From NCBI RefSeq assembly GCF_028595305.1, contig NZ_JAQQXS010000012.1, forward strand, positions 62,001-126,000: a stretch of 64,000 bases of DNA. Reading direction: 5' to 3'. Positions 1-64,000 of this stretch are shown in pieces. The translations under genes were made by a program, and so were the position numbers. The notes under the pieces are model-generated. The model saw nothing but the letters and a program-made list of their open reading frames with translations. It ran no database searches and had not been told where the DNA came from. The stretch is from Roseateles koreensis (lineage in GTDB: Bacteria; Pseudomonadota; Gammaproteobacteria; Burkholderiales; Burkholderiaceae_C). Numbering within the stretch: position 1 is the stretch's first letter; each line of letters begins with the position of its first letter.

Positions 1-2
1 CG

Positions 3-2630
3 GCGGAGCACGCGGTGTGTGTGTTCGATGCCAAGGGCCCGACCTTCCGCGACGAGTGGTATCCCGAGTACAAGGCGCAGCGCGCGCCCATGCCCGACGC
101 CTTGCGCGAGCAGATTGCGCCGATCCACGAGGTGGTCAAGCTGCTGGGGTGGCCGATTCTGGAAGTGCCCGGCATCGAGGCCGACGACGCCATCGGCACG
201 CTCGCCCGCGTGGCGGTGGAGAGCGGGCACGCGGTGGTGGTGTCCACCGGCGATAAAGATATGGCGCAGTTGGTCAATGCCGACGTCACCCTGATCAACA
301 CCATGAGCAATGAAACGCTGGACGTGGCGGGCGTGACGGCCAAGTTCGGCGTGCCGCCCGATCGCATCATCGACTACCTGACCTTGATGGGCGACACCGT
401 GGACAACGTGCCCGGCGTCGAGAAGGTCGGCCCCAAAACCGCGGCGAAGTGGATTGCTGAATATGGCTCGCTCGATGGCGTGATCGCCCAGGCTGACAAG
501 GTCAAAGGCGTGGCGGGCGAGAATTTGCGCAAGGCGCTGGACTGGCTGCCCATGGGCCGTAAGCTGGTGACCATTCGCCTGGACTGCGATTTGACGGGCC
601 ATGTTCCCGCTTGGCCTCAGCTTGAGGCGCTGGCCCTGCAGGCCGCAGACCCTGTGGCGCTGCAAGACTTTTACACCCGCTACGGTTTCAAGACCTGGTT
701 GAAGGAGTTGGCGGGTGGTGCCGCCAAGGTGGCCGCGCCCGCCGAGGTAGGCTCAACGACATCCGCCAGCGGTGATTTGTTCGCGGGGGCGTCTGATGCC
801 GTGGTGCCCGTGCTTGCCGTGCAGGATCGCCATTACGACACCATTTTGGATTGGCCGAGCTTTGACGCTTGGCTGGCGCGGCTGCAGGCGGCGCCCCTCG
901 TGTCGCTGGACACCGAGACGAACTCGCTGGACCCCTTGCAGGCACGCATTGTCGGCATTTCCTTTAGCGTCAAAGCGGGGGAGGCGGCGTACATCCCGTT
1001 GTGCCATGAAGGCCCTGATGCGCCTGAACAATTGCCGCTGGACGCGGTGCTGGCCAAGCTCAAACCCTGGCTGGAAGATGCGGCAGCCGCCAAGCTCGGG
1101 CAGAACCTGAAGTACGACACCCATGTCTTCGCCAACCACGGCATCGCTTTGCGCGGCGTGGTGCATGACACTATGTTGGAGAGTTATGTGCTGGAGGCGC
1201 ACAAGACCCACGGCCTGGGGGCTTTGGGCGAGCGCTATCTGGGCCGTGCCGGTGTGAGCTACGAAGATCTGTGCGGCAAGGGCGTGCATCAAATCCCGTT
1301 TGCCCAGGTGGATGTGGCCAAGGCGGCCGAATACTCCAGCGAAGACTCGGACATGTGTCTGCAAGTGCACGAGGCCCTTTGGCCGCAGATCGAAGCCGAC
1401 GCCGGTTTGCTGCGCGTGTACCGCGACATTGAGATGCCTACCAGCGCGCTGCTGGCCCGCATCGAGCGCACGGGGGTGCTGATCGAAGCCCCTCGGCTGC
1501 AGGCGCAAAGCCATGAACTGGGCCAGCGTTTGCTCACGCTGGAGCAGGAGGCTTACGTCATCGCGGGGCAGCCCTTCAATATGGGTTCGCCAAAACAAAT
1601 CGGTGAAATTCTCTTCAACAAGCTGGGCCTGCCCATCGTCAAGAAGACCGCGACGGGCGCGCCGTCGACCGACGAAGAGGTGCTGGACAAGCTGGCGTTG
1701 GACTATCCCTTGCCCGCCAAGATTCTTGAGTTCCGCGGCCTGGCCAAGCTCAAGAGCACTTACACCGATAAATTGCCCCTGATGATCAACGCGCAGACCG
1801 GTCGGGTGCACACCAACTACGCGCAGGCGGTGGCGGTGACCGGGCGTTTGTCCAGCAATGAGCCGAATCTGCAGAACATTCCGATCCGTACCGCTGAAGG
1901 GCGCCGCGTGCGTGAAGCCTTCGTGGCGCCGCTTGGGCATTTGATCGTCAGCGCTGACTATTCGCAGATCGAGCTGCGCATCATGGCCCACATCAGCGAA
2001 GACCCGGGCCTGTTGCGCGCTTTTGGTGAGGGGCAGGACGTGCACCGCGCTACGGCGTCTGAAGTGTTCAATACCCCGCTGAACGAGGTCACCACGGAAC
2101 AACGGCGCTATGCCAAAACCATCAACTTCGGCCTGATCTACGGCATGGGCGCCTTTGGCCTGGCCCAGTCGCTGGGGATTGAGCAAAAGGCGGCACGCGA
2201 CTACATTGATTTGTACTTCAACCGATTCGCGGGCGTGAAGTGCTATATGGACAGCACCCGCGAGTCAGCCAAGGCCAAGGGTTATGTCGAGACGGTGTTT
2301 GGGCGGCGGTTGTGGTTGCCTGAGATCAACTCCGGCAACGGGCCGCGCCGTACGGGGGCGGAGCGCCAGGCTATCAATGCGCCCATGCAGGGCACGGCTG
2401 CTGACTTGATCAAGCTGGCGATGATTGCGGTGCAGGCGGCGCTGGATGCGCAAGGCAAGCGAAGCCGCATCGTCATGCAGGTGCACGATGAACTAGTGTT
2501 TGAAGTACCGCAGGACGAGCTGGATTGGATCAAGTCCGAAGTGCCCCGCCTGATGGCAGGCGTGGCGCAATTGAAAGTACCTTTGCTGGCCGAAGTGGGC
2601 GTGGGCAGCAATTGGGATGAGGCCCATTGA
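3..2630 (+). CDS. polA: DNA polymerase I, 5'-truncated by the window edge
   Basis: Repair and Okazaki-fragment polymerase with 5' nuclease, proofreading and polymerase domains. The frame is open at the left edge, so about 60 N-terminal residues probably lie outside the window; 875 residues are visible. The 5' nuclease domain covers roughly the first 230. The 3'-5' exonuclease domain keeps its acidic motifs: DTET near visible residue 303, the NLKYD region, and Y-S-S-E-D-S-D, so proofreading should be active. The polymerase domain carries motif A (DYSQIELR, near 650), motif B (RRYAKTINFGLIYG, near 700) and motif C (QVHDELVFE, near 825). The stop codon overlaps the ATG of the next gene (TGATG), which suggests coupled translation. 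Identity is clear from these motifs and from the overall length. Confidence 0.98.
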   Translation, partial: AEHAVCVFDAKGPTFRDEWYPEYKAQRAPMPDALREQIAPIHEVVKLLGWPILEVPGIEADDAIGTLARVAVESGHAVVVSTGDKDMAQLVNADVTLINTMSNETLDVAGVTAKFGVPPDRIIDYLTLMGDTVDNVPGVEKVGPKTAAKWIAEYGSLDGVIAQADKVKGVAGENLRKALDWLPMGRKLVTIRLDCDLTGHVPAWPQLEALALQAADPVALQDFYTRYGFKTWLKELAGGAAKVAAPAEVGSTTSASGDLFAGASDAVVPVLAVQDRHYDTILDWPSFDAWLARLQAAPLVSLDTETNSLDPLQARIVGISFSVKAGEAAYIPLCHEGPDAPEQLPLDAVLAKLKPWLEDAAAAKLGQNLKYDTHVFANHGIALRGVVHDTMLESYVLEAHKTHGLGALGERYLGRAGVSYEDLCGKGVHQIPFAQVDVAKAAEYSSEDSDMCLQVHEALWPQIEADAGLLRVYRDIEMPTSALLARIERTGVLIEAPRLQAQSHELGQRLLTLEQEAYVIAGQPFNMGSPKQIGEILFNKLGLPIVKKTATGAPSTDEEVLDKLALDYPLPAKILEFRGLAKLKSTYTDKLPLMINAQTGRVHTNYAQAVAVTGRLSSNEPNLQNIPIRTAEGRRVREAFVAPLGHLIVSADYSQIELRIMAHISEDPGLLRAFGEGQDVHRATASEVFNTPLNEVTTEQRRYAKTINFGLIYGMGAFGLAQSLGIEQKAARDYIDLYFNRFAGVKCYMDSTRESAKAKGYVETVFGRRLWLPEINSGNGPRRTGAERQAINAPMQGTAADLIKLAMIAVQAALDAQGKRSRIVMQVHDELVFEVPQDELDWIKSEVPRLMAGVAQLKVPLLAEVGVGSNWDEAH

Positions 2631-5600
2631 TGCAGCACAAGCTTGCCAAGATGCTGGCTGCTTTGGGGGCAGCCCTGGTGGTTTCAGTTGTTCAGGCCAA
2701 GCCAGCACCCGGGGCTTCACCTTCGCCCCTGCCTGCCGGGGTCGTGCGCAGCGAGATGCTGGATGACTTCAAACCGGCCGGCAAGCTTGCCAAAGGAGCG
2801 CCCCCCGTCTCCCAGTGGTCCGCGCAGGGCTCTGATCAGGTGCGCGCCACGCTGAGCCTGGAGCGCGCCGGCGGCCTTTGCATGGACTACGATTTTTCAG
2901 GCGTTTCAGGATCTGCCGTGATGCGGCGCAGCCTACCGCTCAATTGGCCGGAACGTTTTGATCTGGTGGCGCGCATCAAAGGCAGCGGTGGGCCGAATGA
3001 TCTGCAGGTCAAATTGATCGACGTCAGCGGCGAGAACGTTTGGTGGGCCGGCAAGCCCGCGCAGACGTGGCCGTTGAAGCCCCTGGATCTGCGCCTGCGC
3101 AGTCGCCAGTTTGAATTTGCCTGGGGCCCCGCCAAAGACAAACGGCTGCGCCAGACGCAGTTCATCGAGTTTGTGGTGTCAAACACGGGCAGCGAGCGTG
3201 CCGCCGGAAAAGGGCGCTTGTGCCTGAGTCAGCTTGAAATGCAGGAGCGCCAGCCGACGCCTCAGGTTTGGCCGGATCCCGTGATTTCGGTGGACAGCGG
3301 TTTCGTCGATTTCGACTTTCAGCGCTTGCGTGAGTTCAATGGGCTGGCCTTGCGTTGGCCCGCATTTGCCCGCGGGGTGAATTACGAAATCCTGGCCTCA
3401 GACGATGGCAAGGCTTGGCGATTGCTGAGGGCCGTGAAAGGCAGCGATGGCGGGCTGGACGCGGTTTTTCTGCCCGACAGCGAAACCCGTTATCTCCGCG
3501 TCAGATCGAATGTGATGGCGCAGCCCTTGGTGAGCTTGCGCACGGCCGCCCAGTGGCCGCACATGAACGCGGTGGTCGCCAGCCTGGTGCAAGATGCCCC
3601 ACGGCCCGAAGTGTTGCGTGGCGATGTACCGCGCAGCTGGTTGGGTGAGCAAAATTATTGGACGCTAGTCGGCGTGGACGGGGGCGGATCGCGCTCCGCC
3701 TTGTTTAGCGAAGATGGGGCCTTGGAGGTGGGGCGCGGTGCCTACAGCGTGGAGCCAGCAGTCAAGCTGGACGACGGCACCGTGGTGACCTGGGCGGCGG
3801 TCAAGGCCCAGCAGAGTCTGCGTGACGGGTATTTGCCGCTGCCTTTGGTGCAATGGCAGCATTCGGCGTTCACTCTGGAGATGGAAGCTGCCGCAGATGG
3901 CCCGCGCGCCGCACCCGCTTTGATGGCACGTTATGTTTTGCGCAACACCAGTGATCGCAGGCAGATCTATACCTTGATGCTGGCCCTGCGACCTTGGCAG
4001 GTGAGCCCGCCGCAGCAACTGGGCTTGCCTGGCGGGGTGAGCGGTATTCACAGTTTGCGCTGGGTGAACAACGAAATGCAGGTCAACGGCACGCCCGGGC
4101 TGCGTCCGACCGAGGCACCGCAGGCAGTGACCGGGGTCACCTTTGATACCGGTTTGAATTTGAAGGTGCTGCAAAACGGCGCTGCATTGGGTAGCCTGAG
4201 CGATTCAGAAGATATGGCTTCAGGCTTGTTGCAGTTCCGCGTGAGCTTGGCCCCGGGCGAAGTCAAAACATGGGCATGGGCCGCACCCCTGGGGGGGGCA
4301 GAGTCCAAGGCGCCCAAGATTTCGGTAGGCAGCGTGGCTGATCTGGAGCAACGGATGGACCTGGTCGCTGCGCTGTGGCGAGAGCGACTCAATCGGGTCA
4401 GCATCACGGTGTCGGGGGCGGACCAACGGATTCCCAACACCCTGCGTTCAGCACTGGCGCATGTGTTGATGGCACGGGACGGTGCGGCGCTGCGCCCTGG
4501 GACGCGTGCTAACGCACGCACCTGGATTCGTGGGGGCGCCTCGATGGTGGAGGCGCTCGCGCGTTTGGGTGAGCTGGACGCTGCCCGCGAATTTGCGGAC
4601 TGGTACGGCGAGCGGATTTTCGTCAATGGCAAGGTACCGTGTTGCGTTGACGGACATGGCGCCGACCCCACGGTTGAAAACGACAGTCCGGGTCAGTATT
4701 TGTACCTGGTGGCCGAAATTTGGCGACACAGCCACGACCATGAGTTTCTCGTTCACCACTGGCCGCGAGTGCAGGCGGTGCAGGCGTGGATGGAAGGCCT
4801 GCGGCAATCTGAACGTGATCAGGATAAGCGCCAGCCGGAGCGCGCCCATCTGTTTGGCTTGATGCCGCCGTCGATCAGCCATGAGGGCTATTCGGACCGG
4901 CCAGCGTATTCGTACTGGGATAATTTTTGGGCCTTGCGCGGTTACAAGGACGCCGTGGTGATTGCGCGCGCCTTGGGCCACCATCAAGTGGCGGAGCAGT
5001 GGTCGGCCCAGCGTGATGAGTTTCAGGGTGATTTGGTGGCGTCGGTTGCGGCGAGCGCTAAGCGCTTTCACATCGACACCCTCGCGGGGGCTGCGGACCG
5101 GGGCGACTTTGATCCGGCTTCTTCAGCCATCGCCTTGAATCCAGCCCAGGCGCAAGAGATCTTGCCGCCTGAGCTGCTGAAGGGTACCTTCGAGCGTTAT
5201 TGGAGTGAAAGCCATGCCCGCAGCGAGGGTCAACGCACCTGGACGAATTATTCGCCCTACGAGTTGCGCACGATCGGGGCATTTGTGCGTCTGGGGGCGG
5301 TCGGCCGTGCACATGACACGCTGGAGTTTTTCTTCAAGGATCAGCGCCCGCGTGGCTGGAACCAGTGGGCGGAGCTGGTTTTGCCGGAGGCGCGGGAGCC
5401 GCGCTTCTTGGGGGATATGCCGCACGCCGGGGTGTCGTCCGAATTCATTCGCGCCAGCTTGGACATGTTTGGCTACGAGCGCGAATCGGCCGGTCAATTG
5501 TTGATTGGTGCAGGCTTGAAACCCGCTTGGTTGGCGCAAGGTGAAGTCGCTGTGCGTGGCCTCTCCACGCCTTTTGGGCCGTTGAGTTACAGCCTCGTCA

Positions 5601-5776
5601 AGATGGATTGGGGGTGGCGTCTGGACATGGAGCAAGCCGGTGCGCCCACGCGCCTGGTCTGGCCCGGCCAGCTCAGCTTGCCCCGGGCGGTGGCCGATGG
5701 CAAGCCATTAACCTGGCAAGGTCGGGAGCTGCCTTTGCCGGTGGCGCCTGCGACGATACAGTTGTCAGCAGATTGA
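2630..5776 (+). CDS. Exported six-hairpin glycosidase-like / discoidin-type protein, function unknown
   Basis: A 1048-residue protein. I start it at the ATG overlapping the polA stop because a signal peptide follows directly: a short basic start, a hydrophobic AALGAALVV stretch, and a VQA-K cleavage site near residue 23. It is therefore probably periplasmic or secreted. The middle and N-terminal parts look like beta-sandwich (coagulation factor 5/8 or discoidin-like) modules. The C-terminal third (about 600-960) has Trp/Tyr-rich segments such as SYWDNFWALRGYKDA, typical of alpha/alpha-barrel (six-hairpin) glycosidases. Proteins of this kind often sit next to polA in Comamonadaceae as I recall. 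The substrate cannot be read from the sequence, and no catalytic acid is assigned. Confidence 0.8.
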   Translation: MQHKLAKMLAALGAALVVSVVQAKPAPGASPSPLPAGVVRSEMLDDFKPAGKLAKGAPPVSQWSAQGSDQVRATLSLERAGGLCMDYDFSGVSGSAVMRRSLPLNWPERFDLVARIKGSGGPNDLQVKLIDVSGENVWWAGKPAQTWPLKPLDLRLRSRQFEFAWGPAKDKRLRQTQFIEFVVSNTGSERAAGKGRLCLSQLEMQERQPTPQVWPDPVISVDSGFVDFDFQRLREFNGLALRWPAFARGVNYEILASDDGKAWRLLRAVKGSDGGLDAVFLPDSETRYLRVRSNVMAQPLVSLRTAAQWPHMNAVVASLVQDAPRPEVLRGDVPRSWLGEQNYWTLVGVDGGGSRSALFSEDGALEVGRGAYSVEPAVKLDDGTVVTWAAVKAQQSLRDGYLPLPLVQWQHSAFTLEMEAAADGPRAAPALMARYVLRNTSDRRQIYTLMLALRPWQVSPPQQLGLPGGVSGIHSLRWVNNEMQVNGTPGLRPTEAPQAVTGVTFDTGLNLKVLQNGAALGSLSDSEDMASGLLQFRVSLAPGEVKTWAWAAPLGGAESKAPKISVGSVADLEQRMDLVAALWRERLNRVSITVSGADQRIPNTLRSALAHVLMARDGAALRPGTRANARTWIRGGASMVEALARLGELDAAREFADWYGERIFVNGKVPCCVDGHGADPTVENDSPGQYLYLVAEIWRHSHDHEFLVHHWPRVQAVQAWMEGLRQSERDQDKRQPERAHLFGLMPPSISHEGYSDRPAYSYWDNFWALRGYKDAVVIARALGHHQVAEQWSAQRDEFQGDLVASVAASAKRFHIDTLAGAADRGDFDPASSAIALNPAQAQEILPPELLKGTFERYWSESHARSEGQRTWTNYSPYELRTIGAFVRLGAVGRAHDTLEFFFKDQRPRGWNQWAELVLPEAREPRFLGDMPHAGVSSEFIRASLDMFGYERESAGQLLIGAGLKPAWLAQGEVAVRGLSTPFGPLSYSLVKMDWGWRLDMEQAGAPTRLVWPGQLSLPRAVADGKPLTWQGRELPLPVAPATIQLSAD

Positions 5777-5804
5777 TTTGTTGAGTGGCTGGCCCGCTTG
5801 GCCG

Positions 5805-6725
5805 TCAGGCGGGCTGACGCGGCGTCTCAAAGGCTGCTGGGCTGACGCGAGGCGCAGCTCCCATGCGTTGAACCCGGCGATGCAAAAAGGCCTGGGCCAA
5901 ACCTGATTCGGCTTGCAGGCGCTGGCCGATGTACAACTCGCGGCGGCGTTCCTGAATCTGGCTGCGCAGCCTGCTGGCCATCACGCACAAGGGGTCCAAG
6001 CCTTTTTGCTCAGCGCGGGTGATCGCCACCCACAGCTGGTGCATGGGGTGGGCTTGAAGGGCGACGCGGTAGGCCTGCACGACGCGCAGACGCCCTTGCA
6101 CCAGATGTTCGCTGCGTGACAACCAGGCCTGCAGGGCGTCGGCGTTGCCGCCCATCACCCGCTGCGGCGGTTCACCGGCGGCGAGGAGCAGGGCTTCGAG
6201 CGGTGCCCGCTCGCCTTGCGCATAGGCGGCATTCACGGCCATCATGGCTTGTTCACGACCTTGCCGTTCGGTGTCATCGGCCGCAAAGTCCGGGTGCAGG
6301 CGCATGGCCGCGCGGCGGTACAAGGTTTTCAGGCTTGGAGGGCTCAGTTGAACCTCGCCAAGGGCCGCATCCACAGGCTCAGGCGGCAGGGGCGCGCAGG
6401 GCGGCAACTGCGGCAGGACGGGCAGTGCGGTGGCTTGGGGCGCCAGCGGCATCGGAGCCTCGATGCCATGGCGGCTCAATGCCTCTGCGAGGTAGCGGGT
6501 GGCCGTGTGCAACTGTGATTCCAGCGCGTCCAGTTCTTGGTAATGGCAGCCCAGGAGTTCGATATAGCGTTCAACAAAGGCCTGCAGTTGGGCAAGCAGC
6601 ATGTTGAACGCCTGCTCTTCCTGGACCATGAACTGATGCAGGTCTTTGAATTGATGGCGACGCCGCTCCAGGCCGTGACGGGTCAGCGCGGTGTTCGCAG
6701 GCGTCGTTCTCGGCGGCATCGTCAT
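5805..6725 (-). CDS. J-domain (DnaJ-like) protein
   Basis: A 306-residue protein convergent with the preceding gene. A J-domain-like segment lies near residues 145-185: LKTLYRRAAMRLHPD, then a region ending in MMAVNAAYAQG. It contains the HPD tripeptide needed to stimulate Hsp70 ATPase activity. The N-terminal 90 residues are helical, Glu/Gln-rich and probably coiled coil, and a Pro-rich linker precedes the J domain. The C-terminal part is basic and helical. I prefer the ATG at 6725 over the upstream in-frame TTG at 6761. The J domain is internal rather than N-terminal and there is no zinc-finger region, so it is a type III J-protein with an unknown client. Confidence 0.75.
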   Translation of the reverse strand: MTMPPRTTPANTALTRHGLERRRHQFKDLHQFMVQEEQAFNMLLAQLQAFVERYIELLGCHYQELDALESQLHTATRYLAEALSRHGIEAPMPLAPQATALPVLPQLPPCAPLPPEPVDAALGEVQLSPPSLKTLYRRAAMRLHPDFAADDTERQGREQAMMAVNAAYAQGERAPLEALLLAAGEPPQRVMGGNADALQAWLSRSEHLVQGRLRVVQAYRVALQAHPMHQLWVAITRAEQKGLDPLCVMASRLRSQIQERRRELYIGQRLQAESGLAQAFLHRRVQRMGAAPRVSPAAFETPRQPA

Positions 6726-6801
6726 GGGGTCGTGGTGTGTATAAAAGGACCAGTGCGTCAAGCCGCTATTGTGGCCGTCCGCAGACCTTGTTCAAAGTAG
6801 A

Positions 6802-6828
6802 AACAGCCCGCATGCGGGCTGTTTTTTT
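6802..6828. terminator. Hairpin terminator between hppA and the J-domain gene
   Basis: A perfect 9-bp stem, AACAGCCCG paired with CGGGCTGTT around a CATG loop, is followed by a run of T on the plus strand. It lies 3' of hppA (minus strand), where the T tract on the transcribed side is weaker. It may also insulate in the other direction. Confidence 0.6.
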
Positions 6829-6849
6829 GTCAGATCTTGTGAACGGCAG

Positions 6850-9003
<2,154 letters not shown>

Positions 9004-9139
9004 GTAGCTGACTCCCGTTTTAGTGTTTGCTCTGATGAGCTTGAAGGTTAGGACTGGATTGGGGCACCAAGCCCCTGCGTCAAGTCACGCGAATGAGCTT
9101 AAGGGATGGGCTCGTGCCAATGCAATTGACGTCTGTGGG

Positions 9140-9166
9140 TGTTTACCCAGTGTGTGCGGGTAAACA
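9140..9166. promoter_or_regulatory. Perfect 9-bp inverted repeat in the hppA/ppa divergent promoter region
   Basis: TGTTTACCC (9140-9148) and GGGTAAACA (9158-9166) are exact inverted repeats separated by 9 bp. The centre-to-centre spacing is 18 bp, compatible with a dimeric regulator binding one DNA face. The site lies 137 bp from the hppA start and 97 bp from the ppa start. No T tract follows, so a terminator is unlikely. Confidence 0.45.
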
Positions 9167-9262
9167 AGGGGTCGCCCTGATAAGCGTCAAGCTCGTGTCA
9201 GCTGTTTGCAAGTGCAGCCCTTAGAATCCGGGTTTCCCCGTGCCAAGAATCTACGGAGTCCC

Positions 9263-9802
9263 ATGAGCCTGCACAACGTGACCCCCGGCGCCAAAGCGCC
9301 CGAGCAATTCAACGTCATCATCGAAATTCCGATGAATGCCGATCCGATCAAGTATGAAGTGGACAAGGAAAGCGGCGCGCTGTTCGTCGACCGCTTCATG
9401 ACCACGGCCATGCACTATCCCTGCAACTATGGCTACATTCCCCAGACCCTTTCGGACGACGGCGACCCGGTGGACGTGCTGGTGATCACCCCCTTCGCCC
9501 TGACCCCGGGTGTGGTGGTGACCTGCCGCGCCATTGGCGTGTTGAAGATGGACGACGAGGCCGGTGGCGACGCCAAGCTTCTGGCCGTGCCGATCGACAA
9601 GATCTTGCCGATGTACACGCACTGGCAAAAGCCAGAGGACGTCAACAAGATGCGCCTCAATGCGATCCAGCATTTCTTCGAGCACTACAAAGACCTGGAG
9701 CCCAACAAGTGGGTCAAGGTTCAGGGCTGGGAAGGCCCCGAGTCGGCGCGTGCTGAAATCGTCTCTGGCATGGAAGCCTACAAAAAGGCCAACCCGGTTT
9801 GA
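9263..9802 (+). CDS. ppa: Inorganic pyrophosphatase, soluble family I
   Basis: A 179-residue cytoplasmic Mg2+-dependent enzyme that hydrolyses pyrophosphate to two phosphates. I chose the ATG at 9263 because GGAG lies 6 bases upstream and the protein then begins like other bacterial family I enzymes (MSLHNVTPG...). The metal-binding motif DGDPVDVLV is present near residue 69, with YEVDKESG and the aromatic [10 protein letters not shown] stretch before it. The length is typical of the hexameric bacterial form. A strong terminator follows. Confidence 0.97.
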
Positions 9803-9849
9803 TGCTTGAGATTTGATGCCTGACTGCGGGCAATGAGCCCGTAGCGATC

Positions 9850-9880
9850 AAGCGCCCCGCGAAAGCCGGGCGCTTTTTTT
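9850..9880 (+). terminator. Rho-independent terminator of ppa
   Basis: AAGCGCCCC pairs with the CGGGCGCTT side of a GC-rich stem around a short GCGAAAG-type loop and is followed by a run of seven T. It lies 48 bp after the ppa stop. Confidence 0.8.
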
Positions 9881-9921
9881 CCAAGCCGAACGGGCTACTT
9901 TCTTCGGGCGGAGCCTCAGCC

Positions 9922-10837
9922 TTAGCCGGGCGCTTTGAAGGGCTGATGTGATTCCAGTTCATTCACATAAGCCGTGATTGCCTGACCCTCACGTGCCAAA
10001 AATTCTTCCACTGCGTGGCTGAATTCGGGCTGCGCCAGCCAGTGGGTGGATTGTGTGCCCACCGGCAGCAAGCCGCGGGCCATCTTGTGCTCCCCCTGTG
10101 CGCCGCCTTCAAAGCGTTGGTAGCCCTGAGTGATGCACCACTGCAGGGGCTGGTAGTAGCAGGCGTCGAAATGCAGGCAGGAGATGGGCTCCAAAGCGCC
10201 CCAATGGCGCCCATACGCAGCCCCTTGCTGCGGATCAATCGCCACCAAAGAGGCTGCCACCGATGGGCCATCCCCGCGTTTGGCGATAAAGAGCAGCCAG
10301 TTCTCCGGCATGCGTTGGCTCATTTGCGCAAAAAAATCGCGTGTCAAATACGGTGTGCTGTGATGGGCACGGTAGGTCAGTTGATAGCAGCGGAAGAAGA
10401 AATCCCAGTCTGCTTCGGTAATTTCACGGCCTTGGCGCATCTCGAAGTGGATGCCCGCGTCCCGCACCCGGCGTTGCTCTTGCTGAATCTTCTTGCGCTT
10501 TTCGCGCTGCAGTGAAGCCAAAAACTCTTCGAACGACGCATAGGGCTGGGACGTGCGGTTCCGCCAATGAAACTGGACACCGTTGCGCACCATCCAACCC
10601 TGAGCCTGGGCGGCTTGGTGGTCTTCAGCCGTTGCAAACAGCAGATGGGCCGATGAAAGCCCGAGCCTTTGCGCCAAGGCCTGCAAGCCCTGCATCAGCA
10701 GGCTGCGGGTGCGCGCGTTGGTGGCCAGCAAGCGAGTTCCGGGTACCGGCGTGAAGGGGATGCCCACCAAGAGTTTGGGGTAATAGTCCAGGCCGTGCCG
10801 CTGGTAGGCATCAGCCCAGGCCCAGTCGAAGACATAT
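9922..10837 (-). pseudogene. C-terminal part (302 codons) of a host GNAT/DUF482 gene split by the island
   Basis: This is the distal part of a DUF482-type N-acyltransferase-like protein. It starts at the codon for F in VFDWAWADAYQRHG and runs to the natural stop. The matching N-terminal part lies 36.8 kb away at 47659-47922 on the same strand. The island's own full-length homologue (37894-39033) spans the break and aligns on both sides: GEYV/FDWAWADAYQRHG against GEFV/FDQAWAQAFEQHG. The fragment keeps the YYPKLLVGIPFTPVPG region, EFLASLQREKRKKI, AAYGRHWGALE and the EGGAQGEHKMARG motif. The reading frame continues into the island as far as 11034, so a chimeric protein could start at the in-frame ATG at 10851, but that N-terminus is not native. 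Confidence 0.88.
10831..10837. repeat. Left copy of the 7-bp direct repeat flanking the island (attL core)
   Basis: GACATAT here equals 47659-47665. On the minus strand it encodes the Tyr-Val junction of the split gene. The island side continues GTCGCAA, giving the local palindrome GACATATGTC. Confidence 0.8.
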
Positions 10838-10844
10838 GTCGCAA
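10837..10844 (+). repeat. Left terminal inverted-repeat arm TGTCGCAA
   Basis: TGTCGCAA is an exact inverted copy of TTGCGACA at 47645-47652. It directly adjoins the direct repeat on this side but is 6 bp away from it on the right. In a circular form the arms would face each other across 12 bp, as in a tyrosine-recombinase core site. Confidence 0.6.
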
Positions 10845-11098
10845 GGGGCATCCTAGCGAATTCTGGCGGACTAGGTGTAACTGCCAATTCCCAAAGGGAG
10901 GTGCTGTTAGAGGTCTTTTGTATTACTAGGGTAAACCCGTATTTGTTGGCGCCACGGTTTTTGCATTTCTGTGGATAACTTTTTTGGGTCCAGCCGAGCG
11001 GCCCTCCACAGCTCCGTGAATATCTTCGATGCACGTCGAATGCTCAGCGTATGGGAGCGCGCGGCTTTACATGTTTCGAGGACGTGCCGTGTTTTCGC
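10838..11098. other. Left-end non-coding region of the island
   Basis: About 260 bp between the left island end and the metallopeptidase gene. I see no native gene, only the in-frame extension of the broken DUF482 fragment on the minus strand. Subterminal recombinase-binding repeats could be here, but none is clear to me beyond TGTCGCAA. Confidence 0.5.
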
Positions 11099-11809
11099 CT
11101 ACACGGCATCGCCCAAGGCTGCCCGTTCCAGAACCTCATGCTGCCGCCGCCAGTCCGGCATCTGCCGGGCAACCAACGCCCAGAACGCACGCGTATGACT
11201 TTTTTCCACCGTGTGGCAGAGCTCGTGCACAACGACATAGTCCTGCACGCTGGCTGGCAGCTCCATCACGCGAGGGTGGAACTCCAGCACGTTCTGCGCA
11301 TTGCAACTGGCCCAGCGGCTTTGAAAGTGCCGGATGCGGGCGCCGCGTGCCTGCAAGCCTGATTGGCGTTCCCAGTGGCGCACGCGTGCCAGCAGCTTCT
11401 CGTGCGCACGGTCTCGGTAAAAGCCGGCGAGTAGAGGGGCGAGGGCGTCGAGCCCGATGCTGCGTCCGGCTGGGGTTTCAATCACGAAGCGCGAGGCGGT
11501 GAAGCGCAGCGTGGAGTAGGCAAGTTTAGGCACATGCCTCACCTCGGTGAAGTAAGTCCGTCCGCAGTAGCGCAGGCGGCTGCCCGTGACGATGAGCTCC
11601 TCGGCGAGCGGCATCTCAACCAAGGCCTGCTTCTCGCGAATCCAGCGCGCGCGTCGGCGCACCAGAGCCTCTTGCTCCTCCAGCCCCACGGCTGGCCCGC
11701 GCAGCAACACCGGGTGTCCGCGCTCCACGGTCACGTAGTGCCGCTTGAGCGTGGCGTCAGCCTTGAATCGCCATTCGATGGTCGTCTGACCGTACTGCAG
11801 CCGAGGCAT
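11099..11809 (-). CDS. YgjP-like zinc metallopeptidase domain protein of the type I R-M operon
   Basis: A 236-residue protein at the 3' end of the hsd operon, 9 bp after hsdR. Near residue 195 it has VVVHELCHTVEKSHTRAFWALV, an HExxH-type zinc-binding motif (HELCH) with a further conserved His, as in the YgjP/DUF45 metallopeptidase-like family (SprT/WSS1-like fold). The segment RWASCNAQNVLEFHPRVMELP before it is also characteristic. Genes of this family very often end type I restriction-modification operons. Their role there is unproven; they may process or regulate the restriction complex, or act on DNA-protein adducts. Confidence 0.85.
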   Translation of the reverse strand: MPRLQYGQTTIEWRFKADATLKRHYVTVERGHPVLLRGPAVGLEEQEALVRRRARWIREKQALVEMPLAEELIVTGSRLRYCGRTYFTEVRHVPKLAYSTLRFTASRFVIETPAGRSIGLDALAPLLAGFYRDRAHEKLLARVRHWERQSGLQARGARIRHFQSRWASCNAQNVLEFHPRVMELPASVQDYVVVHELCHTVEKSHTRAFWALVARQMPDWRRQHEVLERAALGDAV

Positions 11810-11818
11810 AGGGATTCG

Positions 11819-14800
11819 TCAGTTCTTCAGCAAGATGTCCAGGATGCGCCCCGCGTGCTCACGCGCTACAGAACGCTCCCAGCCGGCCAGCGGCATGAGC
11901 AGCTTGCGCAGCAAGTCCCGCACCTCGGGATGCAGGTCAGGCATCTGCTTCCAGTTGCCCGCCGCCAGCGTGTGGCTCAGTTCCTTGTCCTCAAACAGCT
12001 GGGTGCAGGCCACGCGGGCGGTCTCTTCGCCCAGCAACGTGGCGAGATAGCGATAGACGGCGGAATGGGCCGGCTTGTCGAAGCCGGTCTTGTCCTTGTC
12101 GACAACGCGCTGCCCAAACAATTCCAACTGCTCCAGGAACTGAGCCTGGCTGATGCGGCCGGCTTTTTCCTCTTCGAGCAACTTTTCCAGCTCGGCCGCC
12201 AGCTTGTCGAAGAAGGCCGGGTCCTTGTCGCGTCCGGTGGCGATGGTGTGCTTGAGCTGGTTCTTCATCACCAACGCCTGGCTGCCGGGGCTGGCCAGCT
12301 GTTTGAGCCGGGCCATGTCGCTGGCGTCGAGTATCGACACCTCGCGACCGAGCAGGCTCCTGGCTGGGCTGGCCGCAATGTACTCATCCAGCAGGCGCTG
12401 CAGCAACGCTGACTCCAACCGGGTGATGCGCTCGCGGTAATTGCTGTCGGGCAACTTGTCGCGCAGCATCAGGCGGATTTCGCCAAACAGGGTGAAGTAG
12501 GGCTTGAAGGGCACGCCGCGAACATCGGGCAGGATGATGTCGACGCTGCGGTTGAACTGCTTCGCCAGTTCCAGAAAGTCCTCCACCGCATCCAGACGTG
12601 AGGCCGGGTCGAGGAAGCGTTCGGCATCGTCCTTGTAGTCTTCCCGCTGGCTCACCGGGTCATGCTTCTTCGGCAGCAGCTTGAGGATGCGCTCCAGAGT
12701 GCTCTGCAGCTTGGGCAACTCGCTCTCCACGCCTTGCCAGACCTGCGCAGGTTGCACCTCGCCGCCATAGACCTTCAGCGCCTGGTCCAAATGGTCCACC
12801 ACGCCGTGGTAGTCCACGATATAGCCAGCGTTTTTGCCAGGCAGTGTGCGGTTCACCCGCGCAATCGCCTGCAGCAGCGTATGTTCCCTCAGCGGCTTGT
12901 CTAGGTACATGGTGCTGACGATGGGCGCGTCCCAGCCGGTCAGCAGCATGTCCGACACGATGATGAGCCCCACGTTGTTGGCGTGCGGTCGACCATCCTG
13001 GCCCTTGGCCTCGTTGCCATAGGGCAGCGGGAACAACTTGCTGATGAAGGGGCCGACCTGCTCGGACGGCATGGCGACCGGCTCCTTGCCGGCTTTGACT
13101 TCGTCCCGCACCCGCTCTTCGATGCGCTGCACTTTGGCGATGTCCAGCTTGTGTTCGGCGGCCTCTTCCTCGACCGTGGCTCCGGTGCGTGTGCCGGTAA
13201 TGCCGGCCAGCGAGATGACCACTTTGCTCTGGAACGTCGGCAGCCCCTGCTGGGCTCGCTGCGCCATCAAGTCATCGAGCAGGTCCTTGTAGCGCACGGC
13301 CATGTCGCGGCCGTCGCATACCAGCATGGCCTTCACCCCTTTGGCCTGCACGTTGCTGACGAAGTGCTCCACCAGATGCGCGGCCACCTGGTCCATGCGG
13401 TCGCCGGCCTTGCGCCAGTGGGCGAGCAGTTCCTTCTTCAAGGCCTGCTGTCGCGCTTCGGGCTTCTTGGCAAACTGGGCGTCGAAGGCCGCATCAAGCT
13501 GGGCATCGGCTGCCAGCTTGACCCAGGCGTCCTGGTACTTGATGGGCAGCGTCGCGCCGTCGGCCACGGCCTCGTGCAGACGGTACTCGTCGATGTAGGT
13601 GTCACCGCCGAACTCTGACAGCGTGTGCTTGTCGTCGTTCAGCAGCGGCGTGCCGGTGAACGCGATGAACTTGGCGTTCGGCAGGCTGGCACGCATGAAG
13701 GCGGCCAGAAAGTCGTACTGGCTGCGGTGCGCTTCGTCCACCAGCACATAGAAATTGGGCTTTGCGCTCAACACCCGGAAGTTCACCTTCTCGCGCTTCA
13801 GCTCCACCCACTTGGCATCGAGCAATACGCCGTCCTCGTCATGCCGGCCGTAGTGCTCGTTGCGCTCCTCCACCATGAAGAAGTCTTTCTCCACCCGCAC
13901 CCGCCGGTGCCGGGTCGCCAAAAGCAGTTCGTCCCCATCATCTGGGGCGCCGTCTGCCGCATCGTCTGCCACTGCGCCAGGCTCATCGCCCTCCTGGAAC
14001 TTCTGCACGGTGCTGGTGAACACGCTGCCGTAGTCGTTGCCCAGCATCCGCACTAGGCCCGCCACGGACACCGCCTGGATGGCTCGGATGCCCACCGCGT
14101 GGAAGGTGTCGAAGATTTGCTTGTCTAGGTCTCGGCGGTCGGTCAGCACCAGCACGGTCGGGTTGGCTAAGCCGGTGCTGTCGGCCCTCAGCAGCCGCGC
14201 CAGCAAGGCCATGGTCAGTGACTTGCCGCTGCCCTGCGTGTGCCAGATGACACCGCCCACGGGCTTGGCCGCCGTCAGCCGGGTGATGGTCTTGCGCACC
14301 GCGCGCCACTGCTGGTAACGAGGCAGCTTCTTGACCGTCTTGCCTTCTCGCGTCTCGAACAGCACAAAGTGCGTTACCAGCTCCATAAAGCGGCTGGGCT
14401 CGAACAAGGCCCACAGCAGTTTCTCCTGCTCGCTCGGCTCGTGGCCCAGCAGGGCTTTGACGGCAGTCAACTCCGCTTCCTGCAGGCGGTAGCGCGCGTA
14501 AAACGCTGGCTTGGTGAGGATGGCGCCATACAGGCCTTCGCGCCGATTCAAGCCCACGCAGACCTGGTTGAACACGAACTGCGTCGCGAAGCTGCGCTGG
14601 TATCCGTCCAGCTGCGCCAGCGCCTCGTCCAGCCGGTGGTGGCTGCCCTTGCACTCGATGATGGCCAGAGGCAGGCCGTTGACGAAGAGCAGCAGGTCGG
14701 GCCGGAACAGGTCGCCGTCGGCATTGCGCCCCACGTACTGGTCGACCACATGGAAGTCGTTGTGAGCCACGCTATTGGTCGAGTCTGTGGCATCGAAGAA

Positions 14801-15127
14801 GCGCACGCTGCGCGGCGCGCCGTCGGCGTCCTTGACCTGGATGTCCGAGCGATGGAGCACTTGCTCCCAGAACGCCTTGTTCGCCGGCAGAAGCTCGTCG
14901 TTGACGCGCTTGCGCATCTCCAGCAGCGCGGCGTCTACACCGCCCGGTGCCTCGGCCAGCCACGGGTTCAGCGCCAGCAGGCGCGGGCGCAGCACGTCTT
15001 CCAGCACGGGGGCCAGATGGCGGTACTCGACCTTCGCCTCGCTGCCTGGCAGATGCGTGTAGCCCAGCTTGACAAGCCACGCCAATGCCGGGGTTTCTAC
15101 TCCGGTCTTCTCGGGTGACTGGCTCAT
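11819..15127 (-). CDS. hsdR: Type I restriction enzyme, R (endonuclease/translocase) subunit
   Basis: A 1102-residue ATP-dependent translocase and nuclease of the HsdR2M2S complex. The N-terminal nuclease core is visible as [20 protein letters not shown] near residue 141, with the D and E-x-K catalytic residues. The SF2 motor follows: Walker A HTQGSGKS near 295, the DEAH box [12 protein letters not shown] near 460, FTGTP (motif III) near 490, and LLTGWDAP plus [10 protein letters not shown] (motifs V/VI) near 740-775. The C-terminal part is helical, as expected for docking to the methylase core. It lies third in the operon, after hsdM, hsdS and the HEPN/LOTUS-like gene, and looks intact. Confidence 0.96.
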
Positions 15128-15154
15128 GAAGGCTCTTGCTCGCGTGTCATGTTT

Positions 15155-16054
15155 TCATTCCTCCCTGAGGCTACGGTAACAAACAACCGTGCCGTTCATT
15201 GCTGGGGCACCTTCTGCGGGCACCTGCTTCTTGACCTCGAATTGCCTGGACTCGTGCAACACCTGCCGCCAGCTACTACATCCGTACCGCTGGGGCGTCT
15301 GCTCGGGAGCGTGCTGCCTCTGCCATGCTATTGCCGCGTTCAGCTCGGTCCAGCCCTCCGGCCTACCTTGGCTCAATGCCGCCTCGGCCTCACGCAGGCT
15401 GTCCACGATGCCGCTCATGGGCCAATGCACCTGACCGTCCGGCGCAATGCCGTCGATGAGCATGTCCTTGAAGCTCGGACTGTCCATCAAAGAAGCCGCG
15501 ATAGCTCGTGTCCGTTCCATCTGCTCGGCCCATTCGCGCAGGGTCAGGTAGTGCGCGTCGATGGTTCCTCGGCTGCGGTCGAGGTAGGCCACGGCGGCTT
15601 CGCAACGCTCCATCTGGCCGAGGTCGAAGCGCTGCAGCAGGTGGTGAACCAGTTCGTTGCGCAGGTCGACGAGCTCCTTCAGCCCGGCCTTGGTCGACTC
15701 ATAGCGCTCGGCGTCCATCACCATCCGGTGCTGAAAGCTAAACCAGATACCGTTGCCAGGTGGCTCCTCCGATGCGGGCGAATCGGCAACCGCGCTGTCG
15801 TCGCTACTCAGATAGCCGCCGGTCAGCATGCCGACAAGGCCGCCCAAGGTATTCTTCTGGGCGCAAGCGATTTGCTCTTCGCGAAGGGACTCCAACTTCG
15901 CCGGCGGGCCGGCGACTTCGGTATTTGCCACCATGGCCTTGAGGAGCAGCTCATACTGCTGCAGGCGCAGCAGGCAGCCACCCAGCTTATTTTGGGCTGC
16001 ACGCTGAAGCTCAGCGAGCCCGCCAGCTTGCTCAGGGGTGGCAGCCAAGTCCAT
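15155..16054 (-). CDS. HEPN-like motif plus C-terminal LOTUS (OST-HTH) domain protein inside the hsd operon
   Basis: A 299-residue protein between hsdS and hsdR. In a helical region, residues 132-137 read RNELVH, which fits the R-x4-H catalytic signature of HEPN ribonucleases (polar residue after Arg). Residues 236-299 contain an RYGCSSWRQVLHES...FEVKKQ...VVCYRS pattern typical of an OST-HTH/LOTUS RNA-binding winged helix. The gap to hsdS is 7 bp and to hsdR 27 bp, so all are probably one transcript. Known families with HEPN domains include RNA-cleaving toxins of defence systems. Assigning this gene as an RNA-targeting arm guarded by the R-M enzyme is inference. The LOTUS call is firmer than the HEPN call. 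Confidence 0.65.
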   Translation of the reverse strand: MDLAATPEQAGGLAELQRAAQNKLGGCLLRLQQYELLLKAMVANTEVAGPPAKLESLREEQIACAQKNTLGGLVGMLTGGYLSSDDSAVADSPASEEPPGNGIWFSFQHRMVMDAERYESTKAGLKELVDLRNELVHHLLQRFDLGQMERCEAAVAYLDRSRGTIDAHYLTLREWAEQMERTRAIAASLMDSPSFKDMLIDGIAPDGQVHWPMSGIVDSLREAEAALSQGRPEGWTELNAAIAWQRQHAPEQTPQRYGCSSWRQVLHESRQFEVKKQVPAEGAPAMNGTVVCYRSLREE

Positions 16055-16061
16055 AGCTAGG

Positions 16062-17345
16062 TCATACCGCCATACTTGCGTCAGCGTTGATACGCCACTC
16101 GCCGGTGAGCAGCTTTTGCATCAGGCCGCGCTTCAGAGTGCCGTAGTTCGCTTGCTTGAGGCGAAGTGACGCAAGCTTCGATTCAGCGGTGGCCAATATT
16201 GAACCTATCCGTTGCTGCTCCTCATAAGGGGGCATTGCGAAACGTAGTTGATTCAAAGCTTGTTGTGTGATTTTTGGTTGGGCGGTTCCGCTTGCAAGGG
16301 ACGAGTAGTCTATTGATTCAAGCAGTTCGACCAAGAATTGAATGTCGCAACCAGTCTTGGGGCGAAATACATGCGCGTGGTTGTTCACCCATATCTTCCC
16401 CGTTGCCCTGAATGCTAGGGGCAGGTTCCTAGAGAGCACGTTCTCCCCATCTTCTCCGAGAAGAATGAAGTCGCCATCGAAGATGAAGCCATCAATCCAG
16501 TCGATAACCCCTGATGCTCCGTAATAGGGGTAGGCGCCTCGGCGAAGGGCTCTGTCCGCTTGCTTAAGGGGAATTCGTTGTCTGTCTAGGTTATCCACAA
16601 CCTCATTTAGCGAACGAACATCCCAGGTCATCGGAATCGAGCCCAGTTCACTGGCTTTGAACTCGACATGCTGCACCCAACGGCCATCGGCACCCCGAGT
16701 GCCAACGCCTCGACTGAATAATGTCTGCATCAAGCCCTGCTTAAGGGTCTGGGTGGCTTCAATCTGCCGGGCAATCACATCCAGCTTGTCGTCCATAGCC
16801 GTGAGGATTGCTGAGATTTTTCTCTGCTCGTGAAGTGGCGGAAGTGCGATTGGGGTACCACGAACTTGCTGCAGACTAATCTGCGGATACGCTTGCCCAG
16901 TGAGGATGGCGCGGTAGTAGGTTGCGTATCCATCGTGCTTCAGGCACTGATAGACATAGTCGACATCTGCGCTGGCTTCGCCTAAGACTCTGATGCGGGC
17001 AATGTGCTGATTGATATTTGCCGTGGTGTAACGTTCCGGAGCCTTTGCAACGCGGCCAACGTTGCCCGTAATCGTCATCAGCAAGTCACCAGGCTTCACC
17101 TCGGAGCGACTCATCTGACGATGGGCTGCTGCTGAGATGAAGTTCATACCTTTTGCGTTGAACCCGTTATCGGTCACGCATTCGCTGCGAAGAAAGGGAA
17201 CTCCGGTGGCTTCATCAGCCCAGTCATGGCCATAGGTCGTAGGAGTCCCTCCCTTCGTAATGAAGTCGGCAAGGCTTTCTAAAGCTTGAATTGCCCAGGA
17301 CGCGGGCACATGGCCGACGACAGCCTCTATGCGCTCGTTCTTCAT
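16062..17345 (-). CDS. hsdS: Type I restriction enzyme, S (specificity) subunit
   Basis: A 427-residue DNA-recognition subunit with two target-recognition halves. The first half runs to about residue 200 ([14 protein letters not shown] ... [21 protein letters not shown] ... [14 protein letters not shown]). The second runs to the end ([16 protein letters not shown] ... GEDGENVL ... [13 protein letters not shown]). Each half ends in a conserved helix repeat, seen as [11 protein letters not shown] and [14 protein letters not shown]. Its ATG overlaps the hsdM stop (ATGA), indicating coupled translation. Two complete halves suggest an active subunit recognising a bipartite asymmetric site, but the site cannot be predicted. 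Confidence 0.95.
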
Positions 17346-18958
17346 TTGGCGAAACCTAGCTCTGCCAGATAGGCATTGAGCCTTGTATCAATCTGCGCCT
17401 CTTCCGCAGCCAATGCGTCCAACCGTGCCAAGGTCGCAGCGACATCCACGACCTCTTCGGATTCACCGTTGTCGATGTAGCGGGCAATATTGAGGTTGCC
17501 TCCGCTGCTGCGAATTTCGTCGAGCGCTACTAGCCGGCAGAAGTTCTCCACCTCAGTCTGACGCTCAAACGCTGCCTTGTGGGTGCCGGCAATGTGAGCA
17601 ATGTCTTCGGGCCTCAAGGTGTTCTGCGCCTTGCCCTCCGCGTAGTCGCGGCTGGCGTCGATGATGATGACCTTGCCCTTAAGCGCAGCGGGCTTCCGCT
17701 TGTTGAGAATCAGCACGCAGGCGGGAATGCCGGTGTTGTAGAACAGCGCCGAGGGCAGGCCAACGACGGCCTCGATGAGGTCGCCCGGCTGGCTGCCGCT
17801 GGCGGCATCGGTGCCAAACAGCAACCCTTCGCGAATCCTGCCTTCCTCGCCGCTTCGGAACAGCACGCCGTGCGGCAGGATGATGCCCATGCGGCCATCG
17901 GCCTTCAGGCTGGCCAACATGTGCTGGGCGAAGGCGAGGTCGGCATAGCCGCGCGGCGGCACACCGTAGGAAAAGCGGCCAAACGGGTCGCTGACTTCCT
18001 TGTAGCTTGGGGTCTTGGGTTTCTTGCCGTCGCGGCCTTCGCTGTCCTGTGCCGCTTCGCTTTCCAGCTCAAGCGGCGTCCACCAGGCTTTGGCGGAAAA
18101 CGGCGGGTTGGCAATTACCCGGTCAAAGGTCTTGAGGTAGCCGCCGTCCAGATGCTTGGGCTCCACCAGCGTGTCGCCGCGCTCAATCTCGGCCCGCATG
18201 TTGTGCAGGTAGAGGTTGAGCTTGGCGATGGCCCATGTGCCCAGGTTCTTTTCCTGGCCGTAGAGCAGCGCGTTGGGCCGGTCGCCAATCAGCGTGCCAC
18301 CGGGCAGCTTGGCGACGTGGTGCGCGCTTTCCACAAGCATGCCGCCGCTGCCGCAGGTGGGGTCGTACACGCTGTGCCCAGGCTGTGGGTCGATGAGCTC
18401 CACCACCAGTTGCACCACGGCCTTGGGCGTGTAGAACTCGCCGCCCTTCTTGCCCGCATCGTCGGCAAATTGCTTGATGAGGTACTCGTAGGCGTCGCCC
18501 AGCATGTCGGCCTTGTAGAGGTCCGCATTGCCCAGCTTGTACTGATTGAAGTGGCGCAGCAGCCGCTGCAGCGTGGCGTCCGCCAGCACACGCTTGTCGC
18601 CGTACTGGGTGGCGGTCAGCACATGCTGCAGTTCGGTATTGTTCGCCTCGATGGTGGCGAAGGCCTTGTCCAGCGCCTCGCCGATGTTCTCGGTGCGGGC
18701 AATCAGGCTGGGCCAGCGGGCGTCCGGCGGGAAAGCTCCCCATTTGTCCTGCACCTCGGCCAGGGCGTCCAGCTTGCTCAGGCCGTCAACGTCTTGCAGC
18801 TGCTGGACGCGCTCCTCAAACACGTCGTTGAATCGCTTGAGGAACAGCAGGCCAAAGATGTAGTTCTTGAAGTCCGACGAGTCGATGGAGCCGCGCAGGA
18901 TGTTGGCGGACTCCCAGAGCCAGCCTTCTAGGGTTTCGAGAGTCAGTTGATTTGCCAT
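17342..18958 (-). CDS. hsdM: Type I restriction enzyme, M (adenine methyltransferase) subunit
   Basis: A 538-residue N6-adenine methyltransferase, first gene of the hsd operon. The AdoMet motif [10 protein letters not shown] lies near residue 200 and the catalytic NPPF ([13 protein letters not shown]) near 285. The N-terminal helical HsdM domain ([20 protein letters not shown]) is present. It overlaps hsdS by 4 bp. With hsdS alone it would form the modification enzyme, and with hsdR the restriction complex. No frameshift is seen. Confidence 0.97.
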
Positions 18959-19170
18959 GGGGCTTTGTCGGTATATGCGGCCGGCCTGGAATCACTCGGC
19001 CAGTACCACCTGTTGTAAGTCGCCAGCGAGGCCGATGCCCTCTAGCCGCCAGCGCTTGAGTTATTTGATTTTTTGGAATGCCAGCAAGATTCCGACATGA
19101 CCGCGCATGAGCGCAGCTCAATTTTCCACCAAGGACCGAATCCACCTCGGCGGCGCTTGGTGAAGCGCTT

Positions 19171-19467
19171 CTAGACCCTGAAGCTGTCCAGCGACGCTCC
19201 GGCCTCGACAGCGGCCCGCAGCCACTTCGGTTGAAGACCTCGGCCGGACCAAGTGTTTCCCGTGGCGGGGTCGCGGAACTTGGCGGCAACGGTGCTGACC
19301 TTGCGTTCCTTCCGAGACGACGCTGCCAAATCCTCTGTAGTGAGGCCGTATTCAGCCATGAGCGCTTTCACTTGGCCAATCGCGTCATTGCGGGCGCCGT
19401 TTTGCATTTCGGCGATTTGGGCCTCAAGGGCTTCGCGCTGTTTCAGAAGTTCGCTCAGGTTTGCCAT
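19171..19467 (-). CDS. H-NS family nucleoid protein carried by the island
   Basis: A 98-residue protein. The N-terminal coiled coil (LSELLKQREALEAQIAEMQNG) supports oligomerisation, and the C-terminal DNA-binding motif TWSGRGLQPKWLRAAVEAG lies near residues 70-90, typical of beta-proteobacterial H-NS-like proteins. It sits alone between the hsd operon and a small unknown gene. H-NS proteins on mobile islands commonly silence AT-rich cargo and limit its cost; that role here is inferred from the context. Confidence 0.9.
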   Translation of the reverse strand: MANLSELLKQREALEAQIAEMQNGARNDAIGQVKALMAEYGLTTEDLAASSRKERKVSTVAAKFRDPATGNTWSGRGLQPKWLRAAVEAGASLDSFRV

Positions 19468-19912
19468 GGATATACGGGCGCAGTGGAGATTGAAGGGCTC
19501 TAGGATACCCGCGAGCCAATCGACGTGCGGGGATGGAGCGCTACTGCCGTGTACCCTACCCAGACAGCTTTTGATGGCCTTGGGGAAGCCGGGCGCTTCC
19601 GGACGACAAAAATCGGACCCGCGATGGGCTGAGCCGAAACCACCGCCGAAGATTTGGCGTTGACCTATATCGCCGCTTCGTCGCCGTGCTGCTCAGCGGA
19701 TTACACTGCCCGCGGGCTTCGGCTCTGCCGTAGCCTCCTGCTTTTCCTCCCTGAGCAGGAAGCTCTACGCGATGACAGCGAACGGGCTTTTGGCCCCGAC
19801 CGCATGGTCGGGGTCCTTCTTTGAAAGGGTGTCCCGGAAGGGCGTTGTCCGCACTGACTGTCCCCGGGGCATCGATGCCGCAGAGCTTTTCGCTAGGCTC
19901 CGCCTCCGACAT
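19468..19912. other. 445-bp intergenic region without a supported gene
   Basis: No open frame here shows recognisable protein character. The only visible structure is a strong GC hairpin at 19794-19813 (CCCCGAC and GTCGGGG around CGCATG), followed on the plus strand by TCCTTCTTT. This could be a weak terminator in the plus direction or part of a structured RNA. Confidence 0.4.
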
Positions 19913-20320
19913 CTACGACGCCCGTAGGGCGGAGGTAGGGTCGAGGGCGTATCGCCAAGCACTAGACGCTTGAAGTGCCCTGCTCAGAGCCGAGGACGTG
20001 AGGTCGATTGGCTTCATCGACTCGGCGTCGTAGATGCCGCAATCAAGCGTTGCTGCGACGTCGAGAAGCACAAGAAGAAACTGGTCTGCCTCCGACCTTG
20101 CATCGATGCGAGCGCTGAGTTCGAAGCGCAAGTCGTCCGCCCACGCGAGGTCGACGCGGTTGCCGTCGTCGAGACCGTAGACCAGCCCCTGGTCCAGCAT
20201 GGGCCAAGGGCGCCCCATGTGTATGAGCAAGGCTGCCTCCGCACGCGACCTCATAGATGCCGGCAAGGCGATGTCCTCTGGCCTTCTCGCGAGGGTTACG
20301 TCGTACTGCCACGTGGCCAT
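19913..20320 (-). CDS. Hypothetical protein, 135 residues
   Basis: A small acidic protein with an ATG start (MATWQYDVTLARRP) and no membrane segment or known motif that I recognise. Regular hydrophobic spacing (DQFLLVLLDVAATLDCGIYD) suggests a folded globular domain rather than a chance frame. Its orientation matches the neighbouring HNH/ATPase pair, but a 78-bp gap separates it from the HNH gene. No function is assigned. Confidence 0.55.
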   Translation of the reverse strand: MATWQYDVTLARRPEDIALPASMRSRAEAALLIHMGRPWPMLDQGLVYGLDDGNRVDLAWADDLRFELSARIDARSEADQFLLVLLDVAATLDCGIYDAESMKPIDLTSSALSRALQASSAWRYALDPTSALRAS

Positions 20321-20398
20321 TGAGTGAAGCTTCTATCTTTTGCTATGCCGTCCTGTCCCAAATGGCTCGTGAAAACCAGGGTCGCCGACTGGGGCCAG

Positions 20399-21121
20399 TT
20401 AGACATCAAGCAGGGCGCGCAAATCGTCAATTAGTGCCGCTGACTCCAATGAATGCTGCGCCAAGCCTTCAAGCGCGGTCAGGATTTCTTGCTGCTTTCT
20501 CTTGGTTTTGTAATCGTAGAATTTCACAAGCAGTTTATAGGCCTGTGACCTTTGATTTGCGCTAAAGCGCCTTGCAAGCCTGGTCGCATTTATGGCTTTG
20601 ATTCCGCAAATTTCAATTGTCTTCTGCCCCTTCGCGTTTTCAGGGATAGCAACAACGCGGTCATACACATCGTATGTGAGATAGTCACCCCATTCGTCCA
20701 AATGTGGATGAACCAATAGGTAGTCAGCTGATGCCTTGGGGACGGCCCCAGGCTTACCCGCAGCTACAAGAACGTTCTTGTTCGACTTATGACCGTTGCA
20801 GACGATGCACGATGCCGCAATGTTATCAAGCTCAAACATCAGATGAGGGTGCTCATCCTTGTCGATTATGTGCTCGGCGTCGTACCCTCGCTTATTCGGT
20901 TGAATTTCACTACTGCAATAGCAGCACATCGCGTTTTGCTGCCAGAAATAATGGTCTTTGACTTCGGTCTTGTAGGCTGAAATGAGAGCTTTGTCTACGG
21001 CTTCGGTAGTGCCCCAGAACTTATTGTCGGCAGCACCTTTCGACTTTAATTGCAAGTGTTGAGCGTTTGAAACTGTATTAAGTGCAGCGAGCACCGCAGC
21101 TCTTTGGCGAACATCAGGCAT
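20399..21121 (-). CDS. HNH endonuclease of a Septu-like defence pair (PtuB-type)
   Basis: A 240-residue nuclease. The HNH core is clear near residues 65-115: two Cys in MCCYCS, then YDAEHIIDKDEHPHLMFELDNIAASCIVCNGHKSNKN. This supplies the zinc-binding CxxC pairs, the catalytic His (EH), the structural Asn and the last His. Its ATG overlaps the stop of the ATPase gene by one base (TAATG). In Septu (PtuA-PtuB) an SMC/ABC-like ATPase works with exactly this type of HNH nuclease against phage; gene order and sizes agree. The pair is visibly richer in A and T than the flanking hsd genes, suggesting a separate acquisition. Confidence 0.85.
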   Translation of the reverse strand: MPDVRQRAAVLAALNTVSNAQHLQLKSKGAADNKFWGTTEAVDKALISAYKTEVKDHYFWQQNAMCCYCSSEIQPNKRGYDAEHIIDKDEHPHLMFELDNIAASCIVCNGHKSNKNVLVAAGKPGAVPKASADYLLVHPHLDEWGDYLTYDVYDRVVAIPENAKGQKTIEICGIKAINATRLARRFSANQRSQAYKLLVKFYDYKTKRKQQEILTALEGLAQHSLESAALIDDLRALLDV

Positions 21122-22593
21122 TACGATGCTCCTCCAGCGCGGCCATTTGGTAGGTCGGTTGTTTCAACGGCGCGCAGCGCTTGTCGGATTGAAGCAAGAG
21201 TTTTGCCGTTGTCTTGTTTGTACTCCGAATACAACGACTGCAATTCGTGTAGTCGAATCATGGCGGCGGCGCGTTCAACTGGGGTCCCGCACTCCGCATC
21301 CACTATCGAATTGAAAATTTCGTTCGCAACGTGGGTGCTTCCTTCAAGAGGGGTTGCGAAAACGTCAATCAGTGTTTGCTCGACCGAAATTGCTTCCGGC
21401 TCACCAGCTACTGATTTCTCGACGATTGAAACTGTCGGCTGTGCACTTCCGTCGCTAAGCTGTTTTAACTGATTGATGTTTGCATGCAGTTCCTGCGCAC
21501 GTTGCACGATAAGAGGTGAGTGCGTGGCCACGATGACATGACACTCTTCAAATGGCGAAAGCGCCGCGGCTAGGTGGTCAATGTATTCCGCCTGCCATTT
21601 GGGGTGAAGACTCAGCTCGGGCTCGTCAATTAAGACAAGCGAGTTATTGTCTAGAGATGAGGCTAGCCCAATTATTGAACACAGCATTTGTTGTTGCCCG
21701 GAGCTTGCCTCTGAAATGTCAAGCCGCGGCATGTCAAATGGATGTAAATGGAATGCTTCGAGGTCTACAAGGTTTAGTTGCCTTAGCACCGAGATGGCTT
21801 GAAATACTGCGTACTCGCGCGAAATGCTGTCGATTTCGAGGCGAAGTTCGATATTTTGATTTGAATTTCCCTTTAAGCCGATAGCTTGCCTAAGGGCTTC
21901 GTTGAGTAGGTCCGAAAATGGCTCAATATTCTTCTCGTTGAGTTCTCTAGTAAATCCACGAAGTGTTCTGTCTATCCTCAATTCTTCGGAATTCTGTTGA
22001 AGATATGGCAACACTGTGTCGTGCCGTTGCAGTTCTTCGAAAAGCTTGTTGAGGAGTGGATGCCTCTCGTATTCCAGGTCGATTCTGGGGTGAAACTTTA
22101 GCTCGTGCAGAACTCGTAAAATTGAGCCTGTGGATTTGGTTGACTCACTCAATCGAATAAGAGCATCTTCCAGGATTCTGCTGGAGGTTTCGTGGCCTAC
22201 CGAACGAGAGCCTCTATGCAGTCCGACGCATACATAATTGCTTTGTCGACGTTTGGATTCTCCGTAGTTTTGCGCAAGGCTTGTCCGGCCAACAATAGGC
22301 GCTGGGAACCGACTAAATGGACTAAACGTTTGAGCTATTGTTCGGGCCGGTCCATCCTTGTATGCCTCGCCACTGCGTTGACTGAATAGATGTCCCGACC
22401 CAAGCCAACTTATTTGTACTTCCTTCTTGGGGTGGCTTGCGGACGGGCGAAAGAATTGAGCAAGTGATTCGAGTATTTCAGTCTTGCCTGTACCATTTTC
22501 GCCAGTCAGCAAGTCGACCTGATTACTATGCCATTGCTTCCCGTCCGGAAAAGTCAAGTGGCCTCGCCCTGTTTCTATATCTAGTACTCTCAT
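21121..22593 (-). CDS. ABC/SMC-like ATPase of a Septu-like defence pair (PtuA-type)
   Basis: A 490-residue ATPase. I start it at the ATG at 22593 because GGGAG lies 7 bases upstream; an in-frame GTG seven codons earlier is possible. The Walker A motif GENGTGKTE is near residue 32, the ABC signature (EASSGQQQM) near 305, and Walker B with the catalytic Glu (LVLIDEPELSLHP) near 330. A D-loop and H-loop follow (VIVATHSPLIVQRA). This is the overcoming-lysogenization-defect/RecF-like ABC ATPase layout used by PtuA. There is no reverse transcriptase nearby, so it is not the retron-linked version. Confidence 0.85.
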   Translation of the reverse strand: MRVLDIETGRGHLTFPDGKQWHSNQVDLLTGENGTGKTEILESLAQFFRPSASHPKKEVQISWLGSGHLFSQRSGEAYKDGPARTIAQTFSPFSRFPAPIVGRTSLAQNYGESKRRQSNYVCVGLHRGSRSVGHETSSRILEDALIRLSESTKSTGSILRVLHELKFHPRIDLEYERHPLLNKLFEELQRHDTVLPYLQQNSEELRIDRTLRGFTRELNEKNIEPFSDLLNEALRQAIGLKGNSNQNIELRLEIDSISREYAVFQAISVLRQLNLVDLEAFHLHPFDMPRLDISEASSGQQQMLCSIIGLASSLDNNSLVLIDEPELSLHPKWQAEYIDHLAAALSPFEECHVIVATHSPLIVQRAQELHANINQLKQLSDGSAQPTVSIVEKSVAGEPEAISVEQTLIDVFATPLEGSTHVANEIFNSIVDAECGTPVERAAAMIRLHELQSLYSEYKQDNGKTLASIRQALRAVETTDLPNGRAGGAS

Positions 22594-22714
22594 TTGTATT
22601 CTCCCTTCGACCACTAATTTCCGTTAGGAATGTGGTCTTATTTCTGTCGTCGTCAATTGCTCAGCTTGAACGACATTCTATGTACTAAACATACCAAGTT
22701 GGTCCCGCTTAAGC

Positions 22715-23451
22715 CTAGTGAAAATCCCTGCTGGGCGTGCTGAGGCTTCCGAGCATCGGCGTCAGGTCTTTCGCAAAGGTGACGATGATGTTCCTGACCT
22801 CGCCTTCTCGCTGCCAGCGGCCCTTAACCGCCAGTAGCTTGGCGCCGAGGATGTCCGGTCGCTGCCGTTCTAGGACATCGCGCCAGACGACCAGCTGTAC
22901 GTCTCCGGTTTCGTCTTCAAGGCTGATGAACGTGACACCGCTCGCTGTTTCAGGCTGCTGCCGCACCGTAACCAACCCCGCATGGCGCTCCGCGCGGCCA
23001 TCAGGTAGGTCGTGAAGGTCCGCAGCAGTGCTGAATTTCAGCTCCGCAAGCTGCCCCCGAATCAGAGCCAACGGATGGCTTCTCAGCGAAATTCCGAGAG
23101 CCGCATGGTCCCAGAGCACCTCTTCTTCCTCTGGCGCAGTGTCGAGCGCGAGGTAGTCCTCTTCAATGCGTGCGTCGCGTTGAAGCTCAGGTGTGCAGGT
23201 CCATCCGGCTGCATCCCACACCTGTTGTCGACGTTGGCCCGACAACGCCAGCCTTGGCCTGGCAATTCGGCATCGAGCGCCGAGAAGCCTGTCGGTATGG
23301 TTAGCTCAGCAGCACGCCCGAGTTGGTCGCCTCTCCAAACGGCGGCTTCCACCTCAGGCGGCAGAGCTCTAAGTGCGGGTGGTGACTGCTTGGCGTTTTG
23401 CGACGGCGAAGCTGCAGACAGTTCCGGCACCGCTGGCGGAATGCGGAACAC
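22715..23451 (-). pseudogene. Deletion scar of an imuA-imuB-dnaE2 cassette: imuA' fused to 'dnaE2
   Basis: The 5' part (from 23451, GTG start) encodes an ImuA-like N-terminus: LRALPPEVEAAVWRGDQLG and then PTGFSALDAELPGQGW. At about 23250 the sequence changes, in another frame, to the C-terminal tail of the error-prone polymerase DnaE2/ImuC. Its marks are LSGQRRQQVWDAAGW, GISLRSHPLALIRGQL, a final OB-like domain with GLVTVRQQPETASGVTFISLEDETG, and the natural end SRDFH. ImuB and almost all of DnaE2 are missing. A LexA-type box lies just upstream. ImuABC cassettes are SOS-induced mutagenic polymerase operons; this remnant cannot encode an active mutasome. The first 60 residues might still be translated. 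Confidence 0.8.
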
Positions 23452-23465
23452 GAATGCTCACAAAA

Positions 23466-23485
23466 TACTGTATGCACATGCAGTA
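23466..23485. promoter_or_regulatory. LexA (SOS) box upstream of the imuA remnant
   Basis: TACTGTATGCACATGCAGTA is close to the proteobacterial LexA consensus, with CTGT-N8-GCAG against CTGT-N8-ACAG. It lies 15 bp upstream of the imuA' start on the minus strand and 192 bp upstream of the GTPase gene on the plus strand. Its presence supports the imuA assignment, because such cassettes are LexA-controlled. Confidence 0.75.
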
Positions 23486-23677
23486 TTTCGAGGCAAACAG
23501 GATGTCCAGTCCAAAGTGATGCGTCTGTCTCGTTCCGATGGCTGCAACCATTTAAAGCAAGATTTCTAAGAATTTCATTAAATTTGAGAAAGATTGCAAT
23601 AGTCGATGTGAATGTCTATGATTTCTTTCATGGTCTTGCGTGGATATGACGCCAGACCGACGAAACGGAGCACGCGT

Positions 23678-25825
23678 ATGGCCACTGATGAAGTCTTATC
23701 TGCAGTCGAACTCGGACGACACCTGATGCAAGTGCGAGAGCGCAGCGGCATCAAGCAGGCCGAGTTGGCGAAGCGCGTCTCGCTCAGCGCGGCCGTTCTG
23801 TCCCGCATCGAAAGTGGGGACCGTCCTGTCACCCGGGAGGAAGTCCAAGACATCCTTGTTCAGCTAGGTACGCCGGAGGCGGCTGAACTGGCAAAAGCGG
23901 TTCAGCGGACATGGAAGGTGCTTCCCCGGCCTCCACTGGACCATCCAGACCAAGACCTACTCTGGGACGCTGACCTGGTCGCCCATGAGCTAGTCGAACT
24001 TCGAGAGCGGCCTGACACGCCCCATGCGTTTGAGCGCCGGCTTTCTGAGTACATCGACGAGCTCGGCCGTGGCGCCACCATGCTGCTCAAGCGCGAACAT
24101 CAGGTTGCTTTCATTGGCAGCATTGGCGTTGGCAAGTCCACGGCCATTTGCAAGATGACGGGGCTCGAAGTTCAGAAGGATGACGGGACGATGACACCCG
24201 TCCTCGAAGTCGGTGGCGGTGGCATCACCGTATGCGAAGTCCATCTGCGCACCGGCCCTGAGTTTGGCCTTATCGTCGAGCCCAAGGGCGATGATGAATT
24301 GCGGCAAGACGTCCTGGACCTGGCCGATAGCATCCTCAAGGGGGTGCCAGCACCTGACGAAGACGGCCCCAGCGGGCAGGAGTCACAGGGTATCTCGAAG
24401 GAAGTCGCGAGGGCGCTGCGCAATATGGCGGGCTTAGCCGTTCAGCGTCCTAAAGGGGCGGACGGCAAGCGGACAACCGTCGACCCGGCCAAGCAGCTCG
24501 CACAACAGTTCCCCACCCAGCGCGAGTTCGTGGTGGAGGTGCTCAGCCGCATGGACCTGCATCGCCGTGACAAGCGGGACATCTGGTATGACAGCGCGTC
24601 TGGCAAGGCGCCTAAAACTTGGCTGCGGGAAACGTTCGCCGCCATCAACAACGGCAGAAGCTCGGAGTTCACGCTGCCACGCCGTATCGAGGTTGTGGTA
24701 CCTGAGAAGCTGCTCCAGGTCGCGGACCTGACGGTGCGCTTCATCGACACCAAGGGCATCGACCGGAACGCAGCGCGTGAGGATATCGAGTGCCACTTCG
24801 ACGACCCGCACACGCTGGCGGTCCTCTGCTCCCCCTTCAACAATGCGCCAGCAGCCGAAGCGCGGCTGCTGCTTGAACGAGCCAAGGACGCTGGCATTCG
24901 TACGCTGGATACCAACGCGGCCTTGCTCGTTCTTCCTCGACCGACCGAAGCACTGGCAATGAAAGACGACGCCACCAGCGCGCCTGTCGAAAGTGCCGAG
25001 GAAGGCTATGAACTGAAGGGCGAGCAGATTGCGCTTGCATTGGAACCCCTTGGTCTGCAAACGCTCGGAGTCGCGTTTTACAACGCGAACGAGGACCCCG
25101 CAGCCTCCGCCCAAGAGTTCCTGCTCGAGCGTCTGACAAAAGCGCGTGCCGCCTTCCGCACGCGCATTGCCGAGGCTACGACTGGTGCCCAGGCACTGCT
25201 GCGCAATCACGGGGAAGAGCGTATTCATGCAGTCCTGCGAGACGCCGGCGAGACGCTGCACACGTGGGCATTGCAAAACGCAGCGGTTCAACCCGTGCAG
25301 GGCCACGTGCAAGAAAGCTTGATGGCGCAAATCCAGGTCGCCTATGCAAGCACGGTGCGGGCGGCAGTTCGCCGCGAAGGAGAGTGGCCGCAGCTCAGCT
25401 ACTCGCACCACATTGGCTACGGCGCTCGGCGCCTTGCGGTAATGGCACTGGAGAAGCCCGTCGAGCAGTTCACTGGACACTGCAGGCTGATGGCGGCAAC
25501 TCCCAGCTACGCTGAGGCGGCTGACTTGCTGGTCCAGGCGGAGCGTGTGCTGACCGTTTCGTATGAAGAACTGCTGCGGAAGGTCCAGCTGATGGGTCAG
25601 ACGGTTTTCAAGGACGCCTTGAAGGCCGACCCGATGCTTTGGCAGGCTTGCATGGACGAATGGGGTCAAGGCCCGGGCTACAAGAGCCGCGTCGCTGGAC
25701 ACAACCGCGACTGGTTCAACGATGGGGCTCGACGGAAGCTGCAGGATGAACTTCAAGCCCTCATTGCGCGGGAATGGACCCGCGCGTTGGCCAACGTGAC
25801 GGCGCTGCTGGAGCCTCAGCAATGA
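23678..25825 (+). CDS. HTH-dynamin-like GTPase, first gene of a candidate defence operon
   Basis: A 715-residue protein. I prefer the ATG at 23678 because CGGAG lies 8 bases upstream; an in-frame ATG at 23612 is less likely. Residues 14-64 are an XRE-type helix-turn-helix (SGIKQAELAKRVSLSAAVLS). Residues 147-155, GSIGVGKST, form a P-loop, and FIDTKGID near residue 356 gives the G3 DxxG motif of dynamin-like GTPases. A canonical N/TKxD G4 motif is not evident. The C-terminal half is long and helical, as in dynamin-like stalks. Its stop overlaps the next ATG (ATGA). The DNA-binding domain fused to a large GTPase is unusual and suggests self-regulation or DNA-localised action. Confidence 0.7.
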   Translation: MATDEVLSAVELGRHLMQVRERSGIKQAELAKRVSLSAAVLSRIESGDRPVTREEVQDILVQLGTPEAAELAKAVQRTWKVLPRPPLDHPDQDLLWDADLVAHELVELRERPDTPHAFERRLSEYIDELGRGATMLLKREHQVAFIGSIGVGKSTAICKMTGLEVQKDDGTMTPVLEVGGGGITVCEVHLRTGPEFGLIVEPKGDDELRQDVLDLADSILKGVPAPDEDGPSGQESQGISKEVARALRNMAGLAVQRPKGADGKRTTVDPAKQLAQQFPTQREFVVEVLSRMDLHRRDKRDIWYDSASGKAPKTWLRETFAAINNGRSSEFTLPRRIEVVVPEKLLQVADLTVRFIDTKGIDRNAAREDIECHFDDPHTLAVLCSPFNNAPAAEARLLLERAKDAGIRTLDTNAALLVLPRPTEALAMKDDATSAPVESAEEGYELKGEQIALALEPLGLQTLGVAFYNANEDPAASAQEFLLERLTKARAAFRTRIAEATTGAQALLRNHGEERIHAVLRDAGETLHTWALQNAAVQPVQGHVQESLMAQIQVAYASTVRAAVRREGEWPQLSYSHHIGYGARRLAVMALEKPVEQFTGHCRLMAATPSYAEAADLLVQAERVLTVSYEELLRKVQLMGQTVFKDALKADPMLWQACMDEWGQGPGYKSRVAGHNRDWFNDGARRKLQDELQALIAREWTRALANVTALLEPQQ

Positions 25826-26352
25826 TTAGCCAGCTTCTTGCCGTCGTTGAGGTCGACAAGGCTGACCGCGTCGTCTGTCAGGCCGTGGGCTGTGGCCATG
25901 GCGTGTTCCGTCGCATCCACGTCGTTCGCCACGGCGACGGAAGCCTGGGCGTGTACGGCTCCGATTGCTTCGGCAAGTTGTTCGGGCAGCTTGCCAACAA
26001 GGCTCCGCAATATGGCAGTGGGGACGGACGTGAGCTGACGCCCGAAGAACGGCTGATGCTGGCCGAGAACACCGAGCGTCTTGTCGCGCAGTTCGAAGCG
26101 GAGTACCAGGCGCTCGCTGCGCAAGAACGGCTTCGGCGCGAGCAGCAAGAAATGGTCGAACGTGCCGCTCAAGAGCGTGCCGAACGACTGCGGGCGGAAG
26201 CCGAGCGACGACGGCCGCCGGCGCCGGCGGAAATTGCCAGCGTCGAACGTGCAGCCAAGGCACTCGTGCGTCAGAAGTTCAATGTCGACCCCGACGCTCC
26301 AGGTTGGCGTGGGCTGGTCCTAGTGGAAGCTCGAAAGTTGCTCGGTCGGTAA
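25822..26352 (+). CDS. Small Cys/His-motif plus coiled-coil protein of the candidate defence operon
   Basis: A 176-residue protein overlapping the GTPase stop by 4 bp. The first 60 residues form a compact domain with VVCQAVGCGHGVFRRIHVVRHGDGS and GSDCFGKLFG, whose Cys and His residues could bind zinc. Residues 70-140 are a charged coiled coil (QEMVERAAQERAERLRAEAERRR). The tail resembles a short helical peptide. I do not recognise the family. Its coupling to the GTPase suggests a partner or adaptor, but this is inference. Confidence 0.6.
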   Translation: MISQLLAVVEVDKADRVVCQAVGCGHGVFRRIHVVRHGDGSLGVYGSDCFGKLFGQLANKAPQYGSGDGRELTPEERLMLAENTERLVAQFEAEYQALAAQERLRREQQEMVERAAQERAERLRAEAERRRPPAPAEIASVERAAKALVRQKFNVDPDAPGWRGLVLVEARKLLGR

Positions 26353-26408
26353 TCGGCGGGGAGAGCGTTTTAGGTCTATCGAGCCCGCAAGCAAGGGAGA
26401 AGAACAAG

Positions 26409-29400
26409 ATGGCGGTTACGAACGAGTTGGCTTTCCCGGAAACCGAGGAACGCTTCGAAGAGATGTGCTTCCACCTCTATCGGATGGAGTGGAAGGACCC
26501 GGGATGCACGCGCCTTGGCGGGGTGGGCCAGGGGCAGTTTGGCCTGGACATCATCGGAACTCACGGCGCGCAGCAGATTGGCGTGCAGTGCAAGCACTAC
26601 GTCAAAAAGGCGTTCACGCTCGGCACTGTGGAGAAAGACGTCAAGCTGGCTGACGAAGCTGGCATTGCCGTGGACCACGTCATCTTCGCGACGACGGCGG
26701 CCAACAAGACTGAACTCGTGCTGAAGGTTCGTGAGCTGAGCAATGCCCGGAAGAGGGCAGGCAAGTTCACCGTCTCCGTTGCGTTCTGGCAGGAACTGTC
26801 CGGCATGCTTCGCCTGAACAAGGAAGTGGCACGCGAATACATTCCCGGATTCCCGGGCGGCACTCTCTTGCTGGTCAAAGAGGTTGCTAAAGAAACGCTG
26901 GCCATCGTTCGAAGCAGCAGCGAAAGCGATGTTGAATTTCAGGCGGACATGCGTGGGCAACTCACCGGCATAACTGACCGCATGTCAAGCATGGCAGCAG
27001 CGGCGAGTCTTCCCGAGTCGCGCGGCACCGAAGCAGAACCGCTGATTGCGAAGAACCTGGACCTTGTTCGGGCCAAGTTGCTGGAATGTCGCCCGAAAGA
27101 GGCATTCGAGCTTTTGGATTCTCTGGGAAACCCAGACCGTTTCAGCGACACCTACTCGCAGTTTCGTTGGCACACCAACCGTGCCGCCGCTCTCCTGCTC
27201 GACGGAAAGAAGTCCGACGCCGCACGCGAGTACTTGGCTGCGGCTGCGATAGAGCCCAAGCTGGAAAAGGCTTGGAGCAATCGCGCGCACGGTCATCTGC
27301 TTCTCGACGATGCGAACGCGGCACTGGAGGCCACCCGCGAGGGGCTGGCCGCCTATCCTGAAAGCAGTCCGCTGTGGGCCTTGCATGTCGCGGCAAAGCA
27401 GCTCTTGGGCGATGCTGAACCCGACCGCGACGTGCCGAAGCACATCCTGGACACCGCAGATGTCAGGTTCACGCTTTCGCACGTGCGCTACAAGCAAGGT
27501 CGGCTCGAAGAGTCGCTCGACCTGATTCGTCTTTGTGCTGAAGGCGAAGCTCCGTCGCTCGAGGTGAGGCGTTGCTATCTCGCAGCGGCACTTTCCTGGG
27601 CCATCGTGGACCCGGCGGCAGCTCATCACGACCAACTGTTGCCGAAGCAGCGCAACGCGCTTGCTGATGCGCTTCGTCTCTTGGAACCTCTTGAGGCGAC
27701 ACTCGGTGCTCTCCAGGTTGATATTGTCTCGGACGAGTTGAGCAACAACGTGTGCATGGCTCTGCTGTTGACCAGGAACTCCGTTCGGGCACGCGCTATT
27801 GCGGTGACCGGCCTTGCGCGACACCCGAACTCTGAAGGGTTGCTTCGGATTCGGATGCACGAACTGGCAGACAAGGAGGATTTTGCGGGCCTGCATCAGT
27901 TGACCCAAGGCCGATACTGCGAGCTACCGACATCTACCCTAGCTTCGTTGGCTGAGATGTCTGCGAACGAAGGCGATTTGGCCTGGCACCAGTCGGTGAT
28001 GGTGGTCCTCGATACACGCCAACACAGCGAACAGCAGACTACGGAACTCAGGGCTCTCACCAGCCATGCACACTGGCAAGCGGGCGATAAGGACAAGGCG
28101 CTTCAGCTCTCCCGTGAGTTGTTGGCGGAACATCCACACCATGTCTTGACGCATGCGATGCTGGCCAGGCGACTGATGCAGAAGGGCGAGCTCATCCCGG
28201 CTGCTGAACAGGTCGAACTCGCGGTGCAATCGCTGCAGCCAGGCAGTCCGATGGGCGAAGTCCTTTACGTCGCGGACTTGCTGTATGACCGGCACCTGTA
28301 TCCGGAAGCCGCTGGTGTCTACGAACGGGTGGTGACGTCGCCGGCCGGAAACGGTCTTACGCAACGGTTTTTGGCATGCCTCATCGAGAGCGGTCAGCGC
28401 CGCAAGGCGCGTGGAATCCTTGATGCATTGGCTCCCGAGGTTCGAGACTCGCCAAGCTTCCGCCGCATTGAATCCAACCTGGCACGGCAAACAGGCGACT
28501 GGCCGCGAATGCGCGATGTCCTCAAGCAGGAGCTTGACCGAGTGCCGACCGATTCCGGCGTTGCCGTCGGCTACATCGGCGCGCTGCATCGCATACCCGC
28601 CGAGAAGAACACGCTGGAGGCATACCTGGCCGGCGACCCGACCTTTGACGGGAAGCAGCCGTTCAACGAGGTCGAAATCGCCAAATACCAGCGGGAGCAT
28701 GGGCTTCCTGGGCTGGCGCTCAAGCGCTTGTACAGGCTGTTCCGTTCACACCCGAACGACTCGGCAATCGGGGGCTATTTCCTGGCGCAGGTCCTGATTG
28801 GGACGTTGGCGCCCGAACTTGCGCAGGCGCCCACGGTAGTGGCTGCCGGTGTTGTTATCCATTTGCGCTCGGACGCCGAAGCTCGCGACATCGCCATCGA
28901 CTTCGATGACGCCGTCGTGGGCGCAAGCTGGCCGGAATTGGTGACGCCAAGTTCGGACTTGGCGGCGAAGCTTATCGGCAAGGTCGTTGGCGACAAGGTC
29001 TCGCTGTCGAGAGGCATCGGCGACGTCGAATATGAGGTCGCTGGGCTTTCGTCCATTTATGGTTTTGCGGCATCGAAAGTCCATAAGCTGCTCGCAGAGA
29101 CCGCCAACCCAGGCGGTCCAATGTGGAGTGTCAATCTTGCAAAGGCAGATGGGTCATTCGACTTCGAACCATTGTTTGCAATGGCAAAACACAAGTCGGA
29201 GGGCATGGCCGACGCCCTGAAAAACTATAAGCAGACCCGCTTTCCCTTGGCGTCGCTGGCCCAGATGGTTGGCACTGAGCCACTGACCTTAATGGTGGAT
29301 TGGCCATATTCAAAGGCGTCCCTCTTCGTCAGCCTCGGAACGCAGGAAGAGCGCGACGCGGCACTGCAGCTTCTCGAAGCCGGGGGCAAGCGATTCGTGA

Positions 29401-30383
29401 TTGACCTCCCAACCTTGGGTGAGCTGGTTGGGACCGGTGTATTCCGAAAGGTGGCTCCGCTACTGGGTCCGCCCTTGGTGTCGCAGACCGCGAGGGAAGA
29501 GCTGACCACCATCATTCAATCCCAGGAGACCTCGCCATCGAGCATGTCCCTGAGGGAGGAGGATGGCAAGTACATCCGTGAAGAAGCAACACAGGAGCAA
29601 TTGGATGTTCGCCTGGCTTTTCTTCGAGAAATGTTGGCCTGCATTGACGAGCTTTGCGAGGTAACGCCCGTTCTTGGGCCGAAAGACATCACGGACAACC
29701 ACCGGATACTGGAGAGGCTTCTCGACAGCGCGACTCTGGACGCGGTCTATCTGGCCCTAGAGCACGATGCCGTACTGCTGAGTGACGACGGCGGGCTGCG
29801 TTTGGCGGTGCCTGCCGTCGGGCTGACCAACGCAATCGCTGTACAGCCACTGCTCATGTTCGCCCGAGCGCGCGGTGCGATTGACCATTCGCTCTACGTC
29901 GATGTGGTTATGGGCAAGCTCGCGCGCAACCACGACTTCATCAGCGTTCGCACGGAAGACTTGGTGGCCCTTGCGCGCCGCGACACCGCCAAAATAGCGG
30001 CGAGCGTCGTGAACGCCTTTGATACTTTCCGAAGTCAAACCCTGGACCTTGCGTCCGGCGTGCTGGTTGCTGCCGAATTCTTGGCCAATGTGGTGCCGTT
30101 GTGCCCGCCTGCAATTACTGCGGAGTATTTCAGGATAGCCTTGAAGGCACTGCAACAAGACCGTCCGGACCTAGCCGATACCGTTCATCGTTCGTTGGTT
30201 GCGGCGGTGGAACATGGAATGGCAAGCCTTCCAAAGAAGCAGGTCAGTCCGCTTCGCCGTCAGCTGGGCGCACTCTTGAATCCTCCCGAGAGGGAGCCTC
30301 AACGCATTGAGCTGACGGCAGTGGCTCGAGCATCCAAGGAACTCATCATTCGTATGCAGCGGCTCGCTGAGCGTACGCGGTAA
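26409..30383 (+). CDS. Restriction-endonuclease-like / TPR / PIN-like giant protein
   Basis: A 1324-residue protein. The ATG at 26409 has GGGAG 11 bases upstream. The N-terminal ~150 residues look like an Mrr-type PD-(D/E)xK nuclease: a conserved D in GQFGLDIIG near residue 45 and the Q-x-K motif IGVQCKHY near 60. Residues about 210-750 are TPR-like helical repeats (NRAAALLLDGKKSDAAREYL, WSNRAHGHLLLDDANAAL and many more). The C-terminal region has PIN-like features, RFVIDLPTLGEL near 1000 and ALEHDAVLLSDDGGLRL near 1115, but this call is tentative. It starts 56 bp after the small coiled-coil gene. Two potential nucleases joined by a sensor-like repeat array suggest an effector that is kept off until triggered. 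Confidence 0.65.
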   Translation: MAVTNELAFPETEERFEEMCFHLYRMEWKDPGCTRLGGVGQGQFGLDIIGTHGAQQIGVQCKHYVKKAFTLGTVEKDVKLADEAGIAVDHVIFATTAANKTELVLKVRELSNARKRAGKFTVSVAFWQELSGMLRLNKEVAREYIPGFPGGTLLLVKEVAKETLAIVRSSSESDVEFQADMRGQLTGITDRMSSMAAAASLPESRGTEAEPLIAKNLDLVRAKLLECRPKEAFELLDSLGNPDRFSDTYSQFRWHTNRAAALLLDGKKSDAAREYLAAAAIEPKLEKAWSNRAHGHLLLDDANAALEATREGLAAYPESSPLWALHVAAKQLLGDAEPDRDVPKHILDTADVRFTLSHVRYKQGRLEESLDLIRLCAEGEAPSLEVRRCYLAAALSWAIVDPAAAHHDQLLPKQRNALADALRLLEPLEATLGALQVDIVSDELSNNVCMALLLTRNSVRARAIAVTGLARHPNSEGLLRIRMHELADKEDFAGLHQLTQGRYCELPTSTLASLAEMSANEGDLAWHQSVMVVLDTRQHSEQQTTELRALTSHAHWQAGDKDKALQLSRELLAEHPHHVLTHAMLARRLMQKGELIPAAEQVELAVQSLQPGSPMGEVLYVADLLYDRHLYPEAAGVYERVVTSPAGNGLTQRFLACLIESGQRRKARGILDALAPEVRDSPSFRRIESNLARQTGDWPRMRDVLKQELDRVPTDSGVAVGYIGALHRIPAEKNTLEAYLAGDPTFDGKQPFNEVEIAKYQREHGLPGLALKRLYRLFRSHPNDSAIGGYFLAQVLIGTLAPELAQAPTVVAAGVVIHLRSDAEARDIAIDFDDAVVGASWPELVTPSSDLAAKLIGKVVGDKVSLSRGIGDVEYEVAGLSSIYGFAASKVHKLLAETANPGGPMWSVNLAKADGSFDFEPLFAMAKHKSEGMADALKNYKQTRFPLASLAQMVGTEPLTLMVDWPYSKASLFVSLGTQEERDAALQLLEAGGKRFVIDLPTLGELVGTGVFRKVAPLLGPPLVSQTAREELTTIIQSQETSPSSMSLREEDGKYIREEATQEQLDVRLAFLREMLACIDELCEVTPVLGPKDITDNHRILERLLDSATLDAVYLALEHDAVLLSDDGGLRLAVPAVGLTNAIAVQPLLMFARARGAIDHSLYVDVVMGKLARNHDFISVRTEDLVALARRDTAKIAASVVNAFDTFRSQTLDLASGVLVAAEFLANVVPLCPPAITAEYFRIALKALQQDRPDLADTVHRSLVAAVEHGMASLPKKQVSPLRRQLGALLNPPEREPQRIELTAVARASKELIIRMQRLAERTR

Positions 30384-30506
30384 TCGGTATGTACTCGGAG
30401 TGCCAAATAAAGGCATCTGACTCCCACGCCGGCGCATATGCTCGTTGCCAAAATTATGAGCAACCAGCCGCATAAGACGGCGATGCCCACTCAGGGGAGG
30501 TCAACG

Positions 30507-33500
30507 TTGAAGCTAATAGTTCCGCCAGTATTTGGTGTCAACGAAAAGTACCGGCACGGCGCAATACGCCAAGTGCTCTTGGAGAAACAAGAGCTGTTCG
30601 GCCGGTTCGTAAGGTTCACAACCGACCAGGCGACCTGGCTTCGGTTCACGCCAGACGCCGGCGGGCCAGGCATCCTCCTTTTCAAGAAGGTACCCGACGG
30701 CTTCGCGATGCCGCCAGACGTCGCGGTCTTGGTGAGGTCGAGCCTCCCCGCGGAGGTACTTCCGGAGATTGACGCGCAAGAGGCCCAGTGGGCCCTGCAC
30801 CCGCTCTTGACCGCAACGGCCGCATTGGACATTGCGGGCAGGGCGCAACGTGCTCGCGAGTCCTGGCGGGGAGCGTTCCGTTACGCCGACGAGGACAGCG
30901 TCGTAAACGGCGCCATTGCGCTTCGGCGCCCTCAGGTTGGAGCGTTGCACGCCATTCACGCACATTGGTCGGTAAGCGACGGGGTGGCGACCGTCGTGAT
31001 GCCAACGGGAACGGGCAAGACCGAGACGATGCTCGCGACCACAGTCTCCAGCCAGTGCCAGCGCATCCTCGTTCTCGTGCCGACGGATGCGCTCCGAAGC
31101 CAGGTCGCTCAAAAGTTCGTCTCCCTTGGCGTGCTGAAGCTGGAAGGCAGCGTCATTCTTGACGCGGCGGTTCAGCGTCCGGTAGTCGGCATCATGACCT
31201 CGGCGCCCCGTGACATTGGCGAAGTCGACGCCCTGTTCACCACCTGCAATGTGGTCGTCACTACCAGCCAACTCGCGAGCAGATTCACGCCGGTGGTCAA
31301 GGCGCGCGTTGCATCTCTGTGCAGTCACTTGTTCATCGATGAGGCGCACCACGCGGAGGCACCGACCTGGAAGGAGTTCAAGGAGCACTACGCTGACAAG
31401 CGCGTGCTGCAGTTCACGGCCACGCCTTTCCGAGAAGATGACCGGCGCATCGACGGGAAAATCATCTACGTCTACCCATTGCGCAAGGCTCAGGCAGAAG
31501 GCTACTTCAGGCCCATCCGCTTCAGCCCAGTCTCTGAGTTCGGGTTCAAGAAGGCAGACCGGGCAATCGCTCAGCAGGTGCTGAAGGAACTTGACCTCGA
31601 CGCCACTGGAAAGCACGTGGCCATGGCCCGGGTCTCCTCAACCGACCGAGCAAACCAGGTATTTGCGATTTACCAGGAACTCGGCCGCTTCAACCCCGTT
31701 GTCCTTCACACAAAGATTTCCACGACGGAGCGCAAGGCTGCCCATGCAAAGCTGCGCACAGGGGAGTCGCGTATCGTCGTTTGCGTGGACATGCTGGGGG
31801 AAGGCTTCGATATGCCGGAGCTGAAGATTGCCGCGTTCCACGACCTGAGGAAGAGCCTAGCGGTAACGCTGCAGTTGGCAGGCCGGTTCACCCGCGCTCG
31901 AAGCGACCTGGGCGACCCTGTTTTCATCGCGAACACCGCGAGCGTCGACCTGACCGAAGAACTCGAAAAGCTCTACGCGCAGGACCCCGACTGGAACGAG
32001 CTCCTGCCGGAACTCAGTGAAGCGGCCATCGCAGATGAAGTCGGCGCGCAGGACTTCATGGCAGGGTTTGTGGGCAACCTCGGCGGCATCCCTATGAAGG
32101 AGTTGAACCCGTCCGCGAGTACCGTCGTCTTTCACACCGCCTGTGCGAACTGGACACCGAAGAAGTTTCGGAAGGGCATCCGCGGAGCGACCAAGTACGA
32201 GCAGGTGCACTCGACCCTCAATGAGAAGGACAACACGCTCGTCGTCATCACTGCAAACCGGCACGCAGTGCCGTGGACCGAAGTAGCGATTGTTCAGGAC
32301 TACTCCTGGGAGCTGTTCATCGCCTACTGGGACCGAGAGCGCCAGTTGCTATTCATCCACGGCTCCAGCAACAGCAGCGAATTCAAGGACCTGGCGAAGG
32401 CCTTGGCCGGAGACGACGTCACGCTCGTCGTTGACCCCATCGTGTACCGAACCTTCCACGGCATCAATCGCTTGCTGCTGACAAACGTCGGGCTTGACGA
32501 GCATTTCGGCCGACAAATTCGGTACACGGGACGAATGGGCGCCGACGTTGGGTCACGGCTGTCGGAAAGCACCAAGCAAGGCGCGCGGAAGGCTGTGCTG
32601 GCGGGCGTGGGGTTCGAGAATGGCTCGCGCACCACGATTGGTGCGGCCAAGCGTGGTCGCGTTTGGTCTGCGCAGCGCCTGCGCGTTGACACCTTCACGG
32701 CATGGTGCCGCAACATTGGCGGCAAGATTGTTGACGAGACTATCAATCCGGAGGAGGTCCTCAAAGGGACGCTTATCCCGCGCCAAGTCGATGCTCGTCC
32801 GGGCGTCGTGGCCATCGGCGTCGACTGGCCATCCGATGTCCTTGACGTCATTGAGTCGATGACGACAGTGGTTTGGCAGTACGGCGCAGAGAACCGACTG
32901 ACAGACCTCGGCATCGAGCTTGTCGAAACCAGCGCCGACAAGCCCCTTGTCTTCCGAGTCTTTACCGACGGGCGTGAGGTGCGCATCCGGCTGGAGTTGT
33001 TCCGCGTTAGCGATACGTCGACTGACTTCAAGTTCGTCTACGAAGGAAAAGACACCGCTCGAATTCGGCGTGGCGGCGAGCGCGACCTCTGCGAATATTT
33101 CACTGAGAAGGCGCCTACTATCTGGTTCGCTGATGGTTCTTCCTTGGAGGGCAACCTGTACGTCGAGCTTGTGAAGGCTTTGGAGCTGTACCCCGTCGAT
33201 AAGTTGGAAGTAGTCGACTGGACGGGCATCGACATCACGAAGGAATCACAGCGCGACGAGAAGCGACAGGACTCAGTCCAGTACCGCGTCATTGAGCTCC
33301 TGCGGAAGAAGGGCGGCTACGACGTTGTCTTCGACGACGACGGCTCTGGCGAGGCGGCGGATGTCGTTGCCATTCGCCTCGATGACCCGAGCAACCCCAA
33401 GCGAATTGAGGTGGAGCTGTATCACTGCAAGTTTTCGATGCAGCCCGAAGCGGGCGCCCGAGTTGACGACCTGTATGTGGTGTGCGGCCAGGCCCAGCGC

Positions 33501-33800
33501 AGCATCGTGTGGCTCCACAACCGAGACCGCCGTAAGGACCTGTTCAGCCACCTGTTGAAGCGCAACGAACAGCGAGTGGATGGCGGGCGTCCTACGCGGT
33601 TTGAGGTCGGCAATGACACGAGGCTCATCCAGCTTCGCGACCTGAGCAAGCGGTGCGAGCTGCGACTGTCGGTGTTCGCGGTGCAGCCCGGTGTCTCGCA
33701 GGCCAAGGTCAGCCCAAGCCAGCTAACGCTGCTCTCGGTAGTGGACCGGTACCTCCAGGAGACGTACCAACTTGACTTCCAGCTATGGTGCAGTGCCTGA
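30507..33800 (+). CDS. SF2 DEAD/DEAH-box helicase with C-terminal nuclease-like domain
   Basis: About 1097 residues if started at the TTG at 30507, which has an AGGGGAGG ribosome site 6 bases upstream. ATGs at 30438, 30456 and 30483 are in frame but lack one. Walker A MPTGTGKTE is near residue 167, DEAH (LFIDEAHHAE) near 277, FTATPF near 303, and SF2 motifs V/VI (MLGEGFDMPEL, QLAGRFTRAR) near 430-465. Near 940-980 the sequence YDVVFDDDGSGEAADVV...RIEVELYHCKFS fits a PD-(D/E)xK core (D...E-x-E/K pattern). It ends the four-gene operon with the GTPase. Helicase-nuclease fusions are common in anti-phage systems; the precise system is not one I recognise. Confidence 0.75.
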   Translation: MKLIVPPVFGVNEKYRHGAIRQVLLEKQELFGRFVRFTTDQATWLRFTPDAGGPGILLFKKVPDGFAMPPDVAVLVRSSLPAEVLPEIDAQEAQWALHPLLTATAALDIAGRAQRARESWRGAFRYADEDSVVNGAIALRRPQVGALHAIHAHWSVSDGVATVVMPTGTGKTETMLATTVSSQCQRILVLVPTDALRSQVAQKFVSLGVLKLEGSVILDAAVQRPVVGIMTSAPRDIGEVDALFTTCNVVVTTSQLASRFTPVVKARVASLCSHLFIDEAHHAEAPTWKEFKEHYADKRVLQFTATPFREDDRRIDGKIIYVYPLRKAQAEGYFRPIRFSPVSEFGFKKADRAIAQQVLKELDLDATGKHVAMARVSSTDRANQVFAIYQELGRFNPVVLHTKISTTERKAAHAKLRTGESRIVVCVDMLGEGFDMPELKIAAFHDLRKSLAVTLQLAGRFTRARSDLGDPVFIANTASVDLTEELEKLYAQDPDWNELLPELSEAAIADEVGAQDFMAGFVGNLGGIPMKELNPSASTVVFHTACANWTPKKFRKGIRGATKYEQVHSTLNEKDNTLVVITANRHAVPWTEVAIVQDYSWELFIAYWDRERQLLFIHGSSNSSEFKDLAKALAGDDVTLVVDPIVYRTFHGINRLLLTNVGLDEHFGRQIRYTGRMGADVGSRLSESTKQGARKAVLAGVGFENGSRTTIGAAKRGRVWSAQRLRVDTFTAWCRNIGGKIVDETINPEEVLKGTLIPRQVDARPGVVAIGVDWPSDVLDVIESMTTVVWQYGAENRLTDLGIELVETSADKPLVFRVFTDGREVRIRLELFRVSDTSTDFKFVYEGKDTARIRRGGERDLCEYFTEKAPTIWFADGSSLEGNLYVELVKALELYPVDKLEVVDWTGIDITKESQRDEKRQDSVQYRVIELLRKKGGYDVVFDDDGSGEAADVVAIRLDDPSNPKRIEVELYHCKFSMQPEAGARVDDLYVVCGQAQRSIVWLHNRDRRKDLFSHLLKRNEQRVDGGRPTRFEVGNDTRLIQLRDLSKRCELRLSVFAVQPGVSQAKVSPSQLTLLSVVDRYLQETYQLDFQLWCSA

Positions 33801-33833
33801 CGCGGAGCGGTGCCTTCGATAACGATGCGCGCT

Positions 33834-34385
33834 CTAGAGGTTGGCCAGAGCCTTCCAGCCAAGCTGCTCTTCGAACGCAGTTCTGAAGGGCGTGCAAACC
33901 TGGGCCGGCGCACGCTCAACGTATTCCCGCGCCGCGGCGCCCGCCTCCGAGCTCAGGCCCTTCAGGTACGCGACGGCCATGTCTGCCGACTCCGGCGCTT
34001 TGCCGTTCACACCGGCGAACTTCGGCCGCAGTGCAGTCCATACCACTGTATCGAACCCCTTCGCTTGCGCCCATTCGGCTATCTCGCCGGCGCCGACCGA
34101 GTGACGCGGTGCAGGACCTGGCCACAGACCAATTGCTTGCAGGTCGCAGCTTTCACGGCCAGCGAGCGCCGCACGGGCACTGTCTACGGTCGCGTAGTCG
34201 AGTTCAGCCCACAAGGTGGGCACCGGTGGGACGTCTGGCGTCAATACAAGCGTTAGACGCCCATCTCGAGAAGTTCGAGCGAACTCAAGAGGCAGGGCAG
34301 GGCCGCCCAACTGCCATTGCCCCGAGCAACGCAAGACGCCTGGCTTCCAGACCAACGAACCCCAACCGATGCACGCAATACGCAT
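33834..34385 (-). CDS. Gamma-glutamylcyclotransferase-like protein
   Basis: A 183-residue protein whose N-terminus MRIACIGWGSLVWKPGVL resembles the substrate-loop G(Y/W)GSL motif of the gamma-glutamylcyclotransferase/ChaC fold. The catalytic Glu of that fold is not obvious to me, so activity is uncertain. The body is a compact alpha/beta protein with no membrane segments. It is convergent with the helicase operon and 34 bp from its stop. A short inverted repeat lies just upstream of the start (34401-34420). Proteins of this type appear as single accessory genes in islands; the role here is unknown. Confidence 0.5.
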   Translation of the reverse strand: MRIACIGWGSLVWKPGVLRCSGQWQLGGPALPLEFARTSRDGRLTLVLTPDVPPVPTLWAELDYATVDSARAALAGRESCDLQAIGLWPGPAPRHSVGAGEIAEWAQAKGFDTVVWTALRPKFAGVNGKAPESADMAVAYLKGLSSEAGAAAREYVERAPAQVCTPFRTAFEEQLGWKALANL

Positions 34386-34400
34386 GGCGGCAGCTTACCT

Positions 34401-34420
34401 GCTTAGTTGCGTGACTAAGC
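34401..34420. promoter_or_regulatory. Inverted repeat GCTTAGT/ACTAAGC upstream of the cyclotransferase-like gene
   Basis: GCTTAGT (34401-34407) and ACTAAGC (34414-34420) are exact inverted repeats with a 6-bp spacer, 16 bp from the start codon at 34385. A third copy, CGCTTAGTC, lies at 34482-34490. It is a possible operator, with no T tract to suggest termination. Confidence 0.35.
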
Positions 34421-34484
34421 GCCGCTTGCGGCTGTGGGCGGTTCTCAGTTCGCGTTCGGGAGCAGTGCGAGCGGTCTACGCCGC

Positions 34485-34700
34485 TTAGTCATGAAGCCAA
34501 GGCACGACCGCCGCCGGATAGCCCAACTCGTCGGGCTGTAAATCTCGTTCATTGGGCAGCTGGACGAAGTTCTCGGTCGGAGATTCGCAAAGTCGGCAGT
34601 GCGTGCAGTTGTAGACCTGTTTCTCGTCTAGACCGGCGAGGATGGTTGCTCTAGCGGCCTCGTGCAAGACACCGCAAGTCGGACATTTACAGACCTTCAT
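34485..34700 (-). CDS. Small zinc-ribbon protein
   Basis: A 71-residue protein with two Cys pairs, CKCPTCG at residues 4-10 and CTHCRLC near 32-38, arranged like a rubredoxin/zinc-ribbon knuckle pair. The rest is acidic. Its ATG overlaps the stop of the upstream 384-residue gene (ATGA), so the two are translated together. No family name is recognised; metal binding is inferred from the Cys spacing. Confidence 0.65.
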   Translation of the reverse strand: MKVCKCPTCGVLHEAARATILAGLDEKQVYNCTHCRLCESPTENFVQLPNERDLQPDELGYPAAVVPWLHD

Positions 34701-35851
34701 GGACTGACCCTCTCGGCACTGGTTTCCGAAGCCTGCCCTCCGCTAATCAACTCCGCACGCACCACGACATCGAACTTGCGGCGGACCCAACAGCGATACC
34801 GCTGCCCTTCCGTGACTGTTTGAAGCGAGGCGATGCCTGGAGTGCGTGCGGTCAGGCTGAGTATGGTGCCGCCGTCCGTCATGAGATGCACCAGGCCGAA
34901 GCCTGGCAGCAGTTCGAACACGTCTGCCTCAGTCACTCTCTCGTGGTCGTGCAGGTCTCCTCCAACGCCAATGGTGGAGAAGGCATCTAACGTTGCGGCC
35001 GCGAGTGCCAGCGTGTCGTTGGACGGAACGCGACTGTGCCGCATGCGCTGCAGCTCAGTCTCTGTTGGAGACCTTCCGTCTCTGACCTCGACAAGTTCGC
35101 AAAGCAGCGCGTCTTGGTCGTTGAGGTCCACGAAATCAGCTTGTGGGAACGCTCTCAAAACCTTCTCGACCGCGTTTGTCATCGCCGCGTCCAGCGTCGT
35201 CGCCTGCTGCGAAAACTCGAGCAACATCACATGCCTCGGGGCCCTGAAGACTGCTGCGCTAATACATGTGGGTGCGTCTAGACGCTCCTCCAAATTGCCA
35301 CCGGTCAGCGGTTCATTGACTGCGGCTGCCAAGACGAAACGAAACTCCACGGAAGCATGGTCCGACGTCTGGAGATTCTCTGTAAGTGAACCCTCGGCAG
35401 TCATCCGGGCCACAAGTTCGTCGGGGGGATGTCCTCCAGACCGATTTGCTTTCGCGCCTTCCTCGATGGCCTGCTTGATGACTTTCCTCTGGCGCTCGGT
35501 CGGTTCGAAGTTGGCGGGCTCCAAAACACTTCCTTCCCCATCCCTGCTGCTCGTTGCGGACCGCTCGTCAAGGAGAAGGTCGTGTCGGTTCTCGTCTGAC
35601 AATTGGTCCAGCAGGTTCTGAAGCACTTCTCCGCCGGTGTTGCCCGTCGAGGCTGTTCTGGTCTCCAAGTGCGACTGGGCCTTTGGCGAGTGATGACGCG
35701 CTTGAGTCTTGGCATTGGTCAAATCGGCGAGCGCGGCGTCCAGCCGTTCGACGGGTCCTTTCGCTGCCCGACGCTTCATCAGGTACTGAAGTGTCCTGGC
35801 AACGGCGTTGCGTAGTGGGCTGCTCGAGCGGGTAGCTAGGTTTTTTTTCAT
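34697..35851 (-). CDS. Hypothetical protein, 384 residues, paired with a zinc-ribbon protein
   Basis: A soluble protein with a basic N-terminal stretch (MKKNLATRSSSPLRNAVARTL) and a low-complexity, probably disordered region to about residue 120. A C-terminal folded domain follows from about 175 to the end, including APRHVMLLEFSQQATTLDAA and DVFELLPGFGLVHLMTDGGT. The Shine-Dalgarno sequence before the ATG is weak, so a later start is possible. I recognise no family. The coupling to the zinc-ribbon gene suggests a two-component unit of unknown role. Confidence 0.6.
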   Translation of the reverse strand: MKKNLATRSSSPLRNAVARTLQYLMKRRAAKGPVERLDAALADLTNAKTQARHHSPKAQSHLETRTASTGNTGGEVLQNLLDQLSDENRHDLLLDERSATSSRDGEGSVLEPANFEPTERQRKVIKQAIEEGAKANRSGGHPPDELVARMTAEGSLTENLQTSDHASVEFRFVLAAAVNEPLTGGNLEERLDAPTCISAAVFRAPRHVMLLEFSQQATTLDAAMTNAVEKVLRAFPQADFVDLNDQDALLCELVEVRDGRSPTETELQRMRHSRVPSNDTLALAAATLDAFSTIGVGGDLHDHERVTEADVFELLPGFGLVHLMTDGGTILSLTARTPGIASLQTVTEGQRYRCWVRRKFDVVVRAELISGGQASETSAERVSP

Positions 35852-35877
35852 CTGAGGCGCCCGGGTTGAACGAACAA

Positions 35878-36432
35878 CTATCGGTCAGCGCGCGATGGCC
35901 GCTGGTAGATGGGGCGGCGCAAGGCGCTCCGCGCTGCTTCGAGATGGGAACGCCTGAGACAGCCATCGACGTCGCAGAGCACCACCCTTCCCGCCGTCTC
36001 AAGAGTGGACCCTTGAAGACTCTCGCCTGACTCGACGTCGTCCAGAACGAGAATTGCCTCGCCGTTGTGATGCTGCTCAAGCCATCGCTTGATAGCTTCC
36101 AGTCTTGTCACTCCACGATTTGTTGGCGCGTCCCATTGCTCGTGCAAGCTGCTTGCGACTTGGCTCAGCCCGCACCGGCCGAACACGTCGACGAAATGGT
36201 GACGGTCGAGCAGGGCTAGCCACGTTGTTGTCAGGACGAAACGTGGCTTGAATTGCTCCGCCAGCACGTTCAAGACCTCGATGGCCTCGGGTGCAAACAG
36301 CCTCTCATACAGGTCTGGGGCCGCATCTTCAAGGCGATACAAGGCGCGATAGACGTGCATCCCTCCAAACGGCAAGTTGGGACAGACGACCCCGTCGATG
36401 TCCAGAAAGACCGTAGGTTGCGGCGTAGTCAT
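35878..36432 (-). CDS. HAD-superfamily protein, second of a tandem pair
   Basis: A 184-residue protein with HAD motif I TVFLDIDGVVCPN near residue 10 (both Asp present), RFVLTTTWLA (motif II-like Thr) near 70, and the late acidic motif AILVLDDVES near 130. The layout resembles HAD domains linked to RNA repair ('Swiss army knife' HADs), a family often annotated in islands. Its ATG overlaps the stop of the upstream HAD gene (ATGA). Substrate unknown; phosphatase activity is plausible because the catalytic Asp is present. Confidence 0.75.
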   Translation of the reverse strand: MTTPQPTVFLDIDGVVCPNLPFGGMHVYRALYRLEDAAPDLYERLFAPEAIEVLNVLAEQFKPRFVLTTTWLALLDRHHFVDVFGRCGLSQVASSLHEQWDAPTNRGVTRLEAIKRWLEQHHNGEAILVLDDVESGESLQGSTLETAGRVVLCDVDGCLRRSHLEAARSALRRPIYQRPSRADR

Positions 36433-36920
36433 GGAATGCACTCTGAAAACGCCTGGTTGATTCGGCGGGCGACCAAGGGGTTGCCTAGACCTGTCCTGCC
36501 ATCGCACGCCACCAAGTGACGCCGTAACTCGGAGTCTGCTGGCCATCCATCTGTGTCGTCGTCCAAGGCTACCCAATGCTGAAGCTGATGCTCCTGCACG
36601 TATCGCCGCACAACGCCGTAGGAGGTGTTGACCTTCCTTGGCTCAAAGAGGGCGATGTACCGGACCACATCCCCGCAGGCACCCACTATTCGGGTGTGCA
36701 ACCACTCGGGTGCGAGCCCTGCCACTGGCTCCAATCCGAACATCATGGTCGAACTGGACCGAAGTACGACCTGTGCATCCCAGTCTTCTAGGACCGGCCG
36801 CAGCGGCTCCGCCCAGCAGAAGTGCGGTGGACCAACATGCGGATAGCCACGGAGTACTGCGTATTGAATGGACTTCGGATGGCAGGTGCCATCGAGATTC
36901 AAGAATAGCGTGGGGCGCAT
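36429..36920 (-). CDS. HAD-superfamily protein with altered nucleophile, first of a tandem pair
   Basis: A 163-residue protein with the same layout as its downstream neighbour: motif I RPTLFLNLDGTCHP near residue 8, VVLRSSST near 50, and a late acidic motif WVALDDDTDGW near 125. The first Asp of motif I, the nucleophile of HAD phosphatases, is Asn here (codon AAT). It is therefore probably not an ordinary phosphatase and may be a binding or regulatory partner. Start chosen at ATG 36920; an in-frame TTG at 36929 also exists. Confidence 0.7.
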   Translation of the reverse strand: MRPTLFLNLDGTCHPKSIQYAVLRGYPHVGPPHFCWAEPLRPVLEDWDAQVVLRSSSTMMFGLEPVAGLAPEWLHTRIVGACGDVVRYIALFEPRKVNTSYGVVRRYVQEHQLQHWVALDDDTDGWPADSELRRHLVACDGRTGLGNPLVARRINQAFSECIP

Positions 36921-36953
36921 GCGATGCAACAGAAGGGCAAGTCTGGGCGCACT

Positions 36954-37322
36954 TCAGTTCCCGAACGGCGGATATACCAAGATGCATGGCTCTAAGCCAG
37001 CTTCTGTCGGTTCGCCATCGATGCGGACCAGCAGCGTCGGCGCATTGGCGAACTGAACGGAGTAGGAGTTAGATGTCTGCGACGCGAAGGCCTTCTGCAC
37101 GGTGCCGAACATGACGCTGTCCGTTGACTGGCCAATCGGCGAGAAGAACGCGGAAATGCGAGATGGCTTCTTCCCGGCAAAGGCCAGAGCCTCGCCAAAG
37201 TCCAAGAAGGCGCGGCGGAGGGTGTCGACGCGGTCTCCCATCTTCTCGTCGATGTCCACGATGAACAAGTGTGTCGCGGGGTCGAGGCTGATGCCGCCCT
37301 TGGGCATGGCTTGAGTTTCCAT
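36954..37322 (-). CDS. Hypothetical protein, 122 residues
   Basis: A small alpha/beta protein starting at an ATG with GGAGGA 8 bases upstream, the best ribosome site in this part of the island. It has regular hydrophobic strands (THLFIVDIDEKMGD, PTLLVRIDGE, CILVYPPFGN) and no known catalytic motif. It lies 33 bp ahead of the tandem HAD genes in the same direction, so it is probably their operon leader. Divergent from the XRE regulator gene. Confidence 0.6.
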   Translation of the reverse strand: METQAMPKGGISLDPATHLFIVDIDEKMGDRVDTLRRAFLDFGEALAFAGKKPSRISAFFSPIGQSTDSVMFGTVQKAFASQTSNSYSVQFANAPTLLVRIDGEPTEAGLEPCILVYPPFGN

Positions 37323-37500
37323 GAAATGTCCTCCTCGCTCCTGGTTGTGAACCCTACGTGGAGGACCTGATGGAGTCGCTCCGGCAACCCCATAACGGGC
37401 GCTGCTATTGGGGAAAAAAAGATATGAATAGCCAGTATACGAAAAGCCGGTAGATAAATCGACTGTAGACGTTTCGACTGCGTTCTAGCACCGTGCGCGC

Positions 37501-37764
37501 ATGGATGAAACGAAGCTGGAGGGGTACGCCCTTCGAAAGATATTTGCAGCAGCTGTACAGGCGTATCGCAAGAAACTGGGCCTGTCCCAAGAGGCATTGG
37601 GCAGCAAGGCCGGGCTGCATCGGACGTACGTCAGCCAGGTCGAACAATGCCGCCAGGCGGCTACCTTGGACAGCATCGAGCGAATGGCGAACGCGCTCGG
37701 CGTCGCGCCGCATCTTTTGCTGAAGGCGCCACGAGAGAAAAAGGATGTCGACGACGCGTCATGA
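37501..37764 (+). CDS. XRE-family transcriptional regulator
   Basis: An 87-residue DNA-binding protein consisting almost entirely of one helix-turn-helix domain: YRKKLGLSQEALGSKAGLHR and TYVSQVEQCRQAATLDSIERMANALGV. It is typical of short XRE repressors and of R-M controller proteins. It faces away from the 122-residue gene across a 178-bp AT-rich intergenic region that probably holds both promoters. Its target cannot be told; local autoregulation of the divergent gene or control of the island operons is possible. Confidence 0.85.
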   Translation: MDETKLEGYALRKIFAAAVQAYRKKLGLSQEALGSKAGLHRTYVSQVEQCRQAATLDSIERMANALGVAPHLLLKAPREKKDVDDAS

Positions 37765-37893
37765 GCGGGCCGCCTCAGTGACAGCGCATTTGCCGTTCGT
37801 CTCCAACCCTAACCGCAGCCGGGGGGCGATTGGGCATCTTCGGGATGCAGCCCTTCAACGGACGGGTGAAGCGGTTGCTGTCAAACTCTCGCC

Positions 37894-39033
37894 ATGGCAG
37901 AAAAAAGACGATACATCGCGACCGTCGTCGACACGCTCGACGAGGTCGACGAGAACGATTGGCAGAGGCTGGCGGGGACTAATCCCTTCGTGAGCTACCA
38001 GTTCCTCAAGCTGCTTCAGACAGCTGGCTGTGCCACAGGCGCCACGGGCTGGCATCCCAGCTTCCTGCTCCTCCATGAAGGCGAAGAGCTCGTCGGCGTC
38101 GCGCCGGCGTACCTGAAGACCCATTCCCGCGGCGAGTTCGTATTCGACCAGGCATGGGCACAAGCCTTCGAACAACACGGCCTGCGGTACTACCCCAAGA
38201 TTCTGGTTGCCGCGCCATTTACGCCCGTCCAAGGGCCGCGGTTGCTCGCCAAGGATGAGGACGCTCGCCGAGCGCTTGCGGAAGCGTTGGCCGCCCTCTG
38301 CAACGCAGCCCAAGGCTCTTCTGTCCATGTCCTGTTCACCGAGCCTCAAGACCAAGCAGCGCTCGTCGAAGCCGGCTTCATGCTTCGCGAGGGTGTTCAG
38401 TTTCACTGGGAGAACGATGCCTACGGAACTACAGAGGACTTCCTGGCCAAACTGTCCCATGACAAGCGCAAGAAAATTCGACAGGACTCGAAGTACGTTG
38501 CCGCCGCCGGGCTCACCTACCGATGCCTCGAGGGCGATGAACTGCAACGCGAGCACCTGGAGTTTTTTTACGCCTGCTACGTGAATACGTACCAGGAGCA
38601 CTGGTCCCGGCCGTATTTGAGCTTCGAGTTCTTCCTGCGGGCCCATGAGGAGCGAATCCTCCACTTCGTCCTCATCTTGGCCGAGCGCGGGAGTCAGCCG
38701 ATGGCAGTCGCCCTGAACGTTCGGGCCGGCGACTCCTTGTACGGGCGCCACTGGGGCGCGTTGGAGTTCGTCAAGGGCATTCACTTCGAGACCTGCTACA
38801 TGCAGTCCATCGCGTACTGCATTCGAGAAGGCCTCAAGTACTTCGAAGGCGGCGCACAGGGTGAGCACAAGATGTCGCGAGGCCTTATGCCTGTGAAGAC
38901 GTACTCGGCCCACTGGGTCGCCGACCGGCAGTTCGCTGTCGCCATCGAGGACTTCTTGCATCGCGAGACGCAGGCCGTGGATGGCTATGTCGACCAGCTG
39001 GCGAAGGCGAGCCCGTTCAAGCGCGTCGAGTAG
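37894..39033 (+). CDS. Full-length GNAT/DUF482 protein carried by the island, homologue of the interrupted host gene
   Basis: A 379-residue protein of the DUF482 ('peptidogalycan biosynthesis'/GNAT) family. It aligns along its whole length with the split host gene: GATGWHPSFLLLHE, PAYLKTHSRGEFVFDQAWAQAF, YYPKILVAAPFTPVQGPRLL, GVQFHWEN, EDFLAKLSHDKRKKIRQ, YGRHWGALE, and the motif YFEGGAQGEHKMSRGLMPV. The two are clearly different sequences, so this is not a recent duplication. It ends 5 bp from the stop of the island's tyrosine recombinase (tail to tail), so it is physically linked to the mobilisation genes. It may replace the function lost on insertion. The biochemical activity of the family is not established. 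Confidence 0.9.
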   Translation: MAEKRRYIATVVDTLDEVDENDWQRLAGTNPFVSYQFLKLLQTAGCATGATGWHPSFLLLHEGEELVGVAPAYLKTHSRGEFVFDQAWAQAFEQHGLRYYPKILVAAPFTPVQGPRLLAKDEDARRALAEALAALCNAAQGSSVHVLFTEPQDQAALVEAGFMLREGVQFHWENDAYGTTEDFLAKLSHDKRKKIRQDSKYVAAAGLTYRCLEGDELQREHLEFFYACYVNTYQEHWSRPYLSFEFFLRAHEERILHFVLILAERGSQPMAVALNVRAGDSLYGRHWGALEFVKGIHFETCYMQSIAYCIREGLKYFEGGAQGEHKMSRGLMPVKTYSAHWVADRQFAVAIEDFLHRETQAVDGYVDQLAKASPFKRVE

Positions 39034-39038
39034 CGCAC

Positions 39039-40367
39039 TCAAGCAGCGCGCAACAGGACGCTTCTCTCCGTTTCGAGCCGTCGCACTTTCAGACCCATGT
39101 CCATGAGTTGAATTCGAAGCATCGCTACTTCGGTGCGCAGTTCACTCTCGACGCTTCGCGAGAAGAAGGAACTCATCACTCGCATATAGGTCTTGTAGGC
39201 CAGACTGGACGCCCATCCAAATCTTTGAGAGACCGCCGCGACCACGTCTTCGTGGGCGGTCGAGCGGCCGTCTCTGATGCGGGATTGGATTTCAATGCGC
39301 ATCGCCTCATCCGCTGTCCCACGTCGTAGCGCGTGATAGCCGGCTCCCTTTGGGGCTCCGATTTGCCGAAAGACGGTGCTGAAGATGGTGGAGAGTGTCT
39401 TGCCTTTGAGCGGATGCCCAGTGGTTGAGGACAAGAAGATGCGTCCGTCGGCGAAGTTCGGCTTGAGACCCAGCCGCTTGAGGATGGCCTTGGGGCCGTA
39501 GAGTGGGTCATCGATGTAGGCCTTGATTCGATGTGCCAACGGCCACGGGATGCCGAAGAAGTTCACGCGGCTGAATTTTTGGGAGTCCGGTTGGACGGGG
39601 AACGACTCGTCGCCGGCGTTCATCGCAGCCTGCATTCGTTCGTCAGAGAAGTCCTCCTCATGCAAACTCAACGCGGAGGCTCTGCGCCAGCCCACGTGGT
39701 TGCCTATCAGCGCGAGGATGTTGTTCCGCAAGGCTGCCCCAACGTCCGGTTGCCGGTTGAAGATTTCGATTGCCTCGTTCACGTGGCTGGTCGTCGCCCA
39801 AAACTGCGGGAGAGCCGTTCGACTGCCTTCGCCTACGCCTTGAAAGAGGAGGGGGAATTTTTCTTTCGATGACCGTAGGTGTGGGTGGTCGTCGATGTCG
39901 GGCAAAGAAGACGCCACCTTGCAGTCTTTGCGTCCGAGCGTGCCCTTTGCAAGCACGCCATTGGTCTGCGCCCAATGCAGGAAGTGGTAGATGTGGCGGA
40001 GGTTGACGTTGGTGGTCCGGCGTGCCGTCAAGTCTCCTCGACTGTTCCGGTTCGCCTTCGTGCGCGCGTGCGCCCAATTGCGGTATTTCGCGAGCAGAGC
40101 GTCATCAACCAGAGTCAGCAGTTGTTCAATCGACTCCCTCGCCTTACGCTTGGTCAGAAGGAATTCGATGAAGCTGTTCAGTGCGTTCGCAGGCGGCTCG
40201 ATATTCGATGCGACAACGGTGGGTTTTGAGCCGAATGTCGTCAATTCAGAATATTTCTCCCGAAGGTATGTGTTAACGGAGCCTATGAGATTGTGCTGGT
40301 CGTCACGAAGCGACGGAAATGGTCCGCTTTCCCTCCTTTCCCAATGTGTCGTTACTCGAATCTTCAA
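39039..40367 (-). CDS. Tyrosine recombinase/integrase, last gene of the mobilisation operon
   Basis: A 442-residue site-specific recombinase. The catalytic domain shows the first Arg in GNHVGWRRASALSLHEEDF near residue 228, the H-x-x-R box YHALRRGTADEA near 347, and the nucleophile Tyr in SLAYKTYMRVMSS near 395. A C-terminal coiled coil follows (ELRTEVAMLRIQLMDMG), unusual for integrases and perhaps used for partner binding. The start is TTG at 40367, with GGAGG 7 bases upstream, overlapping the preceding gene by 65 bp. It is the most conventional recombinase in the operon and the best candidate for the strand-exchange enzyme. Confidence 0.85.
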   Translation of the reverse strand: MKIRVTTHWERRESGPFPSLRDDQHNLIGSVNTYLREKYSELTTFGSKPTVVASNIEPPANALNSFIEFLLTKRKARESIEQLLTLVDDALLAKYRNWAHARTKANRNSRGDLTARRTTNVNLRHIYHFLHWAQTNGVLAKGTLGRKDCKVASSLPDIDDHPHLRSSKEKFPLLFQGVGEGSRTALPQFWATTSHVNEAIEIFNRQPDVGAALRNNILALIGNHVGWRRASALSLHEEDFSDERMQAAMNAGDESFPVQPDSQKFSRVNFFGIPWPLAHRIKAYIDDPLYGPKAILKRLGLKPNFADGRIFLSSTTGHPLKGKTLSTIFSTVFRQIGAPKGAGYHALRRGTADEAMRIEIQSRIRDGRSTAHEDVVAAVSQRFGWASSLAYKTYMRVMSSFFSRSVESELRTEVAMLRIQLMDMGLKVRRLETERSVLLRAA

Positions 40368-42243
40368 GATTGTCCTCCGGTTCTACCCGCTCATCCTCGT
40401 TGAAATATTCAGCGGGTATTTCCTCGCCGACGAATACACAGATGACTTTCTCCGTGCTTATGCCAATGGCCAAGTCAACGCACGACTTGCCCGATTTCCA
40501 ATCCTCTAGTACGATGATTACGCAATCCCATATATCGCTATGCCAATCATTAATCGTTGAGGCATACCCCAGCTCGAGCGCCTTTCTCTCACTGGCAGGA
40601 ACGAAAACTTCATTTCGCTCGTCCACTCCAACAGTGAACAAAAAATAATCTCTGGCCTGCCCGGGAATTCCTTCAGGTGTTACGAAGACCTTGGAGATTT
40701 GTCCGGTCATGCCGGCATTTGCCCCCAGATGCAAATGGCTCGAATTCCAACGCACCGGGTCCCCTATGGTCGCGTGTTGGCCCCTTGAAATCTGTACTTG
40801 AACAAATTGTTGTTTCTGTTGTTTTAGATAATCGACCCTCTCTAGATGTAGTTTCTTGTTTAGCTCATCGGCATCCTCAGCCGATTGGCAGAGTATTAAA
40901 GTTGGTCCATCTAGTTCGTGAGTCCGATACAAAAATAGTGCTTCATCAATTAATGCCTCGCGCGTTGGGATTGGTATTGATGAAATGGCCTTTTCGGCGC
41001 CTGCTGCCTTCCAACACTTCAGACGTGTGGGGCCGACGGCGCAGCCCATGACGGAGTTCGGATGGGCCTGATGCGCAGCGCCCATCAGGGTGAAGCGGTC
41101 GGCCGAAACCCGACTCAGGATGCGCAAGAGCGCGCAGAAGTCGATGCCGTCGGTGCCGTGGATGACCGCCGTCTGCCGTGACCGGGGTTTCGCATCACTG
41201 GCTTCGGCAAAGAGGTCGCCCCAAGTCGCCCAATCGCTAGCCTTTGTCGCCTTGGCCCACCGATGGCTGGGGAACACGTGAAAGGCGTCAGGTGCGTCCG
41301 CGACGGCTTCGCTGGATGCGTGGAATCTGCGGCGCGGCGATGCAACCGTGAATCGCGCCCCGCGAGCCGAGCGCAGCGACAAATGCCGGGCGGCAGCATT
41401 AGATAGACGCATGCCTGCGTGGTCTTGGTACACGTCAACTTTGCCTCGCGTGAGCGTCAAGTTCTGAACTTGCAGGCTGTCCTCGATTGCTATTTCGGCG
41501 AGGCGACGCTCCAGAACCAAGCTCACAAGGCGAGATAACAACTCGTCCTTCTCGAAAAACCAGCGGTAGCGAGTTCCATCCTGGAAATATGCAGCGGTGA
41601 CCGCCCCGCGGAGACGCCGAACGTCGTCTTCGGCGATGGAAGCCGACCGACCTTTTGCGTCAAGCCGGTGCCATTCGACAAGGGGAGCCAAGCAGTACGG
41701 GTTCGCCTTCACTCGCTCGGAAGCGTCTGGCCACATGTCAACGAGTGTCCGCAGATTCCGTGGACTCACCTTCATGCCGAGCGTCTCATCCATGAGGCGG
41801 AGTTCCTCGAGATAGGCCTGCCACTGCAGACAGAGTGCACCTGCCGCGCTCTCGGAGACGCCGCAAGCGACGAGTCTGTCCACTTCATTCGTACCGAGCC
41901 AAGACGTGAGCTCGTCAAAGCTTGCGGCTTCAAGGCTACGAATGTCAGCGTTGCTGAGGAATGAGAACTGAGGTTGACCCGCCAGGAGCTGGCGCAACGC
42001 CGCGGCAGTATGCGGAGGAATAATGTGGCCCTTCTTCGCGACAAAACCGACGCCGGCGGACTCTGACTGCGCTACGTGGCCAATGGCGGCAAACGACTCG
42101 CCGCGCCGGGGCGGATGCTCAAAAGCATCTTTGACGGCCCGAAATCTATCGAGTCGATTGCTCGCGTCCAGATAGGTGATGAAGAAACTGACCTCGTTCG
42201 ACAGCGACTCAGTTCGGGCGACAGTGCCTTCGATGGAGTTCAA
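40303..42243 (-). CDS. RecD2-like protein without a recognisable Walker A motif
   Basis: A 646-residue protein with the RecD2 helicase domain order. An N-terminal OB-like part is followed by a helix-hairpin-helix region (GVSESAAGALCLQWQAYLEEL), then ANPYCLAPLVEW, winged-helix segments (DDVRRLRGAVTAAYFQ), and late RecD2-type segments. These are GDPVRWNSSHLHLGANAGMTG (SH3-like insertion) and ALELGYASTINDWHSDIWDC (equivalent of LAYAITVHKSQG). Where Walker A should be, the sequence is IHGTDGIDFCALLRIL, lacking the Gly-Lys-Ser/Thr. The DNA-binding framework is kept but the ATPase looks lost. The TTG start overlaps the upstream TGA (TTGA). Confidence 0.6.
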   Translation of the reverse strand: MNSIEGTVARTESLSNEVSFFITYLDASNRLDRFRAVKDAFEHPPRRGESFAAIGHVAQSESAGVGFVAKKGHIIPPHTAAALRQLLAGQPQFSFLSNADIRSLEAASFDELTSWLGTNEVDRLVACGVSESAAGALCLQWQAYLEELRLMDETLGMKVSPRNLRTLVDMWPDASERVKANPYCLAPLVEWHRLDAKGRSASIAEDDVRRLRGAVTAAYFQDGTRYRWFFEKDELLSRLVSLVLERRLAEIAIEDSLQVQNLTLTRGKVDVYQDHAGMRLSNAAARHLSLRSARGARFTVASPRRRFHASSEAVADAPDAFHVFPSHRWAKATKASDWATWGDLFAEASDAKPRSRQTAVIHGTDGIDFCALLRILSRVSADRFTLMGAAHQAHPNSVMGCAVGPTRLKCWKAAGAEKAISSIPIPTREALIDEALFLYRTHELDGPTLILCQSAEDADELNKKLHLERVDYLKQQKQQFVQVQISRGQHATIGDPVRWNSSHLHLGANAGMTGQISKVFVTPEGIPGQARDYFLFTVGVDERNEVFVPASERKALELGYASTINDWHSDIWDCVIIVLEDWKSGKSCVDLAIGISTEKVICVFVGEEIPAEYFNEDERVEPEDNLEDSSNDTLGKEGKRTISVAS

Positions 42244-42584
42244 GGTGCCTCCAACGACATGCCGTCATTCAACAGCAGGCGAAGCGCCGTTAGCTCGCTG
42301 TTGAGCGCGCGAATCTGGAGGTCCCTCCCGAGGACGGCAATTGCGACCGAGCCCTCAGCCTTCTTGTCGGGCGCAGGGACCTTCTTCAATGACGCGTCGA
42401 GCCCATTGAAGAGTTCGCCGATTTTTGGATTTGAGGTGACGGTCGACCGAGAGATTTCCAGCTCAGCGCAAATCGTGGACCGGCACGCCCCGCCGACCCG
42501 ATTCCGTGGAACCTTGTTCAGCGGCGTCTTCTTGACCCACTCGGTTAGGCGTTCGAAGTTGTTATTGCCTTTGGCTTGGGACAT
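42240..42584 (-). CDS. Small HTH plus coiled-coil protein of the mobilisation operon
   Basis: A 114-residue protein. Residues 30-60 (GACRSTICAELEISRSTVTS then NPKIGELF) resemble a helix-turn-helix with a following N-P-K, a pattern seen in small accessory proteins of Tn554-type transposition modules and related recombinase trios. The C-terminal stretch (LQIRALNSELTALRLLL) is a short coiled coil. It overlaps the upstream gene by 23 bp and the RecD2-like gene by 4 bp. It probably binds ends or promoter DNA; this is inferred. Confidence 0.65.
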   Translation of the reverse strand: MSQAKGNNNFERLTEWVKKTPLNKVPRNRVGGACRSTICAELEISRSTVTSNPKIGELFNGLDASLKKVPAPDKKAEGSVAIAVLGRDLQIRALNSELTALRLLLNDGMSLEAP

Positions 42585-43206
42585 TTTCGGATTCCTTGAT
42601 GAGGCGGAGTGAGTTCGCGTCGTAGAGCGCCTTTGTAAGCGCGGCCACGCGTTCCTCGAGCTTGGTGACGTGATAGAGGGTCACCTCGTCGTTGTTCTGA
42701 ATGGTCCGAGTCAATGTCGAGACTAAGCTGCCGAGGGATTCAGTCTTGTCGGTAAGCGAATTTATGTCGCGCTCCTGAATCTGGGTGAGATTGGTGAGCA
42801 GCTTAATAGTCAGCTTTTGCGCCGAGATGATGTCCGCATGGTTTTCAGCGTTCAACTGAGGCGTGGCAATGTCCTGCACTTTAGCGATGGCAGTGGTCAC
42901 ATCTTTGAGCAGGTCCTTATGGTAGGTTTGTGCCAATGTCCCTTTGCTGATTCGTTCGAAATGCTTGATGCTTTCTTTGACTGAGCAAGTGAAGTTGTCT
43001 TCCGATATCCACTTGGCGAACTCCGCAGGCGTGGTGGGAAAGTATTCAAGAATTCTGCGCCCCTTGCGGTCAAGCAGGTAGCCGTCGCCAAGCTTCCGCC
43101 ACGGAATGCCCCCCTTCTGAGTGGCCCACGCTGTCAAGACTCGAATCTTGGCCTTGGCCTTGCGTTCGGTGTCTTCTTTGGCGGTCTCTGCAGAGTGTTT
43201 AGTCAT
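42562..43206 (-). CDS. Basic coiled-coil protein of the mobilisation operon
   Basis: A 214-residue protein with a Lys/Arg-rich N-terminus and a central region with regular hydrophobic heptads (LLKDVTTAIAKVQDI, LVSTLTRTIQNNDEV, VTKLEERVAALTKALYD). I chose the ATG at 43206, which has GAGGG 8 bases upstream and overlaps the upstream stop; a TTG at 43242 is also in frame. A segment GIPWRKLGDGYLLDRKGRRIL near 35 may be a small beta domain. No family is recognised. Confidence 0.6.
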   Translation of the reverse strand: MTKHSAETAKEDTERKAKAKIRVLTAWATQKGGIPWRKLGDGYLLDRKGRRILEYFPTTPAEFAKWISEDNFTCSVKESIKHFERISKGTLAQTYHKDLLKDVTTAIAKVQDIATPQLNAENHADIISAQKLTIKLLTNLTQIQERDINSLTDKTESLGSLVSTLTRTIQNNDEVTLYHVTKLEERVAALTKALYDANSLRLIKESENVPSQRQ

Positions 43207-45529
43207 CCTTGCCCTCGCTCGATTCTTTGCCCGGGAACGCAATTGAGGCCGCCCAGAAAATCTTCTTGAAAGTGGCCTGGGTCACATTGGCCATCTGGCT
43301 CTCTGCATCGATGAGCTCTTGCATTCGAGCTGCGGCATCGGCAGATTGGGCCCGTGCCGCAGCCGGGAGGCGCATGTTCTTGGACTGCTTGAGCATGAGC
43401 TCCCGCTCATCAACGTAGATTGATTGGACCGACTCGGAAGTCGCATGGTTGATGCAGCCGCTACAGACGGACGGACTCTTCCGGTCGGGCTCCGGTCCTG
43501 ATGCTCCTGTGCAGTGGGCTTGCTTGCGGGTATGACGAGCGGAACCGAGCATGCAGGGCCCCGGCCCTGGCTCCGCACGGTATCCGCGTTTGATGAGTCG
43601 TGTGGACAGAAGGTCCGCGCGTTGGTCGAGTGTTCCTGCCCGGAATCTGGCTGAGCGTGCCAGCCCTTTGCACAGCGCCGCAACGAGCAATGGGAACTTT
43701 CCGCCAACTCGTTCGCCCGAAAGTAGGCGTCGGACGTAGTGGGCGAGCAGCTCCTGGCCCCCCTCTTCGGCCAGCAGATTGATTTCCGCCTCTTCGCGCT
43801 TGCGCCAGAGGCGATATGCCCTGCGGTCTTCCGGCCGGCCCGCCGGGTCTGTGTAGTAGGGGGTCAGATGGTCCAAAGAGAACTGACCGACCTGCCGATT
43901 TAGAGAGAGCAGGCTCTTGTGTTCAAAACGGAACATGTGGACCAGAATGAAGATTCGTCGGAACGGAGGGTGTGTTCCATCGAAGAGCTCCTTTCTCAGG
44001 CCTGCACGGCTCAGAAGCAAGGTGCAGTCTCGGGTCCAGTCGAACTCCCAAGTCGGAGGCTCACGAACGTCCGCGCTGTAATCTCTATAGCGGAAGAGCC
44101 AATGTGTTCGACGACGCTTGGCCAGCTTCTTTCGTGCTGGAAGGACTTCGTCGGTTCCGCTAAGGAGCCTGTCGAGGCTCTCCAGAAGCATGACGCAATC
44201 CGATGTGGAGTCGTTGCAGGGAAAGTCGTGCCAACCAGGTAGCCCAGACTTCTTCTGCAAGTGCGAATCTAAGCGATGCGTGCCGCTCGACTCACCCGCT
44301 TGCGTTACGCAGCCGTGATAAAAACCATATTTCTTCTTATGCCCAACAACTTCATTTATTCTGCGACCGTTGTATGTGGCGGAAAGTGCGGCGACAGCGG
44401 AGAAAAGGGTTTTGACTAAACAATTAATAAATTGGCTATCGTTTAAACCGATGCCCACGCCAGCCAGTCCGACGGAGTTCAGAATCTTCTCAAACTTCGG
44501 GCGATATTCGGGCAGTTGTTCAATGGCGTTAAATTTCCCGGCTGATACCGCGCTTTTCGATGCGATTCTGCATAGCTCCAAGATTTGGACGACGCCCCTG
44601 CCGTATGTGTAAACCCAATGGTTGCATTCGGTAAACAGGGCTGTGGCCTCTTCTGGCGAAATGTTCGCAGTCCCCCCTGCCGTGCCCGCGAAAACATCGT
44701 TTCTAATCTTTTGCAGTTCCCGCATTGGGATAGAGGGAATCGATTGGACGCTCGGCGACATCGGGCTGAACGCCCGAAGAGTATTGTTGAGTGTTTTTGA
44801 CTGTGCCGCACTGGTTGCAGAAGGGACGTCCGTGACTTGTCCGAGCCCAGGCCGTTTAAACTTCTCGGCGAGCGCTTGCCTGAACCACAGAGGGATATCA
44901 AAGTTTGCAACCGGAATTCCGATGAGTTCGGAAAGTGCTGTGGGCACCAAGACGTCATTTCGACCAACCAGAAGTCCGCGAAAGGTCTCCAATTGGGGGG
45001 ACTTCAAGAGCGCCTTGAGCGCATCATTCAGCGCCAAAATTTCCGACCATCCCTTTAGGGCAACATCGGTACCAAGCTCAATCAATTCCCCTCGAGAAAT
45101 CGTGCCTGGAGAGTAGTGACCCCGTCGAATTGCCCAAATCGCAATTCTGGTGCATGCCATAAAAACCCTGGGAACATCGCTTGTGGAGACGTCAGAATCT
45201 GGACTAGGGAGGGCGGCATTGATTGCTCCTTTGATGCCGTTGACCCAGTCCGGAAATTCAGTCAGAAAGACAATCCTTTTCAACGGAAATGCGCCAGTCG
45301 AAAGGTTTATTTTCGTCTTGCCCAAATGAAAGTGGCGGATGCGTTCGCCCTTTGTGCTTGGGCCGGACAAATCTACTGTAATGACGTCCGCTTCGAAATC
45401 GGACATGTAGCGAGGATGAAGGGGCAACTCGCCCAGCCCTGGGAAAGGCGATTCCGGCCGGTCGGCAGTGCCTGCCTTCCGGGTTGACGCTTCAGAGACC
45501 TGGAAAATATCCTTAGCAGGCTTGTGCAT
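43199..45529 (-). CDS. Very large tyrosine-recombinase-like protein with C-terminal Cys/His region
   Basis: A 776-residue protein, twice the size of a normal integrase. The catalytic residues look complete: Arg in YNGRRINEVVGHKK near 388, H-x-x-R in VHMFRFEHKSLLSL near 530, and the Tyr in VGQFSLDHLTPYYTDP near 555. A further 200 residues follow, including GPCMLGSARHTRKQAHCTG and SVCSGCINHA, a likely zinc-binding region. It overlaps the upstream recombinase gene by 17 bp. Large recombinases with extra domains are found in Tn554-type modules and in the described gamma-mobile-trio islands; exact relation needs a profile search. Confidence 0.7.
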   Translation of the reverse strand: MHKPAKDIFQVSEASTRKAGTADRPESPFPGLGELPLHPRYMSDFEADVITVDLSGPSTKGERIRHFHLGKTKINLSTGAFPLKRIVFLTEFPDWVNGIKGAINAALPSPDSDVSTSDVPRVFMACTRIAIWAIRRGHYSPGTISRGELIELGTDVALKGWSEILALNDALKALLKSPQLETFRGLLVGRNDVLVPTALSELIGIPVANFDIPLWFRQALAEKFKRPGLGQVTDVPSATSAAQSKTLNNTLRAFSPMSPSVQSIPSIPMRELQKIRNDVFAGTAGGTANISPEEATALFTECNHWVYTYGRGVVQILELCRIASKSAVSAGKFNAIEQLPEYRPKFEKILNSVGLAGVGIGLNDSQFINCLVKTLFSAVAALSATYNGRRINEVVGHKKKYGFYHGCVTQAGESSGTHRLDSHLQKKSGLPGWHDFPCNDSTSDCVMLLESLDRLLSGTDEVLPARKKLAKRRRTHWLFRYRDYSADVREPPTWEFDWTRDCTLLLSRAGLRKELFDGTHPPFRRIFILVHMFRFEHKSLLSLNRQVGQFSLDHLTPYYTDPAGRPEDRRAYRLWRKREEAEINLLAEEGGQELLAHYVRRLLSGERVGGKFPLLVAALCKGLARSARFRAGTLDQRADLLSTRLIKRGYRAEPGPGPCMLGSARHTRKQAHCTGASGPEPDRKSPSVCSGCINHATSESVQSIYVDERELMLKQSKNMRLPAAARAQSADAAARMQELIDAESQMANVTQATFKKIFWAASIAFPGKESSEGKDD

Positions 45530-47480
45530 CAATGTCCCTTTCGCATTCTGCGAGCACCGCTGCTGCTTCGCTGGCTTTCAAAAATCTATACAAGCTTTCG
45601 CAGAATGCAATTCGCGGCTTATGTATCGTGTGGAAGCGGGCCATGTTTGCCTGCAAGAGAGTTTTCGAATAGTCTCGATAGATTTGCCGCTGCAGAACAC
45701 AGTGGTAAATCTCCTCTTTCCCAATGTCGAGTCTCAGAGTTCCAGCGCTTTGCATCCACGCATCAGCAACGCAACCCATTGCTTTGGCATCAAGGATGTC
45801 GCTTGAAAATAGCAGGTTGCCGGACTCTGCTCTGGCGGAATGTGACTTCTTGGCCCGGTCACGATGACCGGAAACAAGATGAACGGACGCCTCGAGCAAC
45901 ATCATGTAGTCAAGGATGCTTGCTTCCTCAAACAGGCGCGTGGAGGCAGTGGCGGTGTAATTGACCGTTGTCTGCTCGTTCGCATGCCCGGCTGAAGCCT
46001 GCGCAGTATGAATTGAGCCTTTGGGGCGCAGTTCGTCTAAGGAAAGTCCATGATTTCGCAGAATCCGGTTGTCGAGGCCGGGGAACTTGAACCTTTTTCG
46101 AAACCTGTGATATAGGCCGCGGGGAGTGAAAGTGAGGAATCCTTCTGCATGGGTCTTGAAGTGCGTCTGAGCATGCAGAAACAGCGATTGGTCTTCAATT
46201 TCAAAGAGACTATCAATTGTTTCTCTTTGCACCAGCAGCAATTTGATAGCAGCTATAGCCGTCGAGCCGATGACCAGTCTGTCCTCGTCTTGTTCCGAAG
46301 CATCGTCCTCATATTTCTCGTCGCTAGACTTTGCCGAACTTATTGTTGACTTAATATCAAACAGCTCGGCAGTTTGAATTTGGCCCGTCTTTGATTTTAT
46401 TGCGGTAAGAAGAAATCCTGCCCCGTGCGGCTGAATCATCTCCTTTGTGAGTGCCAGGCACGTATATGAGTTCCACGAGGTTTCTGCTTGAATTGCAAGC
46501 AAGCAGCAGTATAGTGTCGGGGCCGTCAGAAAATAGTCTGAAATTAGAATCTCTTTGAGTTCGTGCGAGGGGCATCGAAAAACAAGTGTTTCATCCCACG
46601 ATTGTGGCCCCGCCATATTGGCGTACTTAACTGTTGTGTAGTTTCGATGCAGATGCAACTCTTCGCGCTTGGCAATGAGCGCGGCCAAGCGCAATCTGAT
46701 TTCTGGGTCATGCTTTGCAAGTGGCTTGTGGGCAGGGAATTTCCCCGCCATGACTGAAGCTGCCAAGCGCGGGGGGAGCATTGAAACTGGCTCCCGCTTC
46801 AGGTTGGATATCCGCGATTTCAGTGCCTCGTATGCCCGAAATGTCTGCTCGATGATTGTTTGCAGGCTATTGAGGCGCGCTTGGTGATGACGATAGGCAA
46901 AGTCTCTCCATTGCGCCTGCGGGATGGTCGGCAATAAAGCTGGTAACGGCTCCTTGAAGCCCTCTGGCGCTCGCGCGTCATAGAAATCGCTGAGCGTTTT
47001 CGGGCGTTTTGGGCGTGGGGAGCCCTTGCGCTTAAACAGCACATCTGCAATAAAACCGCCCGTTTTAAGCGGCACGGTGCACTTGCGGAGATAGCCGATG
47101 GCCGTGTTGGGGACCGACGCAGCGCTGTCCACCGTCGTAGTGGCGGTGTAGGTGCTTAGGCATTGAAAGAGGTGCTTTACGTCAGCTCCGGTGAGCGCAT
47201 CAGGTGCGGTGTTCAAGACCGCCAGTGCCCGAGGGTCGAGCGACGCATGTGTGAGCGCCGCGGAGAACCGGTTTGCCGCGGACGGATGGACTGGGCTGGC
47301 CATGTCCCGGAGGACGACCTCAAGAAGGCCGCCTGGTTGGAGGCCCAGCGCCTCCGTATGAAGAAACACTTGAGAGACCGACCTCCTGTGATGGAGGGTC
47401 TCCTCGGTCGCAAAGGAAACCGTTCCGCCTTGCCAGCTGTGCTTGCGGGTGACCAAAGCTAACGGCGAATTCGTGTCCAT
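45513..47480 (-). CDS. Very large tyrosine-recombinase-like protein lacking the first catalytic Arg, first gene of the mobilisation operon
   Basis: A 655-residue protein from the ATG at 47480 (an in-frame GTG at 47498 is possible). The C-terminal part has the tyrosine-recombinase ending: HGLSLDELRPKGSIHTAQAS, then AGHANEQTTVNYTATAS near 550-575, with the H/GH box and the Tyr nucleophile. The position of the first catalytic Arg reads AETSWNSYTCLALTKEMI (Ser-Tyr rather than Arg), and the H of HxxR is Asp. It may be a non-catalytic partner of the 776-residue recombinase. A 12-bp inverted repeat lies directly upstream. It is nearest the right end of the island. Confidence 0.65.
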   Translation of the reverse strand: MDTNSPLALVTRKHSWQGGTVSFATEETLHHRRSVSQVFLHTEALGLQPGGLLEVVLRDMASPVHPSAANRFSAALTHASLDPRALAVLNTAPDALTGADVKHLFQCLSTYTATTTVDSAASVPNTAIGYLRKCTVPLKTGGFIADVLFKRKGSPRPKRPKTLSDFYDARAPEGFKEPLPALLPTIPQAQWRDFAYRHHQARLNSLQTIIEQTFRAYEALKSRISNLKREPVSMLPPRLAASVMAGKFPAHKPLAKHDPEIRLRLAALIAKREELHLHRNYTTVKYANMAGPQSWDETLVFRCPSHELKEILISDYFLTAPTLYCCLLAIQAETSWNSYTCLALTKEMIQPHGAGFLLTAIKSKTGQIQTAELFDIKSTISSAKSSDEKYEDDASEQDEDRLVIGSTAIAAIKLLLVQRETIDSLFEIEDQSLFLHAQTHFKTHAEGFLTFTPRGLYHRFRKRFKFPGLDNRILRNHGLSLDELRPKGSIHTAQASAGHANEQTTVNYTATASTRLFEEASILDYMMLLEASVHLVSGHRDRAKKSHSARAESGNLLFSSDILDAKAMGCVADAWMQSAGTLRLDIGKEEIYHCVLQRQIYRDYSKTLLQANMARFHTIHKPRIAFCESLYRFLKASEAAAVLAECERDIDAQAC

Positions 47481-47495
47481 GCACGGACCATATCG

Positions 47496-47534
47496 CACAC
47501 TCAGTCAGGCGGATAGATGGTGTGACTGAGTGTG
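47496..47534. promoter_or_regulatory. 12-bp inverted repeat upstream of the mobilisation operon
   Basis: CACACTCAGTCA (47496-47507) and TGACTGAGTGTG (47523-47534) are exact inverted repeats with a 15-bp spacer, 16 bp before the ATG at 47480. A partial copy (TCAGTCAGTCGG) lies nearer the island end. It is a plausible operator for autoregulation by the HTH or recombinase proteins, or a recombinase-binding site. Confidence 0.5.
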
Positions 47535-47644
47535 TCAAATCCTCTACGCTCGGCGCGGCAGACCGCCGCGTCCCGCCCCCCCCTCCGCACCACCCCCATG
47601 GATAGCCGAATGCCGTTCGTCTCAGTCAGTCGGCCAGTTGTTGG

Positions 47645-47652
47645 TTGCGACA
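47645..47652 (-). repeat. Right terminal inverted-repeat arm TTGCGACA
   Basis: Exact inverse of TGTCGCAA at 10837-10844. Six bases (CAGCGC) separate it from the direct repeat on this side. Confidence 0.6.
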
Positions 47653-47658
47653 CAGCGC

Positions 47659-47665
47659 GACATAT
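47659..47665. repeat. Right copy of the 7-bp direct repeat flanking the island (attR core)
   Basis: GACATAT here equals 10831-10837. It is followed by host coding sequence on the minus strand (…YLKSHSYGEYV). Confidence 0.8.
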
Positions 47666-47922
47666 TCACCGTAGGAGTGGCTCTTTAAATAGGCGGGGCA
47701 GGCAGCGACCAAGGTGTCATCCAACCAGACGCTCAAGAATTGAGGCTGCCAACCCGTGGCTGCCGTGGCGCTGAGGCTGTTTGTCAGGGCTTGCAGGTAG
47801 TCCAGGCGCATAAAGGGCGTGGGCTGCGACTGGATTGAAAGCAATTCGTTCCAGGCGGGAACAGGGAGTTCAGAGGGGTCGCCGTGGACCCGAATGACAT
47901 AATCAGGCAGCCTCGTTTTCAA
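47659..47922 (-). pseudogene. N-terminal part (88 codons) of the host GNAT/DUF482 gene split by the island
   Basis: The proximal part of the gene whose C-terminal part lies at 9922-10837. It starts at a TTG (47922), as the upstream frame is closed by a stop; GAGG lies about 9 bases upstream. It encodes a part ending ATGWQPQFLSVWLDDTLVAA and PAYLKSHSYGEYV, matching the island homologue's GATGWHPSFLLLHEGEELVG and PAYLKTHSRGEFV. In the island it reads on for ten foreign codons (ALCRNQQLAD) and stops at 47626. It is divergent from nadE, 11 bp away, so its native promoter is on this side and the distal part is now cut off from it. Confidence 0.88.
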
Positions 47923-47933
47923 TCCAAATCCTC

Positions 47934-50029
<2,096 letters not shown>

Positions 50030-50037
50030 GAACCCAG

Positions 50038-50060
50038 CCACCCATCGCAAGGATGGGTGG
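50038..50060. terminator. Hairpin between the convergent glnB and RDD-protein genes
   Basis: CCACCCATC pairs with GATGGGTGG around GCAAG, 8 bp after the glnB stop. There is no T run, so it may be a weak or bidirectional terminator for convergent transcripts. Confidence 0.4.
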
Positions 50061-50081
50061 GCTATAACCTCAGAGTCAGCC

Positions 50082-50609
50082 TCAGGTTTTGACCGGCCAC
50101 TGCGTGATCAGTTCTGTGCTGCACAGCACGTCATGCAGAAACTGTTGCCGGGGCAGAAACAAGGCCAGTAAAGCGTAGGCCGCTACGCCGGAAATTAAGG
50201 CGCCAAAGATGGTCGTTGTACTGTGCAGCCCCAGCGCCCAGGCGCAGGCCAGGGCGGGCATGAACCACAGCCAACTCAATACATAGCGGGCGAGGGCGCG
50301 TATCTGCGTGAGCGGGCGGCCCTGGCGGTCCAGCACACGGATGTGCCAGGCTTTCATGGCGACCGTTTGGCCGCCATGGGTCCAGAACCAGATGAAGTAG
50401 ATCCCCAGGACCACAAAAATAAAGGCCTGTAGGCCATGCTGCCCCTGCATGGCATGGCGCTGCTGCGTTATGGCCGAAAAGAAGTAGCCTGACACAAAGA
50501 CCACGCCGAACAAGAGCACGCCCTCATACATGAATGCCGCCAAGCGACGCCAAAGGCTGGGTCTGGCGTTGTCTTGTGTTGGGTGTTGAAGGGCTGGGCT
50601 GCGGGTCAT
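50082..50609 (-). CDS. RDD-family membrane protein
   Basis: A 175-residue inner-membrane protein with four hydrophobic segments. It opens with the family pattern PSLWRRLAAFMYEGVLLFGVVF (Arg, then Asp replaced by Glu in the first helix) and has GQTVAMKAWHIRVLDRQGRP between helices 2 and 3. The last gene of the sigma-factor operon; its ATG overlaps the stop of the DUF3106 gene. Function of RDD proteins is mostly unknown. Confidence 0.85.
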   Translation of the reverse strand: MTRSPALQHPTQDNARPSLWRRLAAFMYEGVLLFGVVFVSGYFFSAITQQRHAMQGQHGLQAFIFVVLGIYFIWFWTHGGQTVAMKAWHIRVLDRQGRPLTQIRALARYVLSWLWFMPALACAWALGLHSTTTIFGALISGVAAYALLALFLPRQQFLHDVLCSTELITQWPVKT

Positions 50610-51547
50610 GGCTTCACGGCGCTGGCTGGGCTGGCCCCGGCTTCAGGTTTTACCGATGCCATGGCTGGTGCCACGGGTGCATTGGGCGCAATGGGCGTTG
50701 CGGGTAGGGTGACATGCTTTGGCAGCAAAGTCTTGCTATCAACCAGGCTGGGGTCGGCCAGCACTTTGGTCTGACCGGCTTGCAGGTGTGCAGGCTGGCC
50801 GGAGACTTGATTGATCAGTACCGTGCTGGCGCCTGCTTTGGCGCGCAGCACCGAGGGGGCCACCGACCGGATGGGCGCGTTGATGCTGGCGACGGGAACC
50901 CGGTTGGACTTGAGTTGGCTGTCGCCGGGGTGGCCTGCCGGAGCCGTAGCACTTGCTTCGGGTTGGGCCTTTTGCTTGGCGGCCGCTTTTTCGGTCAGGG
51001 CTTGGCGTTGCTCGGGCGTCAGAGCTTGGTAGGCTTCCCATTTGGCCTTGCGGTCATCCGGTTTGATTTGTTGTGCCACTTGAAAGCCGACTCGCGCCCG
51101 CTGGCGCTCTGCCGGGCTCATGCGCGCCCAGTCGTGCATGCGCTCCTGCAGCCGGGCCTGCTCCTGTGCCGGAAGGTCCGGGTAACGGGCGGCAATTTGC
51201 AGCCATTTGTTTTTGCGGAACTCGTCCAGGCCGTTCCAGTCCTTTTCCAGGGGCTTTAGCGCTGTTTGTTGTGCACGGTTCAGGCTTTGCCAAAGTGGGG
51301 TGGAAAGCAAGGTCGGTGGTGCAGCGCGTGGGCTGCCCCCAGTCTTCGCCGCTGGCGCTGCAGCACTGGCCGTCGTCGTGGGGGTCAGGCTCGGGGTCGC
51401 GAGTACTTGACCCGCTGTAGGTGTTGTGCGCGTCAGATCGGCTGCGCCGGCATCCACCATCGGGGCAGATGGTGGGGTCTGGGCTTGGCAAAAGGGCGGG
51501 GTGACGAGCAGGGCCAGCAGCGTAGGTGCAACGGAAAAAACTTTCAT
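50606..51547 (-). CDS. DUF3106-domain exported protein
   Basis: A 313-residue protein with a signal peptide (MKVFSVAPTLLALLVTPPFCQA). The domain near residues 85-190 is rich in Trp, Arg and Leu with a LTPEQRQAL/LSPAERQ type repeat (WLQIAARYPDLPAQEQARLQ, DWARMSPAERQRARVGFQ, ALTPEQRQALTEKA), as in DUF3106. The C-terminal part is Ala/Pro-rich and probably disordered. It lies between DUF3619 and RDD genes in an operon headed by a sigma factor. Confidence 0.85.
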   Translation of the reverse strand: MKVFSVAPTLLALLVTPPFCQAQTPPSAPMVDAGAADLTRTTPTAGQVLATPSLTPTTTASAAAPAAKTGGSPRAAPPTLLSTPLWQSLNRAQQTALKPLEKDWNGLDEFRKNKWLQIAARYPDLPAQEQARLQERMHDWARMSPAERQRARVGFQVAQQIKPDDRKAKWEAYQALTPEQRQALTEKAAAKQKAQPEASATAPAGHPGDSQLKSNRVPVASINAPIRSVAPSVLRAKAGASTVLINQVSGQPAHLQAGQTKVLADPSLVDSKTLLPKHVTLPATPIAPNAPVAPAMASVKPEAGASPASAVKP

Positions 51548-51557
51548 GCAAGACCCA

Positions 51558-52013
51558 TCATTGTTGCGGCTCGCTCAAAAATTCCGAGAAGCCGGGGTCG
51601 CTATAGGCGGCGGGCGGCAGATGGTCTGCCAGCAAGGCAGTATCGACTTCGGCGGATGCTGTGATCTGTTGATACCACTGGCTGTGCTGAATCAAGGCGA
51701 GGCCCAGCACCAAAATCAATAGTGGCAGAACGGAGGCGAGCTTGAGCCAGCGGCGCGAACCACCAAAACCTCCGCCCAACGCCAAGCTGGTGCCCATTTG
51801 CACCGCTTGTGTGCTTGGGGTGAGTTGGGTCTGGGCTTGGGCATTGCGTGCCGCGCGGGCTTTCAGCAAGGCTTGGTCACGGGCGACACGCAGGCGCTCG
51901 GAAATATCGTGGGGCAGGGTTTCACTGGACTCAGCCAAGCCGCCCACCACCGCCAGATTGAAACGGGTGACCCGGGCGTCGAGTGCCTGCGAAAAATGGC
52001 CTGTTGTGCTCAT
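51558..52013 (-). CDS. DUF3619-domain membrane protein
   Basis: A 151-residue protein with one transmembrane segment near residues 88-107 (LKLASVLPLLILVLGLALIQ). The N-terminal cytoplasmic part contains SSETLPHDISERLRVARDQA, characteristic of DUF3619. Its ATG overlaps the stop of the sigma-factor gene (ATGA). The size and position suggest a role like an anti-sigma factor or membrane partner, which is inference. Confidence 0.85.
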   Translation of the reverse strand: MSTTGHFSQALDARVTRFNLAVVGGLAESSETLPHDISERLRVARDQALLKARAARNAQAQTQLTPSTQAVQMGTSLALGGGFGGSRRWLKLASVLPLLILVLGLALIQHSQWYQQITASAEVDTALLADHLPPAAYSDPGFSEFLSEPQQ

Positions 52014-52627
52014 AGTGTGATCCCCCGTGCCTTCAGCGATTTTGCCAATGAATGGGTTGCCCGCGAGCAGTGTGTTTTGACGCTGCCTTCAGAGCACCCC
52101 ATGATTTCGGCCGTCTCAGCGACGTCCAACTCCTCCCAGTAACGCAGCAGGAAGGCTTGGCGTTGACGTTCGGGCAATTCGGCCACTTCAGTTTCAATCG
52201 CTTGCAAGATTTGGGCCCGGGAAACCTCGTCCGCCGCACTCAATGTGCCCAGGCTGCCTTCTTGCCCTTCCAGCATCTGCATCAGGTCGAAGTCGTCGTC
52301 GGGATCGTTCGATTCGAAGTCCGACATGTTCTGCATGATGGCCGTGCGCACCTTCTTGCGCCGGAACCAGTCCATCGTGGCATTGGAGAGGATGCGCTGG
52401 AAAAGCAGGGGCAATTCCGCCGCAGGGCGATCGAAGTACTTCTCTGCCAGCTTGATCATCGCGTCTTGCACGATGTCGAGGGCGCCGTCGTCGTCACGAA
52501 CCAGATAAGCGGTACGTTTGAAGGCGCGCCGATCGACGCTTTTCAGGAAATCGTTGAGTTCTTTGTCGGTGGCCAAGGAGAGGACGGGCGAACCCGATGC
52601 TGGCAAAAAGAGCCTGCAGTATCGCAT
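52010..52627 (-). CDS. RNA polymerase sigma factor, ECF type
   Basis: A 205-residue ECF sigma factor heading a four-gene operon. Region 2 appears as DIVQDAMIKLAEKYFDRPAAE, followed by FQRILSNATMDWFRRKKVR. Region 4 is ELPERQRQAFLLRYWEELDV plus AETAEIMGCSEGSVKTHCSR. The start is uncertain: ATG 52627 gives an N-terminal extension, while a TTG at 52576 gives MATDKELNDFL, the usual start for this family as I recall. The membrane proteins downstream may control it. Confidence 0.9.
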   Translation of the reverse strand: MRYCRLFLPASGSPVLSLATDKELNDFLKSVDRRAFKRTAYLVRDDDGALDIVQDAMIKLAEKYFDRPAAELPLLFQRILSNATMDWFRRKKVRTAIMQNMSDFESNDPDDDFDLMQMLEGQEGSLGTLSAADEVSRAQILQAIETEVAELPERQRQAFLLRYWEELDVAETAEIMGCSEGSVKTHCSRATHSLAKSLKARGITL

Positions 52628-52831
52628 TTCGCGCGAATCCGCTGGCTACTTCGGAGTATTGGCGCACATTTGATGCATAATGTTGGTTCCCACAATGAAT
52701 TTTCTGGTCTCAAGCTGGTCGCCCAACCGGGGCGCCATGTTTTTTGATTGCGCAGGTTCCGAGTCCACCTCATAAGGGTGCGAGTAGGGGCACCGATGGT
52801 TTTTCGTTAGAGAAATTCACAAAGGTTTTAT

Positions 52832-54625
52832 ATGGATTTGCAAAGCGCGGAAGTCAAACGTGCCCCCGCGGCACATTCGCACAATACCCCCCCCAATTTT
52901 TCGACCTCTGCTGAGCTGAACGGCTCGGATGTGCTGGTTCGTTGTCTGCAGTCCGAGGGTGTCAAATACCTTTGGGGCTATCCAGGTGGCGCAGTCTTGT
53001 ACATCTACGACGCCTTGTTCAAGCAGGAGACGATCCAGCACGTTCTGGTGCGTCACGAGCAAGCTGCTGTGCATGCGGCGGATGGCTATGCCCGCGCCAC
53101 TGGCGATGTGGGTGTGGCCCTGGTCACCTCGGGTCCGGGTGTCACCAATGCCATCACCGGCATCGCGACGGCCTATATGGACTCGATCCCCATGGTGATC
53201 GTGACGGGTCAGGTGCCAACGCCAGCCATCGGCCTGGATGCCTTCCAGGAATGCGACACCGTGGGCATCACCCGCCCCATCGTCAAGCACAACTTCCTGG
53301 TGAAGGATGTGCGCGATCTGGCGATGACCATGAAAAAGGCATTCCACATCGCCCGTACTGGCCGTCCTGGCCCTGTGGTGGTGGACATCCCCAAAGACAT
53401 TTCGATGGCGAAGTTGCCCAACTTCAGCTATCCACAACACGTGGAGATGCGCTCGTACAACCCGGTGCGCAAGGGCCATTCCGGCCAGATCCGCAAGGCG
53501 GTGCAGTTGCTGTTGCAAGCCAAGCGCCCTTATATCTATTCGGGTGGCGGTGTCATTCTGGGTGAAGCTTGCGCCGAGTTGCGTGAACTGGCGCACCTGC
53601 TGGGCTATCCCATCACCAACACCTTGATGGGCCTGGGTGCCATGCCGGCCAGCGACCCGAAGTTCCTGGGTATGTTGGGCATGCACGGCACGTACGAAGC
53701 CAATATGACCATGCAGAACTGCGATGTTCTGCTGGCCGTGGGCGCGCGTTTCGACGACCGCGTGATTGGCAATCCGGCGCACTTCGCGTCCGTGGAGCGC
53801 AAGATCATTCACGTGGACATCGACCCGTCGTCCATCTCCAAGCGTGTGCGCGTGGACATCCCCATCGTGGGCGATGTCAAAGACGTGCTGCAAGAGTTGA
53901 TCTTCCAGATCAAGGAAGCGCAAGCCAAGCCTGACAGCAACAGCATCAACGCCTGGTGGAGCCAGATCAATGAATGGCGCCGTAAGGACTGCCTGGCCAT
54001 CAAGCCTTCCACCGAAGTGATCAAGCCGCAGATGGTGGTTGACACCCTGTGGAACCTCACCAAGGACCGTGATACTTACATCACCTCCGATGTGGGTCAG
54101 CACCAGATGTGGGCCGCGCAGTATTACCGCTTCGAGGAGCCGCGCCGCTGGATCAACTCCGGCGGTTTGGGCACCATGGGCGTGGGCCTGCCTTATGCCA
54201 TGGGCATCAAGCTGGCCAAGCCGGAGTCCGATGTGTTCTGCGTGACGGGCGAAGGCTCGATCCAGATGTGCATCCAGGAGTTGTCCACCTGCCAGCAGTA
54301 CAAGACGCCGGTGAAGATCGTCGCCTTGAACAACCGCTATCTCGGCATGGTACGTCAGTGGCAAGAGCTGGACTATGGCGGCCGTTACTCCCATAGCTAT
54401 ATGGAAGCTTTGCCCGACTTCGTCAAACTGGCCGAGGCCTATGGCCATGTCGGTTTGCTGGTGACGCGTCCCGAGGATGTAGAAGGGGCGCTGAAAGAGG
54501 CGATCCGCCTGAAAGATCGCACGGTGTTTTTGGACATCCGCACCGATCCTACCGAGAACGTCTGGCCCATGGTCCAGGCGGGCAAGGGCATTTCAGAGAT
54601 GCGGCTGGGCTCCGAGGACCTCTGA
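52832..54625 (+). CDS. ilvB: Acetolactate synthase, large (catalytic) subunit
   Basis: A 597-residue ThDP- and FAD-dependent enzyme that begins valine, leucine and isoleucine synthesis. It shows the catalytic Glu region VLVRHEQAAVHAADGYARA near 80, the GPGVTNAITGIATAY stretch, and the ThDP-binding motif TGEGSIQMC...ALNNRYLGMVRQWQ near 470-515. AAAGG lies 8 bases before the ATG. It forms a run with ilvH and ilvC. A 204-bp leader region upstream shows no convincing attenuator. Confidence 0.97.
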   Translation: MDLQSAEVKRAPAAHSHNTPPNFSTSAELNGSDVLVRCLQSEGVKYLWGYPGGAVLYIYDALFKQETIQHVLVRHEQAAVHAADGYARATGDVGVALVTSGPGVTNAITGIATAYMDSIPMVIVTGQVPTPAIGLDAFQECDTVGITRPIVKHNFLVKDVRDLAMTMKKAFHIARTGRPGPVVVDIPKDISMAKLPNFSYPQHVEMRSYNPVRKGHSGQIRKAVQLLLQAKRPYIYSGGGVILGEACAELRELAHLLGYPITNTLMGLGAMPASDPKFLGMLGMHGTYEANMTMQNCDVLLAVGARFDDRVIGNPAHFASVERKIIHVDIDPSSISKRVRVDIPIVGDVKDVLQELIFQIKEAQAKPDSNSINAWWSQINEWRRKDCLAIKPSTEVIKPQMVVDTLWNLTKDRDTYITSDVGQHQMWAAQYYRFEEPRRWINSGGLGTMGVGLPYAMGIKLAKPESDVFCVTGEGSIQMCIQELSTCQQYKTPVKIVALNNRYLGMVRQWQELDYGGRYSHSYMEALPDFVKLAEAYGHVGLLVTRPEDVEGALKEAIRLKDRTVFLDIRTDPTENVWPMVQAGKGISEMRLGSEDL

Positions 54626-54790
54626 CGCTGGGCAGTCAGGCGGAGGTCGCAGCGTTACCGCGCGCGGCCGACGGCTTGATCAAGCAGCGGCAGAGCCTGG
54701 ATCAACCCCTTCATCATTTTTCAATCGAAGAGCGTGGCCAAGCGCCGTCAGTTACCGCTGGCGGCTTGAAGAGCGCGCAGGACGAACACC

Positions 54791-55282
54791 ATGAAACACA
54801 TCATTGCATTGTTGATCGAGAACGAGCCGGGCGCGCTGTCGCGTGTGGTGGCCTTGTTCTCGGCTCGGGGCTACAACATTGAGAGCCTGACGGTGGCGCC
54901 GACTGAAGACGCCTCGCTCTCACGCATGACCATTGTCACCACCGGTTCCGACGAAGTGATTGAACAGATCACCAAGCACCTGAACCGCCTGATCGAAGTG
55001 GTCAAGGTGGTGGACCTCACCGAAGGCAACTTCACCGAGCGCGAGCTCATGTTGATCAAGGTGCGTGCTGTGGGTAAGGAGCGCGAAGAAATGAAGCGCA
55101 CCGCCGACATCTTCCGCGGCCGCATCATCGACGTGACGGAAAAGACCTACACCATCGAGCTGACGGGCGACTCTTCCAAGCTCGACGCTTTCATCGATTC
55201 CATCGACCGAGCCTCGATTCTGGAGACCGTGCGTACGGGTTCCAGCGGCATCGGCCGTGGCGAGCGCATCTTGCGCCTCTGA
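54791..55282 (+). CDS. ilvH: Acetolactate synthase, small regulatory subunit
   Basis: A 163-residue ACT-domain protein that confers valine feedback inhibition on IlvB. The ACT core MKHIIALLIENEPGALSRVV and FSARGYNIESLTVAPTEDAS is at the N-terminus, and the second half carries the conserved RELMLIKVRA segment. It lies 165 bp after ilvB and 57 bp before ilvC, most likely in one operon. Confidence 0.97.
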   Translation: MKHIIALLIENEPGALSRVVALFSARGYNIESLTVAPTEDASLSRMTIVTTGSDEVIEQITKHLNRLIEVVKVVDLTEGNFTERELMLIKVRAVGKEREEMKRTADIFRGRIIDVTEKTYTIELTGDSSKLDAFIDSIDRASILETVRTGSSGIGRGERILRL

Positions 55283-56356
<1,074 letters not shown>

Positions 56357-56388
56357 TGCTTGAACTGATCGGTCTTTGATCGATCCCG

Positions 56389-56423
56389 AAAGCCGCGTGA
56401 GCCGCAAGGCCGCGCGGCTTTTT
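56389..56423 (+). terminator. Terminator after ilvC
   Basis: AAAGCCGCG (56389-56397) pairs with CGCGGCTTT (56413-56421) and runs into T's, 33 bp after the ilvC stop and 30 bp before pssA. Confidence 0.7.
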
Positions 56424-56453
56424 CAATGGTTTCGTGCTGTATCCTTGCGCCCC

Positions 56454-57293
56454 ATGACTGACCCCAAGAACCCTCTCGTCGAATCAGACGACGACATTGA
56501 ATTTCGCGAGCCGGTGCGCCCGCGCCGCAAGGGCATCTACATCCTGCCCAATCTGTTCACGCTGGCTGCCTTGTTCAGTGGCTTCTATGCCATCGTCATG
56601 GCCATGAATGGCCGCTTCGAGCAATCGGCCTACGGTATTTTCAGCGCCATGGTGCTGGACAGCCTGGACGGCCGCGTGGCACGCATGACGCACACGCAAA
56701 GCACCTTTGGCGAGCAGATGGACAGCTTGTCTGACATGGTGTCTTTCGGCGCCGCGCCGGCCTTGATCATGTACATCTGGGGCCTGCAGGGCCTGGGCAA
56801 GTGGGGCTGGTTTGCCTCCTTTGTCTATTGCGCTGCGGCGGCCTTGCGCCTGGCTCGCTTCAACACCAATCTTGCGGTGGTTGACAAGCGTTTCTTCCAG
56901 GGCGTACCCAGTCCAGCGGCAGCGGCCATTCTTGCCGGTTTGGTGTGGGTGATGGACGACGCAGGCTACAAAGACGTGTACACCCATTTGAATCAGGCTT
57001 GGTTGGCCTTTGGCGTCACGCTGTACGCCGGTTTAACCATGGTGACCAATGTGCCGTTCTACAGCTTCAAGGATGTAAGCTTCAAACGTTCGGTGCCTTT
57101 CATCGTGATTGTGGCAATCGCCTTGCTGATTGCGGTGATCAATATCGACCCGCCGCGGGTGCTGTTCTTCCTCTTCTGTGTCTATGGTTTGTCGGGTTAT
57201 GCCGTGTACATCTACAAGAAGGTCAAGGGCCGGCCGGTCAGCGTGATTGCGACTTCCACCGACGAGCCTGACGAGAAGGGTTTGCACCATTGA
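56454..57293 (+). CDS. pssA: CDP-diacylglycerol-serine O-phosphatidyltransferase
   Basis: A 279-residue membrane enzyme that makes phosphatidylserine from CDP-diacylglycerol and serine. The CDP-alcohol phosphotransferase motif (D-x2-D-G-x2-A-R-x8-G-x3-D-x3-D) is at DSLDGRVAR through FGEQMDSLSD, residues about 66-92. About seven to eight membrane segments follow. I chose the ATG at 56454 (MTDPKNPL), because upstream in-frame codons overlap the ilvC terminator. The promoter of the leu leader overlaps its 3' end. Confidence 0.93.
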   Translation: MTDPKNPLVESDDDIEFREPVRPRRKGIYILPNLFTLAALFSGFYAIVMAMNGRFEQSAYGIFSAMVLDSLDGRVARMTHTQSTFGEQMDSLSDMVSFGAAPALIMYIWGLQGLGKWGWFASFVYCAAAALRLARFNTNLAVVDKRFFQGVPSPAAAAILAGLVWVMDDAGYKDVYTHLNQAWLAFGVTLYAGLTMVTNVPFYSFKDVSFKRSVPFIVIVAIALLIAVINIDPPRVLFFLFCVYGLSGYAVYIYKKVKGRPVSVIATSTDEPDEKGLHH

Positions 57294-57320
57294 AGAGGGT
57301 GCCAACTCTCATGCTATATT
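57290..57320 (+). promoter_or_regulatory. Putative promoter of the leu leader and leuA
   Basis: TTGAAG (57290-57295) and TATATT (57315-57320) form a sigma-70-like pair with a 19-bp spacer, with TGC before the -10. The predicted start is at about 57327-57328, on the first base of the leader peptide's ATG. Confidence 0.45.
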
Positions 57321-57327
57321 CGAGACT

Positions 57328-57381
57328 ATGAATGCTTTGAACGTGCTCGGTCTACTACTAGGAACCCAACGGGTTCACTGA
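57328..57381 (+). CDS. leuL: leu operon leader peptide
   Basis: A 17-residue frame too short for usual gene finders: MNALNVLGLLLGTQRVH. It has five Leu, including three consecutive CTA codons, a rare codon in a GC-rich genome, which is the classic ribosome-stalling arrangement for leucine attenuation. A terminator-type hairpin follows at 57414-57445, then leuA. No Shine-Dalgarno site is visible, and the promoter spacing suggests leaderless translation. Confidence 0.75.
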   Translation: MNALNVLGLLLGTQRVH

Positions 57382-57413
57382 TCGCGCACGTCCATCCAAC
57401 GTTTGATCTTGTC

Positions 57414-57445
57414 GGCCCGTATGCAACCTGCAGCGGGCCTTTTTT
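57414..57445 (+). terminator. Transcription attenuator upstream of leuA
   Basis: GGCCCG (57414-57419) pairs with CGGGCC (57434-57439), followed by six T's, 33 bp after the leader stop and 52 bp before leuA. With leucine plentiful it should form and stop transcription. The rest of the leader would need an alternative pairing, which I have not proven. Confidence 0.7.
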
Positions 57446-57496
57446 GTTTTTTCAGCGTCTGTGGGTTGCAAATTTAAATCACCTGGAACCCTCACC

Positions 57497-59218
57497 ATGT
57501 TGAAGCAAGCACAGACCAAGTACCGCGCCTTTGCACCCGTCGCCTTGTCCCAGCGGACCTGGCCCGACGCCCAACTGACCCAGGCACCGCAATGGCTTAG
57601 CACCGATTTGCGCGACGGCAATCAGGCCTTGATTGAGCCGATGGACCCGCAGCGTAAGCTGCGCATGTTCCAGATGCTGGTCAAGATTGGATTCAAAGAG
57701 ATCGAGGTTGGATTCCCGTCGGCCTCGCAGGCGGATTTTGACTTCGTGCGCCTGCTTATCGAGCAAGATTTGATTCCGGCGGATGTGAGCATCCAGGTGT
57801 TGACGCAGGCACGTCAGCCTTTGATTGAGCGCACTTTTGAGTCCCTGCGCGGTGCCCGCCGTGTCATCGTCCACCTTTACAACGCGGTTGCGCCCGTGAT
57901 GCGCCGCGTGGTGCTGGGCTTGGACGAAGACCAGATCGTTGATTTGGCGGTCCGTCACACGCGCATGGTGAAGGAATTGGCCGCGGCGCAAACCGGCACC
58001 GAATTCGTCTTTCAATATTCGCCCGAGATGTTCTCCGGCACCGAGTTGGTCTTCTCCAAGCGCGTGGTTGACGCCGTGACTGAAGCCTGGGGCGCGACAC
58101 CTGAGCGCAAGTGCATCATCAACCTGCCTGCCACTGTGGAGCATTCAACGCCGAATATCTTCGCCGACATGATCGAGTGGATGCATCGGTATCTTGCGCG
58201 TCGTGATGCGATTGTTCTGTCGGTGCATCCCCACAATGACCGTGGCACGGGCACGGCAGCGGGCGAGTTCGCCCTGATGGCTGGCGCGGATCGCATCGAA
58301 GGCTGCTTGTTTGGCAATGGCGAGCGCACCGGCAATGTTGACTTGGTCAACATCGCCTTGAATCTGTACACGCAAGGGGTTCATCCGCAGCTGGATTTTT
58401 CAGACATCGACGAGGTGCGCCGCTGCGTCGAGCATTGCAACCAACTCAGCGTGCACCCGCGCCATCCGTATGTGGGTGATCTGGTCTACACATCCTTCTC
58501 GGGCTCCCACCAGGATGCGATCAAAAAGGCTTTTGCCGCCCGCAAGGAGGGCGAGATTTGGGATATGCCCTATCTGCCCATTGACCCCAAGGACCTGGGG
58601 CGCAGCTATGACGCGGTGATTCGCGTCAACAGCCAGTCAGGCAAGGGGGGGATTTCTTATCTGCTGGAGGCCGAATATGGCATCGAACTGCCGCGCCGTT
58701 TGCAGATCGAATTCAGCCAGGTGGTGCAGGCGGTCATGGACGATGCCGGCAAAGAGCTGTCAGCCGCCGATCTGTGGGGTATTTTTGAGAACGAATACGG
58801 GCTTGCCGAAGCGCAAGCCGGCGCGCCCGTTCAGGCAGCCGTGTCGGAACACAGCGGCGGCCAAGTCGCCGTGCATGCGTTGGTGCAGATCGGCGGGGCT
58901 CGCTTGGACGTTCGCGGCCAGGGCATCGGCCCGATCGATGCTTTTGTCGATGGCCTGAGCCGCCATTTGTCCGACGACCTGCGGGTACTTGATTACCACG
59001 AGCACGCCATTGGCAGCGGCGCGAATGCCCGCGCTGCGGCCTATCTGGAGTTGCGCGTTGGCGAAACCCAGACCTTGTTCGGCGTGGGCCTGGATGCGAA
59101 CATCGTGTCCGCCTCGCTCAAGGCCATTGTCTCTGGCCTGAATCGTGCCACCCGGCAGGGGCGCCTGACGCTGCGGGCGAAACCGGTAGAGTCCGCGGCG
59201 CCGGTGGCAGCGGTCTGA
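57497..59218 (+). CDS. leuA: 2-isopropylmalate synthase, long (yeast-type) form
   Basis: A 573-residue enzyme that condenses acetyl-CoA with 2-oxoisovalerate, the first leucine-specific step. The catalytic barrel opens with [11 protein letters not shown] and has [26 protein letters not shown] and [12 protein letters not shown], and the C-terminal regulatory domain carries the leucine-binding region near 470-560. Sequence and length match the long form typified by yeast and actinobacterial enzymes, distinct from the next gene. Start at ATG 57497; the upstream leader attenuates it in response to leucine. Confidence 0.95.
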
Positions 59219-59261
59219 AGACTGAAACCCGATCCTTGAAAAGATAAAGAGAGAGTCCCTC

Positions 59262-60803
59262 ATGAGCCAGCAACTGATCATTTTTGACACCACCTTGCGC
59301 GACGGCGAGCAAAGCCCCGGCGCCTCTATGACCAAGGATGAAAAACTGCGCATTGCCCGCCAACTTGAGCGGCTGCGCGTTGATGTGATCGAGGCAGGTT
59401 TTGCGGCATCCAGCAATGGCGATTTCGAGGCCGTCAAGGCGATTGCTGATGCCGTGCGCGAGAGCACCATTTGCTCCCTGGCGCGTGCCAACGACCGCGA
59501 CATCTCCCGCGCGGCCGAGGCCTTGAAAGGCGCTGCCCGCTCGCGCATCCACACCTTCATCGCCACCAGTGAACTCCATATGGAGAAAAAGCTGCGCATG
59601 ACCCGCGAGCAGGTGCTGGAGCAAGCCATTCAGGCTGTGCGATTCGCCCGCAACCTGACTGACGATGTTGAGTTCTCGCCCGAAGACGGCTACCGCTCGG
59701 ACCCGGAGTTCTTGGCGCAAGTGGTTGAGGCCGTCATCAAGGCTGGCGCGCGCACCATCAACATCCCCGACACCGTGGGCTATGCCATCCCGGAGCTGTA
59801 CGGCAACTTCATCAAAACCTTGCGCGAGCGGGTGCCCAACTCTGACCAAGCCATCTGGTCAGTGCACTGCCATAACGACTTGGGCATGGCGGTGGCGAAC
59901 TCCCTGGCCGGCGTGCAGATTGGCGGCGCCCGCCAGATCGAATGCACCATCAACGGCCTGGGCGAGCGTGCCGGCAATTGCTCGCTCGAAGAAGTCGTGA
60001 TGGCGGTCAAGACCCGCCGCGACTACTTTGGGCTGGATCTCAATATCGACGCCACCCAGATCGTGCCGGCCTCGCGCATGGTCTCTCAAACCACTGGTTT
60101 CGTGGTGCAGCCCAACAAGGCGGTGGTGGGTGCCAACGCCTTCGCCCACGCTTCAGGCATTCACCAAGACGGCGTACTCAAGGCGCGCGATACCTATGAA
60201 ATCATGCGTGCCGAAGACGTGGGCTGGGCGGCCAACAAGATCGTGCTGGGCAAGCTGAGCGGGCGCAATGCCTTCAAGCAGCGTTTGCAAGAGTTGGGCA
60301 TTTCGCTGGAGTCTGAGGCGGAAGTCAACGCCGCCTTTGTGCGCTTCAAAGACCTGGCTGACCGCAAGAACGAAATCTTTGACGAAGATATTCTGGCCCT
60401 GGTGATGGACGAATCGGTCACCACCGAGCATGAGCACTATCGCCTGGTGGCCTTGTCTCAGCGCTCGGAAACCGGGGAGCGCCCGCACGCGCAGGTGGTT
60501 TTTGCCGCCGGCGACGTGGAGCACCGCACCGAGAGCGAGGGCAACGGCCCCGTTGACGCTGTGTTGAAGGCGATCGAGTCCGCGGCTCAAAGTGGTGTCG
60601 AGATGCTGCTCTATTCGGTCAATGCCATCACCAGTGGCAGCACAGAATCACAAGGCGAAGTGACAGTTCGCTTGCAACTCGCCGGACGAGTGGTGAATGG
60701 CGTGGGTGCCGACCCCGATATCGTGGTCGCGTCAGCCAAAGCCTATCTGAGCGCGTTAAACAAGTTGCACAGCAAGATCGAACGCGTTGCCGCGCAAGGC
60801 TGA
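59262..60803 (+). CDS. leuA: 2-isopropylmalate synthase, standard bacterial form
   Basis: A 513-residue enzyme with the usual bacterial layout: [16 protein letters not shown] near 9, [17 protein letters not shown] near 200, [12 protein letters not shown] near 230, [10 protein letters not shown], and a C-terminal regulatory domain to residue 510. It lies 43 bp after the long-form leuA, with AGAGAG as ribosome site. Both look intact and complete. Homocitrate or citramalate synthase is a less likely alternative for this protein. Confidence 0.93.
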
Positions 60804-60965
60804 GTGGCCGCATCCCGCACCGAAAACCGGTGTTTTGGCTTGCAGACCGCCCGGACATGCGTGAGTATCAAGGCGAGGCTCAGCTTTAAGAGCCTGCTTT
60901 AAGTTTTTGATCTTGCGTGTGTTTTTCTGATCACTTAAACTGAGTGACAGTCGCCGGGGACCGAA

Positions 60966-62075
60966 TTGAAGAACATTTACTCATTGTTACCGCGTATCGC
61001 CCTGTGTGCAGCCTTGGCTGCCGCAGGCTTCTCCGCGCATGCGCAAGGGACCGACACGGCCCCAAGCAAGACCGCTGCGGCCAAGTCCAGCGCGAAAAAG
61101 CCGAGCGAGGGGCGCAACGCCAGTGCCAGTACGACGGTGCGCAAAGCCAAGTCGAGCGCGCAGGGCACCGAGAAGTCGGCAGTCAAGGCTGTGCGCGGTG
61201 CACGCAATGGCCGCAAGCTTGCTGCCGCAGGGGCCGGCGCCACCATCGTGGCGGCCAAGCCCACGTATGGTCAGCTTTATGGCCTGCATTCGGTGGAAGA
61301 CCCGCTGGCGCTGAAGTCCAGTGTCGCCTTGGTCTTGGATCAAGACACCAACGAAGTGCTGTTTTCCAAGAATTCCTCCGCGGTGCTGCCCATCGCTTCG
61401 ATCACCAAGCTGATGACGGCCTTGGTGGTGGTGGATGCCGGCCAGTCGATGGATGAAAAATTGACCATCACCGACGAAGACATTGACTCTGAAAAGGGCA
61501 CCCATTCGCGCTTGGTCGTCGGCACGACGCTGACCCGTGGTGAGATGATGCACCTGGCACTGATGGCGTCTGAGAATCGTGCGGCCAATGCCATGGGACG
61601 CCACTATCCCGGCGGTTTGAATGCGTTTGTGGCGGCCATGAACCAGAAGGCGCAGTCTCTGGGCATGAAGGACACGCACTACGTGGAGCCTACGGGCCTG
61701 AACAGCCACAACCAGTCCAGCGCCAAGGATTTGGCCGCGCTGGTGAAGGTGGCTCACGAGGTGCCGTTGCTTCGCGAGCTGTCCACCTCGCGTGAATATC
61801 AGGTGGCGCTGGGCCACCGGCAAGTTCAGTTCCACAGCACCAATGGGCTATTGAGCAACCCGGGCTGGGACATTGGTTTGCAGAAAACCGGTTTCATCAA
61901 TGAGGCCGGCCGTTGCCTGGTGATGCAGGCGCGCATGGCGGGTCGCAAACTCATCATGGTGTTTTTGGACTCCACGGGCAAGTATTCGCGGATCGGTGAT
62001 GCCGAGCGGGTGCGCAAGTGGATCACCAGCAACCAATTCGAGATCAATCACGCCAAGACCAAGGTTGGCGACTGA
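60966..62075 (+). CDS. pbpG: Penicillin-binding protein 7-like D-alanyl-D-alanine endopeptidase
   Basis: A 369-residue periplasmic enzyme that cleaves peptidoglycan cross-links. Start is TTG at 60966 with GGGGA upstream. A signal peptide is cleaved near HAQG (residues 24-26), followed by an Ala/Lys-rich linker to about residue 95. The active-site motifs are S-x-x-K in ASITKLMTAL near 143, S-x-N in SENRAAN near 202, and K-T-G in LQKTGFINEAG near 305. The linker is longer than in the E. coli enzyme. Confidence 0.9.
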   Translation: MKNIYSLLPRIALCAALAAAGFSAHAQGTDTAPSKTAAAKSSAKKPSEGRNASASTTVRKAKSSAQGTEKSAVKAVRGARNGRKLAAAGAGATIVAAKPTYGQLYGLHSVEDPLALKSSVALVLDQDTNEVLFSKNSSAVLPIASITKLMTALVVVDAGQSMDEKLTITDEDIDSEKGTHSRLVVGTTLTRGEMMHLALMASENRAANAMGRHYPGGLNAFVAAMNQKAQSLGMKDTHYVEPTGLNSHNQSSAKDLAALVKVAHEVPLLRELSTSREYQVALGHRQVQFHSTNGLLSNPGWDIGLQKTGFINEAGRCLVMQARMAGRKLIMVFLDSTGKYSRIGDAERVRKWITSNQFEINHAKTKVGD

Positions 62076-62100
62076 TGTGTCGCTTGGGCTTGAAACAGAA

Positions 62101-62123
62101 AAACGCGCCTCGGCGCGTTTTTT
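62101..62123 (+). terminator. Terminator after the PBP7-like gene
   Basis: AAACGCGC pairs with GCGCGTTT around CTCG and is followed by T's, 25 bp after the stop codon. It also lies downstream of the convergent IclR gene. Confidence 0.8.
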
Positions 62124-62162
62124 ACGGCCCGCTGGGGGCCTAGATTGCGTTGAGGCCGGCGC

Positions 62163-62933
62163 TCAGACGCCCCGGTAGCCCAATTCGGCAGAAATTTGGG
62201 CCGCAGTGTCTTTCAAACGGGCCAGCCAGGATTCTTCAAGACGGTCCGCCGGGGCGGAAATCGACAGGCCGGCAATCAACTTGGCCTGATCGTCATAGAT
62301 GCCCGCCGCCATGCAGCGCACCCCCAGTTCCAGCTCTTCGTCGTCTCGCGCCACGCCGCGCTGGCGCACTAGCGCCATTTCACGCTCCAGGGCCTGGATG
62401 TCGGTGAGGCTGTTTCGCGTGTGTCCGGCCAAGCCTGTGCGGGCGGCATAACTGCGAACTCGTGCGGGGTCTTCGCTGGCCAGGAACAGTTTGCCCACCG
62501 ATGTCAGATGCAGCGGCGCACGGCCACCCACAGCACGAACCACCTGCATGCCCGAGCGCTCGCTGTATGTGCGCTCGATGTAGACGATTTCGTCCCCCTG
62601 GCGAACCGACAGGTTCACAGGCTGATGGGTAAATTTGTGCAATTCGCGCATGGGCGCCAGGGCTGCATCACGCACATCCAGGCGGGCTTTGACCAGGTTT
62701 CCCAGTTCCAGCATGCGCATACCCAGTCGGTAGCTACCCGCCTCAGGCCGGTCAACCAACCGGCCCAGCGCCAGATCGTTGAGAATGCGGTGCGCAGTGG
62801 ACGGGTGCAGGCCAGTGCTGGCACTGATTTCTTTCAACGAGACAGGATCTTGATGGCTGGCCAATACGTCCAGCAGCGCAAACATGCGCTCAAGCACCTG
62901 AATCGCAGGCGTTTTGACCTCTGTATTCTTCAT
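62163..62933 (-). CDS. IclR-family transcriptional regulator
   Basis: A 256-residue regulator. The N-terminal winged HTH (PVSLKEISASTGLHPSTAHR, residues 31-50) is followed by the effector-binding domain with YRLGMRMLELGNLVKAR, GDEIVYIERTYSERSGMQVV, GRAPLHLTSVGKLFLA and GVARDDEELELGVRCMAAG, all typical of IclR proteins. The ATG at 62933 gives the usual length. It is divergent from the TIGR03790-like gene; the target pathway is unknown. Confidence 0.93.
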   Translation of the reverse strand: MKNTEVKTPAIQVLERMFALLDVLASHQDPVSLKEISASTGLHPSTAHRILNDLALGRLVDRPEAGSYRLGMRMLELGNLVKARLDVRDAALAPMRELHKFTHQPVNLSVRQGDEIVYIERTYSERSGMQVVRAVGGRAPLHLTSVGKLFLASEDPARVRSYAARTGLAGHTRNSLTDIQALEREMALVRQRGVARDDEELELGVRCMAAGIYDDQAKLIAGLSISAPADRLEESWLARLKDTAAQISAELGYRGV

Positions 62934-63080
62934 GAGCAGATTGTGCGGGAGTTTTCCTTGTTTTGCATTGCGAAAAATAGATTCGCCCCTCGATATGGTT
63001 TCGTCCATGCAACAGCGTGTGGGCCGGTTGGACTTGCGGCCCATCGCCTGGCGCTGAGTTTCATCCTCCTGGCTGCGTTG

Positions 63081-64000
63081 ATGATGGGCTTGCCCCTGTC
63101 GTTTGCCCGGGCACAGGAGCCGGTAGTGCCGGTGCCCGGTGCGGCAAGCGCTGCTCCGGTGTCCGCGTCGGCGCCCGCGCATGGCGGGGTGTTGCGCATC
63201 CAACGCCTGCAAGGGCGAATTACAGCGTCTGAACTGGGTCTGGTTGTCAATCTGGACGACCCCTATTCGGTCGCTGTAGGGGCTTACTACGCGCGCCAGC
63301 GTGGCATTCCTGACGCGCACATCGCCTATGTGCATCTGCCGGTACGCGCTAGCCTGTCGCCCAGCGAGTTTGAAGGCTTGCAGGCGCAGCTCAAGGCCAA
63401 GCTGGGTCTTGAAGTGCAAGCGCTGGCGCTGGCCTGGACCCAGCCCTATGCGGTGGCCTGCAATTCGATTACCGGGGCTTTGGCGCTTGGTTTTCAAGCG
63501 GAGTTGTGCAGCAACGGGTGCGCGGCCTCCAAGCCCTCGCCGTACCTGAGTTATGCCGGGGCCAAGCCCTTTACCGACCTGGGCTTGCGACCCTCCATGT
63601 TGCTGGCGGCACGCAGTGTACAAGCGGGGCGCGCCTTGATTGACCGGGGCATTGCGGCGGACCAAAGCTTGCCGGGTTTTGCGCCGGTCAATGCTTACTT
63701 TGTAGCAACTGCCGACGCGAATCGAAATGTGCGTGCAGCCTTGTTTCCGCCGCCCGGCAAGTTGCGGGCGCTGGGGGTCGATATGCGGCGCGAAAATCAG
63801 GCCACTTTGCCGCCCCTGCAGCGGGTGTTGATTTATCAAACCGGCTTGGCGAGTGTGCCCGGGCTTGATCAGGTGGATTGGATGCCGGGCGCTTTGGCAG
63901 ACCATCTGACCTCGTTCGGCGGGCAATTGGAGCCCAAGCCAGAGGGCGGGCAGATGAGCGCGCTTGATTGGCTGGAGTCAGGTGCAACGGCGAGTTATGG
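63081..64000 (+). CDS. TIGR03790-like exported protein, cut by the window end
   Basis: A frame open from about 63000 to the last base. It begins with a hydrophobic stretch (ALSFILLAALMMGLPLSFARAQ), an export signal, then LVVNLDDPYSVAVGAYYARQ and GIPDAHIAYVHLPVRASLSP, which match the TIGR03790 family as I recall it. Start is uncertain: ATGs at 63081 and 63084 leave only a short signal, while no ATG or GTG is in frame further upstream. A TTG at 63078 is available, or a frame break exists relative to the ATG at 63007. The 3' end lies outside the window. Confidence 0.7.
   Translation, partial: MMGLPLSFARAQEPVVPVPGAASAAPVSASAPAHGGVLRIQRLQGRITASELGLVVNLDDPYSVAVGAYYARQRGIPDAHIAYVHLPVRASLSPSEFEGLQAQLKAKLGLEVQALALAWTQPYAVACNSITGALALGFQAELCSNGCAASKPSPYLSYAGAKPFTDLGLRPSMLLAARSVQAGRALIDRGIAADQSLPGFAPVNAYFVATADANRNVRAALFPPPGKLRALGVDMRRENQATLPPLQRVLIYQTGLASVPGLDQVDWMPGALADHLTSFGGQLEPKPEGGQMSALDWLESGATASY

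Follow-up and report, generated by a model that had tools for sequence, protein, structure and literature searches.

A tyrosine-recombinase island that splits a conserved DUF482 gene and carries a complete divergent copy of it

A large genomic island in Roseateles koreensis cuts through a conserved, normally single-copy DUF482 gene and carries a complete, divergent homologue of the same gene. It lies in a stretch of 64,000 nucleotides, the whole of which we call the window. R. koreensis shares its order with Burkholderia relatives that carry similar islands, and in the five islands now known the insertion site, the recombinase operon and the slot of the extra DUF482 gene are the same. The extra copy travels together with the islands rather than with their hosts, and it is under purifying selection. 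Most probably we are dealing with a multi-tyrosine-recombinase island, GInt-, SE- or RIT-like, which has a built-in replacement for its target gene. The spare copy looks like a repair device rendering the insertion harmless. We infer that it is expressed and replaces the host function, so that insertion is nearly neutral.

The interrupted gene and the island in the window

The features of the window are collected in Table 1. The host DUF482 gene (minus strand) is cut between its GEY and VFD codons, and the joined flanks give one in-frame protein of 390 aa. Among 17 further Roseateles genomes, 16 have an intact single ortholog with 70-77% identity to the joined host protein, the remaining one has a DUF482 fragment only, at a contig end, and a second DUF482 copy was found in none of the 17. 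In the family sample DUF482 was present in 366 of 401 genomes, normally in single copy; about 6% of the good family genomes gave no match, so the gene is not universally essential. About 54 genomes of the family had more than one DUF482 match, and the 42 inspected contained neither a second full copy nor a distant split at residue 83. The two or three partial matches seen in family genomes might have been taken for interrupted genes; this was rejected, as the inspected pieces were adjacent in-gene gaps, frameshifts and contig ends.

Table 1. Coordinates of the island, its genes and the interrupted host gene (positions within the window)
Feature	Position	Strand	Description
C-terminal part of interrupted host DUF482 gene	9922..10833	-	begins VFDWAW...
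attL	10828..10841	-	element arm CGACATAT, 6-bp spacer GTCTTC (codons V-F), then host GAC...
Integrated island	10834..47661		36.8 kb; element body 10834-47655 plus 6-bp spacer kept at right end
Cargo: type I restriction-modification genes (R, S, M)	11819..18958	-	
Cargo: Septu-like PtuA/PtuB pair	20399..22614	-	
TPR protein	26304-30383		PIN-TPR-GreABC domain
ResIII/DEAD helicase	30438-33800		
Helix-turn-helix regulator	37501..37764	+	upstream of DUF482 copy, codirectional
Island-borne full-length DUF482/PF04339 copy	37894..39033	+	379 aa
Gene F	39039..40367	-	tyrosine recombinase, 442 aa
Gene E	40303..42243	-	646 aa, RecD2-like (HHH domain)
Gene D	42240..42584	-	114 aa; weak similarity to VPA1267 family (NF040697), below cut-off
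Gene C	42562..43242	-	226 aa, small conserved operon protein
Gene B	43199..45532	-	777 aa; RR..E, RR.F and Y motifs are invariant
Gene A	45513..47498	-	661 aa; first operon gene, at the N-fragment end; conserved first in all relatives
attR	47648..47670	-	host GGTGAATAT, 6-bp spacer GTCGCG, element arm CTGTGTCG
N-terminal part of interrupted host DUF482 gene	47662..47922	-	ends ...HSYGEY; residues 1-89 of joined protein

The bounds of the island are based on the in-frame fusion of its flanks into a single DUF482 gene and on an attachment scheme that is common to the five islands. In all of them host GGYGARTAY stands on one side and GAY on the other. The 6-bp spacer GTNTTC (codons V-F) is kept at attL, while the attR spacer, also of 6 bp, is variable, and the spacers are bordered by arms of the element in inverted orientation, CGACATA(A/T) and TTATGTCG or variants of these; in the window the right element arm is an inverted repeat of the left one. 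Fusing the host sides gives back an in-frame GEYVFD in 5/5 islands. The attL pattern occurs once in the window and not once in 100 shuffles. A 7-bp direct repeat of the window, GACATAT, was rejected as a general target duplication, being absent in the other islands; it is a coincidence which arises from the similarity of the attachment sites.

The island-borne copy matches the PF04339 profile (DUF482, FemAB_like) from position 2 to position 369 of 369 with 463 bits at a cut-off of 27, and is thus a full-length member of this family, which we take to be FemAB/GNAT-like. Its identity to the joined host protein is 44% (168 identities over 378 aligned residues), and the comparison with the separate host pieces gave E values of 6e-86 for the C-terminal and 2e-10 for the N-terminal part, so that a chance match can be dismissed. 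Its stop ends at 39033 and the stop of the recombinase ORF on the opposite strand begins at 39039, which leaves a gap of 5 bp between two genes lying tail to tail. The original prediction, made from the letters of the window, had a full-length homologue at this distance from the integrase stop that aligns with the interrupted protein and yet is divergent; both points are confirmed. Since the copy and gene F are convergent, the copy is outside the recombinase operon. A search by consensus for sigma-70-like promoters ahead of the copy was negative, which is weak evidence in this bacterial group, and the upstream position of the helix-turn-helix regulator is not conserved in the other islands.

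The operon itself is on the minus strand and runs A-B-C-D-E-F from the right end of the island, beside the N-terminal host fragment. In an alignment of 10 homologs the residues R228, K264, H345, R348 and Y394 of gene F were invariant or nearly so, and the AlphaFold model of its product (pLDDT 84) had XerA, XerH, Cre and IntI as top Foldseek matches. Judging by this R..K..HxxR..Y catalytic set and by the modelled Xer/Cre fold, gene F is a tyrosine recombinase, and the retention of both supports site-specific tyrosine recombination. Gene A is a probable tyrosine recombinase, and gene B probably encodes a large tyrosine-recombinase-like protein, to judge from its motifs. A predicted structure of B was discarded as too poor (pLDDT 59). 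Gene D reached 23.7 bits against the VPA1267 family, whose cut-off is 90 bits, and gene E resembles RecD2 helicases in part. Pfam and NCBIfam gave no name for A, B, C or F. Scans of IMG/VR and plasmids for close relatives of B, and of GTDB contigs for those of F, found none because these proteins diverge quickly.

As to the cargo of the window, the type I restriction-modification genes and the Septu-like PtuAB pair resemble a defence island. Further inside, the gene of the TPR protein adjoins that of the ResIII/DEAD helicase, and the two possibly form an undescribed defence pair.

Further islands and four-gene relatives

Does the same operon go with the same target and with the same extra gene elsewhere? 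Further islands were located through a search with the DUF482 copy and through the DNA pattern of attL instead of through the recombinases. When other genomes were searched with the copy, its nearest relatives lay in 58 genomes of a single genus from a different family. In Caballeronia (Burkholderia) peredens LMG 29314 (G1164) and in a second genome of the same genus (G1174) the host DUF482 gene is split at residue 83, the islands are about 115 kb and about 107 kb long, and a full-length second copy lies inside each. The left-junction pattern CGACATANGTNTTYGAYNNNNCNTGG, scanned over one genome per species, occurred at four places, namely G1164, Paraburkholderia ribeironis (RIB), Burkholderia sp. 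WSM2232 (W2232) and one chance match. RIB and W2232 each have a split host gene and a complete extra copy; the two host fragments of P. ribeironis are on different contigs. The chance match, in a Rhizobiales MAG (L156), was rejected, as this genome has a single uninterrupted DUF482 gene, and neither the operon nor a DUF482 homolog is present at the match.

In 5/5 islands the six genes A-B-C-D-E-F follow in the same order and the DUF482 copy is convergent with F at a distance of 2 to 85 bp, the ends of the two ORFs slightly overlapping in WSM2232. In G1174 F and probably B are disrupted by insertion sequences. All five six-gene islands sit in DUF482 at identical codons and have the full-length copy beside F. 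Their length varies from about 37 to 115 kb, the cargo other than DUF482 differs among them, and their recombinase genes are only 22-39% identical, with one short alignment of D reaching 51%. The expectation that islands with this operon would hit DUF482 and bring a DUF482 copy next to the integrase was thus borne out in every six-gene island.

More distant relatives are four-gene A-B-C-F modules. Five of them are inserted in comM (yifB) (G207, G378, G352, G1261 and G1253; loci L020, L024, L034, L189 and L191), and three genomes have them at other places (G061, G1369 and G1354). The comM modules are like the six-gene islands in having homologous A, B, C and F in the same order and in interrupting a conserved gene; they differ in the target and in having no replacement copy of comM or of DUF482. 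None of the eight genomes with four-gene modules has a second DUF482 gene, and none of the five comM-inserted cases a second comM. Gene E is absent from the comM modules and D was not found there; among the islands examined E is confined to the DUF482-targeting group (the window, L151, L170 and L171) and is lacking in the four-gene modules. The copy is accordingly present in 5/5 six-gene and 0/8 four-gene cases (Fisher p 0.0008, with the islands taken as independent, which is only roughly true), and so the replacement copy belongs to the DUF482-targeting group. Related islands at other loci or without a copy, which had been named as evidence against the prediction, do not occur among the six-gene islands (0/5); they do occur, but only among these more distant four-gene modules.

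One of the eight genomes, G061, has the A-B-C-F module twice (L029 and L031, on contigs C1 and C2) with identical match statistics. These modules adjoin DnaB-like and dCMP-deaminase-like genes and have a phage- or plasmid-like look.

Origin of the copies and competing explanations

In protein trees each split gene groups with orthologs from its own genus or from close relatives, and the island copies do not. The host fragments are 89-98% identical to the nearest intact relatives in four hosts (78% for the C-terminal part of the window gene), so the split genes are still recognisable as local orthologs, while the copies are foreign. Both the trees and the identities group the copies by island and not by host. 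Those of W2232 and RIB are 93% identical mutually and 54% to the genes they split, which argues that the island copies were not made from the host gene, and those of G1164 and G1174 are 91% identical mutually and 70-72% to their hosts. Some copies are just 44-55% identical to the genes they would replace. For the two close pairs of copies dN/dS was 0.038 and 0.040 (NG86; approximate values, dS being near saturation), so the copies are under strong purifying selection and encode working proteins.

The window copy forms a long branch at the base of a group that unites the island copies with the chromosomal DUF482 genes of the Caballeronia genus. Monophyly of the five island copies was mildly rejected (AU p 0.035), which places these chromosomal genes among them. 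The chromosomal DUF482 of this genus may be derived from an island copy; alternatively, its ancestor may have been captured by the islands. A takeover of chromosomal DUF482 by the island copy in the genus of C. peredens is possible.

Two further observations concern the chromosomal DUF482 of the C. peredens genus (L114, L118-L147). It groups with the island copies and not with the Paraburkholderia or window-family orthologs. The NAD synthetase gene adjoining it looks unlike the one beside the gene of the window.

Surprisingly, copies that are 91-93% identical (L151/L148, L169-L171) are attached to recombinase operons of only 23-39% identity. Between W2232 and RIB, DNA homology is limited to the DUF482 gene, between two unrelated flanks, and it ends at the recombinase-side end of this gene. 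Near-identical copies beside such different operons mean that copy and recombinase module are probably exchanged and reassort, possibly when islands meet at the common site and recombine through the copy.

How would such an island persist in a conserved gene? In the mechanism that we propose, a lineage of integrase-trio islands would target the single-copy DUF482 gene at its conserved GEY|VFD codons, strand exchange around the 6-bp spacer (codons V-F) would cut the host gene in two, and the element would supply its own divergent full-length DUF482, convergent with the last recombinase gene. As the element would bring its own DUF482, the recipient cell would keep a DUF482 protein; with the cost of insertion removed in this way, selection would not purge the island, and loss of the island's copy would cost the carrier the DUF482 function.

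The original prediction had allowed that the copy might be captured cargo. On this reading it would be ordinary acquired DNA that is a homolog of the target by chance, perhaps obtained through imprecise excision from an earlier host. GInts are reported to acquire cargo from related bacteria (PMC5385486). The copies are closest to the chromosomal genes of one genus (52-57% for the window copy, about 70-73% for the others), so capture from that ancestry is likely as their ultimate origin. As an explanation of what the copy does in the islands, however, capture seems improbable to us. It would have to account for an invariant slot in five islands with recombinases that share just 22-39% identity, for the absence of the copy from related modules with other targets, for trees in which the copies follow the island and not the host, and for a dN/dS of about 0.04 while the rest of the cargo differs. 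Invariant position, grouping and purifying selection together disfavour this alternative.

Nor do we give much credence to a recombination handle, in which the copy would mainly serve as shared homology between operon and cargo for module swaps at the common site. The identity of 91-93% between copies beside operons of 23-39%, together with DNA homology that in W2232 and RIB covers the DUF482 gene alone, is what a handle would produce, but strong purifying selection on the protein would be left unexplained, as would the choice of a target homolog as the handle. Such use may have arisen as a side effect of replacement. A decoy or immunity function, with the copy offering later islands a second attachment site or denying them one, has hardly any probability in our view: the copy still encodes a GE(Y/F)VFD site and in the window its attachment arm is altered (GAGTTC against GARTAY), but the attB-like sequence is retained in the four other copies and no island was seen inserted in a copy.

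Replacement of the target gene by a copy that the island brings therefore remains the reading we prefer. A stronger form of it is conceivable, though we regard it as rather doubtful. Replacement would here be an obligatory and exchangeable module: unrelated DUF482-hitting operons would have been paired repeatedly with the same island-borne gene lineage, and the island copy would have become the sole chromosomal DUF482 throughout the genus of C. peredens.

Comparison with known integrative elements

The general view is that integrative elements avoid harm by inserting at gene ends, in tRNA genes or between genes. Islands in tRNA genes and prophages rebuild the 3′ end of the gene, so that DNA supplied by the element avoids the cost of insertion. 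These elements usually rebuild the end of the same gene, whereas our island carries a separate, divergent and complete gene, about 9-14 kb inside and in the opposite orientation. RIT (recombinase in trio) elements have three adjacent tyrosine recombinases and are small, without large cargo; compared by description, the present islands, of about 37 to 115 kb and with six-gene operons, are not compact in this way. The Gamma-Mobile-Trio (GMT) islands, reportedly described by Mahata et al. in 2024, are alike in their defence-rich cargo and in a link to the VPA1267 family, which for gene D is weak. GMT islands are marked by the proteins GmtX, GmtY and GmtZ; A, B, C and F had no convincing match to any NCBIfam model, a set in which the Gmt proteins may not be represented.

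GInts share several features with the island. According to the portion of the GInt study that we draw on (Bardaji et al. 2017, PMC5385486), they have an operon of several tyrosine recombinases at one end with variable cargo directly after it, high target specificity with imperfect flanking repeats and a 6-nt spacer, and very low identity between operons with a common insertion site. All five islands insert at the same codons, and their sequences fit imperfect flanking repeats with a 6-nt staggered exchange. Their operon, too, stands at one end and is followed by cargo. GInts have three tyrosine-recombinase-like proteins plus a small protein; of the possible counterparts in our island, F is a tyrosine recombinase, and A and B are assigned by motifs only. 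Unlike ginABCD as presented there, the island operon has six genes, of which the third and fourth encode small proteins and the last a tyrosine recombinase. GInts next to a duplicated ribonucleotide reductase gene are also reported (PMC5385486). The same portion of the study (PMC5385486) has GInts inserted at gene ends or between genes, the targets not being fully inactivated and outward promoters helping to spare them; our island cuts the interior of its target, and a replacement target gene does not figure in that portion.

SEs, in the part of their description that is relevant here (PMC10214605), likewise combine several tyrosine recombinases and small proteins with inverted arms and a 6-bp spacer. 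They keep the attB spacer at attL and leave a "fingerprint" of the element at attR, which fits the five islands. Their median size is 15.7 kb, their genes were reported to lack homologs in Betaproteobacteria (PMC10214605), and the same part of the source mentions no copy of the target gene. From these descriptions the island would appear to work like GInts and SEs, with an operon of different content and order.

Limited literature searches found no precedent for replacement of a target gene, and as far as the searched literature shows, a conserved gene that is cut through together with a full divergent replacement carried by the same element is new. A large island here cuts a conserved single-copy gene and would pay for it with its own complete copy, and this is repeated across genera. 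It becomes possible to test directly what integration costs, how element and host depend on each other and how a mobile gene takes the place of a core gene, and the same arrangement would explain second, divergent copies of core genes inside islands.
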